Assembly: GCA_030427805.1 (NCBI GenBank)
Contig: JAUICP010000003.1
Coordinates: 195,758 to 259,757, forward strand
Source of the DNA: Bdellovibrionia bacterium
GTDB lineage: Bacteria > Bdellovibrionota > Bdellovibrionia > Bdellovibrionales > JAGQZY01
Direction: 5' to 3'
Length of the DNA: 64,000 bases
Made by a program: the position numbers and the translations under genes. The notes under the pieces were generated by a model. That model saw only the letters and a program-made list of their open reading frames with translations, did not search any database and was not told the origin of the DNA. Positions 1 to 64,000 of the stretch are shown here, piece after piece; the stretch's first letter is position 1; each line of letters begins with the position of its first letter.

Positions 1-1
1 T

Positions 2-193
2 GCAAAGAAGGCTGGCGCTGAATTTCTTTTCTTTACCACGAATACTGGACACACCGGAGACAAAGACAGTAATCGTGCCGACGAATTCGTACGTCGCGTT
101 CTCCTTCCCCTGGGAGAGGTCGAACTCTACAAAGAAAATGTCGACTACTTTGATTGCAAACAAAATATTTGGCGCTTAGCAAACTCTAACTAA
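2..193 (+). CDS. C-terminal fragment of an unidentified protein
   Basis: An open frame enters from the left edge and ends at a TAA at 191-193, giving 63 visible residues. It contains the stretch NTGHTGDKDSNRADEFV followed by RRVLLPLGEVELYKENVDYF. I do not recognise the family. The next gene on the right runs the opposite way, and the two stop codons lie 26 bases apart, so the genes converge. The start is outside the window. Coding is supported by the absence of stops in this frame and by ordinary amino-acid composition. The product could be anything, and only its 3' end is claimed. Confidence 0.5.
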   Translation, partial: AKKAGAEFLFFTTNTGHTGDKDSNRADEFVRRVLLPLGEVELYKENVDYFDCKQNIWRLANSN

Positions 194-219
194 AGGCAAA
201 CCCGGTAATGAGATCGAAA

Positions 220-960
220 CTAATCTTTAATTTTTGCGTGAAGTGCTGACTTAGTTGCCGAATAAGCTCTGTAGAAAGCATCGGGACCGCGGTGAAGATG
301 AAATGGAGAAACCCGCGGCAGATGATCGATAAAGTGCCAATGATTGTTCTCGCCCATGAAATTGGAATTTTCTTTTTTACCGGATTCTACGGACTGCCCC
401 TTAGATAGTAAGTAATGAGAAAAAATTCTCTCTTCACTATCAACTTCGGTAAAAGCTCGCTTATCTTTCACTCCTCCATCAACCAGGATCGAATTATCGA
501 TATAGCCCGGATGAAACATCAACGGAACACGACAGGAAGAGACCACGTACTCGGGCAAAAGGTCTCCCGATTTTTGCGCGATCAGTTTCAGGGATTTTAA
601 ATCGTATACGACAGCTTGAAAGGGCGTCTTTAGCTCGGAAAATTTCTGCGGTATCATCTCTTTCATAATTCCCAAAAACTTTTTCCCCTTGAGCAATCCA
701 GCACCGGGTGCTGGATCCCAAAAGTCGCCGCGGCGAAGACTCATCAATCGGTCAACGAAGCCATCGGGAGCTTCACCTGTGGCCATTGCCGCGCCAACCA
801 AGGCCCCGGCGCTACAACCGGAAATTTTAGCGGGCTTAAGACCTTCTTCATGGAGGGCTTTCCACAATCCACAGTGGGCAAAAAAGCCAAAGTATCCAGA
901 GGAAAGAACCAAGCTAAAATCTTTTTCTGCGAGCCAGTCGGCCAGAGTCTTTTTAGTCAT
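220..960 (-). CDS. Patatin-like phospholipase
   Basis: Predicted serine acyl hydrolase of the patatin (PNPLA) family, acting on phospholipids or other acyl esters with a Ser-Asp dyad. Visible motifs in order are a glycine-containing oxyanion-type loop LSSGYFGFFAHCG (about residues 19-31), the nucleophile elbow GCSAG with Ser50, and a DGG motif (VDGGV) near residue 160 that supplies the catalytic Asp. At 246 residues it is a compact, single-domain member. No signal peptide is evident, so it is probably cytoplasmic or delivered without Sec. The ATG has only a weak AAAGG upstream. It lies 25 bases downstream of the DUF3307-like gene on the same strand, so the two may be cotranscribed. Substrate is unknown. 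Confidence 0.85.
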   Translation of the reverse strand: MTKKTLADWLAEKDFSLVLSSGYFGFFAHCGLWKALHEEGLKPAKISGCSAGALVGAAMATGEAPDGFVDRLMSLRRGDFWDPAPGAGLLKGKKFLGIMKEMIPQKFSELKTPFQAVVYDLKSLKLIAQKSGDLLPEYVVSSCRVPLMFHPGYIDNSILVDGGVKDKRAFTEVDSEERIFSHYLLSKGQSVESGKKENSNFMGENNHWHFIDHLPRVSPFHLHRGPDAFYRAYSATKSALHAKIKD

Positions 961-985
961 TGCCTTTAAATTAGTGAATAAGGAG

Positions 986-1369
986 CTAGGTCGTCAACAA
1001 GGTGTAGATTATAGAGTAATGGGTCAAATGATGGATCATTTGATCAAAGCCTAAGGCATTCCAAAAACCGGGCTTATTTCGGTCGTTAAAGCGCCCCAGG
1101 TAGCGTGGGCCGGATTTGATCCGATCCATTGTGAAGTGAATCCCGAAGTCGACGAGGGCCAGCCACCAGAGGCTGGGATTGACATAGAGAGTAATTAAAA
1201 GGGTCAGAAATGCATGGACGCTACAATGAAGCGATAATGGCAATAGAAAGTTCCAGCCCGGCATGGCTTTCTTGAGCATATATTCTCTCTGTAAGGGAAA
1301 ATCAGCAATAAAGTGCTTGATTTGAAAGAGAACTAGCAATGAGAATAATTTTTCAACGGGAAAATCCAT
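986..1369 (-). CDS. DUF3307-like membrane protein
   Basis: A 127-residue integral membrane protein. The N-terminal segment contains LFQIKHFIADFPLQREYML, which resembles the conserved HxxADFxLQ motif of DUF3307 proteins. It is followed by hydrophobic helices (about residues 37-60 and 65-85) and a His-rich C-terminal helix (FDQMIHHLTHYSIIYTLL). DUF3307 proteins are small polytopic membrane proteins of unknown function. The ATG at 1369 is preceded by GGAG at a short spacing. It lies just upstream of the patatin gene on the same strand. Function is not inferred. Confidence 0.7.
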   Translation of the reverse strand: MDFPVEKLFSLLVLFQIKHFIADFPLQREYMLKKAMPGWNFLLPLSLHCSVHAFLTLLITLYVNPSLWWLALVDFGIHFTMDRIKSGPRYLGRFNDRNKPGFWNALGFDQMIHHLTHYSIIYTLLTT

Positions 1370-1483
1370 GGAGCTCCGGCAGTGTTGCTTTGCATTTATT
1401 GTCTTAAATTTACAGAGGTTTTTGAATCTATTTTAATTACTCCCCGACTTTCATTTGATCGAGATTTGTGAGAGCTTTAGTAA

Positions 1484-2215
1484 GTGGATCAGCAAAAGGG
1501 TTTTTTTTCGAATATTGCATTTAACTTAATCATTCCCGTGGTTATTTTGAATAACGGTTCAAAATACCTGGGCGACAATGGTCCACTCCTCGCACTACTT
1601 CTAGCACTCAGCTTTCCACTGGGCTACGGACTTTGGGACTACTACAAGCTCAAGAAAACCAATGCTCTTTCAATTCTCGGTATCGCAAATGTTGTCGTTA
1701 CGGGCGGTTTAGCTTTGGCCGATCTGGAAGGAATTTGGTTTGCCGTAAAAGAAGCGGCATTTCCTCTAATCATCGGAATTGCCATTGCCCTTTCAAGCCG
1801 CTCTGAAAAACCCTTTCTCGAGGACTTCATTACCGCTAGTGGCATCCTGCAATGGGAAATGGTCAAAGAACGACTTCTTGAAAATGATAAAATGAAGGAG
1901 TGGGCTCACATCATAAAGCGGGCCACCCTCTTCTTGGCAGGAAGCTTTTTAGTCAGTGCCATTGTCAATTTTGTTCTCGCAATTTTTATCTTCAAAGAAA
2001 TCGACCCGAGTCTTTCTGGAGATCAACGTTCTGAGGTTTTAAACAAGCAAATTGCCGAAATGACATGGATGGGTTTTTTAGTTTTAATGATTCCCTCTAT
2101 GATTATGACCGGGGCTATTCTCTGGTATGTCTTAAAAAATCTGTCCGCTATGACTTCATTGAGCACCGATGAAATTCTCGGCCAACCGGTGCAGGAACCC
2201 GTTCAGAAACCCTAG
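1484..2215 (+). CDS. VC0807-family-like integral membrane protein
   Basis: A 243-residue protein with about six hydrophobic segments: NIAFNLIIPVVIL near the N terminus, LLALLLALSFPLGYG, ANVVVTGGLALADLEGIWFAV, FPLIIGIAIALSS, a helix around residue 150 and one near 200. The N-terminal pattern, an asparagine-rich helix start followed by GPLLALLLAL, resembles the VC0807 family of uncharacterised inner-membrane proteins. The start is GTG without a strong ribosome-binding site. The stop overlaps the stop of the convergent gene on the right. Function is unknown, and the family assignment is from memory of the pattern only. Confidence 0.6.
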   Translation: MDQQKGFFSNIAFNLIIPVVILNNGSKYLGDNGPLLALLLALSFPLGYGLWDYYKLKKTNALSILGIANVVVTGGLALADLEGIWFAVKEAAFPLIIGIAIALSSRSEKPFLEDFITASGILQWEMVKERLLENDKMKEWAHIIKRATLFLAGSFLVSAIVNFVLAIFIFKEIDPSLSGDQRSEVLNKQIAEMTWMGFLVLMIPSMIMTGAILWYVLKNLSAMTSLSTDEILGQPVQEPVQKP

Positions 2216-2706
2216 TTTCCAGGCGCATTGGCCTTTCTGTCTTGGGACTCCAACTCGTACTCGCGCTCTTCAGAAAATTTGAGTTCAACTAAGGTTTGAT
2301 CGAGAGCTTCTCGGGTCTGGACATACTTTTTTCTTTTTCGGTTGCGAATTTCAGCCTCTTTTTCTAGCTCTTTCAAATAGCGTTGATAGGCCTCTTCTTC
2401 ATCTTTTTGACTTTTCGCCCTCTGAACTTCTACAAACTTTTGCCTAATTTGCTCTCGCTTCTCTTCCTCAGCACGACGCTCTTTACGCATAGCTTCAATA
2501 CCCTGGCGCCTCTGCTCTTGATACTCCAAATCTTCAATTTGGCGCTCGTAAAAGGAGAGAATTCGCGCTTTCAGCTTATCGACCTCTTTCTTTTGCTCGG
2601 GCGTGAGGGGCTTCTTTGCCTCTGCTGTTCCAGAAAAACTGAGACAGACGCTCGCAATAACAAAGGTCACCACAAAAAGAAGGGGCTTTTTTTGCATTTT
2701 CAACAT
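2212..2706 (-). CDS. Secreted charged coiled-coil protein
   Basis: A 164-residue protein. An N-terminal signal peptide (KKPLLFVVTFVIASVCLSFSGTAEA, cleavage likely after AEA) is followed by an almost purely Glu/Lys/Arg/Gln sequence with heptad spacing, from about residue 35 to 150, typical of a long alpha-helix or coiled coil. It is predicted periplasmic. No enzymatic motif is visible and I do not recognise a family. It converges with the upstream VC0807-like gene, with overlapping stop codons, and is divergent from the SohB gene, so 2707-2836 must carry both promoters. Confidence 0.65.
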   Translation of the reverse strand: MLKMQKKPLLFVVTFVIASVCLSFSGTAEAKKPLTPEQKKEVDKLKARILSFYERQIEDLEYQEQRRQGIEAMRKERRAEEEKREQIRQKFVEVQRAKSQKDEEEAYQRYLKELEKEAEIRNRKRKKYVQTREALDQTLVELKFSEEREYELESQDRKANAPGN

Positions 2707-2836
2707 GGGTACTCCTAGAACTATAATAACTCAAAAGCTAATGAAGACTAAATCTTGCAGTTTTCCCTCGACCTAGATCCTATCTAGACCTATTCTTGAA
2801 AGCCTATTCAGTCTGATCATCAACGAAAGGCCTCAA

Positions 2837-3865
2837 ATGGATATTCTCTTCGATCTTCTTCGGTTTGCCGGATCCACTCTTATAATTGTCGTGGGCATCA
2901 TCGCAGTAATGATCGTGCTGTTTATCCTCATCGCGCGCGCCAATATTCGACCCGAACTTGAAATAACAGCCATTAACAAAAGCTGGAAAGAGGCTAAAAA
3001 CTTTTTACAGGCGCAGATTCTCGGTAAAGCAGAGCTCAAACGCTTTCTTAAGTCTGAGAAGAAAGAAGAGAAAAAGTCGAGTAAAGAAAATGAAAAACAT
3101 CCTCAGGGCCGTCTCTTCGTCATAGAGTTCGAAGGCGATATTAAAGCCTCTCAAGTTGAGTCTTTGCGCAGGGAAATTACTGCGGTCTTACTCGTAGCCG
3201 AAAAAGGAGACGAAGTCCTCTTGAAGGTCGAGAGCCCCGGTGGAGTTGTTCACGGATACGGCTTAGCCGCTTCGCAAATTGATCGACTTAAACAAAAAGG
3301 CCTCAAGGTCACCATTTCGGTGGACAAGGTCGCTGCCAGTGGTGGTTACATGATGGCGTGCTTAGGTCACGAGATCATTGCTGCGCCCTTTGCCATACTC
3401 GGCAGCATTGGAGTCTTGGCGCAAATTCCAAATATCCATAAGTTGCTTAAAAAGAATGATGTGGACTTTTTAGAAGTCACCGCTGGAGAATACAAGCGAA
3501 CGGTTTCTCTTCTCGGTGAAATTACCGACAAAGGAATTAACAAGCTCAACGAGCAAATCAACGAAACCCATGACTTGTTCAAAAACTTTGTCTCTGAGCA
3601 CCGCCCGCAACTCGATATCTCAGCCGTTGCTACAGGTGAGTATTGGTACGGCAAACAGGCCCTAGAGAAAAAGCTCATTGATCGCATTCAAACAAGTGAT
3701 GATTATATTTTACACGCCATTGATGAAAAGAAAGTATTTCGCATTCGCTATAAGAAAAAGAAATCCATTCAAGAAAAACTCGCTGAAAGTGCCAACCTAG
3801 TTGTTCGTATGACAAGTCGTCAATTAGTCAAGTTTTGGCAAGAAATCAGCTTTGCAAAAGGCTAG
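2837..3865 (+). CDS. sohB: SohB-type signal-peptide peptidase (family S49)
   Basis: Membrane-anchored serine protease of the SohB/SppA (S49) family, thought to degrade signal peptides and misfolded periplasmic polypeptides. An N-terminal transmembrane segment (about residues 10-35) is followed by a charged linker and the ClpP-like S49 domain. The nucleophile is Ser168 in the ASGGYMMA motif and the general base is likely Lys220 in GEYKRTVS, matching the Ser-Lys dyad of the family. GSIGV lies between them. Length, 342 residues, is close to that of E. coli SohB (about 350). The ATG is preceded by AAAGG. It appears to be monocistronic, with no partner gene. Confidence 0.9.
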   Translation: MDILFDLLRFAGSTLIIVVGIIAVMIVLFILIARANIRPELEITAINKSWKEAKNFLQAQILGKAELKRFLKSEKKEEKKSSKENEKHPQGRLFVIEFEGDIKASQVESLRREITAVLLVAEKGDEVLLKVESPGGVVHGYGLAASQIDRLKQKGLKVTISVDKVAASGGYMMACLGHEIIAAPFAILGSIGVLAQIPNIHKLLKKNDVDFLEVTAGEYKRTVSLLGEITDKGINKLNEQINETHDLFKNFVSEHRPQLDISAVATGEYWYGKQALEKKLIDRIQTSDDYILHAIDEKKVFRIRYKKKKSIQEKLAESANLVVRMTSRQLVKFWQEISFAKG

Positions 3866-3987
3866 ATTCACCTCGACTTTCCGTTGATCTCTTCCCGTTC
3901 TATTTTAGGAATTGCTTAGAATTTCGATAAGATAGATGGTAAGCCGGTTTATTTATAGCCGGTCTTCCAATATTAGGAGGGGATATT

Positions 3988-5907
3988 GTGAAGACGCAGC
4001 CTATTTTATTGTTGCTCAGTTTAATTCTTTTTTCGTTGCCATCGATGGCTGCGGAACCAAGTGCGGATCAATTAAAAAAGTGGGATTTAGAACTCAATCA
4101 AACTTTTTCTGATATTGAGTCCGATGACCTTAGAGTTCTCTCAACGGCAGATTGCCGCAGAGAAATCGACCAAGCTTTTTCCGATCAGGCAAAAGATACG
4201 GGATCGAATCCAGACAAAGTCGTCACAGACCACATGGAGAAGAACAAAGAACACAGTAGTGGTTTTCTCGGTCGCTACCTCAAGTGGAGCCCGTCCGGTC
4301 TTCCCAAAACACCCATTGGTCCAAGTTGTGATAATAAGTATCTCGAAGAAGCCATTGAAGAAACTGCGGGCTACCCCATTGCCCAAGAGGCCAGATTGCG
4401 GGAGCACTTTGATCGCTGTGGTGAGGACTTACAAAGAGACTGGCCCGGTAACCTATGGGGCCTCGCAAAGATCGGCACGGTTAAGTACAACATGTGCGAT
4501 CACCCGCGCGTTCGAAAAATCCACTTTAAAGTTGATGATCAGTACATTCAGAGAGCCTACCTGGCTTTAAAGCCCGATCCTAAACCACGGCCGCTTGTCA
4601 TCATTAAATGCGGAGCATTTTGTAATACGGGAGACTCCACCGCTAAATGGTCGATGATGCACACCTTTGATTCAGGGCCCTTTAATGCCCTACTCGTAGG
4701 GAATTTCACGGGACTTCAGTTTACGACGGACAATCGTCGAATCGCCATTGGTGGCCACGAAGAAGGTATGACTTTTGTCCGCATAGCCAAGTGGTTAAGA
4801 AATCACAGACAACTCTCCAAAAGAATTTCAAGTATTCATATCGTGGGAATTAGTTTAGGTGGACATGCTGCCCTTTACGGTGGTTACTACAGCGGCTACA
4901 ACCGAACCTCTTTTAATCGTCCTCCGATTCAAAGTGCTATCGCCATCTGCCCTGCCGTCGACCTCCAGCCCTCTCTCAAGAATCTTTTTCAGACAAACAT
5001 CAAGGGCAAAATCATGCGACGCCTCTTTCTCTCTGAGGTGACCAAAGCCATTTCTATCGTTCCCATTTTAGGTGATATTTTTAGAAAGGCGACGGAGCCA
5101 GACGAAATAGCGGATAACCCTGAAATCCCTAATCGGATCGCCAATGGAGCCATCAAATACTACAACGAAACTAATTACCGCTGGCAACTTGATCCTTTTG
5201 AAAACTTACAGGTGACACAACCTGAGGAACTCTGGAAGCTCAACAAGTTTCAAAGATTCGCACGGGTCACTTCTGATATTCCCGTTCTCGCATTAAACTC
5301 GAAAAATGATTGGGTTGTTAATTTTAATATCAATGGTCGAGTCCTATCAAACACCCTCGATCAATTTAGAGGCTTATCCAAACTTCAAGTTATCAACTTT
5401 GAAAATGGTAACCACTGTGCTCTTAGTCAAGCCTACGGTTGGGACACGATGACCACCCTTATGAAAACCTACTTACTTTCTAACAGTCCCCAGATTTCTG
5501 CGGATCAAGAGGTACGAAGAACAAGTTTTCAGGCTTCAAACTGGGGACTCTTTCGAAATCTCTACAAAAATGAAGAGCATATTAGCCAGTACTGGAAAAT
5601 TGATTCTGGTGACGATCACTTTGTTGTTCGATTCAAGGTTTTCACTCCCTATAAAAGCTTCGGCTGCTGGAATGAGGACAATAAATACAATTCAAAGAGA
5701 ATGTGTTACCGAAAGTTCGCAGCCAAGGTACCTGTGGCGAATCTCCCTGTTCAATTAAGAAGAGTCCCTAAGAGCGAGTCCGAGGCTGAAGAAATGAGCC
5801 GATGGGCCAATCACAATATTAAGTTTGAAAACTCCGAGGGCCACAATCTCGAAGGAACAGAGGGCTTTCCAACTACAATTCGTTGGAAAAGTTACGAAAA
5901 CTACTAG
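3988..5907 (+). CDS. Secreted alpha/beta hydrolase
   Basis: A 639-residue exported protein. GTG at 3988 follows an AGGAGG ribosome-binding site at 3975-3980. A signal peptide (LLLSLILFSLPSMAA) is followed by about 170 residues without a recognised domain, then an alpha/beta-hydrolase core. The nucleophile elbow is GISLGG with Ser289. Candidate partners are Asp441 (SKNDWVV) and His476 (NGNHCAL), in the right order for a catalytic triad. Several Cys pairs suggest disulfides. An extra C-terminal region of about 150 residues follows the hydrolase fold. Substrate is unknown, with esterase or lipase activity the most likely. A strong terminator for this gene lies inside the converging gene at 5945-5968. 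Confidence 0.75.
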   Translation: MKTQPILLLLSLILFSLPSMAAEPSADQLKKWDLELNQTFSDIESDDLRVLSTADCRREIDQAFSDQAKDTGSNPDKVVTDHMEKNKEHSSGFLGRYLKWSPSGLPKTPIGPSCDNKYLEEAIEETAGYPIAQEARLREHFDRCGEDLQRDWPGNLWGLAKIGTVKYNMCDHPRVRKIHFKVDDQYIQRAYLALKPDPKPRPLVIIKCGAFCNTGDSTAKWSMMHTFDSGPFNALLVGNFTGLQFTTDNRRIAIGGHEEGMTFVRIAKWLRNHRQLSKRISSIHIVGISLGGHAALYGGYYSGYNRTSFNRPPIQSAIAICPAVDLQPSLKNLFQTNIKGKIMRRLFLSEVTKAISIVPILGDIFRKATEPDEIADNPEIPNRIANGAIKYYNETNYRWQLDPFENLQVTQPEELWKLNKFQRFARVTSDIPVLALNSKNDWVVNFNINGRVLSNTLDQFRGLSKLQVINFENGNHCALSQAYGWDTMTTLMKTYLLSNSPQISADQEVRRTSFQASNWGLFRNLYKNEEHISQYWKIDSGDDHFVVRFKVFTPYKSFGCWNEDNKYNSKRMCYRKFAAKVPVANLPVQLRRVPKSESEAEEMSRWANHNIKFENSEGHNLEGTEGFPTTIRWKSYENY

Positions 5908-6640
5908 ATTTTAAAAGATCAATTCTATCTGTAATTATTGAATCAACTCCTGTTCGCAGGAGTTTTTTCATTTGAAACTCCTTATTCACGACCCATGCTG
6001 CTACCTTTAAGTTTTTTTCTTTAAAGAGTTGAATCAATTCTTCATCGAGATAGTTGTGATCGAAATGAATTAAATGGGGCGAAGACAGAGCGAGTAGGGC
6101 CATCGATTTCAGAAGAGGCGAATTATGAGGATCAGCTTGCCAGGTAACAAGAAGAGCTCTTGGAATTTCAGGTAATGCTTGCTTCAGTTCAAACAAAACG
6201 ATGGGATTAAAACTAGAGACGAGGACCCTGCGATTTTTTGCAAGACTCTTGTATATAGGTACAAATAAATCTACAAATTCACCCTCTTTACCCATGGGGC
6301 ATTTAAATTCTATGTTAAATGCCAATTCTTCGGGAACCTCCTGAAAGATTTGATTGAGCCGCGGAACTGAATAATCGAGAAATAGCTCCCTTTCACTGAA
6401 CGCATCTAAATTACTCGGAATTTCTAGGAGTCGCTGCCCATGCTCATCGTGAAAACTAATCAGTGATTTCTTGAAAATCTGCACATCAAATTCAACCATG
6501 GGCGCAAAACTCTCAGTGACCTTTGAAATGGCCTCAATAGAGTTTTCCTTATAGCCTTCCATATGGGCCCCCCGATGAATTTGAAATCGAGGTAAATCCC
6601 AAGAAACCGGCCAATCCGGTGCTCTCCAAAAATAATTCAT
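5873..6640 (-). CDS. Glycerophosphodiester phosphodiesterase (GDPD)
   Basis: Hydrolyses glycerophosphodiesters to glycerol-3-phosphate and an alcohol. From the ATG at 6640 (255 residues) the motifs are His22-Arg-Gly, Glu32-Asn-Ser, the metal-binding EFDVQ pair, a second catalytic His in FHDEHG, NIEFKCP in the core, and a C-terminal AAWVVN...GVDSIITDR typical of GDPD. The frame remains open to a TTG at 6715. I prefer 6640 because a minus-strand intrinsic terminator (6690-6735) overlaps that TTG, and the intervening sequence lacks a ribosome-binding site. The last 35 bases overlap the end of the convergent hydrolase gene. No signal peptide is seen from the chosen start. Confidence 0.82.
   Translation of the reverse strand: MNYFWRAPDWPVSWDLPRFQIHRGAHMEGYKENSIEAISKVTESFAPMVEFDVQIFKKSLISFHDEHGQRLLEIPSNLDAFSERELFLDYSVPRLNQIFQEVPEELAFNIEFKCPMGKEGEFVDLFVPIYKSLAKNRRVLVSSFNPIVLFELKQALPEIPRALLVTWQADPHNSPLLKSMALLALSSPHLIHFDHNYLDEELIQLFKEKNLKVAAWVVNKEFQMKKLLRTGVDSIITDRIDLLKSSSFRNFSNEL
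5945..5968 (+). terminator. Intrinsic terminator embedded in the GDPD coding sequence
   Basis: An 8-bp perfect stem (AACTCCTG / CAGGAGTT) with a TTCG loop is followed by six T. It lies 38 bases past the stop of the secreted hydrolase gene, so it should end that transcript, while its other strand encodes the MKKLLRTGV part of GDPD. Confidence 0.8.
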
Positions 6641-6689
6641 GGCTTTGAAAATGGACTTATACACAAAGAGTAATATGCGGTGGTTTGGA

Positions 6690-6735
6690 AAAAAATTGAA
6701 GGGTTTTAATCTCAATTAACAAGATTAAAACCCTT
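6690..6735 (-). terminator. Minus-strand intrinsic terminator
   Basis: Perfect 14-bp inverted repeat with arms at 6699-6712 and 6722-6735 and a 9-base loop. Read on the minus strand, the stem is followed by CAATTTTTTT. It would end transcription coming from the AsmA-like gene at 7081-9351 and separate it from GDPD. Confidence 0.7.
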
Positions 6736-7080
6736 CATGCGCCCCCTTGACTCCCACCACTAGGCGAAGACCTACCGGGTCTGCCAAAAGCAAACTTGAA
6801 TTCCAAATCGAAAATGATTAGCAAGCTCATTTCCCGAACGGAGACTCATTGAACCGGTGGTTACCGAAGAAAAAACCAGTGCTGGTTACTCTCCTCCTGG
6901 ATCATGTTCTGTGAGAAGGTTATAACACATAGCGTTGATATTCCTTCTAGCAAAAGGCCCACCCTGAAAAAGAGACTTGCGACTGAGTCCATTATGGGTT
7001 CAAAAAAACAATACTTAATAATTTCAGGTATTTATAGAGGAAATTTTGGTTCTAAAATGAAACCTCAAGAGTCTAAGGGA
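6736..7080. other. 345-base stretch without a convincing gene
   Basis: Lies between the AsmA-like stop and the minus-strand terminator, so it is probably 3' untranslated sequence of that transcript. The minus strand holds a 43-codon frame beginning MDSVASLFFRVGLLLEG. A second frame overlaps it downstream and ends ELANHFRFGIQVCFWQTR. Neither has a good ribosome-binding site. A decayed gene or a small RNA is possible. Nothing firm can be assigned. Confidence 0.4.
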
Positions 7081-9351
7081 CTATTGAGCCTCGACGTCTT
7101 CTTTAGAATCCGCTCCTTTAAGGAAATCAGGCACCAAAGATCCCGCCTTTTTAAAAAGGCGATTGCCGATTTGCCGAAGGAGATCACCACCCTCTTGTTT
7201 ATTGTAAGAGTCGAGAAGACTATGGACGCTTTCGCGAATGTCCTTATCTTTGAGGCCCGAGACGACTTGTTTGAGTTGCTTCATATCTATTTCAATTTCC
7301 GGCTTACTTTTAGTTCCTTGGAGGTTCCAGTAAATCGACCGCAAACTTGGAAACTTAATTTGCAGTTGGCCATAAAGGTCTTCTGACTCATTCCAACCTC
7401 CCGTTGAACCAATGCTGATGTCACCTTTGATACTCGCCTTGAACTTTTCCCAACTCACTTCATGATCTTTAAGTCGGAGCCGACTTTTCACATCGGTGAT
7501 GATCAATTCATTATTCGGGAAACTATACTCTAAGAACATAGACTTCAAGAAATCGTAAAGCTCGCCTTTTATACTGCCCGACTGAGCTTTTAGCTTCATA
7601 TGAACTTCATTTCTTTTAAGCTCCGATTCGATTTTTAAATCCTTAAAGCTATAGTCAGTCCCCTTCATTTCTGAAGACTTCAAAAGTCCTCGAAAAAAAT
7701 CGAGCTTCTTATCCAAGAACTTGAGTTGACCCACCATCGCCAAGCCCTGAAGGTCTCCACCAAAAATCATTTTCTCGATAGCGGGGTCGAAGTTGAGTTT
7801 CTTTAGGTCGAATTGAATCAGACCCGACCGAAAATCATGGGAGGCATTCGCAGTCAGTGTTCCTTCAATTTCACCCCTTTCAATTTTCCCCTGGTCGATC
7901 AACAAGGATATTCGTTCCTCACTTCTGTGGAGTTTAAAACCCAGGAGTTCAACGTGTTGGGATTTTCGCAAGCCACCTCCTGATATTCGTAAATAGGCGT
8001 CTTTTAAGATGGCTTTCACCTCAATATCGTTTGCGTTCTTATACAGCAACTCGCCTTGAACGAGGCCGAGGCGATCGAACGTCCCTCTCCAGGCCGTCCA
8101 CGAAAGAATTTCCGAAAGTTGGTCCAAATTGAGTTTTTCAAAAGCCACTTGAAAAGGAATGAAGCCCTTTCGAACGGACCAAATCAAATTGGGAAGACGT
8201 ATTTTCCCCAGTCTTCCACTGGTTCGACAATCTTGTACATAGAGCTTCAGCTCCGCCAGACTCGAGATTTTCTCTCTGAAATTGATACGACAGTCGAGCC
8301 ACGAAAACTCGGGCTTCTTGTTAAACTGTAAGACATCGAAGGTTTCTAATATCTGAGTTAAAGAGGATAATGAAAAGTGATCCATGTTCGATTCAAAATC
8401 GAGAGTCCAATCTTCACTCTTTTCTGACTCGATACCAAATTGAAGGAGACTTTCAATTTTTCCTTCAGCGGCTCTAAATCGATTCAACAGCTCGACTCTC
8501 TGAGAGTTCAATCCAATCTTAAAAAATATGCGACTCTGATTCTGTAATCGGTCGAGAAAGAGCTCTGGATACAAAAGTTCAAACTGCATTTCTACTTGGG
8601 AACCCGCCTCATCGTCTACAGCCTTTGATAAATCGAGATCAATTGTTTGAAAAACAAGTTCTTTAACAAATTCGGGGCTTCTTAACTTCAACTCCCCAAT
8701 ATGAATAGTTCTTAAAGAAAGGTCTCGATAAAGGGGTTTGCTCAATTCTCTTTTAATGGGCTCTAAAAAGCGAATGATATGGGGTCTGAGTTTTTGAACA
8801 TGAAGAACCGGTTCATCCTTTGCCAATAAAACCTCTTGAACTTGAGCTCTCGCCTTTTCGGGATCTAATTTCTCTATGACTTTTCTAATCTCCTGGGGTT
8901 CTTGAGTGATTTTTGATTTTTCACTTTGGCAGCTTTCATCCTCTCTGAGATCGACCAAGACTTGCTCCGCCCGAGCACGTGCAATTTTAAAGTCCCCAGA
9001 AAAAACTTGATTGAAAGTTAACGGAAAGGACAGTGAGATTAAATCGAATCCAGGTCCGCAACTAAAGCTTTGCGATTTAACGGAAAGGCTTTCAACCCTT
9101 AAAGCCAATTCCGGTACAAACGAGTTCTTAAGGCTAATTCGCGGCTTCTTTAAGATTAAGTCGTAATTGCCAAGCGCCCCTTGAAGTTGCTCTTGAAGTT
9201 TTTCTTCTAAAATTTGAGGGTTAGTTACAAATCGAAATGCGAGCCCCAAGAACAAACTCAGGACGAGAACGATTAAACTAATCGCCATGCCCGGCTGGTT
9301 CTCAACTAAATTCTTACTCTGGTAGCTACTACTAGGAGGCTTCGCACTCAT
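7081..9351 (-). CDS. AsmA-like / large envelope protein
   Basis: A 756-residue protein with one N-terminal transmembrane helix (MAISLIVLVLSLFLGLAFRFV, about residues 22-42). It is followed by a long beta-rich periplasmic region with many alternating hydrophobic strands such as LQIKFPSLRSIYWNLQG. This architecture resembles the AsmA/TamB group, which spans the envelope and moves phospholipids or assists outer-membrane assembly. No catalytic motif is seen. The C terminus is charged and helical. It lies 64 bases downstream of greA on the same strand. The family link rests on architecture, so a GspN-like or other lipid-transfer protein is an alternative. Confidence 0.6.
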   Translation of the reverse strand: MSAKPPSSSYQSKNLVENQPGMAISLIVLVLSLFLGLAFRFVTNPQILEEKLQEQLQGALGNYDLILKKPRISLKNSFVPELALRVESLSVKSQSFSCGPGFDLISLSFPLTFNQVFSGDFKIARARAEQVLVDLREDESCQSEKSKITQEPQEIRKVIEKLDPEKARAQVQEVLLAKDEPVLHVQKLRPHIIRFLEPIKRELSKPLYRDLSLRTIHIGELKLRSPEFVKELVFQTIDLDLSKAVDDEAGSQVEMQFELLYPELFLDRLQNQSRIFFKIGLNSQRVELLNRFRAAEGKIESLLQFGIESEKSEDWTLDFESNMDHFSLSSLTQILETFDVLQFNKKPEFSWLDCRINFREKISSLAELKLYVQDCRTSGRLGKIRLPNLIWSVRKGFIPFQVAFEKLNLDQLSEILSWTAWRGTFDRLGLVQGELLYKNANDIEVKAILKDAYLRISGGGLRKSQHVELLGFKLHRSEERISLLIDQGKIERGEIEGTLTANASHDFRSGLIQFDLKKLNFDPAIEKMIFGGDLQGLAMVGQLKFLDKKLDFFRGLLKSSEMKGTDYSFKDLKIESELKRNEVHMKLKAQSGSIKGELYDFLKSMFLEYSFPNNELIITDVKSRLRLKDHEVSWEKFKASIKGDISIGSTGGWNESEDLYGQLQIKFPSLRSIYWNLQGTKSKPEIEIDMKQLKQVVSGLKDKDIRESVHSLLDSYNKQEGGDLLRQIGNRLFKKAGSLVPDFLKGADSKEDVEAQ

Positions 9352-9415
9352 AATCTAAGCATAGAGACCATAGAGCCAGCGAGCAAGAATCCAATTATTT
9401 TGACAGAAGTGTTAA

Positions 9416-9898
9416 TTACTTAAATTCGAAACTGACGATTTCGTATTCTTTTTCGCCCTTAGGGCTACGCACCACAATTTGGTCGCCATCCTGCTTACCA
9501 ATCATGGCGCGGGCCAGAGGAGATAGAATTGAAATATAACCAGACTTTACGTCGGCTTCATCGACGCCAACAATCTGATAAGAGACTTCTTCTTCGCTAT
9601 CCATATCCATCACGGTGACATGGGCTCCAAAGACAATTCGATCACTTTGGATTGAAGAGGGATCCACGACTTCAACACCAGCTAATTTAGACTGGATCTC
9701 ACTAATCCGTCCTTCTACAAGGGCTTGTCTTTCTTTCGCCGCATCATATTCTGCGTTTTCACTTAAATCCCCATGGGACCGTGCCTCTTCAATGGCTTTA
9801 ATTACCGAAGGGCGCTCCACAGTGAGGAGTTTCTTAAGTTCATCTTCAAGAAGCTGTTTGCCTCGTTTAGTTACCGGCAGATTTTCGTTGTCAGCCAT
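9416..9898 (-). CDS. greA: Transcription elongation factor GreA
   Basis: Rescues backtracked RNA polymerase by stimulating cleavage of the nascent RNA 3' end. The 160-residue length is typical. The N-terminal coiled coil carries the signature EEARSHGDLSENAEYDAAKERQ (split here into its two helices), whose tip has the acidic Asp and Glu residues that coordinate Mg2+ in the polymerase channel. The FKBP-like C-terminal domain ends with SPLARAMIGKQDGDQI and EYEIVSFEF. The ATG is at 9898. It is divergent from mgtE, so 9899-10021 contains both promoters. Confidence 0.96.
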   Translation of the reverse strand: MADNENLPVTKRGKQLLEDELKKLLTVERPSVIKAIEEARSHGDLSENAEYDAAKERQALVEGRISEIQSKLAGVEVVDPSSIQSDRIVFGAHVTVMDMDSEEEVSYQIVGVDEADVKSGYISILSPLARAMIGKQDGDQIVVRSPKGEKEYEIVSFEFK

Positions 9899-10021
9899 CG
9901 AACCTCTCGTGGTTTTGATTAAACATACCTTATAACTAAAACCATTGACGTCTGCAAGCTGAAACGAGAAGATAGGATCGTACGTAAGACCAACATTATC
10001 GCGGACTTAACAGGCAGCGTT

Positions 10022-11392
10022 ATGAGATTGAACCCGACTAACATTTCAATCATTCGAAGACTGCTTGTCGGGCGAAACAACCGACCCTTGAAATCCATAC
10101 TCAGTCGATTGGCCGCTCCAGACCTGGCCGCTCTCTTTAGCCACCTTAATAATGTTGAAATCAGAAACCTTATCGACGCCTTGATCTCCATCGATCGCTC
10201 CCACGAAGCTCTACTCGACCTTCCCGAGAGTCGCCTCGAGGAACTTCTGGGACGACTCGACGATGCCCAAGTGCAAGCCATCATTGCCCAATGCCCCGAA
10301 AGTGATGGAGCCTTCTTGCTCTCCCTTGTCGACGACCACAGAAAGCACAGCATTCTCGAAAGTTTTTCCCGACAAAAGCGAACCAAACTTGAGCATTACC
10401 TCAACTATCCAGAGGACTCCGCGGGCCGATTGATGATTGAAAAGGTTTTCACCCTTCCCGCCGACCTTCCCGCTGGAGAGGCCATCGATATTTTGCGCAT
10501 GAGATCTCGAGAAGAGAGCATCTACTACATTTATTGCGTGGATAAGGATGATCGGCTGATTGGTGTCGTGTCACTTCGCTCATTGGTCACCGCCGCTCCA
10601 GAAAAACACCTCAGAGAACTGGCACGCAAAGATATTATCTCCGTCACCCCCGAAACTCCTGAGGATGAGGTGGCAAACCTTGTCTCTAAGTACGATTTTA
10701 TCGCATTACCAGTTGTCGACAAAAGCCACCGACTTTTGGGATTGGTGACTGTTGACGATATCGTTGACGTTATTCAGGAACAGGCGACTGCAAAAATTTA
10801 TGCGACAGCAGGTCTTCAAGAGGATGACCGGGTTTACACTCCGAGTGCAAAGAGTTTTAAAAATCGAATCCCTTGGATGTTTTTGAATCTTATTCTTGCC
10901 GCAATCGCCAGTTCCGTTGTTAGTCTTTTTGAACAAACCATGGCGCAATTAATTATTCTTGCCTCGGTAAAAAACATTGTGGCCGCTACAGGCGGCAATA
11001 CAGCAATTCAAACTTTAACGGTAGTCAACCGAGGACTGGCGACTGACGACTTTCAATTCATAACGATTCGCAAAGCTCTTCTCAAAGAAATTTTTGTCGG
11101 TGTGCAAATCGGTATTATTTTAGGCATTACCGCTGGCTCGCTTATTTATCTCTGGAAACAAGATTTACTCGTTGCCATCGTAATTTGTATCTCAATGATA
11201 CTGAATTCGATCGTGGCCACAGGTTTAGGAGCGATCACTCCAATCGTCTTGAAAAAACTAAATTTCGACCCAGCTGTGAGTAGTGGCGTTCTCGTCACAA
11301 TTTGTACTGATATTTTTGGTTTCTTTTCGTTTTTAGGAATCGCCTCCTTAGGCCTGAAGTATCTTCCCCAGATTGTGACGACCAGCCTATGA
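10022..11392 (+). CDS. mgtE: Magnesium transporter MgtE
   Basis: Inner-membrane Mg2+ channel/transporter. An N-terminal helical MgtE_N domain (about residues 20-125) is followed by two CBS domains (about 130-190 and 195-255) that sense cytosolic Mg2+, a connecting helix, and five transmembrane helices from about residue 285. The pore-domain motifs ATGGNTAIQT and FDPAVSSGVLVTICTDIFGF are clearly present. Length (456) matches the family. The ATG is preceded by a weak AGG. It overlaps the next gene by ATGA, so translation is probably coupled. The 123-base leader is too short for an M-box riboswitch, and I see none. Confidence 0.95.
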   Translation: MRLNPTNISIIRRLLVGRNNRPLKSILSRLAAPDLAALFSHLNNVEIRNLIDALISIDRSHEALLDLPESRLEELLGRLDDAQVQAIIAQCPESDGAFLLSLVDDHRKHSILESFSRQKRTKLEHYLNYPEDSAGRLMIEKVFTLPADLPAGEAIDILRMRSREESIYYIYCVDKDDRLIGVVSLRSLVTAAPEKHLRELARKDIISVTPETPEDEVANLVSKYDFIALPVVDKSHRLLGLVTVDDIVDVIQEQATAKIYATAGLQEDDRVYTPSAKSFKNRIPWMFLNLILAAIASSVVSLFEQTMAQLIILASVKNIVAATGGNTAIQTLTVVNRGLATDDFQFITIRKALLKEIFVGVQIGIILGITAGSLIYLWKQDLLVAIVICISMILNSIVATGLGAITPIVLKKLNFDPAVSSGVLVTICTDIFGFFSFLGIASLGLKYLPQIVTTSL

Positions 11393-11718
11393 TCAAGGGA
11401 ACTCTTCAACCGGAAAGTATTCACTACTATGAAAACTTAGATGGCCTAGAGTCATCACTGGTTCTGAACGTCTACAGCCCCCGTCTCTTTCAAATTATTG
11501 TTCGCACAGCTGCCGAGTACGGCCTTACACCAGTGCCCATTATTCAAAGGTGTCAGGTCTCGAGCCAAACCCACTACTACGCCGATTTAAGCATCTATGA
11601 CTACCCCGTTTCGATTGATATGAACCCAAAGACCGGGATCTTTGTCAGTTCACTTTCAAAAACTCTGTTACAGGAATTGACTAAAGTATTTAGACAAAAG
11701 TTGAGGAAGCTTAATTAA
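11389..11718 (+). CDS. Hypothetical protein coupled to mgtE
   Basis: A 109-residue soluble protein whose ATG overlaps the mgtE TGA (ATGA). I recognise no family. The sequence is mixed alpha/beta with a Tyr-rich segment (SSQTHYYADLSIYDYPVSIDMNP) and a basic C-terminal helix. The tight coupling suggests expression with MgtE, but a functional link is not shown. A short perfect inverted repeat (GAAGCTT-AATTA-AAGCTTC, 11706-11724) covers its stop codon. It lacks a T tract, so it is a weak terminator at best. Confidence 0.7.
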   Translation: MIKGTLQPESIHYYENLDGLESSLVLNVYSPRLFQIIVRTAAEYGLTPVPIIQRCQVSSQTHYYADLSIYDYPVSIDMNPKTGIFVSSLSKTLLQELTKVFRQKLRKLN

Positions 11719-11854
11719 AGCTTCATTATGAGAAGAGGCCTGCAAACGGGCTCTCGCGCCAGCTAAAGATTTACGGTTTTCTAAAAGAAATTCATACAAA
11801 ATTTAACACTAAGGATATAATCTAGTAGTTGTAAAAAGGAATCACAGAGACTCT

Positions 11855-12838
11855 ATGTTTGATCAGTTATTAAAAGATATCAATGATGCCACCAGTATAG
11901 CACTGAGTACACATAGGCAGTGTGACGGTGACGGACTGGGAGCTCAACTCGGACTGTTCCACGCTCTTAATAAATGCGGAAAAAAAGCTCGAGTCATCAA
12001 CGTCGATGAACTGCCAAAAAAATATGAATTCCTTAGCGGTACCGATCAAGTTGAAATTTTTGAAGGCAAGCATAGCGCAATCAAAGACATCGATCTTTGC
12101 CTCATTTTTGATACCAATGATAAACGACTTCTAGCTCCTCTTTACGAAGAGTTCGAAAAATCCTGCAAAAAGATTGTCTTTATCGATCATCACCCTATTT
12201 TAAAAGAAGGGCCGAGCCCCACCATGGACTCTGTCATCGACATCAAAGCGGCAAGTACCGGTGAGATGGCCTACCAAATTATTAAAGGACTCAACGTAGA
12301 GCTCGATGCAAATATTAGTCAAGCGATCTACACGAGTATTGTCTTCGATACGCAGATTTTCAGGTATGTTCGCAATTCCGCAGCCTCTCACCTTATAGCG
12401 GCAGAACTTCTTCCCTATATCGAAGAACCGGGCCTCATCCACCAAAAACTATTCGGAAATTTCACGACGGATAAAATCGCCTTTATTTCTAAGGTCCTTG
12501 GCCAGATTCAATACTATGCCGACTCTCGCCTCGCAGTTCTCAACATCAAAAAAGAAGACCTTGAAACACACAACATGCACCTCGATGACTCACGAGATGT
12601 CATCGATATGGTTATGAATATTGAGTCCCTCGAAGCGGCAGTCCTCTTCCGAGAGGATGGCCCCAACGATTATAAGCTGAGCCTTCGATCAAAAGGAAAG
12701 CTTGAGGTTCTTGAAGTGGCCGAGCAATTTGGTGGCGGAGGGCACAAATACTCTTCGGGAGCCTACGTCAAAGGTGAGCTTCAAGACATCCAAATCAAAG
12801 TGACCGCTGAACTCCTCAAAAAATTGGGCCCATCCTAG
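11855..12838 (+). CDS. nrnA: DHH/DHHA1 phosphoesterase (NrnA-type nanoRNase/pAp phosphatase)
   Basis: Predicted Mn2+-dependent phosphoesterase that degrades short oligoribonucleotides and may dephosphorylate 3'-phosphoadenosine 5'-phosphate. Metal-binding motifs run in order: THRQCDGDG (Asp24 and Asp26), LIFDTND, and VFIDHHP near residue 110, the DHH signature. The DHHA1 substrate domain ends with GGGGHKYSSGAYVKG. Length (327) fits NrnA. There is no signal peptide, so it is cytosolic. It is separated from the upstream gene by 136 bases and likely has its own promoter. A RecJ-like role is unlikely at this size. Confidence 0.88.
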   Translation: MFDQLLKDINDATSIALSTHRQCDGDGLGAQLGLFHALNKCGKKARVINVDELPKKYEFLSGTDQVEIFEGKHSAIKDIDLCLIFDTNDKRLLAPLYEEFEKSCKKIVFIDHHPILKEGPSPTMDSVIDIKAASTGEMAYQIIKGLNVELDANISQAIYTSIVFDTQIFRYVRNSAASHLIAAELLPYIEEPGLIHQKLFGNFTTDKIAFISKVLGQIQYYADSRLAVLNIKKEDLETHNMHLDDSRDVIDMVMNIESLEAAVLFREDGPNDYKLSLRSKGKLEVLEVAEQFGGGGHKYSSGAYVKGELQDIQIKVTAELLKKLGPS

Positions 12839-12983
12839 GCCCATGTAGAACGCATTTTGGATATCAATAAATAGAATTCTTCATCTTATTTTCAGTTAAT
12901 ATCTCGCTAAGGACCCTTCTAAGCCCATGAAAGCACATTGATTTTCGGATTCCCCAAGGCACAGGCCTTGCACTCTGAAGGGC

Positions 12984-14132
12984 ATGTTTCGAAGTTGGTT
13001 TATTTGTGCAAGCTCCTGCATTTTTATCACTCTTCTCAGCGCTCTTGGAGTCGCCCAGGAAGTTAGTCATACCGATGTCCAGCAGCCGTCTGCGGGCTCA
13101 AGTTATCTTTGGCTACTCAAAGATAGTTATGGGAGTTGTTCTGTGGCGATCGGCTACGTCCACGAGGGCCTGAAGCTTCCAATCGATCCAGCACAGTGCC
13201 GCGATGAAGGGGTCAATTGCCTCCACCCTCTCGCTCGCATTTTTCTCCAGTCGAGTCGTTTGGTTTTTTCAGAACTCAATGAACGAGACATGTGGGAGTT
13301 TCAAGAGCACTTAGCATCTACACGTAATGTCTCCGAGAGAACCGGTATCATATTCAAAGATCACCCCGATTACCTCGAAACCCTGAGCCAATTCTTAAAC
13401 GTAGATGTCGATACTCTTTCGGACTGGAGCTATACCTTCACTTACTTACAACTGGTGAATGCACTTAAAAGGGAAGTTCCTTTTGGCGTTGAAATTAACG
13501 GAAATTTTGATGATGACCTCTATCGCTTTGCCGATTACTTTGGGGTTCGGCTTCAGTCTCTCGAGCCAGTAGAAACCCACCTCGAATCGGTCCGCTCCCA
13601 ATTAAGCGCAGACAGACTCATGAATCTGGTCGCAAGTATGCACCGAGTTTCTGATAGTCTTTTGGAGTCGAGCCACGTTTACGACATTCTCGTGCAAAGA
13701 CTTTCGATTTACAGCCTCTTCCACATGGGGCAATTGGACCGTCTCGAGGAATACTATGAGTTATACGATAACTCTTCAGCCTCGAGAACACGTAGAAACA
13801 TTCTTTGGGCTCGAGAAATCGAACACAATCGGCGAGTCAGCCTTGGAAATCCAGGGCTCGTTACCTACATGGGTGGAATATTTCACTTTCTCGGTCGCGA
13901 GAGCTTAATTAACACCCTTGAAAGTCGTCACAACTTTCAGGCAAGACACCTTAGTGTAGATGATGCTGATCTTTTACTTCGCTATCTTGAAGACAATGAT
14001 CTATTGAGATCACGACGTCGATTTAATCCCGGAGGCGAAACCTCTTATTTTAGAACTCTGGTACCCATGGGCACCATTGGAAGCAAAGTAAACAGCGCCT
14101 ATTGTTTCGAAGACGTTTTTGCTAATCTATGA
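12984..14132 (+). CDS. Secreted TraB/GumN-like (Tiki-type) protein
   Basis: A 382-residue exported protein. A signal peptide (SSCIFITLLSALGVAQ) is followed by a domain whose landmarks resemble the TraB/GumN/Tiki family of putative metalloproteases: a GxxH-like motif (AIGYVHEGL), an acidic strand LVFSELNERD, and a C-terminal YMGGIFHFLGRESLINTLES that matches the family's GxGHxxG...L pattern. In this family the paired GxxH motifs and a Glu bind metal. Here the second is GGIFH. Its start has GAAGGG seven bases upstream. The last 34 bases overlap the convergent BFD gene. Enzymatic activity is inferred from family only. Confidence 0.6.
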   Translation: MFRSWFICASSCIFITLLSALGVAQEVSHTDVQQPSAGSSYLWLLKDSYGSCSVAIGYVHEGLKLPIDPAQCRDEGVNCLHPLARIFLQSSRLVFSELNERDMWEFQEHLASTRNVSERTGIIFKDHPDYLETLSQFLNVDVDTLSDWSYTFTYLQLVNALKREVPFGVEINGNFDDDLYRFADYFGVRLQSLEPVETHLESVRSQLSADRLMNLVASMHRVSDSLLESSHVYDILVQRLSIYSLFHMGQLDRLEEYYELYDNSSASRTRRNILWAREIEHNRRVSLGNPGLVTYMGGIFHFLGRESLINTLESRHNFQARHLSVDDADLLLRYLEDNDLLRSRRRFNPGGETSYFRTLVPMGTIGSKVNSAYCFEDVFANL

Positions 14133-14545
14133 TTAATCAGTGCTTCGATGTCTTTTCGACAGGTGCCACATCCCGTTCCAGCCGAAGTAATTCGATTTAC
14201 AGCTTTAACACTGTGAGCCCCGGAAATAATAGCTTGATCGACCACTTCAGTTGGGATGACTCGACAATGACAAAGCTCCTCATCATTATAAGGAAAATTC
14301 CAATCGGCTTTAATTTTGAGAATGAGTTCGCGAATAAGAATATCTGAGTGACTGTCTCCCTCAGGTAAAGCGAGATCAGAGATATTACCTGAAAAGTCTT
14401 TAAAGGTCGCTTCGACCTGATCAACAAAGTCCTTACAACCAATAACTTGATAGGAAAAATCTTTGACCATTTCACCGTCGGAACTATAGTTCAGATCTAT
14501 GGAATCTCGCTGTGAAATGGCTATCTTGATCTGCTTTTTCTCCAT
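14099..14545 (-). CDS. BFD-type [2Fe-2S] protein with N-terminal extension
   Basis: A 148-residue protein. The C-terminal 55 residues form a bacterioferritin-associated-ferredoxin (BFD) [2Fe-2S] domain with the exact spacing C-x-C-x31-C-x2-C (from LCHC to GCGTC). The N-terminal 90 residues have a mixed strand/helix pattern with one Cys and may be a scaffold-like domain, but I cannot name it. BFD domains bind a [2Fe-2S] cluster and serve in iron release, nitrite reductases or NifU-type assembly. The 3' end overlaps the TraB-like gene on the other strand. The function is not fixed. Confidence 0.75.
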   Translation of the reverse strand: MEKKQIKIAISQRDSIDLNYSSDGEMVKDFSYQVIGCKDFVDQVEATFKDFSGNISDLALPEGDSHSDILIRELILKIKADWNFPYNDEELCHCRVIPTEVVDQAIISGAHSVKAVNRITSAGTGCGTCRKDIEALINHRLAKTSSKQ

Positions 14546-14602
14546 AGTTCATGATACGAAATCTATCAAACGAGGGCTAGCCTTAAAGAAAATTATGGAG
14601 GT

Positions 14603-15052
14603 TCAAAGGGATTCAGGCGTATCAATCATAAACGTGACTGGACCATCGTTGATAAGACTCACTTCCATATCAGCCGCAAACACACCTTGCTCTGTGGTTA
14701 TTCCCTTATCTTGGCTCATACGTACAAAGTCACAAAAAAGCTCTTTGGCCCTTTTAGGATCACCGGCATTTAGAAAATGAGGTCGCCTTCCCTTTCTGAC
14801 ATCTCCTAAAAGGGTGAATTGAGATACAACTAAATGACTGAGACCCAAGTCCGCAAGAGAGTGATTCATTTTACCTTGGTCGTCTGGAAAAATTCTGAGG
14901 CTTATAATTTTCTGCAAGAGCCACTCGACCTCTTTTGCCGAATCATTCTCCTCAACACCTAAAAGGGTAAGGATTCCTCGATCGATCTTGCCGTGACTCT
15001 GGCCATCGATAGAAACCTCCGCTTGCTTCACTCGTTGTATCAGAGCTTTCAA
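14603..15052 (-). CDS. dtd: D-aminoacyl-tRNA deacylase
   Basis: Proofreading enzyme that removes D-amino acids (and glycine from tRNA-Ala) after mischarging. The 149-residue length is standard. Signature motifs are SQFTL near residue 80 (the catalytic region) and NDGPVTF near the C terminus (family consensus NxGPVT, the cross-subunit Gly-Pro motif). The N terminus MKALIQRV is typical. The start is TTG at 15052, chosen because AGGAG lies six bases upstream. It is 11 bases downstream of the membrane-protein gene on the same strand, so the two are likely cotranscribed. Confidence 0.95.
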   Translation of the reverse strand: MKALIQRVKQAEVSIDGQSHGKIDRGILTLLGVEENDSAKEVEWLLQKIISLRIFPDDQGKMNHSLADLGLSHLVVSQFTLLGDVRKGRRPHFLNAGDPKRAKELFCDFVRMSQDKGITTEQGVFAADMEVSLINDGPVTFMIDTPESL

Positions 15053-15063
15053 TATGACTCCTA

Positions 15064-15561
15064 TTAAGCCTCTGAGGTCGAGACCTCACCAGGGGGTTCC
15101 GTCAGCTCTGGGTATTGTGAAAATAAATTTCTGTAGTTAGGGAAGTATCGAAAAAAACCAAGTACAGAGAGTACCAAGAAAGGATAGGCAGCCGAAATAT
15201 CTTGCTGAAATACCGCCAGCACTAAGCCATTAATGGCCACCGCTTCGAGCAAGCTGTACCGAAGAATATGGGAAAGGGCTAGTCGCTGAAGACCTTTTAC
15301 AAAGCTCAATTTCTCGTTCAAAACCTGATCACCAAGTCGCACTACAAAATAACCAACTCCCATACTTGCAATCAAAAAGAGTCCAATACCAAGAGCGAAG
15401 ATTAAGTTTTTCGCAAAGCTGTCAACCGCTTGTTCTGGCCCTTCGATAAAAAACATTTGTGCATAAACCGCAAAAAGAACAACAAGAATGAGTGCGATCG
15501 CCCACACCATTCGACACGTCTTAAGAATATGATTTTCCATCTCTTTAATTTGCTTTAACAT
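15064..15561 (-). CDS. Small polytopic membrane protein
   Basis: A 165-residue protein with four predicted transmembrane helices: WAIALILVVLFAVYAQ (about 20-38), LIFALGIGLFLIASMGVGYF (about 50-70), LLEAVAINGLVLAVF and FLVLSVLGFFRYF. The C terminus is soluble and Pro/Glu-rich. I do not recognise a family. It sits directly upstream of dtd and is divergent from gloB, with 56 bases between the start codons. Confidence 0.7.
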   Translation of the reverse strand: MLKQIKEMENHILKTCRMVWAIALILVVLFAVYAQMFFIEGPEQAVDSFAKNLIFALGIGLFLIASMGVGYFVVRLGDQVLNEKLSFVKGLQRLALSHILRYSLLEAVAINGLVLAVFQQDISAAYPFLVLSVLGFFRYFPNYRNLFSQYPELTEPPGEVSTSEA

Positions 15562-15617
15562 TGATTTCTCATTGCTTTCACGGACAAAAACCCCTTCAAT
15601 AATAGAGAGGTTATGCC

Positions 15618-16385
15618 ATGAAGATCGAAATCGTTCAATACCCAGCTCTGAATGACAACTATAATTTTCTCCTGCGAGATAAGGATTCTGACTTAGTTGC
15701 TGCCATAGACCCCTCGGACTTCCAGGGAACTAAGAATAAATTACACGAAAAAGGCTGGCGCCTCGATCAGATATGGAATACCCATCACCACCCCGATCAC
15801 ATTGGTGGAAACCAAGAATTGAAGCAAGAGTTTCGCTGTCAACTGAGAATCCCCGAGTACGAACAGCAGCGAATAAAAGGAAGCGATATCAAAAACAAAG
15901 ACGGCGATCAATTCGAATTTGGATCGAGTCAATTTGAAGTTCTCTATTTACCAGGTCATACTCTTGGTCATATTGCCTATCATTGCGCTGAGGATCAGGT
16001 ATTGTTCATTGGAGATGTCATCTTCGCCATGGGCTGTGGCCGAGTTTTTGAGGGAACTATGGAGCAAATGTACTCGAGTATCGAGCGAGTTAAAAGTTTA
16101 GATCCCGACACTCTTCTGTACTGCGCTCATGAGTATACTCTCGCCAATGGAAGGTTCGCCATGAGTGTTGAGCCGCAAAACTCTAGACTTATTGATCGCA
16201 TGCAAAAAGTTAATAAGCTGCGGCAGCAAGGACTTCCTACGGTGCCAACTCGCTTGCGCGATGAATTGAATACAAACCCATTTATGCGCACAGATTCTAT
16301 GGAAATTCGCATGAATTTAAAGATGGAAAGTGCCAGTGCAGAAGAGGTTTTTGCAGAATTGAGAAGCCGAAAGGACCACTTTTAA
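15618..16385 (+). CDS. gloB: Hydroxyacylglutathione hydrolase (glyoxalase II)
   Basis: Hydrolyses S-lactoylglutathione to D-lactate and glutathione, the second step of methylglyoxal detoxification. The metallo-beta-lactamase signature THHHPDHIGG (about residues 55-64), PGHTLGHI and FIGDVIFAMGCGRVFEGT supply the dinuclear metal ligands. CAHEYTLANGRFA near residue 175 and the C-terminal glyoxalase II region (RLRDELNTNPFMR) are diagnostic. Length (255) is typical. GloA, the first enzyme, is encoded at 61640-62080, far from here. Its stop lies in a 19-bp tandem repeat shared with the convergent gene. Confidence 0.95.
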   Translation: MKIEIVQYPALNDNYNFLLRDKDSDLVAAIDPSDFQGTKNKLHEKGWRLDQIWNTHHHPDHIGGNQELKQEFRCQLRIPEYEQQRIKGSDIKNKDGDQFEFGSSQFEVLYLPGHTLGHIAYHCAEDQVLFIGDVIFAMGCGRVFEGTMEQMYSSIERVKSLDPDTLLYCAHEYTLANGRFAMSVEPQNSRLIDRMQKVNKLRQQGLPTVPTRLRDELNTNPFMRTDSMEIRMNLKMESASAEEVFAELRSRKDHF

Positions 16386-16433
16386 AGCTTTTTGCCACTT
16401 TTAAAGTTTTTTGCCACTTTTAAAGTTTTTTGT
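16377..16433. repeat. Three tandem copies of a 19-bp repeat covering two stop codons
   Basis: Copies at 16377-16395, 16396-16414 and 16415-16433 share the unit CACTTTTAAAGTTTTTTGC, with one change in copy 1 and one in copy 3. The gloB TAA lies in copy 1. The TAA of the MazG-like gene, read on the other strand, lies in copy 3. Confidence 0.9.
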
Positions 16434-16770
16434 TAGAGCCTTTTGCTTTTTCGACCGTGTAGCGCTCGGCATTTTTTTTCATTTTATTTTGAAAACTCTC
16501 GTCTAAATCAAAATTATACTTTTGCGCAAAACGAAGAATAAAAAACAGGCAATCTGCAAGCTCTTCTGAGATTTCGACTCGACTCTTTTGCAAAACCTCC
16601 CTCTCCTCCGCCTCTGAACGAAACCTGAAGATCTCAAGTAGCTCTGCCGCTTCGGTTGAAAGGCCAATCGAAAGATCTTTGGCCGAATGATATTGATCCC
16701 AATCCCGAGCTTCACAAAACTCTTTCACTTTACTTTTTAATTCTTCTATATTTCGATCGACGTCAGCCAT
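16420..16770 (-). CDS. MazG-related nucleotide pyrophosphohydrolase (dCTPase-like)
   Basis: A 116-residue all-alpha nucleotide pyrophosphohydrolase of the MazG/RS21-C6 superfamily, probably hydrolysing a non-canonical or deoxy-NTP to the monophosphate. The metal-binding signature is LSTEAAELLEIFRF (EAAE-type helix) followed by EISEELADCLFFILRFA (ExxD helix). The RDWDQYHSAKDLSIGL lead-in is typical of the DCTPP1/RS21-C6 branch. The last codons are encoded by the 19-bp tandem repeat, giving a SNKKL tail. Its start overlaps the cysQ stop by eight bases, so the two genes are coupled. The exact nucleotide substrate is not determined. Confidence 0.85.
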   Translation of the reverse strand: MADVDRNIEELKSKVKEFCEARDWDQYHSAKDLSIGLSTEAAELLEIFRFRSEAEEREVLQKSRVEISEELADCLFFILRFAQKYNFDLDESFQNKMKKNAERYTVEKAKGSNKKL

Positions 16771-17623
16771 TGTTTTTCTCTCTCATTGCACGTTTCCTCT
16801 TTTCGATGAGGGACTGCATAAGGTCTTTTATTTGAAGATTACGACGAAATGCCACAAATCCCCTATTGAGGTAATTGGCTTTTGCGTAGCGCATCGGCTT
16901 TAAGGTTTGGATATCCCAAAGCTCGCACCCCGCTTCTTCTAGAATAATTTGCCCGGCAGCGATGTCCCACTCGTGGGTTTCACCGAAGCGCGGATAGATA
17001 TCGACGGCCCCTCGGGCCATACGACCATACTTTAAGGCTGATCCCAGGCGAAAGAACTCCTCAATTCCCAATTGCTCACGGAATTCCTTGGACTCTTCTC
17101 TCTTATGATAGCCGCTTGAGAAGGACCGCTTGGCAGGGCCTTGGTTCTTGTTTTCGACCTTCTGCCCATTAAAAAAACAACCCTTAGATTTTTGCGCGAA
17201 ATAGTACTCTTTGCTGACGGGAGCGTAAAGAAAGCCGGCGTAGGCTTGTTCGCGGTGAATGAGGGCCAGGCTAATGACAAACTCCCCGTCTTCTTTAAGA
17301 AAATGCTTTGTACCATCGAGAGGGTCCAATAACCAAAAACTCTCCAGTTCTGAACCATCGGGAAGATCTTCCCCTTCTTCGCTCACCACCGGATAGGGAC
17401 TATGGGCTTCTAGGTAGGCGAGAATGTGGTCATTTGAAGCCTGGTCCGCATCGGTAACGGGGCTTGAGTCGCCCTTATAGCTCACCTGGGTTTTCTCAGA
17501 ACCATAAAACCCCATAATAAGGGCTCCGGCCTCTTTAACGATTTTTTCAATCTCTCGAATCTCTTTGTCCTGAAGCAGTGGACCCCTCCCCCGGGATAGT
17601 AAATAGAACCTTAGTAAATTCAA
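16763..17623 (-). CDS. cysQ: 3'(2'),5'-bisphosphate nucleotidase CysQ (inositol monophosphatase family)
   Basis: Li+-sensitive Mg2+-dependent phosphatase that converts 3'-phosphoadenosine 5'-phosphate to AMP. Family motifs are DSSPVTDADQASN, the metal-binding VSEEGED, WLLDPLDGTKHF (DPxDGT) and EWDIAAGQIILEEAG. The frame opens at a TTG (17621-17623) that has no ribosome-binding site. A CTG at 17576-17578, preceded four bases away by GGGGAGGGG, is a serious alternative start and removes the first 15 residues. It is coupled to the MazG-like gene downstream, a plausible nucleotide-sanitation pair. It is divergent from rpmG. Confidence 0.88.
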   Translation of the reverse strand: MNLLRFYLLSRGRGPLLQDKEIREIEKIVKEAGALIMGFYGSEKTQVSYKGDSSPVTDADQASNDHILAYLEAHSPYPVVSEEGEDLPDGSELESFWLLDPLDGTKHFLKEDGEFVISLALIHREQAYAGFLYAPVSKEYYFAQKSKGCFFNGQKVENKNQGPAKRSFSSGYHKREESKEFREQLGIEEFFRLGSALKYGRMARGAVDIYPRFGETHEWDIAAGQIILEEAGCELWDIQTLKPMRYAKANYLNRGFVAFRRNLQIKDLMQSLIEKRKRAMREKNNG

Positions 17624-17686
17624 ACACTTAAAGCGCTGCCCAGTAAGGAAAAGGAGATGATTTTTCCTCTAGCAAAGCAATTTATT

Positions 17687-17700
17687 TTGTGATATCACAA
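17687..17700. promoter_or_regulatory. 14-bp perfect palindrome between cysQ and rpmG
   Basis: TTGTGATATCACAA is fully self-complementary and sits 37 bases upstream of rpmG in the divergent promoter region. It resembles a half-spaced CRP-type site, but the spacer (2 bases) is too short for CRP. An operator is an inference. Confidence 0.35.
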
Positions 17701-17736
17701 CGCTTTTAAAGAGTCACTGTACTAAGAGGTCATAAA

Positions 17737-17919
17737 ATGGCGAAGAAAAAAGGTAAAATCAGAATCATCACGCTCGAATGCACAGAAGCACGTAAGGAAG
17801 GCAAACCACCTTCTCGCTATACGACTAAGAAGAACTTCCAAACGCATCCCGAGCGTTTAGAAAAAAAGAAGTACAATAAGTTCTTAAAAAGACACACAGT
17901 CCACAGAGAACTTAAGTAG
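17737..17919 (+). CDS. rpmG: 50S ribosomal protein L33
   Basis: Small ribosomal protein bL33 of the large subunit, 60 residues. The signature [16 protein letters not shown], followed by [33 protein letters not shown] (here split), is nearly family consensus. Only one Cys is present, so this is the zinc-free (C-minus) type. A good intrinsic terminator follows at 17955-17986. No secE-nusG neighbours are present. Confidence 0.97.
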
Positions 17920-17954
17920 AATAATCCCTTCCTATTTGGGATTTCTATTTCAAT

Positions 17955-17986
17955 AAAAAAACGTCTCCCGAGGAGGCGTTTTTTTT
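17955..17986 (+). terminator. Intrinsic terminator of rpmG
   Basis: Stem ACGTCTCC / GGAGGCGT (one G-U pair) with loop CGA, flanked by six A on the left and eight T on the right. It lies 36 bases past the rpmG stop. Confidence 0.85.
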
Positions 17987-18116
17987 GTGCTCTCTCGGCT
18001 TTGAGACAAGCCACCGCCCTCTATCTCATTAAAAGGCAAATCTGTGGGGAAATTCCCATAGTTCCCCCATAATTCTAAGAATGTTCCTTCTTAACATGAG
18101 TTAAGGGGAGGCATGA

Positions 18117-18788
18117 ATGCAGAAACCAGCTATTTTACTCATTCATCGATCGGGACAGGATGTTTCCGTAGACGATTTAAGGGAAGACGCCGATGTCCTT
18201 TCCCTCACTCCTGAGCAGGGTGCTCTCGAAAATGTGAATCTCAATCAATTTCAGATAGTGCTCGTTGACCAAAGCCTCGAGAAATTGCAACTCATCCCCT
18301 TTTTAGAGTTGAGTCAAGCTCGTGGAGAATATCAGTCGACGCCCTTTATCTGCTTTTATGGCGAGTTACAAAGCTCCATTCACAATTCGTGGTTCCAAGA
18401 AGGGCACTCTTCGAAAAACTTCGACCAGATCCTTGAACTCTACAGTTCTTGGCTCAAGGGGAATGAGGGGATTCAGGAGTCCCTAAAATTGGGACCCATT
18501 GAAATTTCCCTTTCCCTTCCAGAGATGAAAATCACTGATTTTGACTACAATGAAACCGTTCATCTCACACCGAGGGAGTACAAAATTCTACTGGAACTCC
18601 TTCAGACTCCTGGCCGACCCGTCACACGGGATCGTCTTATGGAAGTCGCTTGGCCAGCGGCTAGTGATGTGAAACCTCGCACCATTGATGTCCACATTGC
18701 ATCTCTAAGGAAAAAGCTGGGGCCGTTTAAAAGCTACATTCGCTCCATTCAATCGACCGGATATATCATCAGTATGACGTTTCAGTAG
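18117..18788 (+). CDS. Divergent OmpR-type response regulator
   Basis: A 223-residue DNA-binding regulator. The C-terminal half is a clear winged helix of the OmpR/PhoB type: VHLTPREYKILLELLQTPGRPVTRD, then ASDVKPRTIDVHIASLRKKLG and STGYIISMTF. The N-terminal 120 residues follow the fold order of a receiver domain. IVLVDQSL places an Asp at the phosphoacceptor position, but the usual acidic pair after strand 1 is replaced (AILLIHRSGQD). Phosphorylation may therefore be weak or absent. No histidine kinase is adjacent. The ATG is preceded by GGGGAGG. Target genes are unknown. The DUF481 gene downstream is a candidate. Confidence 0.8.
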   Translation: MQKPAILLIHRSGQDVSVDDLREDADVLSLTPEQGALENVNLNQFQIVLVDQSLEKLQLIPFLELSQARGEYQSTPFICFYGELQSSIHNSWFQEGHSSKNFDQILELYSSWLKGNEGIQESLKLGPIEISLSLPEMKITDFDYNETVHLTPREYKILLELLQTPGRPVTRDRLMEVAWPAASDVKPRTIDVHIASLRKKLGPFKSYIRSIQSTGYIISMTFQ

Positions 18789-18834
18789 CGCGTTTTTTGT
18801 TTACAGAAATTAATATAATTGTTTTTATCGAAAT

Positions 18835-19605
18835 ATGATTCGAACGTTTATAATTCTACTTTGTTTTTTGACAGCTGTCCTCGACTCCCAGGCCATTGTT
18901 GACATCGAAAGCCTTATTCAGAAGGCCAAACCTGGAAAAAATAAATACAACCTTAGCTTGGGCGGAAGTTTTTTAACGGGAAACACCGAGAAATCCTCCT
19001 TTTCGGCAAGCGCTCTCATGCTTCGACCGATTGGCGATATTCAAAGCCTCGCTCTCGCACAAACCAATTACGGCGAGTCAGGACAAAAAGTCGATACTCG
19101 AAATAGCCTGGCCCACCTACGGTTTATAGGACCACTGGTCGGGAATTTTCTATTCTGGGAAAACTACTATCAAGTTCAATCCGACACCTTTAGAAGACTC
19201 TCTCTTCGCGCCCTAGGTGGAGTCGGTTTGCGTTGGAAAATTCTTTCTAATGAAGATGTCCGCCTTTATTTTGGAACCTCTGTATTTTACTCCGAAGAAG
19301 ACCAACAAGAAGTGAGCGGTTTTAGCGACCAGGGCCTCAAGGTTTACCTGCGCAATTCGAATTATATTGCTCTGAACTATGACCTTAATGACAACATAGA
19401 AGTCTTTTTAATTGGCTACTTCCAGCCGCTGATCGATCAAATATACGACCATCGATTGAGCACAAAATTTGGTATAACGACGAAGCTCAGTGAAAATTTA
19501 AAATTTAATTACTTGATAAGTGTTGGACACGACAATGATCCTCCCCAGGGAGTTAAACCCACGGATGTTACGCAAACGGTGTCTTTAAGCTATTCCATAA
19601 ACTAG
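18835..19605 (+). CDS. DUF481 outer-membrane beta-barrel protein
   Basis: A 256-residue exported protein. A signal peptide (IILLCFLTAVLDSQA) precedes a domain of alternating amphipathic strands with the DUF481 opening YNLSLGGSFLTGNTEKSSFSAS and the typical RALGGVGLRWKIL...VRLYFGTSVFYSEE. DUF481 proteins are predicted outer-membrane barrels of about this size, sometimes called salt-induced. It ends with an aromatic/Ser strand (TQTVSLSYSIN). It is 46 bases after the response regulator and 11 bases before the MBL gene, so it is probably the first gene of an operon with 19617-20770. Function is unknown. Confidence 0.82.
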   Translation: MIRTFIILLCFLTAVLDSQAIVDIESLIQKAKPGKNKYNLSLGGSFLTGNTEKSSFSASALMLRPIGDIQSLALAQTNYGESGQKVDTRNSLAHLRFIGPLVGNFLFWENYYQVQSDTFRRLSLRALGGVGLRWKILSNEDVRLYFGTSVFYSEEDQQEVSGFSDQGLKVYLRNSNYIALNYDLNDNIEVFLIGYFQPLIDQIYDHRLSTKFGITTKLSENLKFNYLISVGHDNDPPQGVKPTDVTQTVSLSYSIN

Positions 19606-19616
19606 AGGGTTTATAA

Positions 19617-20489
19617 ATGAGTCAGATTTCAGTTTGGTCACTCGAAGGAAATAAACAAATGCTCGACGGTGGCTCGATGTTTGGCAACGCCCCTCGGGCC
19701 GTATGGGAGCGGTGGATTCAACCCGATGAAATTGGCCGCATCCCCCTCGCCTGTCGATCAATGCTCGTAAAAATTGGCGATCAACTGATTCTCTGTGAAA
19801 CGGGGATCGGTGCTTTTTTTGCACCTAAAATGGCAGAACGCTATGGCGTTCAAAATGGTGACCGCCATCTATTACTCGAAGAATTAAACGAATTGGGATT
19901 TAAAGAAGAGGACATTAATTTAGTGATTCTTAGCCACCTCCACTTTGACCATGCCGGTGGACTTCTTTCGCCCTATAGTTCCGGAGAAAAAAGACTTCTG
20001 TTTCCTAACGCCCATTACGTCGTTGGCGAAGAGGCCTGGGAGCGGGCACAGAATCCCCACTCAAGGGATAGAGCCTCTTTTGTTCCAGAGATTAATCAAG
20101 CTCTTGAAGCCAGTGGCCGCCTAGAAATCATCCAAAGAGATGGAAGGTCCAATAGAGTTCCTCCCCAGATTGAGTTCTTTTGGTCTGATGGACATACTCC
20201 CGGGCAAATGCATTGTATTGTAAAAGGCGATCAAAACACTATTTTATTTGCAGGAGATCTGATTCCAGGCAGTCAGTGGGTTCACTTACCTATTACCATG
20301 GGGTATGATCGCTACCCTGAACTGTTGATCGACGAGAAAAAGAAGCTTTACGAAAATATTGAAAGTCAAAAGTGGTTTGTTTTCTATACCCACGATAACG
20401 ATATCGCTTGCTCGCAAATTGCAAAGAACGAAAAAGGTAAGTTTCAGGCCGTATCTCAGCATGCTCAATTGCGAGAGTTTCAAATTTAA
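19617..20489 (+). CDS. MBL-fold metallohydrolase (lactonase-like)
   Basis: A 290-residue soluble metallo-beta-lactamase-fold enzyme. Metal ligands are in SHLHFDHAGG (about residues 106-115), DGHTPGQMH and LFAGDLIPG, with a final His in FYTHDND. The arrangement, including the long N-terminal region with IPLACRSMLVKIGDQLILCETGIG, resembles N-acyl-homoserine lactonase and related lactonases. Substrate cannot be told from sequence. It sits between the DUF481 and DUF493 genes with short gaps (11 bases each side). Confidence 0.82.
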   Translation: MSQISVWSLEGNKQMLDGGSMFGNAPRAVWERWIQPDEIGRIPLACRSMLVKIGDQLILCETGIGAFFAPKMAERYGVQNGDRHLLLEELNELGFKEEDINLVILSHLHFDHAGGLLSPYSSGEKRLLFPNAHYVVGEEAWERAQNPHSRDRASFVPEINQALEASGRLEIIQRDGRSNRVPPQIEFFWSDGHTPGQMHCIVKGDQNTILFAGDLIPGSQWVHLPITMGYDRYPELLIDEKKKLYENIESQKWFVFYTHDNDIACSQIAKNEKGKFQAVSQHAQLREFQI

Positions 20490-20500
20490 AGGAAAATCAA

Positions 20501-20770
20501 ATGGGTGATAATGAAGAAAAATGGAAAAAACTAAAACACCTTCTCGATAATCACGAGGAATTCCCTTTAAAATACTATTTTAAATTTATAGTTAAAGCCG
20601 AAAACATCGACGAATTAAATGAATTGTTTTCTGGAGAAGAAACCGACATCAAAGACTCTAAAAATGGCAACTACAAGTCATTTACTCTGACTAAAACCGT
20701 TGCCAGCTCCGATGAAGTTATCGAAATTTACAAAAAGACCCAAGGTATTGAAGGACTCATCTCTCTTTAA
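20501..20770 (+). CDS. DUF493 (YbeD-like) protein
   Basis: An 89-residue small protein with the DUF493/UPF0250 pattern: EFPLKYYFKFIVKAENIDELN, then SKNGNYKSFTLTKTVASSDEVIEIYKKTQGIEGLISL, matching the ferredoxin-like fold of E. coli YbeD (GNYHS motif). Family function is poorly defined. A regulatory, ACT-like role is suggested by the fold. The AAGGA ribosome-binding site lies in front of the ATG. An insertion sequence starts 12 bases after its stop. Confidence 0.8.
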   Translation: MGDNEEKWKKLKHLLDNHEEFPLKYYFKFIVKAENIDELNELFSGEETDIKDSKNGNYKSFTLTKTVASSDEVIEIYKKTQGIEGLISL

Positions 20771-20829
20771 ACCTTTCAAAGTGGCCCAGTTTCATGTGGA
20801 ATCCAGATAGTCACAAATAGGTATCTTAG

Positions 20830-21732
20830 ATGCAGTATCTCTTATCAATGAAGAGATACTGCCCTCAATGTCCCCAACAACACAGTGAAATTCGAAAACA
20901 CGGATTTTTCAAACGAAAATCCGACTACAAAACTATCCAACGATTTAAATGCATTCGTTGTAATACCACTTTTTCCAAAGCCTCAACACAAAAGTGTATC
21001 CATCAAAACAAAAGGCACCTAAATTCAATCATCCTCAAACTCATCGCCAGCAAGAACTCCCAGAGACGAATCGCCCTTCTTCTAGGCATCAGTAAAAACA
21101 CAGTCGCCTCGAAAATTCAATTTCTAGCCAAGTCGGCCAGAGAAAAAAATCGACAATTGCTGAAGCAAAGTTCGTCAATCCAAGAGATTCTTTTCGATGA
21201 CATGGAAACCTTCGAACACAGTAAAATGAAACCCCTGAGCATTACGGTTGTGGTAGAAAAGTACACTCAAAGAATTTTGGGGGCGAGAGCGTCTATTATG
21301 CCCGCCAAGGGCCTACTTGCAAAAAGGTCTCGAAAAAAATATGGCAGAAGAAAAGATCAAAGGCACAAAACAAGAGAGCGCCTTTTCCAGGACCTTAAAA
21401 ACACAATTGGGCCACTGGTTACGATCGAATCCGACCAAAACCCCCATTACATTAAAAGTGTTAATCGGCATTTCCCCGAAGTCGACTACATTCAGTATAG
21501 AGGAAGAAGAGGATGTGTCGTTGGCCAAGGAGAACTCAAAGAAGGAGGTTTCGACCCTCTTTTTTATCTCAATCACACCTGTGCCATGATTCGAGATAAC
21601 TTGGGTTGTTTGGTCAGAAGGACCTGGTGTACATCTAAAACAATTCACCACCTTCAGGATCGTCTTGATATCTATACCTACTTTCACAACAACTTCCTAT
21701 TGAAAAGCCGGAAGAAAGCAACCTTCTCTTAG
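20830..21732 (+). CDS. Transposase (zinc ribbon, HTH, DDE-like)
   Basis: A 300-residue transposase. An N-terminal zinc ribbon (CPQC...CIRC) is followed by an HTH region (SQRRIALLLGISKNTVASKIQFLA) and a catalytic region with acidic candidates in ILFDDMETFEH, VTIESDQNPHY and GQGELKEGG. It has a C-terminal RRTWCTSK...YFHNN helix like IS1/IS1595-type enzymes. The first ATG is at 20830 (AGG eight bases upstream). A second in-frame ATG at 20848 lies in the loop of a perfect 12-bp hairpin (20832-20862). Basic residues are frequent. It is probably functional, as no internal stop is seen. Confidence 0.78.
   Translation: MQYLLSMKRYCPQCPQQHSEIRKHGFFKRKSDYKTIQRFKCIRCNTTFSKASTQKCIHQNKRHLNSIILKLIASKNSQRRIALLLGISKNTVASKIQFLAKSAREKNRQLLKQSSSIQEILFDDMETFEHSKMKPLSITVVVEKYTQRILGARASIMPAKGLLAKRSRKKYGRRKDQRHKTRERLFQDLKNTIGPLVTIESDQNPHYIKSVNRHFPEVDYIQYRGRRGCVVGQGELKEGGFDPLFYLNHTCAMIRDNLGCLVRRTWCTSKTIHHLQDRLDIYTYFHNNFLLKSRKKATFS
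20832..20862 (+). promoter_or_regulatory. Hairpin over the transposase start
   Basis: GCAGTATCTCTT (20832-20843) and AAGAGATACTGC (20851-20862) are perfect complements with a 7-base loop holding ATG 20848-20850. In other insertion sequences such hairpins block translation of read-through transcripts. The role here is inferred. Confidence 0.6.
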
Positions 21733-21751
21733 TTCAGTTTGTAAATTGAAT

Positions 21752-21944
21752 CCAAATTCCTGTGTTTTAGGGATGAGGAGAATTATTCTTTGTGGAAAGT
21801 GTTATGGGGGTTCATTTTTAGGGCTCTTGCCAGCCGGATGCGACCCAGGCAAGAAGGGCAGGAGCCCGGCCCTAAAATGAACTCCCAGGATACTTGGAAC
21901 AAGTAGAATTTGATTCTCCTCGTTCCAAAAACACAAGAATCTGG
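21752..21944. repeat. 193-bp imperfect foldback inside the IS right end
   Basis: The left arm (from 21752) and right arm (to 21944) pair over most of their length. Matching segments are CTGTGTTTT / AAAACACA, GAGGAGAAT / ATTCTCCTC, GGTTCATTTTTAGGGC / GCCCTAAAATGAAC, and an inner GGGCTCTTGCC / GGCAGGAGCCC region. The right arm contains the right terminal inverted repeat, and the left arm has a copy resembling it (27 of 32 positions). No gene is present. Confidence 0.75.
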
Positions 21945-21984
21945 GTCAGTTTATAAAGCTTTTACCTAAGAGAACTTTAATTAA

Positions 21985-24561
21985 CTATTCGGGTAAGTAA
22001 AGGTATTGTGAAGGAACGACTTCTTTAACTTGGCTCGCAGATTCCCAATAGAGTTCAACAACCGCATGTCCACCATTCTCGTAGAACTCGATGAGAATGT
22101 CGTACTTTGTACCGCCGCTCAAAGTAATGGTGCCGCAATCCTCCCTTGGCGCGTGATCAGTCCAATTGATGACCACAGGAGTACTGTCGATATAAACTCG
22201 GATACCATCGTCGGAGCGGGTGCAAATTGTGTACTGCTCTGAGTACAAGGGCTTAATCTGACCTTCCCAACGGATTGAAAATTGATCTCCCACACCGAGT
22301 GGCGCTAGCCCCCTATCCCAATCGTAGTTTATTTGTGCATCAATCCTCTGGCCGACAAGGGTATCAAAGTTTCTTCCGTCGTGATAATAACCAAGTAAGC
22401 CAAACCCTTCATCAGCAATGGATTCTGGATCCGTATCCGAAACAGTCAGCACTGAGTTGCCGGTAAACCCACCGAGACTTGCAGAGATCGTAGTCGACCC
22501 TTCGGCCAAGGTTTGTGCAACACCCGACGACTCCGAGGCATTCGAAACCTTTGCTACCGTGGTATTACTCGAGACCCAAAGAACAACGTCCGTGAGCTCA
22601 CTACTTCCACCGTCATCAAATACACCATAGGCTTGATACTCAATATTCTTCCCGACATTTTGACTGGCATTACTTGGAACGACATTAATGGAGTCCAAAT
22701 TCGCTGGAGTAATAATGAGACTTGCCGTTTCGTTAACTCCAGAAAGGCTCGCCGTGATCGTTACATTTTGATGGGTGGTCCCCGTATAAGTATTGTTCAC
22801 GTAACCACCGTTACCCCCGCTCAATATACTTGCAAATCCAGTTTGAGAACTTGACCACTGTACGAGTTCGGTAACGTTGACTTCCGCACCACTATCGTAG
22901 ACCCCAATGGCCTCAAATTTTACATCTGTGGATTTAGAAATAAGAAGTTCAGGAGGGGAAATTCTTATTTCAGTAAGCGTTGCAGCTACGATGTTAACAG
23001 TCACCGACTGACTAACTCCATCAAGACTCGCGGTTACCGTTGCCGACCCAGAACTTCCAATAATTTGAATGCGACCCTGGCTCCCTTGGGTATTTGAAAC
23101 ACTAACGAGACTACCGTTAGAGCTCGACCAAACCACCGACTCTGTAATATCGGGAGTAGCACCACTGGCATAATTTCCCGTCGCTTCTAACTGAAAATAA
23201 CTTCCGGGAGGAATATCGAGGCTGGTCTCATTAAGACTGATTGTATTGAGTGTATCCGCTGAGGAGACGACACTTGCGTCAGCATCCATTCCCCCAAAGG
23301 CACCGGTGATCGTTGCGCTACCCGGCCCTACGAGCTCAACTTGGCCATTGGAAGTGACGATTGCGACACTTTCATCACTACTTGAATAGGTTGCGAAACT
23401 TGTAACATCCGAAGAGGACGAATCGCTAAGAATCGCCGTTAACTGAAGGTTTTGCCTCATCCCGACCAGGCCATTGATTACGAAGGGGGTCAGCTGGAGC
23501 TCGGTCACAGTGGCGGCCGAGACAGTCACGTCCAGAGTATCCGACTGCGCCCCATAGGTCGCTGTGATTTGTGCAGTACCAGCCGAGATTCCTGATATTT
23601 CACCTTTACTTCCAGATGTATCAGAGACGGTTAAAACACCGGGAGAATCAGAGGACCACGTTGCATATTCGGTGATATTTCGAAGACTCCCATCATCGTA
23701 GGTTCCGGTGAGAATTAAACTTTGCTCACCGCCTATGAATACATTCGGAGATTGCGGACTCAGAGCCACCGAAACAAGGTTGGCACTATTGACTTGGACC
23801 CCAAGTGATTCTGATTGCCCGGCAAAGCTCGCTTGAATAAGGGCTGAGCCACCACTGACACCTGAGAATAGATTTCCGCTAGAGGACAGGATGCCATTGT
23901 CGGACGAGGACCAACTTACAAAACTCGTTAGAGTTTTTAACTCGCCGGTATTGTAGAGGCCCCTGGCTGTTGCCGTGGCATTTTCGGAAACATTGATACT
24001 CGATTGATCGGACTCGACGAGAAGGTCTTGGAGAAAGGGACATGTTACAGAAATGTTACTGATATCACTTGTTCCCATGGTTCCACTGGCATTGGCGATT
24101 TGACAATCGAGACTTGGACTTGAAGGTTGCGTCTGAATACTGACTGAATAGGCCGCTCCTTCTTCGACTTCGGTGGCGAATTCGAAGGTCGAAGCTCCCG
24201 GACTCACATTGATTGTTTCAGCACCATTGAGTCGGAGTTGGAGAATTGAATGATCAAGTTGATTGATACTACCACCCACTTTGTGAGTCGGAGTCGGAGT
24301 CGGAGTCGGAGTCGGAGTCGGAGTCGGAGTCGGAGTCGGAGTCGGAGTCGGAGTCGGAGTCGGAGTCGGAGTCGGAGTCGGAGTCGGAGTCGGAGTCGGA
24401 GTTGGAGTCGGCTCGGCGGTCGGTGTTGGCGTAGGAATTCGCTCGGCGATATCTTCGAGATCATCAGTCGGTTGCTCAGCACAGGCCGACAAAACGACTA
24501 GCGCAACCAACACTAGAACCAACTTTAAGAGTTCAAATGATCTTCCATAAATCTTCATCAT
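21985..24561 (-). CDS. Lipoprotein with (Pro-Thr)n stalk, six BIG2-like repeats and PA14 domain
   Basis: An 858-residue surface or periplasmic lipoprotein. The signal peptide ends with the lipobox LSAC (Cys near residue 27). It continues with a (Pro-Thr)n stalk of about 21 units, then a Cys-containing Ig-like segment, six BIG2-like repeats (each marked by WSSS-type motifs such as VSWSSSD, ATWSSDS and VVWSSSN), and a C-terminal PA14-like domain ([12 protein letters not shown]...[30 protein letters not shown]), a carbohydrate-binding or adhesion module. No catalytic motif is seen. The stalk DNA is a hexanucleotide tandem repeat (24286-24411). The role is probably adhesion, as an inference. Confidence 0.8.
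24286..24411. repeat. Hexanucleotide tandem repeat encoding Pro-Thr
   Basis: About 21 copies of GGAGTC (GACTCC on the coding strand), nearly perfect, with one GTTGGA variant near the 5' end of the coding strand. Because the unit is six bases, copy-number change would lengthen or shorten the stalk without shifting the frame. Confidence 0.95.
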
Positions 24562-24787
24562 ACGTTCAACACTTCTTCACTGAATCTATATTATGTATCG
24601 GAACACTATGAACGGGAGATAACAGGCCTAAAGTAGGTCTTTGGCAATGACTCGTATCTTGTTGTAATTACTTGGCAAAATGCCAGGGCAAAATATCATT
24701 TTTTCTTCATATTTTGAGGCTATTCTTTAGGTCAAATCTCGCTAGATTCTAAAGCTAAAGCGTCGTGATATTTCTTGATGTGAAACA

Positions 24788-25399
24788 CTAATAGATCGCG
24801 CCGAGAATAATTCTCGGGTCCGGATAAATTTTGAGAGCCTCGCTATGGTCTTCTTGACTCACAACCCCCGGTAAATCACCTTCGCTTGGCTTTATCAATG
24901 AAACCTGAACGTGGATATGGGGATTCCACCCCCCGTTTACTTCTTTAGAGCCAACCTCGGCGATGATCTCGCCTTGAGCAAATTCTTTACCAACAGGACT
25001 CACCTGTAAACTTTCTTTTGAAAGGTGACCCAGCAAAAGCCAAAACTGAAAACCATTAATCACATGCTCAGTGATGAGCGTCGGACCGTAATCCCAAGCT
25101 TGAGCATTGTCTTGAGCAAAAAGTACACGACCATCAGCAAAAGCATGAACTGGAGTTTTGGGAGGCGCACCAATGTCGATTCCCATGTGAATATTGCGAA
25201 CTTTCCTCAACTCTTCTGAAGAGTACTGTTCGCCCTTATACATACTGGGACGCAATTCATTGTATTTGCCAACACCCCACCGATTAATGGAGTTTTTATC
25301 GGCATCGTAGTCACCGCTAAAATCAAAGACGGGATAACTCTCGGGAAGCTTAATAATGGGATGAAATTTTTGTTGAGATAAGGATTCTACAAAACCCAT
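24788..25399 (-). CDS. M23-family (LytM-like) peptidase
   Basis: A 203-residue protein with the M23 zinc-endopeptidase motif order: HMGIDIGAPPKTPVHAFADG (the HxxxD region, about residue 70), a central GFQFWLLLGHLS, and a C-terminal HIHVQ (HxH). These supply zinc ligands in LytM enzymes that cleave peptidoglycan cross-bridges. No signal peptide is obvious at the N terminus (MGFVESLSQQKFHPIIKL), which is unusual for a cell-wall enzyme. A cytoplasmic or non-classically exported protein is possible. The start ATG has AGG upstream. Confidence 0.8.
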   Translation of the reverse strand: MGFVESLSQQKFHPIIKLPESYPVFDFSGDYDADKNSINRWGVGKYNELRPSMYKGEQYSSEELRKVRNIHMGIDIGAPPKTPVHAFADGRVLFAQDNAQAWDYGPTLITEHVINGFQFWLLLGHLSKESLQVSPVGKEFAQGEIIAEVGSKEVNGGWNPHIHVQVSLIKPSEGDLPGVVSQEDHSEALKIYPDPRIILGAIY

Positions 25400-25478
25400 A
25401 AAAAAACCTCCGAACCTGTATTTAGTTAACCTAAAAACAAATTCAGAGGTAGTCTCTTTTAAGTTAAATCGTTAAAAA

Positions 25479-25823
25479 TTAGTGTACTCGAACTTTCGAC
25501 TGAACTAATTCCATATTGCGTTCTTCTTGGCTCATTACCTGATCGTGCAGACTATCTAAAATATCCAGTAGTCTATCGTTTGCATCTAGTACAGCGTTAA
25601 AGAAGTCCGTTCCTTGGCCGCTGGCTTCGATCTCGCCAGACTCGCCGCTGAGGCTCAAAGTTACACTTGTAGTTCCTCCCATCACTTCTGGCCGATCAAC
25701 TTGCATACTTAAAGCCATTGCTGAGGTCAAAAATGGAGTTAACTCTTGAGCTTTCTGATAAAAATAGGCGCGTTCATCACCCGTTAGTTCGAGGAGAGCT
25801 GTTGGGTCAATTCGGTTAGACAT
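25479..25823 (-). CDS. Small protein, possibly HPF/S30AE-like
   Basis: A 114-residue soluble protein. The middle shows a strand-rich segment (VTLSLSGESGEIEASGQGTDFFNAVLDANDRLLDILDSLHDQV) that resembles the beta-strand-then-helix arrangement of ribosome hibernation factors (S30AE). The resemblance is weak and the N terminus, including GDERAYFYQKA, is not typical. It is divergent from the 28-residue membrane protein gene at 26061 and shares the 237-base upstream region 25824-26060, which holds a palindrome at 25944-25956. Treat as hypothetical. Confidence 0.55.
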   Translation of the reverse strand: MSNRIDPTALLELTGDERAYFYQKAQELTPFLTSAMALSMQVDRPEVMGGTTSVTLSLSGESGEIEASGQGTDFFNAVLDANDRLLDILDSLHDQVMSQEERNMELVQSKVRVH

Positions 25824-25943
25824 AACAAACCTCCTATATTACTAGTTTGAGGCTTTGCGCGTTAAAGTCAAGGCTGTCATTTGTAAGTTATTGTAATCAT
25901 TATGTAAAATAAATTTTATGGCTTCCATAAGTGTCTCAGAACG

Positions 25944-25956
25944 TCTCAATATGAGA
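25944..25956. promoter_or_regulatory. Palindrome TCTCAATATGAGA
   Basis: 5-3-5 palindrome in the divergent promoter region, embedded in a larger CGTCTC...GAGACG repeat (25942-25970). A near-identical palindrome occurs at 59429-59441. An operator is inferred. Confidence 0.4.
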
Positions 25957-26060
25957 GGTTTTTAGAGACGCTTCATTTCGGTTCGTGGATATCTGAAACG
26001 CGACAATCCACAGCCTTTTTGCGTGATTTAATGATTCTAAGGTAATGATGGAGGGGAAGT

Positions 26061-26147
26061 ATGAGTAGAGAAATGAAAGTCGTATTCGCACTAGAGAGCG
26101 CTTTAATTCTATTTTTATTGGCTACATCCGTGAGCCTTGTTCTATAA
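26061..26147 (+). CDS. 28-residue single-span membrane microprotein
   Basis: The ATG at 26061 is preceded by GGAGGGG at optimal spacing. It encodes MSREMKVVFALESALILF and continues with a hydrophobic LLATSVSLVL end, so the peptide is mostly one transmembrane helix with a short charged N terminus. A strong intrinsic terminator follows 27 bases after its stop. A ribosome-binding site, terminator and hydrophobic profile together argue that it is real, although no family is known to me. It is too short for automated gene finders and could be a toxin or a membrane-protein regulator. Confidence 0.6.
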   Translation: MSREMKVVFALESALILFLLATSVSLVL

Positions 26148-26173
26148 ATAAAAACCAGACCAAATTGTAAACC

Positions 26174-26205
26174 AAAAAGCTCGCACCACCCGCGAGCTTT
26201 TTTTT
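26174..26205 (+). terminator. Intrinsic terminator after the microprotein
   Basis: Stem AAAAGCTCGC / GCGAGCTTTT with a 7-base loop and an eight-T tract. Confidence 0.85.
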
Positions 26206-26225
26206 ATTTCCGCTTAGTTTTTTCA

Positions 26226-26512
26226 AATTGAACTCCGTTTCTTTTTAGATCACCTATTTTTTACCTTCTCGAACTCCCCCTCTCACCGCCTCTTCGACGA
26301 GTTCCGCAACTTTACCCATCCACAGTCCTTCATCCACATTTCTCGGGAAAAAGTCCTCAGTCGAGCTTCGCTCTCCCTGCGGATTCCCTCGAAATGGGTG
26401 AATGTCAGTGGATGGGTAAAGTGAGGACTGTCTGAGGAGAAGAGCGCTGGTGAGAGGGGGAGTTCGAGAAGCCGTAAAAAACTTAGGTATAAAAAAGAAA
26501 CGGAATTCAATT
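26226..26512. repeat. 287-bp imperfect foldback element
   Basis: Two arms pair across a central loop. Left 26265-26287 and right 26449-26471 are perfect 23-bp complements. A further perfect 13-bp pair is TTTACCCATCCAC (26311-26323) with 26408-26420. Outer ends AATTGAACTCCG and CGGAATTCAATT pair with one mismatch. Small frames in the arms are by-products of the inverted structure, and no gene is supported. Confidence 0.85.
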
Positions 26513-26529
26513 AGGAGGAACTGCAATAA

Positions 26530-26557
26530 AAAAAGGCTCACGGGTGTGAGCCTTTTT
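26530..26557. terminator. Bidirectional intrinsic terminator of the prp operon
   Basis: GGCTCAC / GTGAGCC stem (26535-26541, 26546-26552) with loop GGGT, flanked by A and T tracts on both sides. It lies 24 bases past the prpC stop. Confidence 0.85.
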
Positions 26558-26580
26558 GTGTTTTCAATGGGTACTTGTTT

Positions 26581-27699
26581 TTATTTGCTGACTTTGCGCT
26601 CACCGTGTCCGATGTACTCAGAAAGAGGACGGATGATGCGATTGTTCTCAGCTTGCTCGATAATGTGAGCTGCCCAACCCGTAATACGACTCATTACAAA
26701 GATCGGCGTGAAGAAATCGATTTCAAAACCCATCATGTAATAAGCAGGACCTGCAGGGAAATCCAAGTTTGGATAAATGTTTTTCTCAGCGATCATTGTT
26801 TCTGCTAAGCCATCGTACATTTTCATCCACTTTTGCTCACCCGTTGAATCGGCCATGAGCTGTGCGTACTTCTTCATAGTCGGAACGCGAGAGTCACCTT
26901 TCTTATAAACACGGTGACCAAAACCCATGACTTTTCTCTTGTCTTTAAGGGCCTGGAGCATCCAGTCTTTCGCCTTATCAGGATCACCGACCTCTAACAT
27001 CATGTGCATAACTTGCTCATTGGCACCACCGTGAAGAGGCCCTTTAAGAGCGCCAATTCCACCAGTGACAGCACTGTAAAGATCAGATGTCGTTGACGTA
27101 ATCACTCGAGTCGTGAATGTTGAAGCATTAAAGCTGTGCTCAGCATACAAAATCAAAGAAACATCGAAAGCTTTGATTGTGTCTTTATTAGGGACTTCGC
27201 CAAAACACATGTGAAAAAAGTTTTCCGCAATCGAAAGGTCTGTTTTTGGCTCGATATATTCCTTGCCCATTTTATGGCGGTAGAATGCAGCGATCGCCGT
27301 AGGAATTTTAGCAAGGAGGTTCATGGCCCGTTCGCGCTTGCGATCACTTCCCTCGTAGTCCCAATGCTCAGGATCTTCGCATCCGATAAAGCTAACAGCT
27401 GTGCGAATGGCATCCATAGGATGAGTCGTTGTTGGAAGTTCTTTGATGACATTGAGGCAGGCCTTGCTCAATGGGCGAAGAGATCGTTCTTTTTTCGTGA
27501 ACTCTTCGAGCTGAGAAGCGTTTGGTAAATCATCATTCCAAAGGAGGTAAGCGACTTCTTCAAAATTACAGTTTTCAGCGAGATCTTGTACGGGGTAGCC
27601 GCGATAAACCAACGAATTAATTTCGGGCATGACCTTCGATACAGAAGTCGTATCAATCACTGCCCCTTCTAAACCTTTATTTACATTTACTTTAGACAT
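26581..27699 (-). CDS. prpC: 2-methylcitrate synthase
   Basis: Citrate-synthase-family enzyme that condenses propionyl-CoA with oxaloacetate to 2-methylcitrate, the entry step of the methylcitrate cycle. It has the family landmarks INSLVYRGYPVQDLAE, HPMDAIRTAV, LYAEHSFNASTFTTRV (catalytic His region), GALKGPLHGGANEQVM and MGFGHRVYKKGDSR (second catalytic His). Length (372) fits the short type used for PrpC. It is the third gene of an operon with prpB and prpD. The operon context supports PrpC over a housekeeping citrate synthase. Its ATG lies 12 bases after the prpB stop. Confidence 0.92.
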   Translation of the reverse strand: MSKVNVNKGLEGAVIDTTSVSKVMPEINSLVYRGYPVQDLAENCNFEEVAYLLWNDDLPNASQLEEFTKKERSLRPLSKACLNVIKELPTTTHPMDAIRTAVSFIGCEDPEHWDYEGSDRKRERAMNLLAKIPTAIAAFYRHKMGKEYIEPKTDLSIAENFFHMCFGEVPNKDTIKAFDVSLILYAEHSFNASTFTTRVITSTTSDLYSAVTGGIGALKGPLHGGANEQVMHMMLEVGDPDKAKDWMLQALKDKRKVMGFGHRVYKKGDSRVPTMKKYAQLMADSTGEQKWMKMYDGLAETMIAEKNIYPNLDFPAGPAYYMMGFEIDFFTPIFVMSRITGWAAHIIEQAENNRIIRPLSEYIGHGERKVSK

Positions 27700-27711
27700 A
27701 CTTCCTCCGGA

Positions 27712-28617
27712 TTAGTTGTGTCCTTCTTGGGAAAAATTAAAAATATCTTTATCAAAATCATTGTATTCTTCGTAACGAACTATTTCGTAAAGGCGCTTTC
27801 GCGTTTGCATGCGATCGAGAATGGGTTCTTGCGTGCCCTTTTCTTTGATCGAACGGAAGCCATCTTCGACGGCCTTCATGGCTAAGCGCCATCCAGTTAC
27901 TGGATAAATCACCATGTTGAAACCCAGGTTCTCTAAAGTGGCTTTATCGAGAAGTTTTGATTTTCCAAACTCTGTCATATTGGCCAGCAATGGAACTTTG
28001 ATTTCTTTACGGAAGCGCTCAAACTCTGACTCGTTTTGAAGGGCTTCTGGAAAAATCATTTCGGCACCGGCGTCAACGTAAGCCTTAGCTCGAGCGATGG
28101 CATTATCCAACCCCTCAGAGGCCCTTGAATCGGTTCGCGCAATCAACAAAAACTTATCGTCAAACTTAGCATCGCTGGCCGCTCGAATTTTGCGACACAT
28201 TTCATCTTGGCTGACGATGGATTTATTATCGAGATGTCCACAGCGCTTTGGGTTGACCTGATCCTCGAGGTGGGCTCCTGAGAGTCCCAACTCTTGCATT
28301 TCAATCACCGTACGCGCCACGCTCATTGGTTCACCAAAACCCGTGTCGATATCAATGATCGAAGGAAGGTTGGTCACTCGAGAAATGGCCCGACCTCTTT
28401 GTGCCACTTCCGTCAAAGTCGTGAGACCAATATCAGGTAGGGCGAGATCTGTTGAGAGCACTCCTCCAGAAATATACACGCCATCGAATTCCAAATCTTC
28501 AATCAACTGCGCCACTAAGGGAGAAAAGGCTCCTGGAAATTGTAGGAGCTTTCCTGACTCTAGGTCCTCTCTTAGTTTTCTACGCTTTTGGCCCGGGGCC
28601 GTTGTTTCAAAAATCAT
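27712..28617 (-). CDS. prpB: 2-methylisocitrate lyase
   Basis: Cleaves 2-methylisocitrate to pyruvate and succinate. ICL/PEP-mutase family fold. The signature KRCGH (as PKRCGHL, with the catalytic Cys) occurs near residue 122, preceded by the metal-site DIDTGFGEP and followed by ARTDSRASEGLDNAIARAKAY and AEMIFPEAL. Length (301) is standard. It lies eight bases after prpD and 12 before prpC, all on the minus strand. Confidence 0.95.
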   Translation of the reverse strand: MIFETTAPGQKRRKLREDLESGKLLQFPGAFSPLVAQLIEDLEFDGVYISGGVLSTDLALPDIGLTTLTEVAQRGRAISRVTNLPSIIDIDTGFGEPMSVARTVIEMQELGLSGAHLEDQVNPKRCGHLDNKSIVSQDEMCRKIRAASDAKFDDKFLLIARTDSRASEGLDNAIARAKAYVDAGAEMIFPEALQNESEFERFRKEIKVPLLANMTEFGKSKLLDKATLENLGFNMVIYPVTGWRLAMKAVEDGFRSIKEKGTQEPILDRMQTRKRLYEIVRYEEYNDFDKDIFNFSQEGHN

Positions 28618-28625
28618 AGCATTCC

Positions 28626-30134
28626 TTAGAAAATTCCACGGTGGTCGCGCTCGTTCATTTCGAGTTGGGCCATCGGGATTTGTACGTTGAGAAGCTTCAC
28701 TTGATCAGCACTCAAGTTTGGAAGGTCTTGAACGAGATCAATAAATCGATTGCGCTCATCCTGTGTAATAATACCTTCAGTCAGGGTATCGAACTTCTTG
28801 ATGTAGTTTTCTCGAACAAAAGGACGGGCTCCCGCAGGGTGAGCATTTGCCACGCCAAGCTCATCTTCGATGACATCACCATTATTCATAGTAATAACAA
28901 CTCGGGCACCGAAACGCTTTTTATCAGGATTTGGATCGTGATAAGCTTCCGTCCACTTAGGATCTTCCACTGTGGAGATTTTATGCCAAAGAGCTACTGT
29001 CTCAGGACGTCCCGCTCTTTCTGGAGTGTAACTATTGACGTGGTGCCAAGAGCCATCTTCAAGGGCCACAGCAAAAATATACATAATTGAATGATCAAGT
29101 GTTTCGCGACTCGCCTTCGGATCCATTTTTTGCGGATCGCCAGCTCCTGTCCCGATGACGTAATGGGTGTGATGAGATGTATGAAGCACAATGCTTTTAA
29201 CATCTGAGAAGTTAGAAATCTTTTCACGCATTCTAAAAGCAAGATCGATCAAAGCTTGAGATTGGTATTCGGCTGAATGCTCTTTAGTGTAAGTTTCAAG
29301 AATGGCATCTTTTGCTTCACCCTTTTCTGGAAGAGGAACCACATAGGAAGCATCCTTTCCGCCGAGCATCCAAGCAATTACTGAATCTTCACCTTCATAG
29401 ATTGGACTCGGAGCCCCTTCGCCACGCATACAGCGATCGACGGCCTCGATGGCCAACTTGCTCGAGTGGGCAGGTGCAAAAGCCTTCCACGATGAAATTT
29501 CACCTTTTCGCGACTGGCGCGTTGAAAAAGAAACGTGAAGGGCTTGTTGAATCGATTGATAAACCGTATCTGTATTCAAGCCAAGCATCGTACCGATCCC
29601 CGCAGCACTTGCAGGACAAAGGTGCGCAATGTGATCTTTTTTGTACTCGTGCAGACAAATTCCCTTTACCAAATTGACGTGAAGCTCGTATCCCGTCGCA
29701 AGACCGCGAAGGAGCTCAGCTCCCGATTTACCTTTGGTCTGAGCCACTGCTAAGATCGGTGGGATATTATCACCGGGATGAGAATAATCGGCGGCCAAGT
29801 ACGTATCGTGAAAATCGAGCTCACGAACAGCTGTGCCGTTGGCCCAGGCGGCCCACTCTGGAGAGAAGGTCTGATCATTTGGCATTCCGAAAACCGTAGC
29901 TCCGCCATTGCGTGGATGACAAAGAGCCATGGAGCGTGCGTTAGCAACGGGTCTTCTGTTTGATGCAGCGATGGCAACTGAGGCGTTATCGATAATTCGA
30001 TTGATGATCATATCGGTAGCACCCGCTGAAACGGCGACGGGATCGGTGGCGACTTCAGCCATTTTCCACGCGAGTTGATCTTCTTTTGCTAGGGGTTCTT
30101 TAGAGGGGTAGACACGGACCTTGTGGTTCTTCAC
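28626..30134 (-). CDS. prpD: 2-methylcitrate dehydratase
   Basis: MmgE/PrpD-family dehydratase converting 2-methylcitrate towards 2-methyl-cis-aconitate. At 502 residues it is a full-length PrpD. Landmarks include a [21 protein letters not shown] region near residue 110, [13 protein letters not shown], and [20 protein letters not shown] in the second half. The start is GTG at 30134, with AAGGAG upstream. It is the first gene of the operon. An AcnD gene is not in the window, and no PrpR-type regulator is adjacent, so control must come from elsewhere. Confidence 0.93.
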
Positions 30135-30403
30135 AACAATCTCCTTAAAAATGAGTATTTATATATTGAGCGACGCCACAAGTTATATGCGAGTCCCCGA
30201 AGGGTCAATACTTGCTGGAGTTGGCCAAGCCCAGAAATACAGAATTTTAGCAAAACTCTAGAGAAATAGGCCTCCTTTGGAGGCTCCCCAAGGGCTGCGG
30301 AGGCCCTTTTAAAGACTGGCCCAAAGGCTACAAAAATGTCTAGATCTTCCCATTGTCAGACAATTATACGGACTCGGGAATCAGCTTGAATTAGACTAGG
30401 TCT

Positions 30404-30697
30404 ATGGCAGATCGCCCCAGCAAAAAGCTCCCGACAGACTATCCGCAAATGGCTTTCCGAATCAAAAGTGAGGACAAGGACGCCCTGATGAATTTCATTA
30501 ATCAAATTCACGATATCGCCAATAAGAGTGTCGAAAAAAACGAGAAGAAAGTTAAAAAAAATGAAGTCATTGTCGATGCCCTTTGGTTGGGACTCATTCA
30601 ACTCAAGAAGAAGTATCGCCACCTAGACCAGGAGCGCGAGCAAAAGGCCCTAGAGGAAAGTCAAAAAGACCAACCGCTAGATAGTGAAGCCTCTTAA
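30404..30697 (+). CDS. Small charged protein, possible ribbon-helix-helix
   Basis: A 97-residue highly charged protein (many Lys, Asp and Glu). The segment YPQMAFRIKSEDKDALMNFINQIHDIA could form a strand followed by a helix like ribbon-helix-helix DNA-binding proteins, but the match is weak. The C terminus is a long acidic/basic tail. It is divergent from prpD across a 269-base region containing a GGCCTCC / GGAGGCC hairpin (about 30270-30306). Function is unknown. Confidence 0.6.
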   Translation: MADRPSKKLPTDYPQMAFRIKSEDKDALMNFINQIHDIANKSVEKNEKKVKKNEVIVDALWLGLIQLKKKYRHLDQEREQKALEESQKDQPLDSEAS

Positions 30698-30755
30698 TCC
30701 CCTATTGAAGCCCAGTTTTGTTTCAAAAAAACACTAGAATTGTCGATACAAAAGC

Positions 30756-32012
30756 ATGGCAGCAAACCGACGTTACGAGCCCCACAAAAGGACCTCCCCC
30801 GTTTTAGTGATAGTGACTCTTCTATCATTTGGATTGGCAAGCTTTCTCACATACAAGGTTCTAAAACGCCAGGGAATCATAGAACTCCAACCTGAGACCA
30901 CTGACCTCAGTCAAATCCAGGAGCCAACAGAAAGCCCGACTCTTGATGAAGATTTTTTAGAAACCGAAGCCACCCCCGAAGAGAACTTCGAGCAAGAAAT
31001 CGTTATCTACGGACCGCCTAAGCCCGACAATCTGGATAAAGTCGAACTCGAACAATTTGAACTCAATAGCTCCACCGAAAAGATCTACATCAGTCCGGTG
31101 GACTTTAAATATTTTCGCGATGATGGCTATTTAGTCTTACCGAAAGAGCGAGGAGTTTGGCTGGGATGGGTCAGTCCTCAAGAAGATATTAAATTTGATC
31201 TCTACGAACTGATTTTTTCACGCTACAAAGATTTCAGGAAACTTTTGGGCAAAGACCAATTTCGACAGACCAATATACTCCTACGACGATTCCCCTTGGG
31301 GAATATTTATTGGAAGTTGCGAGGACGTAACAAAGATTCCGGTGAATGGTCTCCCTACTCGGCCGCAACCCACCTGCAAATCTATACAGAGACTCCGGGA
31401 ATCCAACCGACGCAAAGTACGGATGGCACCCCAAAACACGGAAAGTTTCACCTTGCATGGGCCCCCCTTCCTCGTGTGACGACCTACGAAATTGAATACG
31501 GATTTGAAAGAGATCGACTGGTTCAAGTCAAAAAGACAAGGAGTACTCGTCTTGATATTTGGGCCCGAGGCCAGAAGAGTCTGTACTGGCGCATCCGCTC
31601 CCTCAATGACCTGGGACAAGGCATGAGTCAATTTTCAGAGGTCCACGAAGTTCACTTCTTTTCACGGGAACTCGCCTCTGGCTTAAAAAAGATCGAGAGA
31701 TCCGACCTAAAGGCGCCAAAGCACCTCTATCCAGCGAGCTTTAGTATCATCACAAAAAGTAAAAAGAGCCCCTTGCGCTTTACATGGGAGACAATTCCCA
31801 TGGCAAAGTACTATGAAATTCAACTGGCCAATACACCGGAGTTCTTTTTCACGGTTTATAAGAAAACCACTAAAAGAACCCACCTAAAGATCAAACCCCA
31901 ACTCGATTTGGGACAGTATTTCTGGCGCGTTCGCTATCGTTCAAAAAAACAAAATGAATGGTCTCAATGGTCAGAGCCCATGCCTTTCACCCTCCAGCAA
32001 AAAACCCTTTAA
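30756..32012 (+). CDS. Membrane-anchored protein with FN3-like repeats
   Basis: A 418-residue protein. An N-terminal transmembrane segment (VLVIVTLLSFGLASFLTYKVL, about residues 17-37) is followed by an acidic linker (about 40-90). Three repeats end in a similar motif: IYWKLRGRNKDSGEWSPYS, LYWRIRSLNDLGQGMSQFS and YFWRVRYRSKKQNEWSQWS, the last resembling the WSxWS-type end of fibronectin-III-like domains. The topology suggests it is anchored in the inner membrane with repeats in the periplasm. Binding partner is unknown. It is 58 bases downstream of the small charged gene. Confidence 0.65.
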   Translation: MAANRRYEPHKRTSPVLVIVTLLSFGLASFLTYKVLKRQGIIELQPETTDLSQIQEPTESPTLDEDFLETEATPEENFEQEIVIYGPPKPDNLDKVELEQFELNSSTEKIYISPVDFKYFRDDGYLVLPKERGVWLGWVSPQEDIKFDLYELIFSRYKDFRKLLGKDQFRQTNILLRRFPLGNIYWKLRGRNKDSGEWSPYSAATHLQIYTETPGIQPTQSTDGTPKHGKFHLAWAPLPRVTTYEIEYGFERDRLVQVKKTRSTRLDIWARGQKSLYWRIRSLNDLGQGMSQFSEVHEVHFFSRELASGLKKIERSDLKAPKHLYPASFSIITKSKKSPLRFTWETIPMAKYYEIQLANTPEFFFTVYKKTTKRTHLKIKPQLDLGQYFWRVRYRSKKQNEWSQWSEPMPFTLQQKTL

Positions 32013-32179
32013 AGTCTCATTTTGAATGATCAGGCATTAGACAAGATATCACTAGAGTTACAATCATAACACCCCAGAAGCTATTATTTTGAGGATTCCA
32101 GGTACAGCCCTTGCTCTAAGATAACAGTGGGTATTGTAACAGGGAGTCCTTTTGGGGGGACAATTAATCCTAGTTAAAT

Positions 32180-32317
32180 AGAATATTAGAAGTTCAGGTA
32201 TGATTGGTCGTCGACCTTTGAACTTAAATTTTGTCACGCTAAGGTGTTCGCACCTTTGTTATATGCCAAAATGCAACTCTCCTCTCTTGCCGAAGGCCAC
32301 TGGCCTTCGGTTTTTTT
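32180..32317 (+). ncRNA. Candidate small RNA
   Basis: There is no ORF with a ribosome-binding site between 32013 and 32444, yet a perfect intrinsic terminator ends at 32317. Upstream of it is a 6-bp hairpin with a UUCG tetraloop (AAGGTG-TTCG-CACCTT, 32241-32256), itself bracketed by complementary TTTTG / CAAAA segments. A weak promoter-like pair (TTGGGG, then TAAATA 17 bases on) precedes it. The 5' boundary is a guess. It could instead be an attenuator in the nupC leader. Confidence 0.4.
32290..32317 (+). terminator. Strong intrinsic terminator
   Basis: Perfect 9-bp stem CCGAAGGCC / GGCCTTCGG, loop ACT, followed by seven T. It lies 127 bases upstream of the nupC start. Confidence 0.9.
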
Positions 32318-32444
32318 ATGGAATCAGGTCACCTGAACCGAGCGACTCATCAGGACCTTGTATATTTATTACAAAGTGTGCGAGCGTCAGATTCATTTTT
32401 CAATTCCCTTTGACTTCTCAGCCATAAATCACGATCTTAGCGCC

Positions 32445-33743
32445 ATGGATCGACTCGTCAGTTTTTTTGGAATTATTCTTCTGCTCGCTATCGCATTTGC
32501 CCTTTCTAGCAATCGCAAAGCGATTTCAAAACCCGTCGTTTTTTGGGGCCTCGGCCTGCAATTAGCACTGGCTGTTTTGGTTTTTGGTATCCCATTTCTC
32601 GATTTTGAAAGCCCCCTGCGATCTTATTTTGTTTACGTTAATGATGCCATTGTCGGCTTCCTCAATTATACGGCACTGGGAAGTCAGTTTATTTTTGGAG
32701 ACCTGGGAAATAACTCAAAAGGCTTTTATTTTGCCTTCCAAATTCTTCCGACCATTATCTTTTTCTCAAGTTTTATGGCGGTTCTATACCACTTAAAGAT
32801 AATGTACTACGTGGTCCTTGGGCTCGCCTGGGTCATGAAACGCCTTATGAAAATCAGTGGTGCTGAAAGTCTGGCGGTTGCGGCCAATGTTTTTGTTGGG
32901 CAAACAGAAGCCCCCTTGGTTATTAAACCTTATATCGAAAGAATGACTCGATCTGAACTGTACTCACTAATGACCGGAGGAATGGCCACCGTGGCTGGAG
33001 GAGTCCTCGCCTCCTATGTTCTACTTTTAAAAGATAGTGTTGACCAAATTGCCGCCCACCTTCTCACTGCCAGTCTGATGTCGGCTCCGGCCGCTCTAGC
33101 CATTGCTAAGATCATGCTCCCAGAAACGGGAATGCCCGAAACCATGGGTTCGATCCCCAAAGAAAGTAAGAAAAGTGACTACACCAATGTGATCGATGCC
33201 GCCGCCAGTGGGGCTGGCGAAGGATTAAAGCTGGCCCTCAATGTGGGAGCCATGCTTCTGGCATTTATTGCCCTCGTTGCACTGATGAATGGAATGCTCA
33301 CCCAAGTCGGAGAGTGGATTAGTTTTAATACCTGGGGAGTCGCCCTGGTTCCCGATGTTCTGCTCGTCAATGGCGAAGCCCAATTAACCTGGCAACTTGT
33401 TCTTGGCTGGCTATTTTCACCCCTCGCTTTTTTCATGGGAATTCCCTGGGAAGAGTGCATGGTGGCCGGAGCTCTTTTAGGTGAAAAAGTCATTCTCAAC
33501 GAATACGTGGCCTACTTGCACCTCTCCCAAGTTACAGAAACTCTGAGCACTCGGACCGAATTGATTTTATCCTATGCCCTTTGCGGTTTTGCCAACTTTT
33601 CTTCGATTGCTATTCAAATTGGCGGTATCGGTGGAATTTCTCCGAGTCGAAAAAAGGACCTTGCAGAACTTGGTATTAAATCGGTGATCGGCGGAAGCTT
33701 AGCGGCCTTCTTAACGGCAACCATCGCCGGCTTATTGATGTAA
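32445..33743 (+). CDS. nupC: Concentrative nucleoside transporter (NupC family)
   Basis: Inner-membrane ion-coupled nucleoside importer. From the ATG at 32445 the protein begins MDRLVSFFGIILLLAIAFAL, the usual CNT N terminus. The frame stays open to 32358 but that extension is not typical. The core signature FVGQTEAPLVIKPYIERMTRSELYSL, followed by MTGGMATVAGGVLASYV, and the C-terminal FANFSSIAIQIGGIGG are diagnostic. Eight or more hydrophobic segments are present. Length about 432 residues. It is preceded by the terminator at 32290-32317, so it has its own promoter within 127 bases. Nucleoside type is not predicted. Confidence 0.93.
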   Translation: MDRLVSFFGIILLLAIAFALSSNRKAISKPVVFWGLGLQLALAVLVFGIPFLDFESPLRSYFVYVNDAIVGFLNYTALGSQFIFGDLGNNSKGFYFAFQILPTIIFFSSFMAVLYHLKIMYYVVLGLAWVMKRLMKISGAESLAVAANVFVGQTEAPLVIKPYIERMTRSELYSLMTGGMATVAGGVLASYVLLLKDSVDQIAAHLLTASLMSAPAALAIAKIMLPETGMPETMGSIPKESKKSDYTNVIDAAASGAGEGLKLALNVGAMLLAFIALVALMNGMLTQVGEWISFNTWGVALVPDVLLVNGEAQLTWQLVLGWLFSPLAFFMGIPWEECMVAGALLGEKVILNEYVAYLHLSQVTETLSTRTELILSYALCGFANFSSIAIQIGGIGGISPSRKKDLAELGIKSVIGGSLAAFLTATIAGLLM

Positions 33744-33959
33744 AAATAGGATCTGAAAGAGTGTGCATTTTTTGATCCTAGAGTTAGAAAACAATTATTG
33801 TTTCATGACTCTTTTGAGCGGGCCTGTTAGCAATCTAGCGTCTCAACCCATCTCAGGGTGCAATATTATCCCTTAAATCGAAATTATCGCAGAATGACCC
33901 CTCGAACTTGCTGATTTTACTCCCTTTTGCTGGCCCCGGTTTTGTAATTACCTCATCTG

Positions 33960-36900
33960 ATGAGAAAACTAGGTCTTATAAAAAAATCGAACGTGAGCTA
34001 CTTAATTCTGCTAATCAGTCTGAGCTTTGCTCTGGCCAACTGTACCTTTTATAAGCCCGATCAAGAGGTTCCCGTTCCCGATGATAACGATTCGATTCGC
34101 AAAACCTTTTTTCTCGGCGAAGCCTTTAGCAGCGGAACTGAGGTATCGAGCAAGACCTTTCTTTGCGGCTGGGCCCCAGTTGTAGAGACTGGCTGGGCCG
34201 CCCATCGAGCGAACTACCACATGTTTCATTCGAACACCCACTGTAATGTTCGCTTTCAAATTACAGAACGAGCTCTTATCGCAAAAAGGATTAATCCGTC
34301 CTTTCCCGATCAGCCCGACAAGTGGGCCAACATGCTCGAAATTCCCATCGAAAAACACTATTACTTAGAAGCGGCCAAAGATGGTCGCGGACGAGATACC
34401 AATCAACTCGTAGAAAACAGCAGTCGAAGTCACTGGTCGCGACGACCCTATATTAGACTGAATCTCAAGGGTCTAAACATCAAGAGTGGCTTTGAAAACC
34501 TCCTTTCTGCTGGATGGTTTTGGAGTGGATCTCCTCGCATCGTCGATGTCTACGATGTTGAATGGGACCCCGAAACTGGTTTTCTAGGACTCACTGTATA
34601 CGCTCAGTCTGAACAGTACGGCGAAAACTTGCAGGGTCGCATTCGCGTGAATTTTAAGGCCTTCGAACACAATCCCAACTTCGTAAAAACTCCCATGGAC
34701 CCAACGGTTCAAAAGTACATGAATATCCTTCATATTATGGGGCAAAAGGCCGATGGTCTTTACCAACTTCTCTATGCCGCCCACTGGGATTTAAGCAAGC
34801 AACATAAGGTCTACCTTAGTCATGTTCCAGACAAATATATAGAGACCGTTAAAAATGTCGTCGAGAAATGGAATGATGCTTTTGTCGATGTGGGAGCTGT
34901 TCCCGAGGGGCATAAAGTATTTATTCCTGAGGTTAAAGAACTCAAATATCCTTTTGATTTGCGATACCCGAGCATTTACTGGGTCGAAGACCAAGAAATA
35001 TCCGCCCGCTCTCCCCTCGGCGTCGGTCAAACCCATGCCGATGTTCGCAACGGTGAAATCCTCTGGGGTGGAATCGTCATATACGGCGGAATGATTGAGC
35101 GTTATATTAATAGATATATAGCGCCGAGCGCTCCATCGTCTGCGACTATGGCCCGCATAAGCCCCTATCGAATTCTCGGTCTCGAAGAAAGAGAGCTCCC
35201 CTTCCCACGATCTCTCGATTATACTGGGCAAGCTCTAGCCGGCTTTACGGGTCAATCCCTTGTTGGCGACTATAGAAATCTCATACAATTTCAACTCGAC
35301 GAGCTCCAGGGACAGACAAGTACTGATGCCACCAATCGTAGAGCCGAATTGAGCCGAATGCTCACTGACCTTAATGATGACTCTTCCATCTCTCGCAGTG
35401 AAATAGAAAACATCGCTGGCTCACTGAATAGTCTTATCGGTCGCTACCAACACGATGTTCAGGCTGAAATTAGCAATAAATCCCTAGAAGACTATCTTTA
35501 CCTCCCAGGTTACGAAGAAAACGCCGAGACCCAGGCACAAGAAGAATTGCTACGGTCTGACCCTGAAAACTCACTTCCAGAAATTCCTGAAGCGGTTATG
35601 GCTGCAAGAAATGTATTTGGACTTGATCGTAATTTCGAAATGATGTCGACACAATGGATGGCTTCTACTGAACGCGGTGAAACTCCAAATGTGAATGATG
35701 CCATTGAGTCTGTCATTACTGATCTCACCATGCACGAATACGGACACTTCTTAGGACTCGGACATCAGTTTAAAGGAAACCTCTTACCCGATCCTGAGCG
35801 AGTTCCACCGGCGATGTATCAAGCGATGGCCGAAATGGCGACCGAAGAGGCCGGGTACAATTACTTTTCGTCGATCATGGATTATCGCCATGGAACGACG
35901 GAGGTTCACTCTGATCTCGAAAAAATCAAACCTGGCGAACACGACAAGTTAGTCCTGCGCTATCTTTACAACCAAGAATACCCTGGCTATAAAACGGGCT
36001 CCGGTGCAGAAACCTTTTCGTTCTTTAAAGTCCCAGCTGATGGCCGCATTCCGCAATTCACTTGTTCTGATCAACCAGCCACTGCGAGTAAACCCTATAA
36101 TCCAAACTCAGGAGAAGTGGTTTATCAATCGATTCCTTGTGATGAAGACTCAACAGAAGCCTATGAAGTTGCTTACTTCCCATCTTGTAACGATATGGAA
36201 GCGAGCTACTACTACGATCCTATGTGTAACCGCTGGGACCGAGGTACAACCTATCAAGAGGTAGCAAACAACTACTGGAAAGATTTAACAGATAACCTTA
36301 TTCAGTACCTTTACTCGTTTACAGACAACTCTGCCGGTGCAGATCGAATCGAAGGCTACCTTTGGTATAAAGCGATATCGATGACCGGTCGAATTCGCCT
36401 TTTTTACGACTACATGAGAAGAAAGTTTGAGCCCGAAATCCAAAGAATTTCCGAAGATCAACAAGCGCTCTATCAGTTCTCTACCGCTTGCTCAAAAGAA
36501 AATGTTGAGGAGATCGAGCACCCGCTTCTCAGAGAAATTTTCAGTCAGAACTCTGAATTCAAAGATCTCTGCGAAACCAACAAACAGAACATAGAAGAAT
36601 TTAAGAAGATCCTCACTAAACCACTGGTGGATTCAACACGCTACAACCACGAAGACTACTACCTCCCAGGAGGAATCCGTGGAGGAGATCAACGTCGAGA
36701 CTTCTCACGTTTTCTAGGGACCTGGTCACAAATGACAAACCTGCCACTCAAGGTTTCGTCTCTCTTTCAATTGATGTCTCCAAAGGTGATGACTCCTTTT
36801 GGCTACGCATTTTATTACGGCCAATCAGACGCCAACTACTTTATGGGATCGCTCTACCCGAGAGAGTATACGGACACTCTCGGTTCTGCCTTAACTTCAA

Positions 36901-37655
36901 ACCTTCGTTTTCAATCCCTTGGTGATGAGGCGACCTTTGTCGGTAAAGCTGTTTCTTGGATGGGCTATCTTTCTGGTTGGTCACGCACAAATAACGATAA
37001 CCATAGATTCCCTCTTCGATATATGGAGAAGATTTACGATCAAACAAAACTTGAGCCACAAGTAGCCGTTCTTATTCTACAAGGAATCGACAGCGGTACT
37101 CCTGAACTCTATAAGAGGTTTAAACTCACGATATTTGACCCTCTTTCGCGAAAAGAAATTGATGGCCAAGATGCCTACATACTTCCAGAAGGTCACATCG
37201 TCGCTCGAGCCAACGATATGATTATTTATCCGCTGACTCCAATCAAGTTCTTCAGCGATTCAGCAGCCTATTCTTTTGCCTACATGGTCACCATCAATCG
37301 CAGCGAGGACGATCAGCTTGCTGAACTCGGAGTTAAAGAAAAACTCCTCACTAAGTACAATGATGTACTTAAGTCTTGTATTGAAGGTGATAAGGGTCTT
37401 AATCAGTATTTTACGACGACTCCCCAATTTGAGGGTTTTCGCATTCCTAAGGGAATTGCCACTTCGACCGAACTCGATCGAATTTTTAAGCGAAGTATTC
37501 AAACAGAATTTAACAAATTCGAAGAAATCACTGGTGTCAGTGAGGATAATTGCTTCGAATCGACAAAAGGAATTGCCGCCGCACTATCGGCAGCCGGCCT
37601 ACTCAATGGCTACTGGTGGTTCCCGTATATCTTTAGGGTGAATGTTAGTGAATAG
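33960..37655 (+). CDS. Giant metzincin-type zinc-protease lipoprotein
   Basis: A 1231-residue lipoprotein. The signal peptide ends with lipobox LANC (Cys28). The zinc motif HEYGHFLGLGH (His592, Glu593, His596, His602) fits HExxHxxGxxH, and a Met-turn candidate SSIMDY (Met640) follows at a metzincin-like distance. The N-terminal 570 residues and the C-terminal 590 residues carry no family I recognise. The latter includes several Cys pairs likely to be disulfides. Predicted to be a surface or periplasmic protease. The substrate is unknown. It overlaps the next gene by 14 bases and begins a three-gene operon of huge lipoproteins. Confidence 0.8.
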   Translation: MRKLGLIKKSNVSYLILLISLSFALANCTFYKPDQEVPVPDDNDSIRKTFFLGEAFSSGTEVSSKTFLCGWAPVVETGWAAHRANYHMFHSNTHCNVRFQITERALIAKRINPSFPDQPDKWANMLEIPIEKHYYLEAAKDGRGRDTNQLVENSSRSHWSRRPYIRLNLKGLNIKSGFENLLSAGWFWSGSPRIVDVYDVEWDPETGFLGLTVYAQSEQYGENLQGRIRVNFKAFEHNPNFVKTPMDPTVQKYMNILHIMGQKADGLYQLLYAAHWDLSKQHKVYLSHVPDKYIETVKNVVEKWNDAFVDVGAVPEGHKVFIPEVKELKYPFDLRYPSIYWVEDQEISARSPLGVGQTHADVRNGEILWGGIVIYGGMIERYINRYIAPSAPSSATMARISPYRILGLEERELPFPRSLDYTGQALAGFTGQSLVGDYRNLIQFQLDELQGQTSTDATNRRAELSRMLTDLNDDSSISRSEIENIAGSLNSLIGRYQHDVQAEISNKSLEDYLYLPGYEENAETQAQEELLRSDPENSLPEIPEAVMAARNVFGLDRNFEMMSTQWMASTERGETPNVNDAIESVITDLTMHEYGHFLGLGHQFKGNLLPDPERVPPAMYQAMAEMATEEAGYNYFSSIMDYRHGTTEVHSDLEKIKPGEHDKLVLRYLYNQEYPGYKTGSGAETFSFFKVPADGRIPQFTCSDQPATASKPYNPNSGEVVYQSIPCDEDSTEAYEVAYFPSCNDMEASYYYDPMCNRWDRGTTYQEVANNYWKDLTDNLIQYLYSFTDNSAGADRIEGYLWYKAISMTGRIRLFYDYMRRKFEPEIQRISEDQQALYQFSTACSKENVEEIEHPLLREIFSQNSEFKDLCETNKQNIEEFKKILTKPLVDSTRYNHEDYYLPGGIRGGDQRRDFSRFLGTWSQMTNLPLKVSSLFQLMSPKVMTPFGYAFYYGQSDANYFMGSLYPREYTDTLGSALTSNLRFQSLGDEATFVGKAVSWMGYLSGWSRTNNDNHRFPLRYMEKIYDQTKLEPQVAVLILQGIDSGTPELYKRFKLTIFDPLSRKEIDGQDAYILPEGHIVARANDMIIYPLTPIKFFSDSAAYSFAYMVTINRSEDDQLAELGVKEKLLTKYNDVLKSCIEGDKGLNQYFTTTPQFEGFRIPKGIATSTELDRIFKRSIQTEFNKFEEITGVSEDNCFESTKGIAAALSAAGLLNGYWWFPYIFRVNVSE

Positions 37656-40600
37656 GATAGTTATAATTCTCACATTCCTATCTTTTGCTATCACCGCTTG
37701 TGATAGTAAAAAAGTGACCCGTCTGGATCATGAGAACAGACTGAGCCCAGAGGTTCGTCAAACTCGTGTGCTTGAGGCCGATGCCGAAGAAGTTCTCGCC
37801 CAATTTGATGCTGATCAGGTGGAAGCCTCTGTACGCAATGAAGCACTCAGCGATAAGTCGGCAGAAGCCATCTTTAATGAAATTGTCGAGCCTCTGTTTA
37901 GCGGTCTTATGAAAGCAGAAGTTCTCGAACAACTTCACATTCGCTTTGAGCTAAAAACCATGCGCCTCATTAGGTCCATGGACACGGCTCTTCACGCCAT
38001 TTTACAAAAAAGCCCCGAAAGTCTTTCTGACGAATTTCTCGAAAATTATTACCAAGTCGTTTCTTACGGTTGTACACAGAGAATGCGTGAGTGCAAATTT
38101 GAGAGAATCTTTAAGGGCAGCGCTTACTCTGCCTATGTCCTCCTCGAGTATGTTTCACGCAAGGCAATCGCTGTTAGGGATTCTGCTTGCCGTTCGGAGC
38201 TGTGCCTTGAAGCGACCCAGAAAGAGCAGTTGCGGCCATTTAGAGACCTTTACCAGGCGATTCTTTTGACCTACGAAATCAAGCCTCGTTCAGAAATGCC
38301 GCGACTTAATTTCATATACCTCAACTTCTTTAAGGGCTACCAAGCGTGGTTGATTCATGAATATGCTGAAACCCTTGGTAGACCTGCCAACGAGATTGAA
38401 GCTCTCGATTATAGGCAATATGCTCCGCTCTCAGCACAAATCGACCTTTTTAACTCGATCATCAATAACTTTGAGGTCGGCGACCCCTACTCTCCAGAAT
38501 TTCGAGCTTTTATCGATAACTTTAATCCTTGGAATTATAGTGAACGTGAAAGCTCTGGTCTGCAGCTAGGTACAGCACGAATGTTTGATTTCGCTTCACA
38601 GTACTACCTCTACGACAGAGAAACTGGTGAACTCAACCCACAGTTAAAAGAACAGATTAGAAACTACCAAGAAAATGGTAACGGTACCAACCCTAGCTTT
38701 TATCAAGAAATTCAACGAATTCTCGAAAAAACACCTGGATTCTTCTCTAATTATGGTATTGATCTCGATGAATACAGCCCTGATAAGCTAGCGAATGAAT
38801 ATTTCTTTATTATTGACCGACTTTATAATCAGCATATCTCATCAGAGTACGCCGATCGAATTTGGGCTAACTCACGTAAAGACAAAGATCTCCTTGTTAG
38901 TTGGATAATTAAGTACTTAAAAATTGAATTCGCAAAAACCATCTATTTAACTAATGAAGGTTTTACGGATATTTATCGGGCTGAAAACTTCTCTAATAAT
39001 GAGATGTTTGAAGTGACAGTTAATGAAAGCTACTCGCTTAACAATCTTTGGGACCGTTTAATTCTCGGAACGGAAATGCTTAATATCTTTGCAAGAGCTT
39101 CTATACCTAGCTTTCAGCAAAATTTCTCAAGTTTTAGAGAACTTCAGGATTTCACCAATAGCTTAAAATCCAATATCAAGATTCTAAGTATCTATCCGAA
39201 CATGATGATTCTCGGGTATTTCTTATCCGCCCTCGACTCGCCATTCACATTTACTTCTTGGTTCGGACAACAAATCGAAGTCGATCCCACTATCGTTATC
39301 CGCTATATGCTTAACGGTGGTTTTCGCCCGTGGTTCAACTATGCCAAAGACTCCGTCAAACTCTCAAAGGGTGAAATCGCTCTGGCCTACTACTACATCA
39401 TCGTCTCAGAGAGCTTAGATGTTTTCCGTTTTCAAAACGAATCTACAGGTGAAGAGTCAATTACACGGACAAAATTCTTCGAGAAAGTCCTCGGCCAATA
39501 CCTCGATCCGATTCGAACGGATCTCGATGGAAAAGTCAGAGACTTCAATGACAACTTTCTCAGTGAGAACAACCTCAATGAACTTAACCTCTTTTGCGAG
39601 AATCCGAGTGCCTATAAATCTATTATCGACTACTTAGATCTTGGAGAAAACGTACTTATTGGATCCGGAGATATTGGTGGCTCTCCCTTCGGACTCGCCT
39701 TTAAAATCTACGGTTGGTCCCATGTCAACGAGTTTCAATCGGCTGCCTTTGGTTACGAAAAGGAAATCATCAGAGTTCGAAATCTGATCGATATTTACTT
39801 TCAGTATTTGCGAGACAAAGGAGAGTACCAAGAAGGTTCCCCTGAAATCCAACAAATCAATCGAATTATATCTGAGATTGAAGAACTTCGAGAAAAATAC
39901 ATTGGGATGCTTTACTACATTCACCGCATGGTCAACGATTGTAGTGATAAAGTGTACAGGCACACTCGATCTCGTGTCTTTGATATCCTAAGGGATGAAA
40001 TTAGCTACTTCAAACAAATCTATCAAAGTGCCAAGACCCACGGTGAAAACTTCGATCGAGCGAAGTTCGAAGAAGAGGTTGGACCTTTGTTAGGGGCCGA
40101 TAATATCGAATATCCCCAGTATGTAATTACTAAGTACGGAGCCTTTGAAAGAATCACTAAAAGACTCAATAGTACACTCGAATCAGTAACAAATTCTCCC
40201 TACACATTAACCGACAGTATAGGGGTAGAAACACGGGTGATCGAGCTTGAAGACACCGATGGTATTGATTTTATTAATAGTCCCAATAGCCGTCAGGTAA
40301 GAATCGGTGATTCAGAAGTCGATTTTGTACGCAACGCCCTGCGAATCCTCGTTTATAACTCAGGATCAATTTTTAAGTGGCTCGAGTACTACAAAAACGG
40401 AAAAGACGTCCGTTACAAAGAAAAGGTCATTCAGAATTTCTACAAATTGAGCCCTTTTAAAGTTCCGAGTGAGTTGGCGGCGCAAAATCCAGATGTTTGT
40501 AGCGAAACGGTCCCCAATGATAGCGGCGGCCAAGATTGCATCGCTAAAATCGAGCCCCAGGAACTCCTCGAAGAAGCAGTTCGATCCAGAGAAATCGTCA

Positions 40601-41205
40601 GTCTACCCGAAGAATATAAAGACGTACTCTTCTATATCGGAAAGACGGATTTCATGCCTCGAAACGATATCAAAGACTTTATCTTTGTACGAAGCTCTGA
40701 TGCCGTTATTCCGATTTTTGAAAACGTTTATCGAGGCACTCTCTTTGACCAAGGTTATCGGTTCGAAGACGGTACTGGAGTCATGAAAGATGCTGAGCAA
40801 GCCGGACTTGCTTTAAGGGATATTGTATACTTAATCTTCCCTCCTAAGACTTACTTCTGTCAAAGTGTCTTCGATTCCTACGACAGTGTCGTTAAGGATC
40901 GATTTGAAAAAATTCGCCGTCTCGCTGATGTCATTCGAGAAAATCGCAGTTCGAATGCTTATATGGATCGGATTAATGCGATTAATCTAGAGCTTTCCAT
41001 TGGCTCAAGCATCGATACAACAGACTTTGTCGGTATCGGCAGCCAAGCTGGCGCATTTCGCTTTGAAGACAATCAGACATACATCAATGATCGCGATTTG
41101 AGAAATGCCAGTAATAGAGAATCACTATTTACTCGCGAGTCTAAGAACTTTTTCAATAACAACAATCACTTGTCACTGTGCACACAGGGAGAGGAGGGAA
41201 TTTAA
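37642..41205 (+). CDS. Giant lipoprotein A, no recognised family
   Basis: An 1187-residue lipoprotein (lipobox ITAC, Cys20). The sequence is mostly alpha-helical and rich in Asp/Glu, Tyr and Phe. Isolated Cys residues (for example CTQRMREC near residue 140 and DC near 760) could form disulfides. No catalytic motif is visible. It overlaps the protease gene by 14 bases and abuts the next gene, so all three are probably translated from one message. Segment order and several motifs (FFIIDRLYN, YLKIEFAKTI, VDFVRNAL...LVYNSGSIFKWLE) recur in the following gene, suggesting an ancient duplication. Function is unknown. Confidence 0.8.
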   Translation: MLVNRIVIILTFLSFAITACDSKKVTRLDHENRLSPEVRQTRVLEADAEEVLAQFDADQVEASVRNEALSDKSAEAIFNEIVEPLFSGLMKAEVLEQLHIRFELKTMRLIRSMDTALHAILQKSPESLSDEFLENYYQVVSYGCTQRMRECKFERIFKGSAYSAYVLLEYVSRKAIAVRDSACRSELCLEATQKEQLRPFRDLYQAILLTYEIKPRSEMPRLNFIYLNFFKGYQAWLIHEYAETLGRPANEIEALDYRQYAPLSAQIDLFNSIINNFEVGDPYSPEFRAFIDNFNPWNYSERESSGLQLGTARMFDFASQYYLYDRETGELNPQLKEQIRNYQENGNGTNPSFYQEIQRILEKTPGFFSNYGIDLDEYSPDKLANEYFFIIDRLYNQHISSEYADRIWANSRKDKDLLVSWIIKYLKIEFAKTIYLTNEGFTDIYRAENFSNNEMFEVTVNESYSLNNLWDRLILGTEMLNIFARASIPSFQQNFSSFRELQDFTNSLKSNIKILSIYPNMMILGYFLSALDSPFTFTSWFGQQIEVDPTIVIRYMLNGGFRPWFNYAKDSVKLSKGEIALAYYYIIVSESLDVFRFQNESTGEESITRTKFFEKVLGQYLDPIRTDLDGKVRDFNDNFLSENNLNELNLFCENPSAYKSIIDYLDLGENVLIGSGDIGGSPFGLAFKIYGWSHVNEFQSAAFGYEKEIIRVRNLIDIYFQYLRDKGEYQEGSPEIQQINRIISEIEELREKYIGMLYYIHRMVNDCSDKVYRHTRSRVFDILRDEISYFKQIYQSAKTHGENFDRAKFEEEVGPLLGADNIEYPQYVITKYGAFERITKRLNSTLESVTNSPYTLTDSIGVETRVIELEDTDGIDFINSPNSRQVRIGDSEVDFVRNALRILVYNSGSIFKWLEYYKNGKDVRYKEKVIQNFYKLSPFKVPSELAAQNPDVCSETVPNDSGGQDCIAKIEPQELLEEAVRSREIVSLPEEYKDVLFYIGKTDFMPRNDIKDFIFVRSSDAVIPIFENVYRGTLFDQGYRFEDGTGVMKDAEQAGLALRDIVYLIFPPKTYFCQSVFDSYDSVVKDRFEKIRRLADVIRENRSSNAYMDRINAINLELSIGSSIDTTDFVGIGSQAGAFRFEDNQTYINDRDLRNASNRESLFTRESKNFFNNNNHLSLCTQGEEGI

Positions 41206-41207
41206 CA

Positions 41208-44200
41208 ATGTCCCTCTCTACGTTCCGAAGACAAAGTCGATACCTTCTGTTCAGTTTGCTTTTTCTCTTGGCGGCCTGTGACCTCCCGACTCGATCAATA
41301 GTTCACCATGAACAGGCTATCGATAGTGATCGAAACCTCATTTCAGACGGAGAGGAAGAACTACAATTTCCTCATCACCTCCTCAGACTCGACTCCGAAG
41401 GAGATGATCCTCGTTTTGTTGTCAACGAATATCAAAGTTTCCTCGTCGATCGAGACCAGCTCATAGCACAGTACAAAACCAATCAAGAGGAGACCCGAGA
41501 CCTCATTCAAAAATGGTATGAGAACATTCTCAAACTAGAAAACAGCGAAAGCGAAGTCGAGTTCGTTATCGAGACCCTGCTTTACAATTGTACAACACGA
41601 GCCAATGACTGCCCTCTTCTACCTGCTCTGGCAAGTTCTCCGCTCTTTGGCCTTGTTCTCGAAAAGTGGGTAGAAAAAAGTCAGTCACAACTCGACTCAG
41701 AAGAAAAAGTGATTCGGTTTTACACCGTACTTCATCTCTACCTAGAAAGACGCTCGCGAGACGTTAACAAGTCCCTCTTTTTCTCGTACCTCATGAATAT
41801 CAGGAAACTTGAGAACCTCTTTGCCAGCACCGGGCGCGATCGATTGGCTCTTGTCAATCGAGAAGCCTTCAATGAGTTAACGGCCGAAATACTCGATCTC
41901 TTCCTTAAAAACGGTTCTGAAGAAGAAATTGTCAACTTAGTGCAGGAACTCAATGTCTTTAACCTCTCTCGCGACGACTTAAGGGATCCCCTCTCACGCC
42001 TTATTTTTCAGAAAGGTTTAGAACTCGGCCTTTATATTGAAAATGAAATCAATCCGGCTGTTTCTGCCGCCATTGAATCCCGGCGAAGTCAAACAGATAG
42101 CTTTGAGTCGCGGCTTAACACGATTATCTTACAGTACCCCTTAATGGTTTCAAACCTCGAACTTCAACGATCAATTCCGAAAAATGAATACTTTTGGATT
42201 ATCGACTCCCTATTCTATAACCGACTCGGAATTGACGAAGCGAATTGGATTTGGCAGGCCAGCCAAAAGTCATTGTCTGACTTCAACAGTGTTAGTTATG
42301 AATATTTAAAAATTCAACTGGCCCATCTCATTGCTTCAACAAACGAAAAACAAGCACAGGTTTATACTGATGATTCACTTGCCAAGAGCGAAATCATTGA
42401 AGAAGCGATTCGCGCCTCGGAGCTTTCAACGGTTAAAGTCTTGAGCTTTTTGGCTCAGGTTGATCGCATTCGCGGTTTTAGTGAGTCTACGGGAGCCCTT
42501 AGAGAAATCGAGGGACTTGACAATCGAGGGGTCAAAGCCTTTTTCAATTACCTCAAAGAAAATATTAAATTTCTGATTTCCTACAATCACCACTTAATGG
42601 CCGTCTATTACATATCAAAAAGGCAACTCGAATCACGAGTGAAGGTCGGCGGAATTTCTGCCACCACAGGAAAATACTTGAGTATGATTCGGACTTTTAG
42701 AGACGACCACTTGAGAAAGTTCCCACTTCTTTTCAAGTATGGAGTCACTACAGATAATTACTCAGCCGGAGAAGAAAAACTCAATTTTTACCAACTGGCC
42801 TACGTCTTTGATTTTGCCCTAAAAACGCTGAGCTTTGATCAACTGGGTATCGATCCCGTGGACTATATTAAAATCTTCTACGAGGTCGTCATTGAATCTC
42901 GACTGCAAAAGCTACTAGAAAAAGAAGATTTCTCAATTAAAAGACATTTTAACAATAGTTATTACCAGGAATTTCTCTCCTTTTGTGAGGCAGTAAAAGG
43001 TGTCGGAGGCTACAAGGCCGAGGCGACTCTCACTTCGTTTGCCTACAAACCGACCCTCGGAGTATTTGCTTACGCACTCCCTGCACAATCTCCGAGAGGC
43101 GATGGGCAGAAGGCATTGAATCCCTACGCCATCACAATGGCCGAAGAACTTGAAGCCTATAAGCTCATTATTTTGCGAGATATCCAGTTTGCCGACGCCC
43201 TGTCGATCAATCTCAAAGAGTATTTACAAGAGAAGCAGGGTCTTAGCGAAGATGAAGTGAATCAGAGATTTCGTGCCGTTGAGTCCCGCCGAAGTGCGGC
43301 CATGGAACAGATGAATCAATTTGTAAGTAACGTAGGGTTATTGGCCAATAACTACAATGAATGTTATGCCCAAGCCATTACCAATGATAAAGAAGTCATG
43401 ACTTCAATTCTAAAAAATGAAATTGAACACATTCGTAGAGTTCACCGCGCTATGGTTGAAATTCGTAGAGGCGGAAGTCCTGACCTCAGCTTTTTAAGTT
43501 TTTCCGGCTATCCAAATTCTTTTGACGGCTACGATCAACTTACCAGTGACTACTACCTCTACCACAAGTTTGACCTACTCATCCGAGCTAAAGAACATAT
43601 GGAAGGCATCTCCGATTATGCCCGCGTAAAAATCCCAAGAGATTTTGCTCGAGATGGCGAAACCCGAAGCCTCTACACCGAACGACAAAATCAAAGAATC
43701 AGCTTCAAAGAAGATGAAGATGAATTTATTCGAAGTGTTCTTCAAGCAACTAATCAATTTGTTTTATGGCTCGAAGACTCCCACATGAACTCCATGATTT
43801 TTCCTCTTCGCGATACCTATATGAGTCTCAATGCTGCCCAACGGCTGTTTTACCACCTCGGGCGCGAGAGCGAAATTCCCGCCCAATTGACGGCACAAAG
43901 TATGATTGATCACGTTGTTCGACTTAAGGACTATATCTCCATGAGCGACGACCTCAAAGAGATCTTAACTTACTACGGCAGGGATACTCTTTTTGAAATC
44001 GAACAACACTCGAGTCTCGTTAATATTCTTTTAAATGACGAATCTCTTTACCCAGAACCTTACTTCTATTGGCTCCTCTACAATGCGAGCTACGAGCGAC
44101 TTGGAGCCTATTTTGTACGACCTTCTGATGATGTCACGGCCCAAGGGGCTATTAATGACGACCCTTTAAAGGTCGACACAATCGTCTATCCTCACGTCTT

Positions 44201-44582
44201 TGAGGACTCGATCAACTATGCACAGGTGGCAAGGGATGAAGAACATGCTAAATTTATTTTTCCAGTGTCACCCAAGCTCAGAGAGTCACTCGATTCAATG
44301 CTGAAAACTCGGGTTGCGGCCGAAACAAAGTCTTTTAACGATATTCTTATTCAAGTTAAGGAGTTTGAGTGTCGGGATCGCCAACTCCCCATCGGTCATC
44401 CAGACAAGATGGTTTACGAATTTGAAATCGGCGAACCCCTCTATGAGTTCTATGTGGATTATTCAAGGTGGCCCGGGCGCTTCTTCCGCGGACAGCGGTC
44501 TTTCAATCGTAGAACGAGCAATTTCTATGTCGAAACCACTCCGCAAATTGATATCACTCCTCCGACCTGTTTACCGGAGTAG
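41208..44582 (+). CDS. Giant lipoprotein B, paralogue of lipoprotein A
   Basis: An 1124-residue lipoprotein from the ATG at 41208 (GAGGAGGGA just upstream, two bases after the previous stop). The frame is open to 41178 but that extension overlaps the neighbour. Lipobox LAAC (Cys24). Mostly helical. Matches to the previous gene are seen in order: CTTRANDC, FWIIDSLFYN, YEYLKIQLAHLI, NEIEHIRRVHRAM and DEFIRSVLQATNQFVLWLE. These are consistent with divergent paralogy, although overall identity is clearly low. It ends the operon, and no terminator was obvious. Likely part of one envelope complex with the upstream protease. Confidence 0.8.
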   Translation: MSLSTFRRQSRYLLFSLLFLLAACDLPTRSIVHHEQAIDSDRNLISDGEEELQFPHHLLRLDSEGDDPRFVVNEYQSFLVDRDQLIAQYKTNQEETRDLIQKWYENILKLENSESEVEFVIETLLYNCTTRANDCPLLPALASSPLFGLVLEKWVEKSQSQLDSEEKVIRFYTVLHLYLERRSRDVNKSLFFSYLMNIRKLENLFASTGRDRLALVNREAFNELTAEILDLFLKNGSEEEIVNLVQELNVFNLSRDDLRDPLSRLIFQKGLELGLYIENEINPAVSAAIESRRSQTDSFESRLNTIILQYPLMVSNLELQRSIPKNEYFWIIDSLFYNRLGIDEANWIWQASQKSLSDFNSVSYEYLKIQLAHLIASTNEKQAQVYTDDSLAKSEIIEEAIRASELSTVKVLSFLAQVDRIRGFSESTGALREIEGLDNRGVKAFFNYLKENIKFLISYNHHLMAVYYISKRQLESRVKVGGISATTGKYLSMIRTFRDDHLRKFPLLFKYGVTTDNYSAGEEKLNFYQLAYVFDFALKTLSFDQLGIDPVDYIKIFYEVVIESRLQKLLEKEDFSIKRHFNNSYYQEFLSFCEAVKGVGGYKAEATLTSFAYKPTLGVFAYALPAQSPRGDGQKALNPYAITMAEELEAYKLIILRDIQFADALSINLKEYLQEKQGLSEDEVNQRFRAVESRRSAAMEQMNQFVSNVGLLANNYNECYAQAITNDKEVMTSILKNEIEHIRRVHRAMVEIRRGGSPDLSFLSFSGYPNSFDGYDQLTSDYYLYHKFDLLIRAKEHMEGISDYARVKIPRDFARDGETRSLYTERQNQRISFKEDEDEFIRSVLQATNQFVLWLEDSHMNSMIFPLRDTYMSLNAAQRLFYHLGRESEIPAQLTAQSMIDHVVRLKDYISMSDDLKEILTYYGRDTLFEIEQHSSLVNILLNDESLYPEPYFYWLLYNASYERLGAYFVRPSDDVTAQGAINDDPLKVDTIVYPHVFEDSINYAQVARDEEHAKFIFPVSPKLRESLDSMLKTRVAAETKSFNDILIQVKEFECRDRQLPIGHPDKMVYEFEIGEPLYEFYVDYSRWPGRFFRGQRSFNRRTSNFYVETTPQIDITPPTCLPE

Positions 44583-44608
44583 ACAACAAAGCAGCGACCT
44601 CATTCTGA

Positions 44609-46285
44609 TTACTTATTGGCCCAGTTATCTCTAAGAGTGACCGTTCGATTAAAGACCACGTGATCTTTGCTGTGATCCCGTCGGTCGGTCACAAAAAAAC
44701 CAAGCCGTTCAAACTGCACATGACTTTCGGGAGCGAGACTTTCCAGTCCAGGCTCCACAAATGCATTCTTCATGACCTCAAGGGAGTTCGGATTCAATGT
44801 CTGAGTCCAATCCTCATGGTTTTTCGAGGCCGGGTTGGGATCAGAAAACAAACGATCGTAAAGTCGAATTTCCGCAGGCACAGCCTCTTCGGCGGATAAC
44901 CAGTGAATAATTCCCTTCACCTTTTTTTCGCCCTCAGGAGTCACTCCATTTTTGGTGCGTTCGTCGTAGGTACAGCGAAGCTCCACAACCTTTCCAGAGT
45001 CGTCCTTAATCACCTCGTGACAGTGAACGACAAAAGCGTAGCGAAGGCGAACGTGACCATCGGGCTTGAGTCGGAAAAACTTCTTTGGTGCTTCTTCGAG
45101 AAAGTCACTCCGATCAATATAGATTTCACGGGTCATCGTCAGCTTTCGATTGCCGCGCGTCTCATCCTTAGGATGTTTTGGCCCCTCAAAAACTTCTTTT
45201 TTTCCTTCATCCCAGTTTTCGATAACGACTTTAATCGGATCTAAAACGGCAAATGCCCGATCGGCGTAGACATCCAGATCCTCTCGAACGGTCTGTTCAA
45301 GATAACTGAGCTCCGAAATACTATTTTTCTTGGTAACACCCACCTTCTCAGCAAAACTTCGAATGGCTTCGGCTCGAAAACCCAAACGTCTTAATCCGCG
45401 GATCGTCGGCATGCGCGGGTCATCCCAACCGGCAACTGTTTTATTGGCAATCAGCTCAATAAACCGTCTTTTACTCATCATCGTGTAGTCGAGGTTCAAC
45501 CGCGCAAATTCAATTTGCTGGGGGTGACATGGGGTTTTTAATGTGTCGAGAAGCCAGTCGTACAAAGGCCTGTGATCCTCAAACTCAAGCGTACATACCG
45601 AGTGAGTAATTCCTTCGAGCATATCGGACAAGGGATGAGTGAAATCATACATCGGGTAAATCGACCACTCGTTGCCAGCCCGATGATGGGCTACTTTCTT
45701 GATGCGATAAAGAATGGGGTCGCGCAAGTTCATATTGGGCGACGACATATCTATTTTGGCTCGAAGAACGGCTTTACCCTCTTCAAACTCACCCTTTTTC
45801 ATCTTCTCAAAGAGTTCTAGATTTTCTTCAACGGATCGATTGCGATGGGGACTGTTTTTTCCAGGCTCAGTAAGAGTTCCTCGCGCTTCGCGAATCTCTT
45901 CGACACTACCCGTATCCACAAAGGCTTTATCCATCTTGATCAACTCAATAGCGAAATCATAAAGCTTGTGAAAATAATCTGAGGCAAAGTAAAGATGCTC
46001 TCCCCAGTCAAATCCCAACCACTTGATATCCTCTTGAATGGCATCGACAAATTCGGGATCCTCAGCGACCGGATTCGTATCATCAAAACGCAGGTGACAA
46101 CGTCCTTTGAAACTCTCGGCCAAGCCAAAATTAAGGCAAATCGATTTTGCATGACCGATGTGAAGATAACCATTGGGTTCAGGAGGAAATCGAGTGATCA
46201 CCTGCCCCTGATTTTTACCCGCTTCAAGGTCTTTTTGAATAATCGCTTTTACAAAATTGGGGCCCACGGTTTTTGACTCAGACAT
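44609..46285 (-). CDS. glnS: Glutaminyl-tRNA synthetase
   Basis: Class I aminoacyl-tRNA synthetase that charges tRNA-Gln. ATP-site signatures are YLHIGHAKSICLN (HIGH) near residue 40 and MMSKRRFI (KMSKS equivalent) near 270. LRFDDTNPVAEDPEFVDAI and NLDYTMMSKRRF are GlnRS-specific, as is the C-terminal beta-barrel (MTREIYIDRSDF, RLRYAFVVHCHEV). Length (558) matches E. coli GlnRS. Presence of GlnRS means Gln-tRNA may be made directly rather than only by GatCAB. The upstream 135 bases carry its promoter or join it to the ACBP gene. Confidence 0.96.
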   Translation of the reverse strand: MSESKTVGPNFVKAIIQKDLEAGKNQGQVITRFPPEPNGYLHIGHAKSICLNFGLAESFKGRCHLRFDDTNPVAEDPEFVDAIQEDIKWLGFDWGEHLYFASDYFHKLYDFAIELIKMDKAFVDTGSVEEIREARGTLTEPGKNSPHRNRSVEENLELFEKMKKGEFEEGKAVLRAKIDMSSPNMNLRDPILYRIKKVAHHRAGNEWSIYPMYDFTHPLSDMLEGITHSVCTLEFEDHRPLYDWLLDTLKTPCHPQQIEFARLNLDYTMMSKRRFIELIANKTVAGWDDPRMPTIRGLRRLGFRAEAIRSFAEKVGVTKKNSISELSYLEQTVREDLDVYADRAFAVLDPIKVVIENWDEGKKEVFEGPKHPKDETRGNRKLTMTREIYIDRSDFLEEAPKKFFRLKPDGHVRLRYAFVVHCHEVIKDDSGKVVELRCTYDERTKNGVTPEGEKKVKGIIHWLSAEEAVPAEIRLYDRLFSDPNPASKNHEDWTQTLNPNSLEVMKNAFVEPGLESLAPESHVQFERLGFFVTDRRDHSKDHVVFNRTVTLRDNWANK

Positions 46286-46420
46286 CTTCTATGTCACTCC
46301 TGTTAGAGAACTTGTCTCCTGAGAATTTGACATAAACAGTCATTATTCTCAAGCTTATATTTAACGGAAAGCCACCGGGACTCCCCGGCACCGCTTAAAG
46401 AAAAGGAATGGAAGAAACTC

Positions 46421-46672
46421 TTAGGAGTCTTTTGCTATGAGGTCTTGGACCAATTGAACGTATTGGCTTTCGGCCTGGGATTGATCCGTTCCAGAGATCT
46501 TTGACCAAGCATCATACTTAGCCCGCCCCTTCACATCGAGCATTCCCGGACGCTTTCCGCTGACATCTCCCTCTGAGGCCTGCTTGAAAAGGGCATAGAG
46601 CTGAAGAAGAGTGTTATTATCGGGTCTTTTCGAAAGGTTTTTTACGGCTTCGGAAGCTTCTTTAAAATCCAT
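46421..46672 (-). CDS. Acyl-CoA-binding protein
   Basis: An 83-residue four-helix acyl-CoA-binding protein (ACBP family), which binds medium to long-chain acyl-CoA esters in the cytosol. Hallmarks are the helix LLQLYALFKQASEGDV followed by SGKRPGMLDVKGRAKYDAWSKI, the canonical YxLYKQAxxGD...P...DxxGKAKxxAW pattern. ACBPs are common in eukaryotes and occur in some bacteria. It sits 72 bases downstream of the zinc-ribbon gene on the same strand, near a fatty-acid-hydroxylase-like fusion, hinting at lipid metabolism. Confidence 0.9.
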   Translation of the reverse strand: MDFKEASEAVKNLSKRPDNNTLLQLYALFKQASEGDVSGKRPGMLDVKGRAKYDAWSKISGTDQSQAESQYVQLVQDLIAKDS

Positions 46673-46744
46673 GGTTTCCTCGCAATCAAACTTGAATACC
46701 TTATCCTATGGCTTCCTTCGGGGGAGTCAAGTGGGTCTTAGCGC

Positions 46745-48703
46745 CTAGGAAATGACGGACTTCAAGGTCAACTGACACTCAGAATGCAGTTCAGGTTCCG
46801 TATCGAGAAGCTCTAAAATCCGTTTTTTGAGCTCCAAGGGATTGGCACTTGCCTTGACGATATTAGCGATCAGGCTCGCACAGGTCCTTTGGTACATAGC
46901 CCAGGTCTTCGACCTCAAGACGACAAAGAGCTTGTCCACAAGGACCTCTCGCTCGCTATCGTTCAGGTAGGTATTAAGATCCAGACTCTTCGCTCCATCT
47001 AAAACTTGATCGACAAAACCAATAAGGTTGGTCTCTGAAAGAAACTCAGGATTGACCATAGCTTCGAAAAGACATTCTAAAAAATGCTCCTTACTACCGA
47101 AAAGTGCTTCGATCGCCTCAGGCTCAAAACTCAAAGGGAGTCCCAGTTGAACGTCTCTAGGGCCCTTTTGACTCCTCTTTAAGCACCAGAAAGCCTCGGA
47201 GCGAAGTCCTTTTGAGCACTTGGGACTCCAAGCAATCTGAGTCATTTCCTTGAGAAGGTTTAGGTCGTAATGAGCTTTCAAAACCACCTCAGAAATTCGA
47301 AGAAGAGAGGTGACTAACTCTTCATTTTTGACATCCGCTTCAGCGAGACTTTTTGCCAACAGCGCAGCCCCAAGCTTTTCTTCTCTCGCCTTTCTCGTAA
47401 AATGATCTTTCAGTTTTGCAACTAAATTGAGTTCAATAGCCTTTTCAAATACAGCTTCAACTCCTAAAAAGTTTTTCTTTAGTAACAGTTCGAGTAGTAA
47501 ATTTTCAGCTTTTTCGGGATCGAGGGCGGTTAAAAACTCGAGAGACTCCTCTTCTGAAAGTTGATCGCCAACAAGCCTCAATATCTTCGCTCCCAAGGCG
47601 TCTTTGTTGTTTCGCAATTCAATCAAAAGCTCTTTTTTTAATTCATCCTTAACTTCACCACGGTATGATTGAAGAACCCGATCTTTCACTTCTATGGGCA
47701 GTGTAGAAAAATTTTTAAAACAGAGTGGAGAGCCAAGGCTTGCCAGTTCTAGCCTCACCAAATTCCTCGCTTCAGACTCTGCCATTGATTCGAATTCGAG
47801 TTCGAGTTTTGATGGGTCTTCGAGATAGAGGAGCCACGACAATCGCAAGTCAAAATCATCTGACTGAATGGCTTCTTCTCTTACCTTTTCTAGTACGGTT
47901 TTAACTTCGTCGCCAAGAGCATTGATCTTATTGGGGTTTAAAATGAGAAGAGTCAGTGTTAACCAAGACTTCATTTGCGGAAATTCCTCGATGAGGCCCA
48001 ACAAATGGTCAGTATCGATACTTGGAGCGTACCTTCGTCTTAGCCCAAGGCTAAAAAGATTTCTCCATTGCCAACTCACAAAAAGAGCGAGGGCCTCAAC
48101 CAAGAGGCGTCCTTGATTATAGAAAAGCATTCTCAGGTTTTCATGCCAATCTTCATTGAATTTTCCCTGACGAACCAAGGCAATGAGAGCCAGGTTTTTT
48201 GCCAAATAGCTGGAACTTGATTTTAAAATAGACTCTAGATCCAAATGCACGACATCTTTATTTTTCTTGAGCGCTTCGAAATCGGGATTATTCATTGGAA
48301 TGAGGCTTATGAACTCGTCCTCCAAGAGAATATCAAATCCCCTTTGCTTCATAAATTTCTCACAGAAACGAATCTCCATGAGCAACTTTTCGACCAGGGT
48401 CCACTGTTGTAAATATTGGGAACTGAGGTGAGTTTGCTCCTCCTTGGATAACGAGGTTATTCTCTCGGCAATAGAAAACTTATCGACACCACCCGACTTG
48501 AGCATTCGACCAAGAATGAATTGGTTGGATTTTAGAAGCGAAAAGTTGCAGTTCTCACAAGTTTGATGTTCCACCCCTTGCCAATGAAGACACCATACAC
48601 AGCAATTTAGCTTCTCCAGAGCCCCCTTGCAGACCGAACAACGCTCACTAGTCTGCGGCGAGCTAAATTTGGCATTACAGTCACGGCAGGAATACCTCGT
48701 CAC
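46745..48703 (-). CDS. Zinc-ribbon protein with long helical repeat region
   Basis: A 652-residue protein. The first 55 residues hold Cys pairs in CRDCNAKF, CSVCKGA, CCVWC and CENCNF, consistent with one or two zinc ribbons. The remainder is Leu-rich and strongly helical, with repeats of about 35-45 residues resembling HEAT-like solenoids. I recognise no enzymatic motif. The start is GTG at 48703, overlapping the upstream gene's TGA (GTGA), so translation is coupled. The protein is cytoplasmic by sequence. It may be a scaffold, but no function is claimed. Confidence 0.7.
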   Translation of the reverse strand: MTRYSCRDCNAKFSSPQTSERCSVCKGALEKLNCCVWCLHWQGVEHQTCENCNFSLLKSNQFILGRMLKSGGVDKFSIAERITSLSKEEQTHLSSQYLQQWTLVEKLLMEIRFCEKFMKQRGFDILLEDEFISLIPMNNPDFEALKKNKDVVHLDLESILKSSSSYLAKNLALIALVRQGKFNEDWHENLRMLFYNQGRLLVEALALFVSWQWRNLFSLGLRRRYAPSIDTDHLLGLIEEFPQMKSWLTLTLLILNPNKINALGDEVKTVLEKVREEAIQSDDFDLRLSWLLYLEDPSKLELEFESMAESEARNLVRLELASLGSPLCFKNFSTLPIEVKDRVLQSYRGEVKDELKKELLIELRNNKDALGAKILRLVGDQLSEEESLEFLTALDPEKAENLLLELLLKKNFLGVEAVFEKAIELNLVAKLKDHFTRKAREEKLGAALLAKSLAEADVKNEELVTSLLRISEVVLKAHYDLNLLKEMTQIAWSPKCSKGLRSEAFWCLKRSQKGPRDVQLGLPLSFEPEAIEALFGSKEHFLECLFEAMVNPEFLSETNLIGFVDQVLDGAKSLDLNTYLNDSEREVLVDKLFVVLRSKTWAMYQRTCASLIANIVKASANPLELKKRILELLDTEPELHSECQLTLKSVIS

Positions 48704-49932
48704 AATTCGGACTCCGCTTGACTGGGTCCCAATTGAAGGTCCTCAAAAGAGTTTTGCTTTTTACTGTCAACGTAGGGAACTTGCCGGGTCAATGACCTGG
48801 CGAGGTCTGGGTCAAACCATGTTTCAAGGTATAAGTCCCGGGGGTTTTGGTAACTTAAAAAAAGAAACTTAAAGTAATTTAAAATCGCGAAGCCCGTATA
48901 GGTGACTGGAATATAGTGCATTTGTCTTTTAATCATAAAAAGACTGAGACGAGCTACAGTTCGAGCCGAGAAAAAGCCCCACCCCATTTGCGAACGAAAG
49001 GCCGCCGGAACGATATGACGATAAATGAGGCCCGGATAGAAGGCATAATAACGAGCCACCCGCTGAAAGGCTCTTTTGGACTCGAGGTAAGGCACATAGG
49101 ACTTAACACCAAAGCTGGGATGAAACTCAATTTCCGAGCCTACAGCCCAAACCTCTGGAGTGCGTCCTTCTTCTTCACAAACCTTTCTATAGGCCTCGAT
49201 AAGATTCACATAGGACCAATAGTTGGCTGGCATGGACTTTTCAGGCTCACGATTCCCATGGGAGAGAACGAGGACATCGATACCTTTTAGCTTTTCTTTT
49301 GCAAAAACCTGAAGGCCATTAAAATCACGCCCATGCTTAAGGCGAACCACGGGATAATTCGATAGGGCGCTCAAACTCGAGAGAAACTCTCGCCCTAGGC
49401 CGCTAGAGGTTCCGCTAACCCCATAACGTTTTGTTTCTAGGTGGTGCCCCGTCCCCATCAACCAATCAAAAAGTCGATGAAAAGAACTGTAATAACGATT
49501 CGGGAAGATATGATGAAGACGGTGGTAATTGGCCCGCACCCAAAAAGAAAAAAATCGACTAGTTGGTGCCGGTTCTTTTTCGCGGTGATGGGGGTCCTCC
49601 CCTTGCCAATAGAGGTTTAGTGCAAAAAAACAGGTTTGAACCGATAAAGCGATGAGGAGCGAAAGACCCGAAACAAAAATTCCTCCTAAAAGGATAACGG
49701 CGTAGGCGGTTAAGGCTTCCGGAAGCACGTGATTCACCAGATTTTTTCTTCGGTAGGACTCGTTAATTTTTAGTTTCTCATCAAAGAAACGATGGTGATC
49801 GGCGTGCATCTGCCCCAGACGCCGCAATAAGGGATGGGGGTGATTTTCAAGTCGATGGAGGAAGTAATGAATTCCATCAAAGACGAAACTAGAAAGTAAC
49901 AATAATATAAGAACTTCCAGAAAAGTCGCCAC
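48700..49932 (-). CDS. Fatty-acid-hydroxylase / reductase-like fusion (CER1-like layout)
   Basis: A 410-residue protein in two parts. Residues 1-190 are a membrane fatty-acid hydroxylase (sterol desaturase) domain with clustered His motifs: HYFLHR, HADHH, HRREKEP-type loop (EDPHH) and HRLHH, which bind a di-iron centre. Residues about 195-345 have a dinucleotide-binding-like start SGTSSGLGREF and LVLSHGN like short-chain dehydrogenases. A C-terminal hydrophobic region follows. Plant CER1/WAX2 proteins also combine a hydroxylase domain with a second domain, so the layout is noteworthy. Predicted to act on fatty acyl or aldehyde substrates at the inner membrane. It is first in the operon with the zinc-ribbon gene. 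Confidence 0.75.
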   Translation of the reverse strand: MATFLEVLILLLLSSFVFDGIHYFLHRLENHPHPLLRRLGQMHADHHRFFDEKLKINESYRRKNLVNHVLPEALTAYAVILLGGIFVSGLSLLIALSVQTCFFALNLYWQGEDPHHREKEPAPTSRFFSFWVRANYHRLHHIFPNRYYSSFHRLFDWLMGTGHHLETKRYGVSGTSSGLGREFLSSLSALSNYPVVRLKHGRDFNGLQVFAKEKLKGIDVLVLSHGNREPEKSMPANYWSYVNLIEAYRKVCEEEGRTPEVWAVGSEIEFHPSFGVKSYVPYLESKRAFQRVARYYAFYPGLIYRHIVPAAFRSQMGWGFFSARTVARLSLFMIKRQMHYIPVTYTGFAILNYFKFLFLSYQNPRDLYLETWFDPDLARSLTRQVPYVDSKKQNSFEDLQLGPSQAESEL

Positions 49933-50105
49933 TGGGCCTCCTATTCAAATTGAGACTAACATGGCCAATTTCGTTTAAACAAGTCATCAGATGGCCCCAG
50001 TTCCGCCTCCCTAATTTTCTCACTTTTGCACGGACTTTCCCCAGTGATTAGGGCAAAATAAAAGGTGCGAAAGTGGTATGTATCTCCCATTTACCTGAGG
50101 AACTT

Positions 50106-50528
50106 ATGCGGATTTTTCTAGTCTTAATTCTTCTCTCTATTTCGAGCATCGCTTCAGCTGGCTCCTTAAAGATCGAAATTATCGACAAAGTTTCCCGAGT
50201 CACGGAATACAAAAATGACAAACGAGTGATCCTTATTTTACTTAAAAAGAACACTCAAGACGTCATCTCTCTTCTCATGAAGCGATTCAGTGAGCGCACC
50301 GACGAAATCGAAGACCGAAAGTTGGTATTTCTCCTGGTGGAATCCCCCGAACTTCAAGAGAAGTTCCGCAAGAAATACCGGGGATTTAAAAACCGTTGGT
50401 ATGGGCTTATTGGTCTCGATGGAAAATTGAAAATGAGCCACAAATACATGTTCACCGCCAAACAGATCTTTAAAAAGGTCGACTCAATGCCCTTGAGGCG
50501 ACAGGAAATCACAGCTCGCAACGATTAA
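50106..50528 (+). CDS. Secreted DUF4174 protein
   Basis: A 140-residue exported protein from the ATG at 50106. A signal peptide (LVLILLSISSIASA) precedes a single domain with the DUF4174 pattern: RVILILLKKNTQD near the start, LVFLLVESPE in the middle, WYGLIGLDGKLKMSHK, and the distinctive C-terminal KKVDSMPLRRQEI. DUF4174 has a thioredoxin-like fold without a catalytic Cys pair and an unknown function. The frame extends to 50073, but that adds residues before the signal peptide. It is monocistronic. Confidence 0.75.
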   Translation: MRIFLVLILLSISSIASAGSLKIEIIDKVSRVTEYKNDKRVILILLKKNTQDVISLLMKRFSERTDEIEDRKLVFLLVESPELQEKFRKKYRGFKNRWYGLIGLDGKLKMSHKYMFTAKQIFKKVDSMPLRRQEITARND

Positions 50529-50588
50529 TGCAGGGCAAAAGATTTAAGACCTATTTTTAAATCATAGAAAATCGACTAGTCTTTTAAT

Positions 50589-51431
50589 GTGGCAAAGCTA
50601 AAAGAGCGCATTCAAGAGATTATTTTTGAGGCCGAAACCCCCGAGGGTAAAGCCTTCGATGTTCTGATCTTGATACTCATTGTTTCCAGTGTTGTGGCCG
50701 TTTGTCTCGAAAGTGTGAGCTCTATTCAAGCCCGCTTTGGTGAAGAACTTCTCATTATCGAGTGGGTCATTACCTTACTCTTCACCATTGAATACTTTCT
50801 TAGAATTTATTCCGTACAAAAACCAAGGCGCTATATTTTTTCATTCTACGGCCTCATCGATTTGTTTTCGATTTTACCAACTTACTTAAGTATCTTTTTA
50901 GTTGGCGCCCAGTCACTTCTAGTCGTTCGCATCTTTAGGCTCCTGCGCATCTTTAGAATATTCAAACTCGGACGCTACGTCGGCGAAGCCCAAACTTTAA
51001 AAATCGCCCTTTTTCGATCTACGAGAAAAATCATTGTCTTTCTCGGTTCAGTTCTCAGTATCGCGGTCTTCATGGGAACTGTGATGTACTTGGTCGAAGG
51101 AGAAGACAATGGCTTTACAAGTATTCCAAAATCCATTTACTGGTCGATTGTGACTCTGACCACCGTTGGCTTTGGAGACATCACTCCCCAAACGGTCCTC
51201 GGGCAAACCATTGCCTCGGCCCTTATGATACTGGGTTATGGAATATTAGCCGTCCCCACGGGAATTGTTTCCGTGGAACTTTCCCAGGCCCATCAAGAGC
51301 AACAAGTAATGACCTTCGTTTGCTATGAGTGTGGCGCTGAAGGCCATCACCTCGAGGCAAAACACTGCTATAATTGTGGTGAAAAATTACTCGAACACTG
51401 CGACCAAGGCCACATCAAATCACCTGAATGA
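50589..51431 (+). CDS. Voltage-gated potassium channel with C-terminal zinc ribbon
   Basis: A 280-residue Kv-type channel with six transmembrane segments. S4 carries the regularly spaced positive charges RIFRLLRIFRIFK (Arg/Lys every third residue). The pore has the selectivity filter TLTTVGFGD near residue 195. The C-terminal tail ends in CYECGAEGHHLEAKHCYNCG, a C-x2-C...C-x2-C zinc-ribbon-like module. Four subunits would form a channel in the inner membrane. The start is GTG without a strong ribosome-binding site. Its stop overlaps the convergent gene by 17 bases. Confidence 0.88.
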   Translation: MAKLKERIQEIIFEAETPEGKAFDVLILILIVSSVVAVCLESVSSIQARFGEELLIIEWVITLLFTIEYFLRIYSVQKPRRYIFSFYGLIDLFSILPTYLSIFLVGAQSLLVVRIFRLLRIFRIFKLGRYVGEAQTLKIALFRSTRKIIVFLGSVLSIAVFMGTVMYLVEGEDNGFTSIPKSIYWSIVTLTTVGFGDITPQTVLGQTIASALMILGYGILAVPTGIVSVELSQAHQEQQVMTFVCYECGAEGHHLEAKHCYNCGEKLLEHCDQGHIKSPE

Positions 51432-51903
51432 TTTCATATTCTAAGGGACCATTTTTTCCGTTGAGTTCGAAGTAATCACCAACTCGAGCCCCAAAAACAT
51501 TTTGCCCCAGAGGAGACTCTGGCGAAAGACTCATAATTTTTTGGGATTTATATTCGATGGACTCCCCTCCCCTTTGCGGAAGGGTAAAATACCATGCTTT
51601 TCGTTCGCCATCGATTTCGATCTGGACGAGCGCCGTTGCTTCAATCGATTTATCTTTAAAATCTTTGACCTCGAGTAACTCAAGAACTCCGACGACCTTG
51701 GCGAGGTCTTGGGCCCTTTTTGCCTGACCGTGGGCCAAGTAAGAAGCTTCAAGTCCACGGGTATCGTATTTATTTTCAGCCTTGGCGTCGTCGGCAATGG
51801 CGTAATTGCGAGCCTCGTCAGCCGAATGCAACATGACGTTCAGTTCATCGCGAAACTTTTCGGTAAATTGTTGGAGTATGGCCTGTTTATCTGCAAAATC
51901 CAC
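51415..51903 (-). CDS. GreB/GreA-related elongation factor-like protein
   Basis: A 162-residue protein. The N-terminal region (SADEARNYAIADDAKAENKYDTRG) forms a helix pair like the coiled coil of Gre factors, followed by the FKBP-like C-terminal domain with SPLGQNVFGARVGDYFE and EYEIIQV, the usual Gre ending. The signature DLSENAEYDAAKE of GreA is replaced by NYAIADDAKAENKYDTRGLEASYLA, a pattern seen in a Gre-like subgroup. It is therefore a Gre-related factor, distinct from the greA at 9416. It lies nine bases downstream of rlmI. Confidence 0.75.
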   Translation of the reverse strand: MDFADKQAILQQFTEKFRDELNVMLHSADEARNYAIADDAKAENKYDTRGLEASYLAHGQAKRAQDLAKVVGVLELLEVKDFKDKSIEATALVQIEIDGERKAWYFTLPQRGGESIEYKSQKIMSLSPESPLGQNVFGARVGDYFELNGKNGPLEYEIIQVI

Positions 51904-51912
51904 TTTTATTCC

Positions 51913-53055
51913 TCAATCTAATACCAAATGGTAGAACTTTAAATACCTCATCTCAGGATGAATATGGCGAAAAGGATGATCACTCCCCTGACCTGAAACC
52001 CGAAGAACTCTACCGGTCCTCCGCGCCTGAGATAGGGATTCGTCGATTATAGCAGAAAAGTCATCAAAATTAATATGAGAAGAACAACTACTTAAGAATA
52101 AATGGCCCTCAGCCGGTAAACACTTAGCAGCCATGGCAAAAATGTCTGTGTATTTCTTTATGGCTTGGGGCTTTGATTTCTCATTGGGAGCCATCGAAGG
52201 CGGGTCCACCATGATCATATCGAATGACTCTTTATTCTCTTTTAGAAAGTCATAGCAGTCCTTGACCACTCCCTTGTGGCAGTCTTTCTCCAAACCATTC
52301 ATTTGCCAATTGAAATGGGCGTTTTCGATCGCATTGGGGGCAATATCCACACTAGTGACTTGCTTGGCACCACCGACACCGGCATAGATCGAAAATCCTC
52401 CGGTGTAACTGAATAGATTTAAAAAGCTCTTACCCTGAGAAAAGCGAGAAAGGTATTGGCGGTTTTCCCTTTGATCGAGAAAAAAACCGGTTTTTTGCCC
52501 CTCTAATACATTGACAGAAAAGGCGACCTGATTTTCTCTAATCGATATCGAATCGCTGAGTTGACCTTTTAAAAAAATCGGTTCCTTGTGGTGTCGGGAC
52601 TTGTTGATGATGCAGGACCAATCAAAGAACTCTTCCAAGTTTTCAACGACTCCTTGAGACAGCCAGAACGTTTCGAGTGGTTCACTATCAAATTGTAAAA
52701 CAGCAACATCTTCGTAGCGATCACAAACCATTCCCGGCAAAGAATCCCCTTCGCCATTAAGTAGGCGATAGGCTGTGGTTTCTGCATTGAAGAGTCTGAG
52801 TGCCAAGGCATTGCGCATCTTCTTGGCGAAAAAGGCTCGGCTGGGTGGAGACTTATCAAGAGATAGAATTCGCAGGGCAAAGTCGTGGTCCTTATCGAAA
52901 AAAGCCCATGCTAAATGAGCTCCCTTCGGGTCCAAGAGCTGAACCATTTCACCAGTCTTTGCGGCGTCAGCTTTCTCAAGGGCTGACCCATAAACCCAGG
53001 GATGTCCCCGGAGGATATTTTTTCGCAAATTTCGTGAAAGTTTTAACTTCTGCAT
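51913..53055 (-). CDS. rlmI: 23S rRNA m5C1962 methyltransferase RlmI-like
   Basis: Class I SAM-dependent RNA methyltransferase of the RlmI/YccW type. An N-terminal PUA-like domain (NLRKNILRGHPWVYGSAL) and a linker precede the Rossmann domain with FSYTGGFSIYAGVGGAKQVTSVD (SAM-binding), the DPPSMAPNEKS motif IV and a final SSCSSHI with the catalytic Cys region. About 380 residues, like E. coli RlmI. The ATG at 53055 is chosen because GGAAAG lies just upstream. The GTG at 53070 only extends it by five residues. It is likely cotranscribed with the downstream Gre-like gene. Confidence 0.9.
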   Translation of the reverse strand: MQKLKLSRNLRKNILRGHPWVYGSALEKADAAKTGEMVQLLDPKGAHLAWAFFDKDHDFALRILSLDKSPPSRAFFAKKMRNALALRLFNAETTAYRLLNGEGDSLPGMVCDRYEDVAVLQFDSEPLETFWLSQGVVENLEEFFDWSCIINKSRHHKEPIFLKGQLSDSISIRENQVAFSVNVLEGQKTGFFLDQRENRQYLSRFSQGKSFLNLFSYTGGFSIYAGVGGAKQVTSVDIAPNAIENAHFNWQMNGLEKDCHKGVVKDCYDFLKENKESFDMIMVDPPSMAPNEKSKPQAIKKYTDIFAMAAKCLPAEGHLFLSSCSSHINFDDFSAIIDESLSQARRTGRVLRVSGQGSDHPFRHIHPEMRYLKFYHLVLD

Positions 53056-53232
53056 TCGACTCTTTCCCACTCAATCGGTCACGAGACCGAGAACCCATGA
53101 GAGTCCTATCACGATGGCCGAGATTAGGCCCGTTTAGGCCTCTCCTTTATAACTATTTCACAGGCCCCTAAAAGCCTACACCTGGGCCTCAGGAGGAGTT
53201 AAGATGCGCTGCATTAAGTATTGGAGATTCAT

Positions 53233-54654
53233 ATGATTTTACTGATCGCTCGCCTTCTTTTTAGCCTCCTTTTGGGCCTCTCCTCACTGGCCACAGCCCA
53301 AGAAGAAATGAGTACCGACCTGGGCCCAGTCTCTGAGCCTGCGGCCCAATTTGTGGACTGGGATAGCCAGCACAATCGCGGAAAAGATAATCATCAGAAC
53401 TTCACGGCTTACCGGCGCGCCATTCCCTATCTCGAAATCACATTGGATCCAAGCCGGATCAATCTTGGTCGGCACTATGTTGATTGGTTTCAAGGAGGCG
53501 ACAAAGGACCCCATTGGTTTTTATTGGACCAGGCGGAGTACCTCCCCGAAGACATCCGCAACTTTATGGTCACCGAAGAAGAAGGTGGAATCAAAAAAGT
53601 AAAGTGGCTTCTGTCCCCACAAGATGAGGATTTTAAGTTTCGCTTAATGACCTACTTTGCCGATCTCGGGTTGGAGTACCGGTACTTCCGCACCGAAGAG
53701 GACGAGGATAAAACCGACCCGCTCTCTGAAGTGAAAGGATTCAACACGGCCTCTCGAAGTGTTATTGTCACACTTCCAAATCCAGAGGGATCTGGTGAGC
53801 GAATTTTTAGCTTTAAAACCGCGACCTCTAATCACATGCAAGATGAATCGATTGATCGACCCTACCCAGTCAACTGGTCTTACTTTAATCGCAGGCTCAG
53901 CGATTACTACTATAGCCAACGCCACAACCTCAAAGTGGCAAAAATTGCTTGGGAAGCCCTTTCTATGGGAGTCAGTCCCGGAGAAAAAAATGGCGATATC
54001 GCCATGTCTGTTCGCTTGATGGAAGAGGTATCAGCTGGAAAGAAATTCCACATGTCTGGATTCGTCCTTCACGACGACATCGAAATGAACAGAATAGCTA
54101 AACTCAATAATATGACTCGCAAAGAACTCAAAGAGAAAATCTCATTTTATTTTGCCCAAGCCATTGTCGAAATGAACTTGGTCCTCGGTTTTAGAATGAC
54201 TTCATCTCACCTGCAAAACATGCGCGTTGAATTTGATGAAAACATGCAACTGACCGGTAAAATTGTATTTCTCGATCTCACCGATGGCTCTCCGGTCCGC
54301 GCTGTCATGGAACGCAATGGGCAACATGAGCTCCTCGAGTACTGGGAGCAATTTGTCGGTCATACCGAACTTGCCAGCGGTAAGAAACCCAACGAAATTA
54401 TCGAGACAACCGATTGGAAGCAGGTCCCCTTCGGCAATAAACACATCGATTGGTTTGTTCCCATGATTTCTGACCCCTATATCCAAGGCGCAAGGCTGCG
54501 TGCCAGAGAACTTGGCTATTCAAAGAATCACCTTAGAATCGACCATGGAACCAAACAAATTCGCTTTCGGTTTCGGTCTGGAGCGAGTCTCAATCAACTG
54601 TTTAGACCTCAAAACACGTGTAGCTTGGGCTTCAGCTCACTGACTGGACTTTAG
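53233..54654 (+). CDS. Large secreted protein of unknown function
   Basis: A 473-residue exported protein from the ATG at 53233 (GGAGA upstream). A signal peptide (LIARLLFSLLLGLSSLATAQ) is followed by about 450 residues of mixed structure with no family I recognise. Notable segments are YRRAIPYLEITLDPSRINLG, the acidic FRTEEDEDKTDP, and a repeated aromatic HYVDWFQGG / HIDWFVPM, where one motif of each half may reflect an internal duplication. No obvious catalytic residues. Predicted periplasmic. Confidence 0.7.
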   Translation: MILLIARLLFSLLLGLSSLATAQEEMSTDLGPVSEPAAQFVDWDSQHNRGKDNHQNFTAYRRAIPYLEITLDPSRINLGRHYVDWFQGGDKGPHWFLLDQAEYLPEDIRNFMVTEEEGGIKKVKWLLSPQDEDFKFRLMTYFADLGLEYRYFRTEEDEDKTDPLSEVKGFNTASRSVIVTLPNPEGSGERIFSFKTATSNHMQDESIDRPYPVNWSYFNRRLSDYYYSQRHNLKVAKIAWEALSMGVSPGEKNGDIAMSVRLMEEVSAGKKFHMSGFVLHDDIEMNRIAKLNNMTRKELKEKISFYFAQAIVEMNLVLGFRMTSSHLQNMRVEFDENMQLTGKIVFLDLTDGSPVRAVMERNGQHELLEYWEQFVGHTELASGKKPNEIIETTDWKQVPFGNKHIDWFVPMISDPYIQGARLRARELGYSKNHLRIDHGTKQIRFRFRSGASLNQLFRPQNTCSLGFSSLTGL

Positions 54655-54754
54655 GCGGCTTTTCGAGCGACTGTGAAGCCTTGTTTCTAGCCAGAAACCC
54701 CATTTAGCTATAAATTTATAGACAGGTCTATCATCGTTCACGGAAGGGCGATCA

Positions 54755-56305
54755 GTGAAATTAGGAAATATTTCGTTTCAAAAGCTATTTTGCATACTCA
54801 TTTTGAGTGCCGGCTTCATTCATCTACCAGCAAATGCGAATGTCATTGGGAGTGATTTTCAAAACTTTAATCCCATTCCAAGTGGTCTCGACTTTGTAAC
54901 CGTTCACTCCTCAGAAACATTGCAGCCAAAGATCTTTAATTTTGGTTTTTACTACAATATCGCCTACAACACCCTTCCCTATTTTGAATCCATCGATGGT
55001 GCATTGATTCGGGACCGCTCGACTTACAGTGACTCCGTTGGTGCCGTCGACTTTAACTTTGGTTATGGAATTATGAAAAACTGGGATGTCGGGCTCAACG
55101 CACCCATGATCGTCAATCAGTCCATCGAATCCGATCAAATCTACGGAAGTTTTTCGCAAAAAGGTCTCTCTGAAATTCGCCTCAACACAAAGTATCGTTT
55201 TGTCGGCGACGACTCCTACGGTATCGCCGGTATTTTTACTATTAACTTTAATCAAATCGAAAATAACATTTATTCAGGTGACGGGGCCGGCCCCATCCTT
55301 AACTTCGAAGTGGCCGCCGATAAAACATATGGGAGCTGGAACCTTGCCGCCAACTTGGGGTATCGCTTGCGCAGTCCCGGCACTCAAATTGACCCGGTCG
55401 TTGTCCCCTATTCCGATTCTATTGTGGCTTCAGTGGCCGCCAGTTTTCTCGTAGCCAAATGGGATACTAAATTTATCTTTGAACTTTTTGGCGGATTCCC
55501 AACTGATTCGGCCGCACCTGACGGGCAATCGAGTTTTGAATCTTTGATCGCAGCTAAACATGACTTCAATTCTAGATTCTCTCTTCTCGGGGGGCTCGGT
55601 ACTGAGCTTGCCGCCGGAACGGCCTCACCAGACTGGCGCTTTTTTACCGGGATCAACTACGCTTTCGGATCTGGGAAATCAACTGAAGTCAAAATGGTGC
55701 GCGAGCGCAAGGAAGATCGCATTTACAAATATGCCGACACCGACGACAACTTAGGTGCCGGCGGTGATGAATTCTCTGACGACATCGATGAAACGATCAA
55801 AGACATCGGCGCAGACCAATATGCAGACTTCGACACTAAGGCAGAAGATCGCCTACTCAACGAGCAGGGCCTCGAACCGATCGCCGATGTGGATGATCCA
55901 TTTGATGAAGTCACTGCTATTGACAAAGTCCTAAAGAATGAGAAGAAACAACGAAAAGTGGTCTTTGTTCTTAAAAACGTAAACTTTAAGCCAGGCTCAT
56001 CGTCTAAAGTTTACGGCCGAGTGAGAACGTACCTCAAAAGACTCAATCAGTATTTACGAAAGCCACCTAAATTCAAGAAGCTAATTATCGTTGGACACAC
56101 AGACTCAATTGGCTCGGCTAAGAAGAACAAGATTCTAAGTATTCGTCGCGCCAAGACGATTCGCAAATACCTCATCAAGGTTCACAAAATTCCAGCCAAT
56201 CGAGTGATCGCACGCGGAAAAGGTGAAAGCCAACCGATCGCCGATAACGGAAACTACCAAGGGCGTAAAGAAAACCGCCGCGTCGAATTCCAAATCTTCA
56301 ATTAG
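54755..56305 (+). CDS. OmpA-family outer-membrane protein
   Basis: A 516-residue protein. GTG at 54755 has GGAAGGG upstream. A signal peptide is followed by an N-terminal beta-barrel-like region of about 300 residues (strands such as FNFGFYYNIAYNTLPYFES and DVGLNAPMIVNQS). The middle is a charged acidic linker (DDNLGAGGDEFSDDIDE). The C-terminal 120 residues are an OmpA peptidoglycan-binding domain, with VNFKPGSSSKVYGRV, IVGHTDSIGSAKKNKILSIRRA and a final GKGESQPIADN...NRRVEF. Links the outer membrane to the cell wall. Its stop lies in a large inverted repeat with a terminator. Confidence 0.9.
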   Translation: MKLGNISFQKLFCILILSAGFIHLPANANVIGSDFQNFNPIPSGLDFVTVHSSETLQPKIFNFGFYYNIAYNTLPYFESIDGALIRDRSTYSDSVGAVDFNFGYGIMKNWDVGLNAPMIVNQSIESDQIYGSFSQKGLSEIRLNTKYRFVGDDSYGIAGIFTINFNQIENNIYSGDGAGPILNFEVAADKTYGSWNLAANLGYRLRSPGTQIDPVVVPYSDSIVASVAASFLVAKWDTKFIFELFGGFPTDSAAPDGQSSFESLIAAKHDFNSRFSLLGGLGTELAAGTASPDWRFFTGINYAFGSGKSTEVKMVRERKEDRIYKYADTDDNLGAGGDEFSDDIDETIKDIGADQYADFDTKAEDRLLNEQGLEPIADVDDPFDEVTAIDKVLKNEKKQRKVVFVLKNVNFKPGSSSKVYGRVRTYLKRLNQYLRKPPKFKKLIIVGHTDSIGSAKKNKILSIRRAKTIRKYLIKVHKIPANRVIARGKGESQPIADNGNYQGRKENRRVEFQIFN

Positions 56306-56416
56306 GTAGAAGCTTCCTTTTGGTAGCGCACTCGCATTAATCAAAACAAAAAAAGCCTTCCATATGGGAAGGCTTTTTTTTACGCGCTGTCGCTACCAAA
56401 AGGAAGCTTCTACCTA
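56303..56416. repeat. 26-bp perfect inverted repeat spanning two stop codons
   Basis: Left arm 56303-56328 and right arm 56391-56416 are perfect complements. The left arm begins with the TAG of the OmpA-type gene, and the right arm ends with the TAG (other strand) of the converging vWA gene. The intrinsic terminator sits between the arms. Confidence 0.92.
56348..56381. terminator. Bidirectional intrinsic terminator
   Basis: Stem GCCTTCC / GGAAGGC flanked by seven A on the left and eight T on the right, so it can end transcription in both directions between the two converging genes. Confidence 0.9.
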
Positions 56417-57808
56417 GGGGTTGTCGCACTCGTAGTTGATAATGACACGGGTTCCGCCAGGGATTGGAGGTACGAATGAAATTTCGTTGCCATTCACCGT
56501 GTAGTTGATACCCGCTACATTTGGTATTGTCATCACTGTGATATTCTTCGGATCACAGGTGAGATCCACTTTTGAAAGCTGATTCAGAATATTGTTCTGG
56601 AAGAACTTCAAGTTTTGCCGATAATCGTTGGCACAAATGTCTCCCACATATCCACCGGTAAGACGAGATAACTCGTCGTACTTGGTTCCAAAGAAACTTG
56701 GCACTCCTTGATTGTCTTGATTCGTTTCACACACCGTATCTCCGGGGCGAACAATAATTGAATTCACAATCAATCGCTTGGCAGCGGTGTTACTTGAAAA
56801 GGTATTTTGTACCACTTCAATAAATTCAGTCGGCATATTCTTCGGCCCAAGAGGCTGATACTGAGCACTACTGCGAGAACGTACACCACCCACACTGCGC
56901 TCATCCTCATCACTGAGAATAATGACCACAAGGGCGGCACTATCGCGCATACACTTAGAGATCGTATTGTCTTCAACTGCTAGGTAGGCTGCTTTAATAC
57001 CCTGCTCATCGTTACTAAAGCCCGCACCAATTTTAGTAATGGTATCTCGAAAAACCGCATCGCGATTGCCATCAGCTTTTTTAAGGATGTGGTTGTTTAA
57101 CCCCTCCCAAATAATGGCTCGGCCCTGATAGAAATCAATATCAGTCGTCGTAATACACATTTGCCAGTCAATATTAGCGCCGTCGAGATCACCCACAAAG
57201 CCACCGAGGCGATTTGCAATCTTCATTTGCTCAGGCTCCATCGAAGCCGAATCATCCAGAATCAATAAAATGTCGACGTCGGCGTTACCATCTGGAATAT
57301 CTTGAATGTAGGTATAAGCAGTAGTCGCCGTACAACTTCTCGATGTTTCTGGAGGAGTTTGCGTACAATTAGACTCGTCAACTTCTGTGGAGGTTTGCGT
57401 ATCATAGCATGCGATGGTTCGTGTTTGCGTTCCGCCCGTACATGTCCCCCAGGCACCTGGGACCCAAACATATCTGAGACTATCACAAGAGTGGACATTA
57501 CAAACTCGCTGCTCGGCAGGGCGATCGGCCGAAGAACATCGACTCTCATCAACCCGATTGCCCGAAGCATCTTCACAGTAAACTTCTCGAGTTTGTGTTC
57601 CGCCATCACATTCAGCGGAACATTCGCCCCACTCAATGTCAAAATTCCACTTAACGCTAAAACCAGTATTGTTACAGTTGGAACCGGTACAGTCATTGGC
57701 CATTCGATCAAATCGGGCCTTTGCGCAGTTTTGGGTAATTAAAGTTCCCACTGCGAGAGATATCATAAACGCTGTAGCCACATAGAGGCTAAAATTCTTT
57801 TTGTTCAT
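56414..57808 (-). CDS. Secreted thrombospondin-type-1 and vWA domain protein
   Basis: A 464-residue exported protein. The ATG at 57808 is taken as the start; GTG at 57811 is equally in frame. A signal segment ending TLITQNC may be lipidated, though its lipobox is unusual (Asn before Cys, as also in the giant protease). Two TSP1 repeats follow: WGECSAECDGGTQTREVYCE, with partner Cys in QRVCNVHSC, then WGTCTGGTQTRTIACYD. A von Willebrand A domain begins at DILLILDDSASM (DxSxS MIDAS motif), with Thr/Asp MIDAS partners further on (IILSDEDERS). Adhesion or protein-complex role is inferred. It follows the 59296 gene by 21 bases. Confidence 0.82.
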   Translation of the reverse strand: MNKKNFSLYVATAFMISLAVGTLITQNCAKARFDRMANDCTGSNCNNTGFSVKWNFDIEWGECSAECDGGTQTREVYCEDASGNRVDESRCSSADRPAEQRVCNVHSCDSLRYVWVPGAWGTCTGGTQTRTIACYDTQTSTEVDESNCTQTPPETSRSCTATTAYTYIQDIPDGNADVDILLILDDSASMEPEQMKIANRLGGFVGDLDGANIDWQMCITTTDIDFYQGRAIIWEGLNNHILKKADGNRDAVFRDTITKIGAGFSNDEQGIKAAYLAVEDNTISKCMRDSAALVVIILSDEDERSVGGVRSRSSAQYQPLGPKNMPTEFIEVVQNTFSSNTAAKRLIVNSIIVRPGDTVCETNQDNQGVPSFFGTKYDELSRLTGGYVGDICANDYRQNLKFFQNNILNQLSKVDLTCDPKNITVMTIPNVAGINYTVNGNEISFVPPIPGGTRVIINYECDNP

Positions 57809-57829
57809 CACTTTAACTCTCTCTTGCTA

Positions 57830-59296
57830 TTAAATATCTACTGGAGAGGCTGGTCTGACACCAGGTCTTCCACTACTACCAGTTCCACGCATCATCGCGC
57901 CAATATCATCGGTCGACCAACCGGCATAGGCCGCTTGTCTGACTCTGAGGGTTCCCGTTCCAGCCCAGCGCTCCGTCTCGGGCTCACCTGGCTTACCAAT
58001 AGGGGTATCCGTTGGTGTTGGAGTTGGGTCCTCACCGCCTCTATTCTTATTGCGATTTCGCATGATAAGAATCAAGGCAAGGGCCGCAACACCGATTCCC
58101 ACAGGGATTAACCAATTTCTATTTTCTCGCATCCAGTTACCGGCACGTTCGCCAAAACCAGGTCCCTCTTCGGCCGCTGGAGTGATCGTGTTTGGACCTG
58201 AATCAATATCAGCAATAATGTCTTCTTGAATGGCAACGAATTGGCCGTGGCGTCTTCTGAGGACTTCACAAGCCTCTTCCTGATCCGCGCGATTGCTCGC
58301 AGGAGGATTCGCACAGGCTCGAATGGCCGACTCAATAGCCGCATTAAGCGCGTTCACACTTTGCTGATTATAAGTTTGCCCATTACTTTCAATGACCGCT
58401 CTCACGTTTCCAGGAGAGGTCAATGGGTTTTGCTGATCACAAGAGCTTGAAGCATTATTATCGGCTCGCACACAGTAGTTTCCGCCACTCGTGCGTCCAA
58501 AGATTACTGGATTACATAGGATCCCTCGCTCACCCTGGTATTGACACCCATTAGAACCGGGAATCGAACAGCTGCCATTCACATATTGCGAAGTCCAACC
58601 GGCGTTCACACAGGGATTGCCATCATATTCACTCGCATAGGCTTTCTCACCAAAAAGCAGCATAAAAAGTGCGTTTAAATCTTTGTACTTGTTTACGGCA
58701 GCATTTCGAGCTTTCTCATTAGCCTTTTGAACGGCATCCATGGCCATTACTACTTTTCTTAAGTGATAGGTATAAAGTGCTCTTTCGCCTTTATTGAGTT
58801 TCTTGACAACAGATGCTGGGAAAAGTCTTTTTGCGGGGTTGACGCCGAGAGCTTTCATCATGGCACCGCGACCGGCGTCGTGAAGCATATCTTTATTTGT
58901 AATTTCGTGGCCATTGACCCGGGCGTAAACCTTGGGGCCAAAAACCATTTCCATCGAAACGTATTTTTTATTGTGGGTAAAACTAATCTTGTAAGTATCC
59001 TGTCCGTTCGGAAGCTTCACTCGATCCACTTGGTACTTTGGAAGTTTCTTGAGCGGAAGAAACTTAAAGAACTTCTTCGCCCCTTGGTGATACTCAACTT
59101 GCTGTTTTTCTAAAAAGAAATTCAACATTTTCTTTTTAGAGATCTCTTGCTTGTTGATAGGTAACTCTTTTAGGAGTTGTCTAACGAAAACCGGTCCGTC
59201 TTGTGAAAAGTCTGCTTTGGACTTCGCTGCTACTGCCAATCCTGGTGTATAGGCCATAGCAAATGAAAGAAGGATACATATAATTTTGTTGCTCAT
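57830..59296 (-). CDS. Secreted protein with C-terminal membrane anchor
   Basis: A 488-residue exported protein. A signal peptide (ILLSFAMAYTPGLAVAA) is followed by a Lys-rich helical region (about 25-200), a short hydrophobic block ending LLFGEKAYAS, and a Cys-rich region (about 225-310, with CVNAGW, CSIPGSNGC and CDQQN). A C-terminal transmembrane helix (LIPVGIGVAALALILIM) is followed by a Gly/Pro/Thr-rich tail. A related order of features (helical region, a strand ending in HEIT or KAFTY, then xxAxA and a Cys) is seen in the gene at 62132. No enzymatic motif is seen. It is operonic with the TSP1/vWA gene. Confidence 0.7.
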   Translation of the reverse strand: MSNKIICILLSFAMAYTPGLAVAAKSKADFSQDGPVFVRQLLKELPINKQEISKKKMLNFFLEKQQVEYHQGAKKFFKFLPLKKLPKYQVDRVKLPNGQDTYKISFTHNKKYVSMEMVFGPKVYARVNGHEITNKDMLHDAGRGAMMKALGVNPAKRLFPASVVKKLNKGERALYTYHLRKVVMAMDAVQKANEKARNAAVNKYKDLNALFMLLFGEKAYASEYDGNPCVNAGWTSQYVNGSCSIPGSNGCQYQGERGILCNPVIFGRTSGGNYCVRADNNASSSCDQQNPLTSPGNVRAVIESNGQTYNQQSVNALNAAIESAIRACANPPASNRADQEEACEVLRRRHGQFVAIQEDIIADIDSGPNTITPAAEEGPGFGERAGNWMRENRNWLIPVGIGVAALALILIMRNRNKNRGGEDPTPTPTDTPIGKPGEPETERWAGTGTLRVRQAAYAGWSTDDIGAMMRGTGSSGRPGVRPASPVDI

Positions 59297-59428
59297 AAGA
59301 TTGTCCCTATTTAAAAAACCTCTGTGTTCCCTACCACCGTCTCATTTTTTATCGGCTTTGATCTGGATTAAATTGAGTACATTTTAAAAAATAACTTGCA
59401 AAAAGCCTATTTTTTAGTCTAGGGAGTG

Positions 59429-59441
59429 TCTCAAAATGAGA
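59429..59441. promoter_or_regulatory. Palindrome TCTCAAAATGAGA
   Basis: 5-3-5 perfect palindrome, 133 bases upstream of the 57830-59296 gene. A similar core occurs at 25944-25956 and at 63745-63773. An operator is inferred. Confidence 0.45.
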
Positions 59442-59482
59442 TTAAGTTTGAGATATGAAACGAGCTTTCATATTTAATACGA

Positions 59483-61513
59483 CTAAAGGCCCCACTTGTT
59501 TTTTAAATAGGATTCGATCTTCGTAATATCAGCAGGACTTAATGCGGAATCAAAGATGAGAATTTCACCAATAAAACCCGTCATACGATTGTTGCCGGTA
59601 CTATCGTCACCCAAATAGTAGTTACCTGTTCCAGTAAAATCGGTATTGAAGTGGGTCGCATTATTGTAGATTTGCGTGTTTGTGTTTTCAGTAACCGTGG
59701 CAAATGCGCCGGAGTTTTCAATGCGCCAAATACTAAAACTCCCCTTGGTCAAAGCGGGACTGTAAAAAGTATTCGCCGCATATCTGCGATCGATAAAGAA
59801 AGCTCGCGCCCCGCCGGGTCCAATGAACTCGAACATACACTTGTCGGTGAGCCCGTTATCGTATTGCCCTACGATTATAATTGTGAGGTCCGTACCATTA
59901 TTTCGCGTGAAGGTTCCCTGTAAACCGCGATCGAGGTCGACAAAGCGAACCGCTGGCAAACCATTTTGCACGTCGTGCTGGTAAACCGGTTGCTTGGCAG
60001 GGTCCGCCTCGGTCGCCGATTGAGCCGAAGCCGTTTTATCAACCCATGTGCTGACAAGACTCCCATCCGTTGGAACCGAACCGTCACCGAGTATATCTGT
60101 TGAATCGAGCCAAGCAATGGGCGAAAAACCCATAATATCAAAAATTTCTTCCGTATCGATATCAGAGTAAGGACCAAGGGCTCCGTTACTTGCGGCCACA
60201 CGAATCTCATAGGTCACATTAGCAGTGAGACCCGTGAGGGTCGCTGAATTCAAACTTGGATTGGGGCTCAGGTTGGACCAAAGGGATTGCCCTTGCTCTC
60301 GATACTGAACCACATAGTGAGTAATCGCCTGACCATTATCAGCCGGGATGGCCCAACTTAAATTCAATGCGGTATTATTAGTACTCGGAGCTGAAACCAG
60401 ATTCATAACTTTATCTGGTGGCGGAGAAGACGTGTCTACCATCACCGAGGCTAGGCTTCCAAACTCAGCACTCACATCTAACAGGGCGGGATTAGAACTC
60501 ACTGCCCCTTCGATACTGCCACCATTGAGCTCCAAAGTACCACCAGTTGATATTCCATCGAGATCCGCATCACCAGCTTGCACCACATACTGAAATGCCA
60601 AGTGTTGTGACCCTGTCCCCGAAACATAGTTTGCATAGCGAGTGCTACCGCCAACATCCAATGGAAGCCTCGGCACACCCGAGACATTCATCGCTTCATC
60701 CCAAGACATGGTGAACTCAATAACACCGTCAATTCCGTAAGTTCCATTTACGGGCATGAGAATAGAGCTCACAGGCAAGTAAACGACCGACTCTCGCGTC
60801 CAACGGAAATCACTATTTACCGATTGATTGCCAGCAAGGTCGACCTGATAAACTTCAAAGTCGTAGTCACCATCAGACGACTTCACTTCACTGGTAAAAT
60901 TAAATCCCCCAGAAGAGCAGTTTTGCGAAACTACCGCCAGAGAATCTAAATCGCGCATAAAAACTTCAGCACCCTCTTCGCAATCGCCAGAAAGACTGAC
61001 TTGATTGAGCCCCGTACTATGGGGCTGCCCCGGACTTGTAATATTGGGAGCATCGGGAGCTTGCCGATCCAGAATCCACTCAAGACTTGTCGTCGCAGTT
61101 TGACTGAACTCATTTACAGCAATCACTTCAAAGAGGTAATTTCCATCAGAGGGAGCCGTCATCGAAAAACTATAGGCAGAACCCTGGCATTGGGTTTCAA
61201 AAGAAAAACCACCACCAGAAATTTGAATTCTTTGGCCGCTTTCACAGCTTCCAGAAAGATTGAGCTGTGGGTCATTCGTGATATAGGGCGACTCATGACT
61301 TGTAATCTCAGGCACACTTGGGATCGGAAGTTCCGAAGGAACATCTTCAGAGTCGGCTTCATTATTGGGCTGACCACTACAGGAAACGAGCAAAGTCCCC
61401 AGGGCCAATAGAACAAAGAGAAAAGCCAGAGAACCGACTTTCTGTCGAGGCTCTTCTCGAAGTATGTTTGAATGCTTGGGTTGATCCCCGTAAACGTTCC
61501 ATTTCACCAGCAT
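59483..61513 (-). CDS. Lipoprotein with Ig-like, FN3 and LamG-like modules
   Basis: A 676-residue lipoprotein. The ATG at 61513 has GGAGAG six bases upstream, giving a long N-terminal region before the lipobox LVSC (Cys near residue 46). Two Ig-like repeats follow (each with LNLSGSCESG or VSLSGDCEEG), then a Calx-beta-like region (FTMSWDEAMNVSG). An FN3 domain comes next (APSTNNTALNLSWAIPADNGQAITHYVVQYREQG). The C-terminal about 200 residues resemble a concanavalin/LamG-like lectin fold (WVDKTASAQSATEADPAKQP ... IGEILIFDSALS). Probably an adhesin or glycan binder at the cell surface. Confidence 0.75.
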   Translation of the reverse strand: MLVKWNVYGDQPKHSNILREEPRQKVGSLAFLFVLLALGTLLVSCSGQPNNEADSEDVPSELPIPSVPEITSHESPYITNDPQLNLSGSCESGQRIQISGGGFSFETQCQGSAYSFSMTAPSDGNYLFEVIAVNEFSQTATTSLEWILDRQAPDAPNITSPGQPHSTGLNQVSLSGDCEEGAEVFMRDLDSLAVVSQNCSSGGFNFTSEVKSSDGDYDFEVYQVDLAGNQSVNSDFRWTRESVVYLPVSSILMPVNGTYGIDGVIEFTMSWDEAMNVSGVPRLPLDVGGSTRYANYVSGTGSQHLAFQYVVQAGDADLDGISTGGTLELNGGSIEGAVSSNPALLDVSAEFGSLASVMVDTSSPPPDKVMNLVSAPSTNNTALNLSWAIPADNGQAITHYVVQYREQGQSLWSNLSPNPSLNSATLTGLTANVTYEIRVAASNGALGPYSDIDTEEIFDIMGFSPIAWLDSTDILGDGSVPTDGSLVSTWVDKTASAQSATEADPAKQPVYQHDVQNGLPAVRFVDLDRGLQGTFTRNNGTDLTIIIVGQYDNGLTDKCMFEFIGPGGARAFFIDRRYAANTFYSPALTKGSFSIWRIENSGAFATVTENTNTQIYNNATHFNTDFTGTGNYYLGDDSTGNNRMTGFIGEILIFDSALSPADITKIESYLKNKWGL

Positions 61514-61639
61514 CTCTACTCTCCATTATAGGATAAAATGCTGAAAAAAGGCGCAAAGATAGCTTCACATTTGCTCGCCAAATTGAGATCTAGGCCGACG
61601 ATCGTATTGAATTAAGACAAAACTCTATCAAGAAGAGAC

Positions 61640-62080
61640 CTACCAGCTCCCCGAATTTTCCATTGAGAGCCAGGGCTCAGCCGGTTCCAGGGACTCCCCT
61701 TTTTGTAAGAGTTCAATGGATATTCCATCCGGAGATTTTATAAAAGCCATGTAGCCATCTCGAGGGGGTCGCAAAATAGTTACGCCCTTTTCTTGCAAAG
61801 CAGAACAGGTCTCGTAAATATTCTCGACTCGGTAGGCGAGATGACCAAAGTTTCTGCCTCCAGAGTATTCATTCTCGTCCCAATTGTAAGTGAGTTCTAC
61901 CAGAGGAGACTTGAACTCCTTCGCCTTCTCATGGTCACCGGGAGCGGCAAGAAACACCAGAGTAAAGCGGCCTTTTTCGTTGTCATAACGCCTGGTTTCG
62001 ACAAGTCCTAGCTTATTGCAAAAAAAATCGAGGGATTCTTCAAGGTTCGAAACTCGAAGCATTGTGTGCAAATATTCCAT
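61640..62080 (-). CDS. gloA: Lactoylglutathione lyase (glyoxalase I)
   Basis: Converts the methylglyoxal-glutathione hemithioacetal to S-lactoylglutathione. VOC-superfamily metal enzyme of 146 residues. The four metal ligands are His5 (YLHTMLRV), Glu near 63 (VELTYNW), His near 80 (FGHLAYRV) and Glu near 126 (SIELLQ). Other family marks are [11 protein letters not shown] and the [12 protein letters not shown] end. Its partner GloB is at 15618-16385. It lies 51 bases downstream of the 62132-63682 gene on the same strand. Confidence 0.95.
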
Positions 62081-62131
62081 AAGGTCCTCCTAAACTCAGA
62101 AGACCCTAGCGAAGAATAATTGAAATGTAAA

Positions 62132-63682
62132 TTAGGTTTCGTCGGGCGTGATTCCGTTGGCTTCCTGGCGAGCACGCTCAAAGTCCCCTGTTCTTTCAGC
62201 CTCAAAATTAGCTTCTCGCACCAGACGCTCAAGCGCCCTTGTGACACAAGCTGCTGGATTCTGCAGATAGGGATTGATTATATCGTCACGCTCTTCTTGG
62301 GGAAGGTCCGTTATGGGAATAATATCCATCGTCGCTTCCGCAAAGTCGTAATCAGATAGACTCGTACCGGCTGGAACACGTGCAAAGACTTCACACTCAC
62401 CAGGTTCGGGCTCTACCAAAATGAGATGTTCACCACTTTCTAATTGAATAGGCCTTGCCCTCTGTTCGTTGGCAGCAAATATCTCGCGCTCTTCGCGATT
62501 ACAACTTCTTGTGGGAAAAGTTCTTTCATAAACCCGCAGACTTTCGCTATTTTCACTGATTTCTGTTCGAAAGAGTTCAAGATTGGCTCCATTGACATAA
62601 TTCGAAGCATCAGCAACTGCTGTTAAGTCGACCTGGTATTGGCTATTAATCAAGTTGGTGATTGTCGGTCTTATTCGCATATTCGGAGGGGCTCCGACAA
62701 AGTATTCCGTCGGCATTTGTGCATCGTGGGCCGTTAAACCCTCAGCATTTTTTTGTTCGTTGATAATTCTTTCGGCAATCCTTCGACAAACACCTAGGGG
62801 ACCAGTGACGTGATTTGCGATTTCAAGGATTTTAAGCCCCTCTTCGTCGTGACCAATACAGAAGGGCATGCCCTCCCAGTATTCTTCGCCCTCGAGCTGA
62901 AACTCGAGAAGCTCTCTATCGCGTCCGATGTCGAAAAGAGGTTCTTCGGGCATCCAATTCGTCGACATTTCGTTGGTTGCCACATCAGAGACCAAGCCGT
63001 CAAAAGCTTGATTCACTTCTCCGTAGTTTGTACAGGTCCTATTGTAAAAATAAGCACCAGCACCACCACCCACGATTAAAGCGCCGACAATCCAAACAGC
63101 GATCGGTATCGCCGCATGGGCCTCATTAAAAAATACATCAAATAGGGAAGCATTTTTTGCCGAAAGGAGATTTCGCATTTTAATAAGATTGGCTTCAAAC
63201 CCCGATTCGGGAACATAGGTAAAAGCCTTGCCATTTATAAAAAAGTCACTGCCCGGGTTCGAGTAATTAAGGGCAATCTTCAGCTGATCCGATCCCGACT
63301 GAATCAAAAAACCAAGGCTAAGTTCTTTGATATTGACTTTCTTTGCTCCCGCTTGGGGATTGGATTTTAAAACGCGCTCTAGCTCCGCTCGCAGTTTTTT
63401 ATAGGGGCCCGTTCGCAAGAGCGTACTCTTTCTAAAAAAGCGTGACAGAGTCTTGTGCTCCTTTAACTCTTGCACAAGGGACTTCATCCGCTTCATACCT
63501 TGCGAGGCACGGTGAACTCGACTGATCGCCCTCTTCCGCAGAGCTGTTCTCTTTTCTTTTGAAAGGGATGCTACAGATGGTTTCGTTGTGTTCTTCTTAG
63601 TACTCGCCAATAGAATGGGTTGATTCGTCAATAAGAATACGAATGCAATACATAAAGACAATAGCCTCATAGTCCTCTTCAC
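62132..63682 (-). CDS. Large secreted protein, unknown function
   Basis: A 516-residue exported protein. GTG at 63682 has AGGGG seven bases upstream; an ATG 12 bases further in is an alternative. The signal peptide (LCIAFVFLLTNQPILLAS) is followed by a strongly basic helical region (about 30-125), a strand ending in INGKAFTYVPESG, FFNEAHAAI, a transmembrane segment (IAVWIVGALIVGGGAGAYFY) and an acidic Cys-containing C-terminal half (CIGHDEEGL, CRRIAE, CEVFARV). The order of features resembles the 57830-59296 gene, suggesting a paralogue family. No known motif. Confidence 0.7.
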   Translation of the reverse strand: MKRTMRLLSLCIAFVFLLTNQPILLASTKKNTTKPSVASLSKEKRTALRKRAISRVHRASQGMKRMKSLVQELKEHKTLSRFFRKSTLLRTGPYKKLRAELERVLKSNPQAGAKKVNIKELSLGFLIQSGSDQLKIALNYSNPGSDFFINGKAFTYVPESGFEANLIKMRNLLSAKNASLFDVFFNEAHAAIPIAVWIVGALIVGGGAGAYFYNRTCTNYGEVNQAFDGLVSDVATNEMSTNWMPEEPLFDIGRDRELLEFQLEGEEYWEGMPFCIGHDEEGLKILEIANHVTGPLGVCRRIAERIINEQKNAEGLTAHDAQMPTEYFVGAPPNMRIRPTITNLINSQYQVDLTAVADASNYVNGANLELFRTEISENSESLRVYERTFPTRSCNREEREIFAANEQRARPIQLESGEHLILVEPEPGECEVFARVPAGTSLSDYDFAEATMDIIPITDLPQEERDDIINPYLQNPAACVTRALERLVREANFEAERTGDFERARQEANGITPDET

Positions 63683-63744
63683 CTCGCTACCCCTATCATA
63701 TCGGATAGAAGGCCAGTGTTTATAAATGAATCAGAATCTGACGA

Positions 63745-63773
63745 TAAAATCGTATCAAAATGATACGATTTTA
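63745..63773. promoter_or_regulatory. 13-bp-arm palindrome upstream of the 62132-63682 gene
   Basis: Arms TAAAATCGTATCA and TGATACGATTTTA (63745-63757 and 63761-63773) with a 3-base AAA spacer are perfectly complementary. It contains TCAAAATGA, as does 59429-59441. The right arm covers the stop codon of the next gene, so terminator function is an alternative, although the T tract is short. Confidence 0.5.
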
Positions 63774-64000
63774 GGGTTTTTCAATAAGATCGATACTCTT
63801 CTGAGCTGCATCGCGAACTGAATAGTGGCTTTTATCGGTTGCGAGCTTCTTTAGCTCTGGGAGTGCTTTTTTAGCCAAGGGCCCGATTTGTCCGAGCATG
63901 CGAATCGCAACCAGTTGGTTTCTCGATTTATTAATATGCTTCAAAAGTTCCGGCACCAATCGCGCTCCCATCCTCTCGGCAAGCTCCTCATAACTAAATC
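63771..64000 (-). CDS. HEAT-repeat protein fragment (C terminus)
   Basis: The frame enters from the right edge of the window and ends at TAA on the minus strand at 63771-63773, giving about 75 residues. Repeats resemble HEAT/PBS-lyase HEAT-like motifs: VPELLKHINKSRNQLVAIRMLGQIG and ALPELKKLATDKSHYSVRDAAQKSIDLI. The N terminus is outside the window. HEAT repeats mediate protein-protein contacts. A specific role is not inferable. Confidence 0.65.
   Translation of the reverse strand, partial: FSYEELAERMGARLVPELLKHINKSRNQLVAIRMLGQIGPLAKKALPELKKLATDKSHYSVRDAAQKSIDLIEKP

Follow-up and report, generated by a model that had tools for sequence, protein, structure and literature searches.

A lipoprotein metzincin encoded with two giant helical lipoproteins, and its candidate outer-membrane barrel partner, in the Bdellovibrionota

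The M-B-C operon

The window is the whole stretch of 64,000 nucleotides that was analysed, taken from a contig of a Bdellovibrionia bacterium (GCA_030427805.1, JAUICP010000003.1, positions 195,758 to 259,757). Near its middle lies an operon of three genes on the plus strand, here named M, B and C. The end of M overlaps the start of B by 14 bp, and a gap of 2 bp separates the stop of B from the start of C. An alternative GTG start of C at 41178 would lengthen the protein to 1134 aa. All three products carry an N-terminal signal peptide and a lipobox cysteine, as judged by pattern and by eye, and the same holds for nearly all of their relatives. A preliminary description made from the letters of this DNA had proposed three overlapping or abutting lipoprotein genes of 1231, 1187 and 1124 codons, and both the coordinates and the lipoboxes agree with it. 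The features of the locus are as follows.

33960..37655, plus strand: gene M, open reading frame with lipobox; putative lipoprotein metzincin, 1231 aa
34041..34043, plus strand: predicted lipidated Cys28 of M (FALAN-C), from the sequence; lipobox kept in relatives
35733..35765, plus strand: putative zinc site HEYGHFLGLGH of M, residues 592-602, from the sequence; His and Glu invariant in all intact M
35877..35879, plus strand: Met640 in the Met-turn SIMDY of M, from the sequence; Met and Tyr columns invariant
37642..41205, plus strand: gene B, open reading frame; alpha-helical lipoprotein, 1187 aa, predicted alpha-solenoid, homologous to C
37699..37701, plus strand: predicted lipidated Cys20 of B (FAITA-C), from the sequence; Cys in 21/21 family members
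39000..44400, plus strand: mosaic segment covering B in its 3' half and C almost completely, from nucleotide identity to the sister genome
41208..44582, plus strand: gene C, open reading frame from ATG; lipoprotein of 1124 aa that is paralogous to B over its full length
41277..41279, plus strand: predicted lipidated Cys24 of C (LLAA-C), from the sequence; Cys in 14/14 family members

The operon sits among unrelated housekeeping genes, with a sodium-dependent nucleoside transporter upstream and a converging class-I tRNA synthetase of the Glu/Gln type downstream. Promoter and terminator scans gave no convincing signal at the operon. Chance or artefactual reading frames are ruled out because four paralogous operons exist, the genes are conserved in a sister genome and M has a dN/dS of 0.01.

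Other parts of the window hold three minus-strand genes that, as read from the sequence, resemble a methylcitrate cycle (26581-30134; citrate-synthase-like, methylisocitrate-lyase-like and PrpD-like), and genes for large proteins of secreted type, in which bacterial Ig-like, PA14 and fibronectin type III domains occur (21988-24561 and 59486-61513). Two further proteins of 652 and 756 aa (46748-48703 and 7084-9351) matched no Pfam family at E<=1e-5, and the window diverges sharply from the sister genome at 46.8-48.3 kb.

M as a divergent metzincin

The motif HEYGHFLGLGH and a Met-turn candidate 38 residues further on had already been picked out in M, and these fall at residues 592-602 and at Met640, counted from His602, within SIMDY. 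The pattern HExxHxxGxxH is present in every intact M relative examined and [ST][IV]M[DG]Y is recognisable in nearly all. The zinc motif is whole in every complete M, which argues that M is an active protease.

In family searches, window M scored 21.3 bits against the Pfam family DUF4953 (PF16313), for which the cut-off is 24.2, while its DNA barely passed that cut-off in another search with 24.4 bits. The M paralogue on contig C1 (45.5 bits) and a solitary homologue (56.6 bits) both exceed it. All of 17 M relatives matched the family (best E=5.7e-12), as did all of eight solitary relatives (best E=3.7e-23). M is best placed as a divergent branch within the DUF4953 Met-zincin family, and its metzincin fold is predicted from the sequence. 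It shares with that family the catalytic motif HExxHxxGxxH and the Met-turn, but the M branch has long N- and C-terminal regions of its own as well as the lipobox, and it comes with two giant helical partners and a barrel. A Peptidase_M48 domain was matched by none of 17 M proteins, which show the metzincin signature instead. Searches of an open-access collection of papers turned up none on the M-B-C operon, DUF4953 or DUF5117.

B and C as a paralogous pair

The similarity of B and C, noticed in the preliminary description as collinear segments, is far beyond chance, and the two proteins are homologous over their whole length. BLASTP aligns them with E=4e-13, and a profile-profile comparison with hhalign, using four copies of each, gives a probability of 100% and E=5e-56 over 991 columns. 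Three pairs of cysteines, by position, are conserved in B (144/151, 652/767 and 953/966), and C retains the first two of them (128/135 and 593/719). That these pairs persist where sequence identity is about 20% suggests disulfide bonds, and hence a location of B and C outside the cytoplasm. In some copies of B and C the lipid-bearing cysteine is followed by Asp, a residue that is not conserved. In E. coli an Asp at position +2 keeps lipoproteins in the inner membrane; by analogy these copies would be inner-membrane proteins, a rule that is not established for Bdellovibrionota.

Membership of B and C in known families, which might have had jobs unrelated to a protease, found no support in Pfam, NCBIfam or, by sequence, the PDB. 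B and C hit no informative Pfam or NCBIfam family, a SusD-like Pfam family was matched by none of 14 B proteins and not by window C, and B found no solved structure in the PDB by sequence. An AlphaFold model of B built from 14 sequences (pLDDT 77.8, pTM 0.66) is nearly all helical, with long paired helices, and B is predicted to be an alpha-solenoid. The best Foldseek match of this model has E=9e-4 and a TM-score of 0.09, and the best VIA-align match is the exportin Cse1 (Z 6.9, 131 residues, rmsd 3.8). Such matches are weak and mixed, consisting of HEAT-like solenoids (exportins, FANCI, cohesin SA) that are generic for helical proteins. The modelled B has no clear structural relative, and the lack of a better match is no proof of a new fold.

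D, a candidate barrel partner

In most distant genomes B and C are spaced by about 750-1320 bp, and the interval contains a single open reading frame, D. Fourteen loci of distant genomes show the order M-B-D-C, and a further one shows D-M-B-C. D proteins have about 300 aa (range 280-465 aa), start with a signal peptide, are strand-like in composition and mostly end in an aromatic residue; the Pfam family OMP_b-brl was weakly matched by one of nine. From the signal peptide, the terminal aromatic, the strand-like pattern and this one weak match, D is judged to be an outer-membrane barrel.

With a threshold of E<=1e-15, D occurs in 18 of the 144 genomes of the class, and 17 of these belong to the 18 genomes that have M and B, all counts being uncorrected for relatedness. 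The exceptions are a 74%-complete genome (G114) that has no D, and one (G091) that has D together with an M fragment at a contig end. Operons without D occur in the window's genus, where each genome has four of them, as well as in G110, G271 and G304; all of these genomes do contain a D gene somewhere. The window's genome contains exactly one D gene, on contig C11 and about 75 kb from the nearest operon. This sole D (L125 9171-10385; G000:C11, minus strand) has 404 aa and a very lysine-rich N-terminal extension.

Known barrels offer only partial comparisons. Slam proteins (type XI) are outer-membrane barrels that bring lipoproteins to the surface. D would resemble them as an outer-membrane barrel acting with lipoproteins, but the Slam barrel domain was matched by none of nine D proteins at E up to 1, and D has no large N-terminal repeat domain. 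Nor was any Pfam family of TonB-dependent transporters or their plugs matched among the D proteins. In the same bacterial group, the major outer-membrane protein of Bdellovibrio bacteriovorus, PopA, has been described as a 16-stranded pentamer with a plug (PMC12228718). D, likewise a putative outer-membrane barrel, is shorter than PopA.

Distribution and inheritance of the operon

The 4.5-Mb genome of the window carries three further complete M-B-C operons (contigs C1, C3 and C11), all with lipoboxes and in identical order. Their proteins are 34-38% (M), 20-23% (B) and 22% (C) identical to the window copies. Proteins resembling helix-turn-helix-type regulators are encoded near two of the four operons (L020 18436-19365 and L021 4277-5227), where chance is a possible explanation.

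A scan of named genomes recovered 20 loci, all in uncultured Bdellovibrionota. Within the class, B is present in 18/144 genomes and 13/69 genera (uncorrected for relatedness), and strong M matches (E<1e-80) occur in exactly these 18 genomes. Phylum-wide, B is found in 22 of 369 genomes. One of these is a short fragment, and a strong M is present in each of the remaining 21. Operons of the type M-B-D-C or M-B-C lie beyond the class in G270, G271 and G304, the last being a 1.8-Mb genome (L127, L104, L105) with three operons, two with D and one without, and an enlarged B of 1341-1634 aa. A conserved order of the trio, named at the outset as a sign of a system, is seen in distant genomes, and co-occurrence elsewhere, on which the idea of a system had been made to depend, is found in 21 Bdellovibrionota genomes that carry the trio.

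Trees of M, B and C were compared over 23 shared operons, using a quick method and FastTree. Identical splits number 11 of 20 across all three trees and 14 of 20 between M and B, as against at most three when labels are permuted. The four copies in the window's genome each belong to a separate, old subfamily, and the C11 copy clusters with an operon of another class in all three trees. Both facts rule out a recent tandem amplification as the source of the four operons. That the M-B-C trio is a real inherited unit is well supported.

A simpler metzincin-barrel pair

Solitary M-like lipoproteins, mostly of 1100-1750 aa and members of DUF4953, occur in 130 of the 144 genomes of the class, and a barrel family related to D in 105. 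Of the 82 best barrels, 67 have a solitary metzincin within 6 kb; in every one of these cases both genes share a strand, and in 63 the barrel is upstream, with about 1% expected by chance for each. The pair was observed in 62 genomes, among them probably Bdellovibrio itself; genus g7, probably Bdellovibrio, has the pair while B and C are absent. The barrels beside solitary metzincins are related to D (hhalign probability 98.3%, E=2.5e-14), and an alignment of 633 columns (E=4.5e-41) shows solitary and operon M to be homologous. Given these two homologies, the trio looks like a metzincin-barrel pair that has been elaborated by a duplicated giant helical lipoprotein.

The window's genome also has two solitary distant relatives of M. 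One pair, about 190 kb from the window (L022 5309-10593; G000:C3, about 446-451 kb), consists of a 1420-aa DUF4953 metzincin lipoprotein and a same-strand barrel upstream, and a second lies near G000:C11:118893-123838, where the open reading frame has 1796 aa. A variant in another genome (G106; L128 337-6933 and L129 148-6489) occurs twice and has, in this order, a lipoprotein of 720-807 aa, a metzincin lipoprotein of 1045-1060 aa and a D/E-type barrel.

Selection and recombination

Compared with the sister genome of the same genus (G075), M has a dN/dS of 0.01, B one of 0.03-0.04, C one of 0.06-0.09 and D one of 0.04, the saturated replaced segment of the window operon being left out. All four proteins are under strong purifying selection, and the ranking of constraint, M over B over C, is the same in four of four operons. 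Nucleotide identity between the window operon and the sister is about 90-97% outside the segment at about 39000-44400, falls to about 50-85% within it, where synonymous divergence is saturated, and recovers in the tRNA synthetase gene. From this profile, the 5.4-kb segment at 39000-44400 is best explained as an allelic replacement by recombination.

Proposed assembly and its alternatives

The long co-inheritance of the genes through ancient duplications, together with the near-identical distributions of M, B and D, argues that M, B and C, and D with them, are functionally coupled. The preliminary description had gone further and seen the three proteins as one surface complex. The part of this that stands is the placement in the outer envelope, to which the lipoboxes, the paired conserved cysteines and the outer-membrane barrel partner point, whereas surface exposure and assembly go beyond that evidence.

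On balance, we hold it to be somewhat probable that M, B, C and D form one proteolytic assembly of the outer envelope. M, as a putative lipid-anchored metzincin of the outer membrane, would do the cutting. B and C, as paired giant paralogous lipoproteins with a predicted alpha-solenoid fold, would act as scaffold and as arms that present the substrate, while D, embedded in the membrane, would anchor the assembly or give passage through the outer membrane. The four M-B-C sets of the window's genome would probably share its single unlinked D. Because C evolves fastest and sits in the recombined segment of the window operon, it may be the subunit that faces the most variable partner. What the analysis shows is the linkage and gene order, the homologies, the conserved catalytic residues, the lipoboxes, the co-inheritance and co-distribution, the selection and the helical model of B; the physical complex, the sharing of D, active proteolysis, the orientation towards surface or periplasm, the substrate and the roles of B, C and D are inferred. 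Points that speak against the assembly are the unlinked D of the window's genome, the score of window M close to the DUF4953 cut-off, and the Asp behind the lipid-bearing cysteine in some B and C.

The combination of lipoproteins with an outer-membrane barrel also fits a periplasmic quality control system, in which M would sit at the inner face of the outer membrane and clip misassembled outer-membrane proteins or lipoproteins much as BepA does, with D as docking site and B and C as client-binding arms. BepA, LoiP and YcaL of E. coli (peptidase family M48) are zinc peptidases of the envelope whose work involves outer-membrane barrels, and M48 enzymes have HExxH without the third histidine of metzincins and without the Met-turn. 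M would be like them as an envelope zinc peptidase with a barrel, but it has the metzincin signature and no M48 match. The extreme purifying selection on M (dN/dS 0.01) is housekeeping-like, and many genomes of the order have the metzincin-barrel pair, both of which suit such a function. The form with B and C, however, is patchy (18/144 genomes) and sometimes multi-copy, unlike a core system, and the fast evolution of C and its recombination in the window operon suit contact with the outside, so that quality control appears rather unlikely, if the best of the alternatives.

Another reading is that the proteins catch and digest protein at the cell surface, for nutrition or in predation, B and C binding protein of the prey or the environment, M cutting it and D importing the peptides. 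The model for this is peptide uptake by SusCD/RagAB of Bacteroidota, where a helical lipoprotein is encoded together with an outer-membrane barrel, a TonB-dependent transporter that has about 1000 aa and a plug. Giant helical lipoproteins, a protease and a barrel in one unit, the variability of C and the presence of several divergent copies per genome, as in substrate-specific uptake systems, all agree with capture and digestion. Yet the likeness to SusCD/RagAB ends with the helical lipoprotein and barrel in one unit, since B and C, at about 1150 aa, are not SusD-like, a protease is included here and D, with about 300 aa, falls far short of the length of a TonB-dependent transporter. Neither a SusD-like nor a TonB-plug family was matched, and the common metzincin-barrel pair does without B and C. 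Capture for nutrition or predation is accordingly an unlikely function, somewhat less likely than quality control. That the genes have a promoter and a history in common but act separately, M having unrelated targets and B and C being structural surface proteins or substrates of M, is improbable in view of the long co-inheritance via ancient duplications and the near-identical distributions of M, B and D.

Returning to the joint proteolytic assembly, its wider form can be offered tentatively: the Bdellovibrionota may possess an undescribed class of outer-membrane proteolytic machine that consists of a lipid-anchored metzincin and a dedicated small barrel, to which some lineages would have added a new family of giant alpha-solenoid lipoproteins, two in number. 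In this form the target specificity would be set by the fast-evolving C, and a single barrel could serve several M-B-C sets. The M-B-C-D assembly appears to be undescribed, while M comes from a known protease family.

Significance

The analysis joins into one heritable unit, around a recognisable enzyme, proteins that had no informative Pfam family (B, C and D) or only a domain of unknown function (M). Families present in most genomes of the order thereby receive roles that can be tested, and the unit opens a route to ask how a predator-related group of bacteria processes proteins at the outer membrane.

Follow-up and report, generated by a model that had tools for sequence, protein, structure and literature searches.

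Does a bacterium carry, on a single polypeptide chain, both of the parts with which malaria and Toxoplasma parasites grip and invade cells, the thrombospondin type 1 (TSP1) repeat and the MIDAS head? The question is raised by one gene in a 64 000-nucleotide stretch of DNA, here called the window, from a Bdellovibrionia bacterium, a group that includes the predator Bdellovibrio. A sequence-only reading had placed TSP1 repeats and a vWA domain with a MIDAS between positions 56414 and 57808, and that observation is confirmed. The open reading frame lies on the reverse strand at 56414..57811 and comprises 465 codons from a GTG, or 464 from the ATG at 57808. Because the GTG is immediately 5′ to this ATG, 57808 is the likelier start, as the earlier reading had it. 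Comparison with a congener (G001, a metagenome-assembled genome, MAG) reveals 80 synonymous and 6 nonsynonymous differences, giving dN/dS = 0.018. The selection is strongly purifying, and thus the gene is real and constrained.

The TSP1 repeats are identified by the profile PF19030 (TSP1_ADAMTS), which matches the protein in two stretches with 64.8 bits (E = 8e-18) against a cut-off of 23.8. When the whole 4.5 Mb genome is scanned each repeat exceeds the cut-off alone, repeat 1 (57485..57643, reverse strand) with 55.6 bits and repeat 2 (57326..57466, reverse strand) with 32.1 bits, and these are the only two PF19030 places in that genome. A chance match of a cysteine-rich stretch was considered, and is ruled out by the E-value, by the restriction to two genomic places and by the constraint on the gene. 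Repeat 1 keeps all six cysteines (64, 68, 79, 92, 104 and 109). Repeat 2 is degenerate, with four (124, 135, 149 and 160) and neither C2 nor C6. In classic TSP1 repeats C2 is paired with C6, so that repeat 2 loses one whole disulfide bond. The TSP1 assignment therefore stands by profile for both repeats, while the cysteine pattern is complete only in the first. All six cysteine columns are kept in 31 of 34 aligned repeats from 12 proteins, and the other two exceptions are L110, which lacks column 3, and the fourth repeat of L130, which lacks column 2.

The VWA domain with its MIDAS occupies approximately residues 178–416 (56564..57280, reverse strand). The search with the Pfam VWA profile fell short, at 16.9 bits against a cut-off of 23.8, whereas the NCBIfam model NF052240 (Bdellovibrio MIDAS family adhesin) matches with 121.7 bits (E = 4e-35). 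It is this match, together with the predicted fold, that upholds the vWA domain proposed earlier. The DxSxS motif then noted is loop 1 of the MIDAS, D186-D-S188-A-S190 (57242..57256), with the loop-2 glutamate E269 at 57005..57007 and the loop-3 aspartate D301, in SDEDERS, at 56909..56911, all on the reverse strand. D186, S188, S190, E269 and D301 are each invariant in 58/58 rows of the family alignment, from which the MIDAS appears to be intact. Residue 194, eight after the MIDAS Asp, is Glu or Asp in 57 of the 58 rows. In integrin beta-I domains the loop-2 ligand is a Glu, as at the E269 position of the MIDAS family, and residue 194 corresponds to what we take to be the position where beta-I domains carry the ADMIDAS acid. 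The cysteines are more variable in their conservation, with C361 and C393 present in 58/58 rows, C419 and C462 in 54 each, and C219 and C287 in 39 each.

The AlphaFold2 model made from the 58-row alignment has a mean pLDDT of 87.3 and a pTM of 0.66, with most blocks of the VWA above 90, and in it the VWA part is predicted to adopt the VWA fold. A small beta-rich domain is modelled around it. Its first strand or strands fall at approximately residues 161–177 (57281..57331, reverse strand; a strand at 163–171 in the model, the alignment with integrin beta starting at 161), and the model and the same alignment place its C-terminal half, containing Cys419 and Cys462, at residues 417–465 (56417..56563, reverse strand). 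The protein ends at residue 465 in the modelled beta strand 455–463. In a Foldseek search rows 1–48 are all integrin beta chains, followed at row 49 by PitA, a pilus adhesin. By VIA-align the VWA superimposes on the integrin alpha-I domain 1aox_A with Z = 14.6 (194 residues, rmsd 3.5), and the C-terminal region starting at residue 157 or 161 on the beta chain 6om1_F with Z = 15.0 (245 residues, rmsd 6.9); Z differences below 1 are ties, and these two scores are thus equal. Over residues 161–465 the integrin beta chains align for some 230–250 residues (rmsd 6–9), adding about 50 beyond the VWA, which fits a VWA inserted in a beta-rich domain. The predicted head is therefore a VWA within a beta-rich domain, matched best in Foldseek by integrin beta headpieces.

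How far does the likeness to integrin beta go? The headpiece (hybrid plus beta-I) has in common with it a VWA predicted to be inserted in a beta domain, the loop-2 Glu and the acidic residue at MIDAS Asp+8. Unlike integrin beta, the window protein shows no sign of PSI, EGF or transmembrane segments, and the rmsd of 6–9 is that over two domains. In a profile search of solved structures with the 58 rows no integrin beta chain was significant by sequence; the best VWA-type match was mussel PTMP1 (E = 0.0015), and an integrin beta-3/alpha-L chimera and MIC2 had E = 0.013 and 1.9, respectively. VIA-align listed no TSP1 structure, and the TSP1 part of the model was barely probed by the fold search. 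By sequence, the nearest solved structure to the TSP1 part is the TSP1 of human THSD7A (E = 2.5e-5).

The family to which the head belongs contains proteins that have been studied in the laboratory. On its sequence the VWA part is assigned to the Bdellovibrio MIDAS-adhesin family of Bd0875 and Bd1483, with which it shares the lipobox, the VWA in a beta-rich domain built from both flanks, and the conserved acidic residues. In the excerpts of Tyson et al. (2024, PMC11003981) the VWA of Bd0875 and Bd1483 is set in a small beta-rich domain, as it is in our model, and Bd0875 is placed by experiment at the predator–prey junction as a surface lipoprotein. It is needed for full invasion of prey and its MIDAS Asp is required, empty bdelloplasts amounting to 9.3% with the deletion and 7.5% with D66A. 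Among the four B. bacteriovorus MIDAS proteins studied there, the invasion defect is reported for Bd0875 alone, and the uncapped relative Bd1483 is described as having no invasion phenotype (PMC11003981, same excerpts). The resemblance to adhesive proteins proposed from the sequence is thereby strengthened, since the TSP1 repeats and MIDAS are real and the nearest studied relative is, in that account, an experimentally established surface adhesin.

The window protein is nevertheless not an orthologue of Bd0875. Its NF052240 score of 121.7 bits does not reach the equivalog cut-off of 700, and it matches the model in two partial stretches, positions 27–141 and 178–377. The unmatched positions 142–177 are the site of the Bd0875 cap (amino acids 143–176), and so the protein is of the uncapped type. 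A better candidate for the orthologue is another gene, on contig C1, which matches with 224 bits over positions 10–377. Unlike both Bd0875 and Bd1483, the window protein has two TSP1 repeats between the anchor and the head.

The anchor itself is encoded at 57725..57808 (reverse strand), where a signal peptide leads to a putative lipidation site at Cys29, followed by an AKARF segment. The lipobox is non-canonical, with TQN at −3 to −1; a lipid anchor at Cys29 is supported by the invariance of the cysteine in 58/58 rows. Right behind it there is a C-x-x-V-x-F pattern in this protein (57710–57727) and in the related MIDAS lipoproteins, with V in 49/58 and F34 in 57/58 rows, and a similar C-x-x-x-x-F is seen in some unrelated TSP1 lipoproteins (L102 and L108). 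Among the loci compared, with lipoproteins predicted by regular expression, F is found at Cys+5 in 55 of 62 VWA-family lipoproteins vs 5 of 50 others. A sample of the window's own genome, comprising the window and a further 400 kb, has 26 lipoproteins predicted among 400 ORFs; three of them carry it, of which one is the window protein and two are doubtful predictions. The phenylalanine may characterize the family or contribute to a candidate surface-sorting signal, and shared descent alone could also account for it.

What might such a protein do? Our preferred reading, to which we give a probability of about 0.68, is that it is a lipid-anchored, surface-exposed, metal-dependent adhesin with a disulfide-braced TSP1 stalk, acting much like Bd0875 and convergent with TRAP and MIC2. 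The lipidated Cys29 would fix the protein in the outer membrane so that it points outward, and the two disulfide-braced TSP1 repeats would form a short stalk, possibly responsive to force, that sets the head off the surface. The metal bound by the MIDAS would then engage an acidic group presented by a ligand of the partner cell. The working mode is likened to that of Bd0875, and to that of TRAP and MIC2 with the opposite direction of the chain. In relatives the stretch from anchor to head is a short linker or PKD/Ig-like domains (the PKD matches being below cut-off), and such replacement of TSP1 fits the role of a stalk. A part in predation is a further step, against which stands the lack of the cap that marks Bd0875, the sole MIDAS protein with an invasion defect in the excerpts of Tyson et al.

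The adhesin might instead bind surfaces, polysaccharide or kin, in biofilm or in gliding, and not prey. The excerpts of a 2026 review (PMC13104615) provide a precedent in CglB, a VWA surface protein that anchors gliding in Myxococcus. CglB and CglD resemble the window protein as VWA surface proteins of a gliding predator, and differ from it in that no TSP1 repeats are noted for them in those excerpts. The CglD model NF033765 gave weak matches in 6 of 8 proteins scanned (16.5–35.3 bits, cut-off 400) and no match on the window protein. The gene also adjoins an OmpA-family gene, outside any recognized predation cluster. With the best studied relative acting at the prey junction, and predators included in the lineage, we regard a target other than prey as rather unlikely.

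The immediate surroundings of the gene show some further features. A co-oriented gene of 488 amino acids (57830..59296, reverse strand) without a Pfam match lies 18 bp ahead of the adhesin gene, and is a possible operon partner; among the loci compared it is found only in the window's genome (G000) and in G001. Downstream, two convergent genes have a shared terminator (56305..56414) that is framed by inverted 23-bp copies at 56305–56327 (forward) and 56392–56414 (reverse). These copies sit at the stop codons of the two genes and are kept in G001, and the element folds at −71 kcal/mol (z = −12.9). The 23-bp sequence looks like a REP-type repeat, with 43 copies in the genome at ≤3 mismatches vs none for a reversed control, some paired and others single. 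Rfam and tRNA scans of 50000–64000 found nothing.

In other genomes a different neighbour bears on function. A small conserved gene, coding for a one-helix protein of one family, lies within 500 bases downstream, on the same strand, in 5 of the 11 TSP1-VWA ORFs of the named loci that have enough downstream DNA (two of the five positives sharing one genome, and the second L121 copy being included in the 11) vs 0/66 VWA-only ORFs, and G259 provides a sixth such locus. The ancestral copy of this gene belongs to a conserved lipoprotein cluster at another site; matches occur in 80 of 368 genomes, and seven regions were inspected (L223, 5848–6309 on the reverse strand, and L224–L229), where the one-helix GspG-like protein is accompanied by TPR and other lipoproteins. 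A gene beside it there encodes a product that holds KVKIIKRYQNRKLYDTQQ, presumably PhaR-like. In G045 and G230 the linked copy coexists with the ancestral one, suggesting a dedicated duplicate. Downstream of three of the fusion genes (L114, L117 and L118) there is also a conserved DUF475/TerC neighbour, which we set aside; these loci are syntenic on both flanks, and the pairing may mean nothing more.

Such a linked gene would be expected if the protein acted in surface sensing or envelope assembly, the head binding a partner in the cell's own envelope (e.g. the one-helix GspG-like membrane protein), with TSP1 serving as a spacer. The lack of an invasion phenotype for the uncapped Bd1483, in the excerpts of PMC11003981, points the same way. 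Yet the window's copy has no one-helix gene behind it, and in its genome the gene is present solely as the ancestral copy, which lies on a different contig. Nor is the partner securely identified, its resemblance to GspG being weak at 13.7–19.8 bits (cut-off 21) and a GspG-like fold finding no confirmation in a model with pLDDT 67 and a best Foldseek E of 1.1. We therefore consider an envelope role improbable, and return to the cell-surface adhesin as the preferred reading.

How general is the TSP1-VWA architecture? The phylum was scanned with TSP1_ADAMTS, which matches in 49 of 368 genomes, 45 of them over the cut-off, and in none of 14 control genomes. These counts, from one phylum and the controls, bear in part on the proposal that TSP1 is uncommon in bacteria. 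TSP1-VWA lipoproteins with one, two or four repeats are found in at least 12 of the 368 genomes (G000, G001, G007, G018, G022, G034, G045, G049, G075, G230 with two genes, G257 and G259), a lower bound because the 40 regions inspected, nearly all around TSP1 places, cover a subset of those places. A scan of named genomes returned 79 loci, of which 10 were TSP1-VWA, all in Bdellovibrionota MAGs. On one contig of a MAG (L121) two TSP1-VWA copies of equal length (5977–7290 and 10243–11556, forward strand) lie 4.3 kb apart; they have arisen either by recent duplication or through faulty assembly. The VWA relatives are far more widespread, being present in 59/59 genomes searched (the window's own and 58 relatives), and the window's genome has 12 NF052240 matches, counted as nine ORFs.

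In a tree of 65 VWA domains, built from the best 64 scorers and L110 after removal of 10 named rows that were partial, distant or duplicated, 11 TSP1 rows group with weak support (80/61). Next to them is a clade of 26 rows, all TSP1-free, with proteins of B. bacteriovorus among them. The twelfth TSP1 row, G075, is on a very long branch and placed elsewhere, so that on this tree two changes are needed for the TSP1-VWA architecture.

TSP1 is found in other architectures in the phylum. It is C-terminal in pilin-like proteins at L067 (1261–2844, reverse), L093 (2566–4044, forward), L106 (3503–5125, forward) and L071 (1483–2589, reverse), which have GFSLIE-type N-termini, with Pfam N_methyl over cut-off only in L106; these sequences suggest TSP1-tipped pili in Bdellovibrionota. 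Among L099, L102, L079 and L090 there are PKD-TSP1 proteins of ~900–1360 amino acids, one DUF4832/glycoside-hydrolase-like protein that has a TSP1 at its C-terminal side, and one cytochrome-c-like protein with three TSP1 repeats. Acquisition of the whole TSP1-VWA unit from a eukaryote through horizontal transfer, which would make it a true relative of TRAP, would agree with an animal TSP1 being best among solved structures, but is most improbable given a VWA nested in a large Bdellovibrionota family, the opposite domain order, the occurrence of TSP1 in several unrelated Bdellovibrionota proteins, and apicomplexan I domains that are alpha-I-like in the excerpts of PMC7351488 where the MIDAS family has an invariant loop-2 Glu.

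The comparison with Plasmodium TRAP and Toxoplasma MIC2 is instructive all the same. Both combine a MIDAS I/VWA domain with one or more TSP1 repeats on one chain, and the physical order of membrane, TSP1 stalk and MIDAS tip is the same. The chain is reversed, however, the TSP1 repeats of the window protein coming before the VWA, and its predicted lipid anchor is N-terminal where theirs is a C-terminal transmembrane segment with a cytoplasmic tail. Its MIDAS is beta-I-like, whereas the I domains of Apicomplexa are nearer to alpha-I than to beta-I in the excerpts of PMC7351488, and there is no evidence of common origin for the unit. The likeness is thus best read as convergence. We suggest tentatively, at rather less than even odds, that Bdellovibrionota have independently built a TRAP-like receptor for invasion or traction, comprising a lipid anchor, an adjustable TSP1 stalk, an integrin-beta-type MIDAS head and, in some lineages, a one-helix GspG-like partner.

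If that is true, two groups that enter cells by pulling, the bacterial predators and the apicomplexan parasites, have arrived by convergence at one pair of modules for adhesion under force. Tyson et al. invoked the apicomplexan machinery by analogy and for the MIDAS part only, naming TRAP and MIC2; the word thrombospondin does not appear in their paper (PMC11003981). Among the papers listed in searches of an open-licence library we found none tying TSP1 to Bdellovibrio and no bacterial TSP1-VWA protein. The excerpts of the 2026 review (PMC13104615) name the adhesins and force-transmitting components of Bdellovibrio-type gliding as a major open challenge. A conserved family with a MIDAS head and a TSP1 stalk provides concrete candidates, and with it convergence on the invasion machinery of the Apicomplexa can be tested cleanly.
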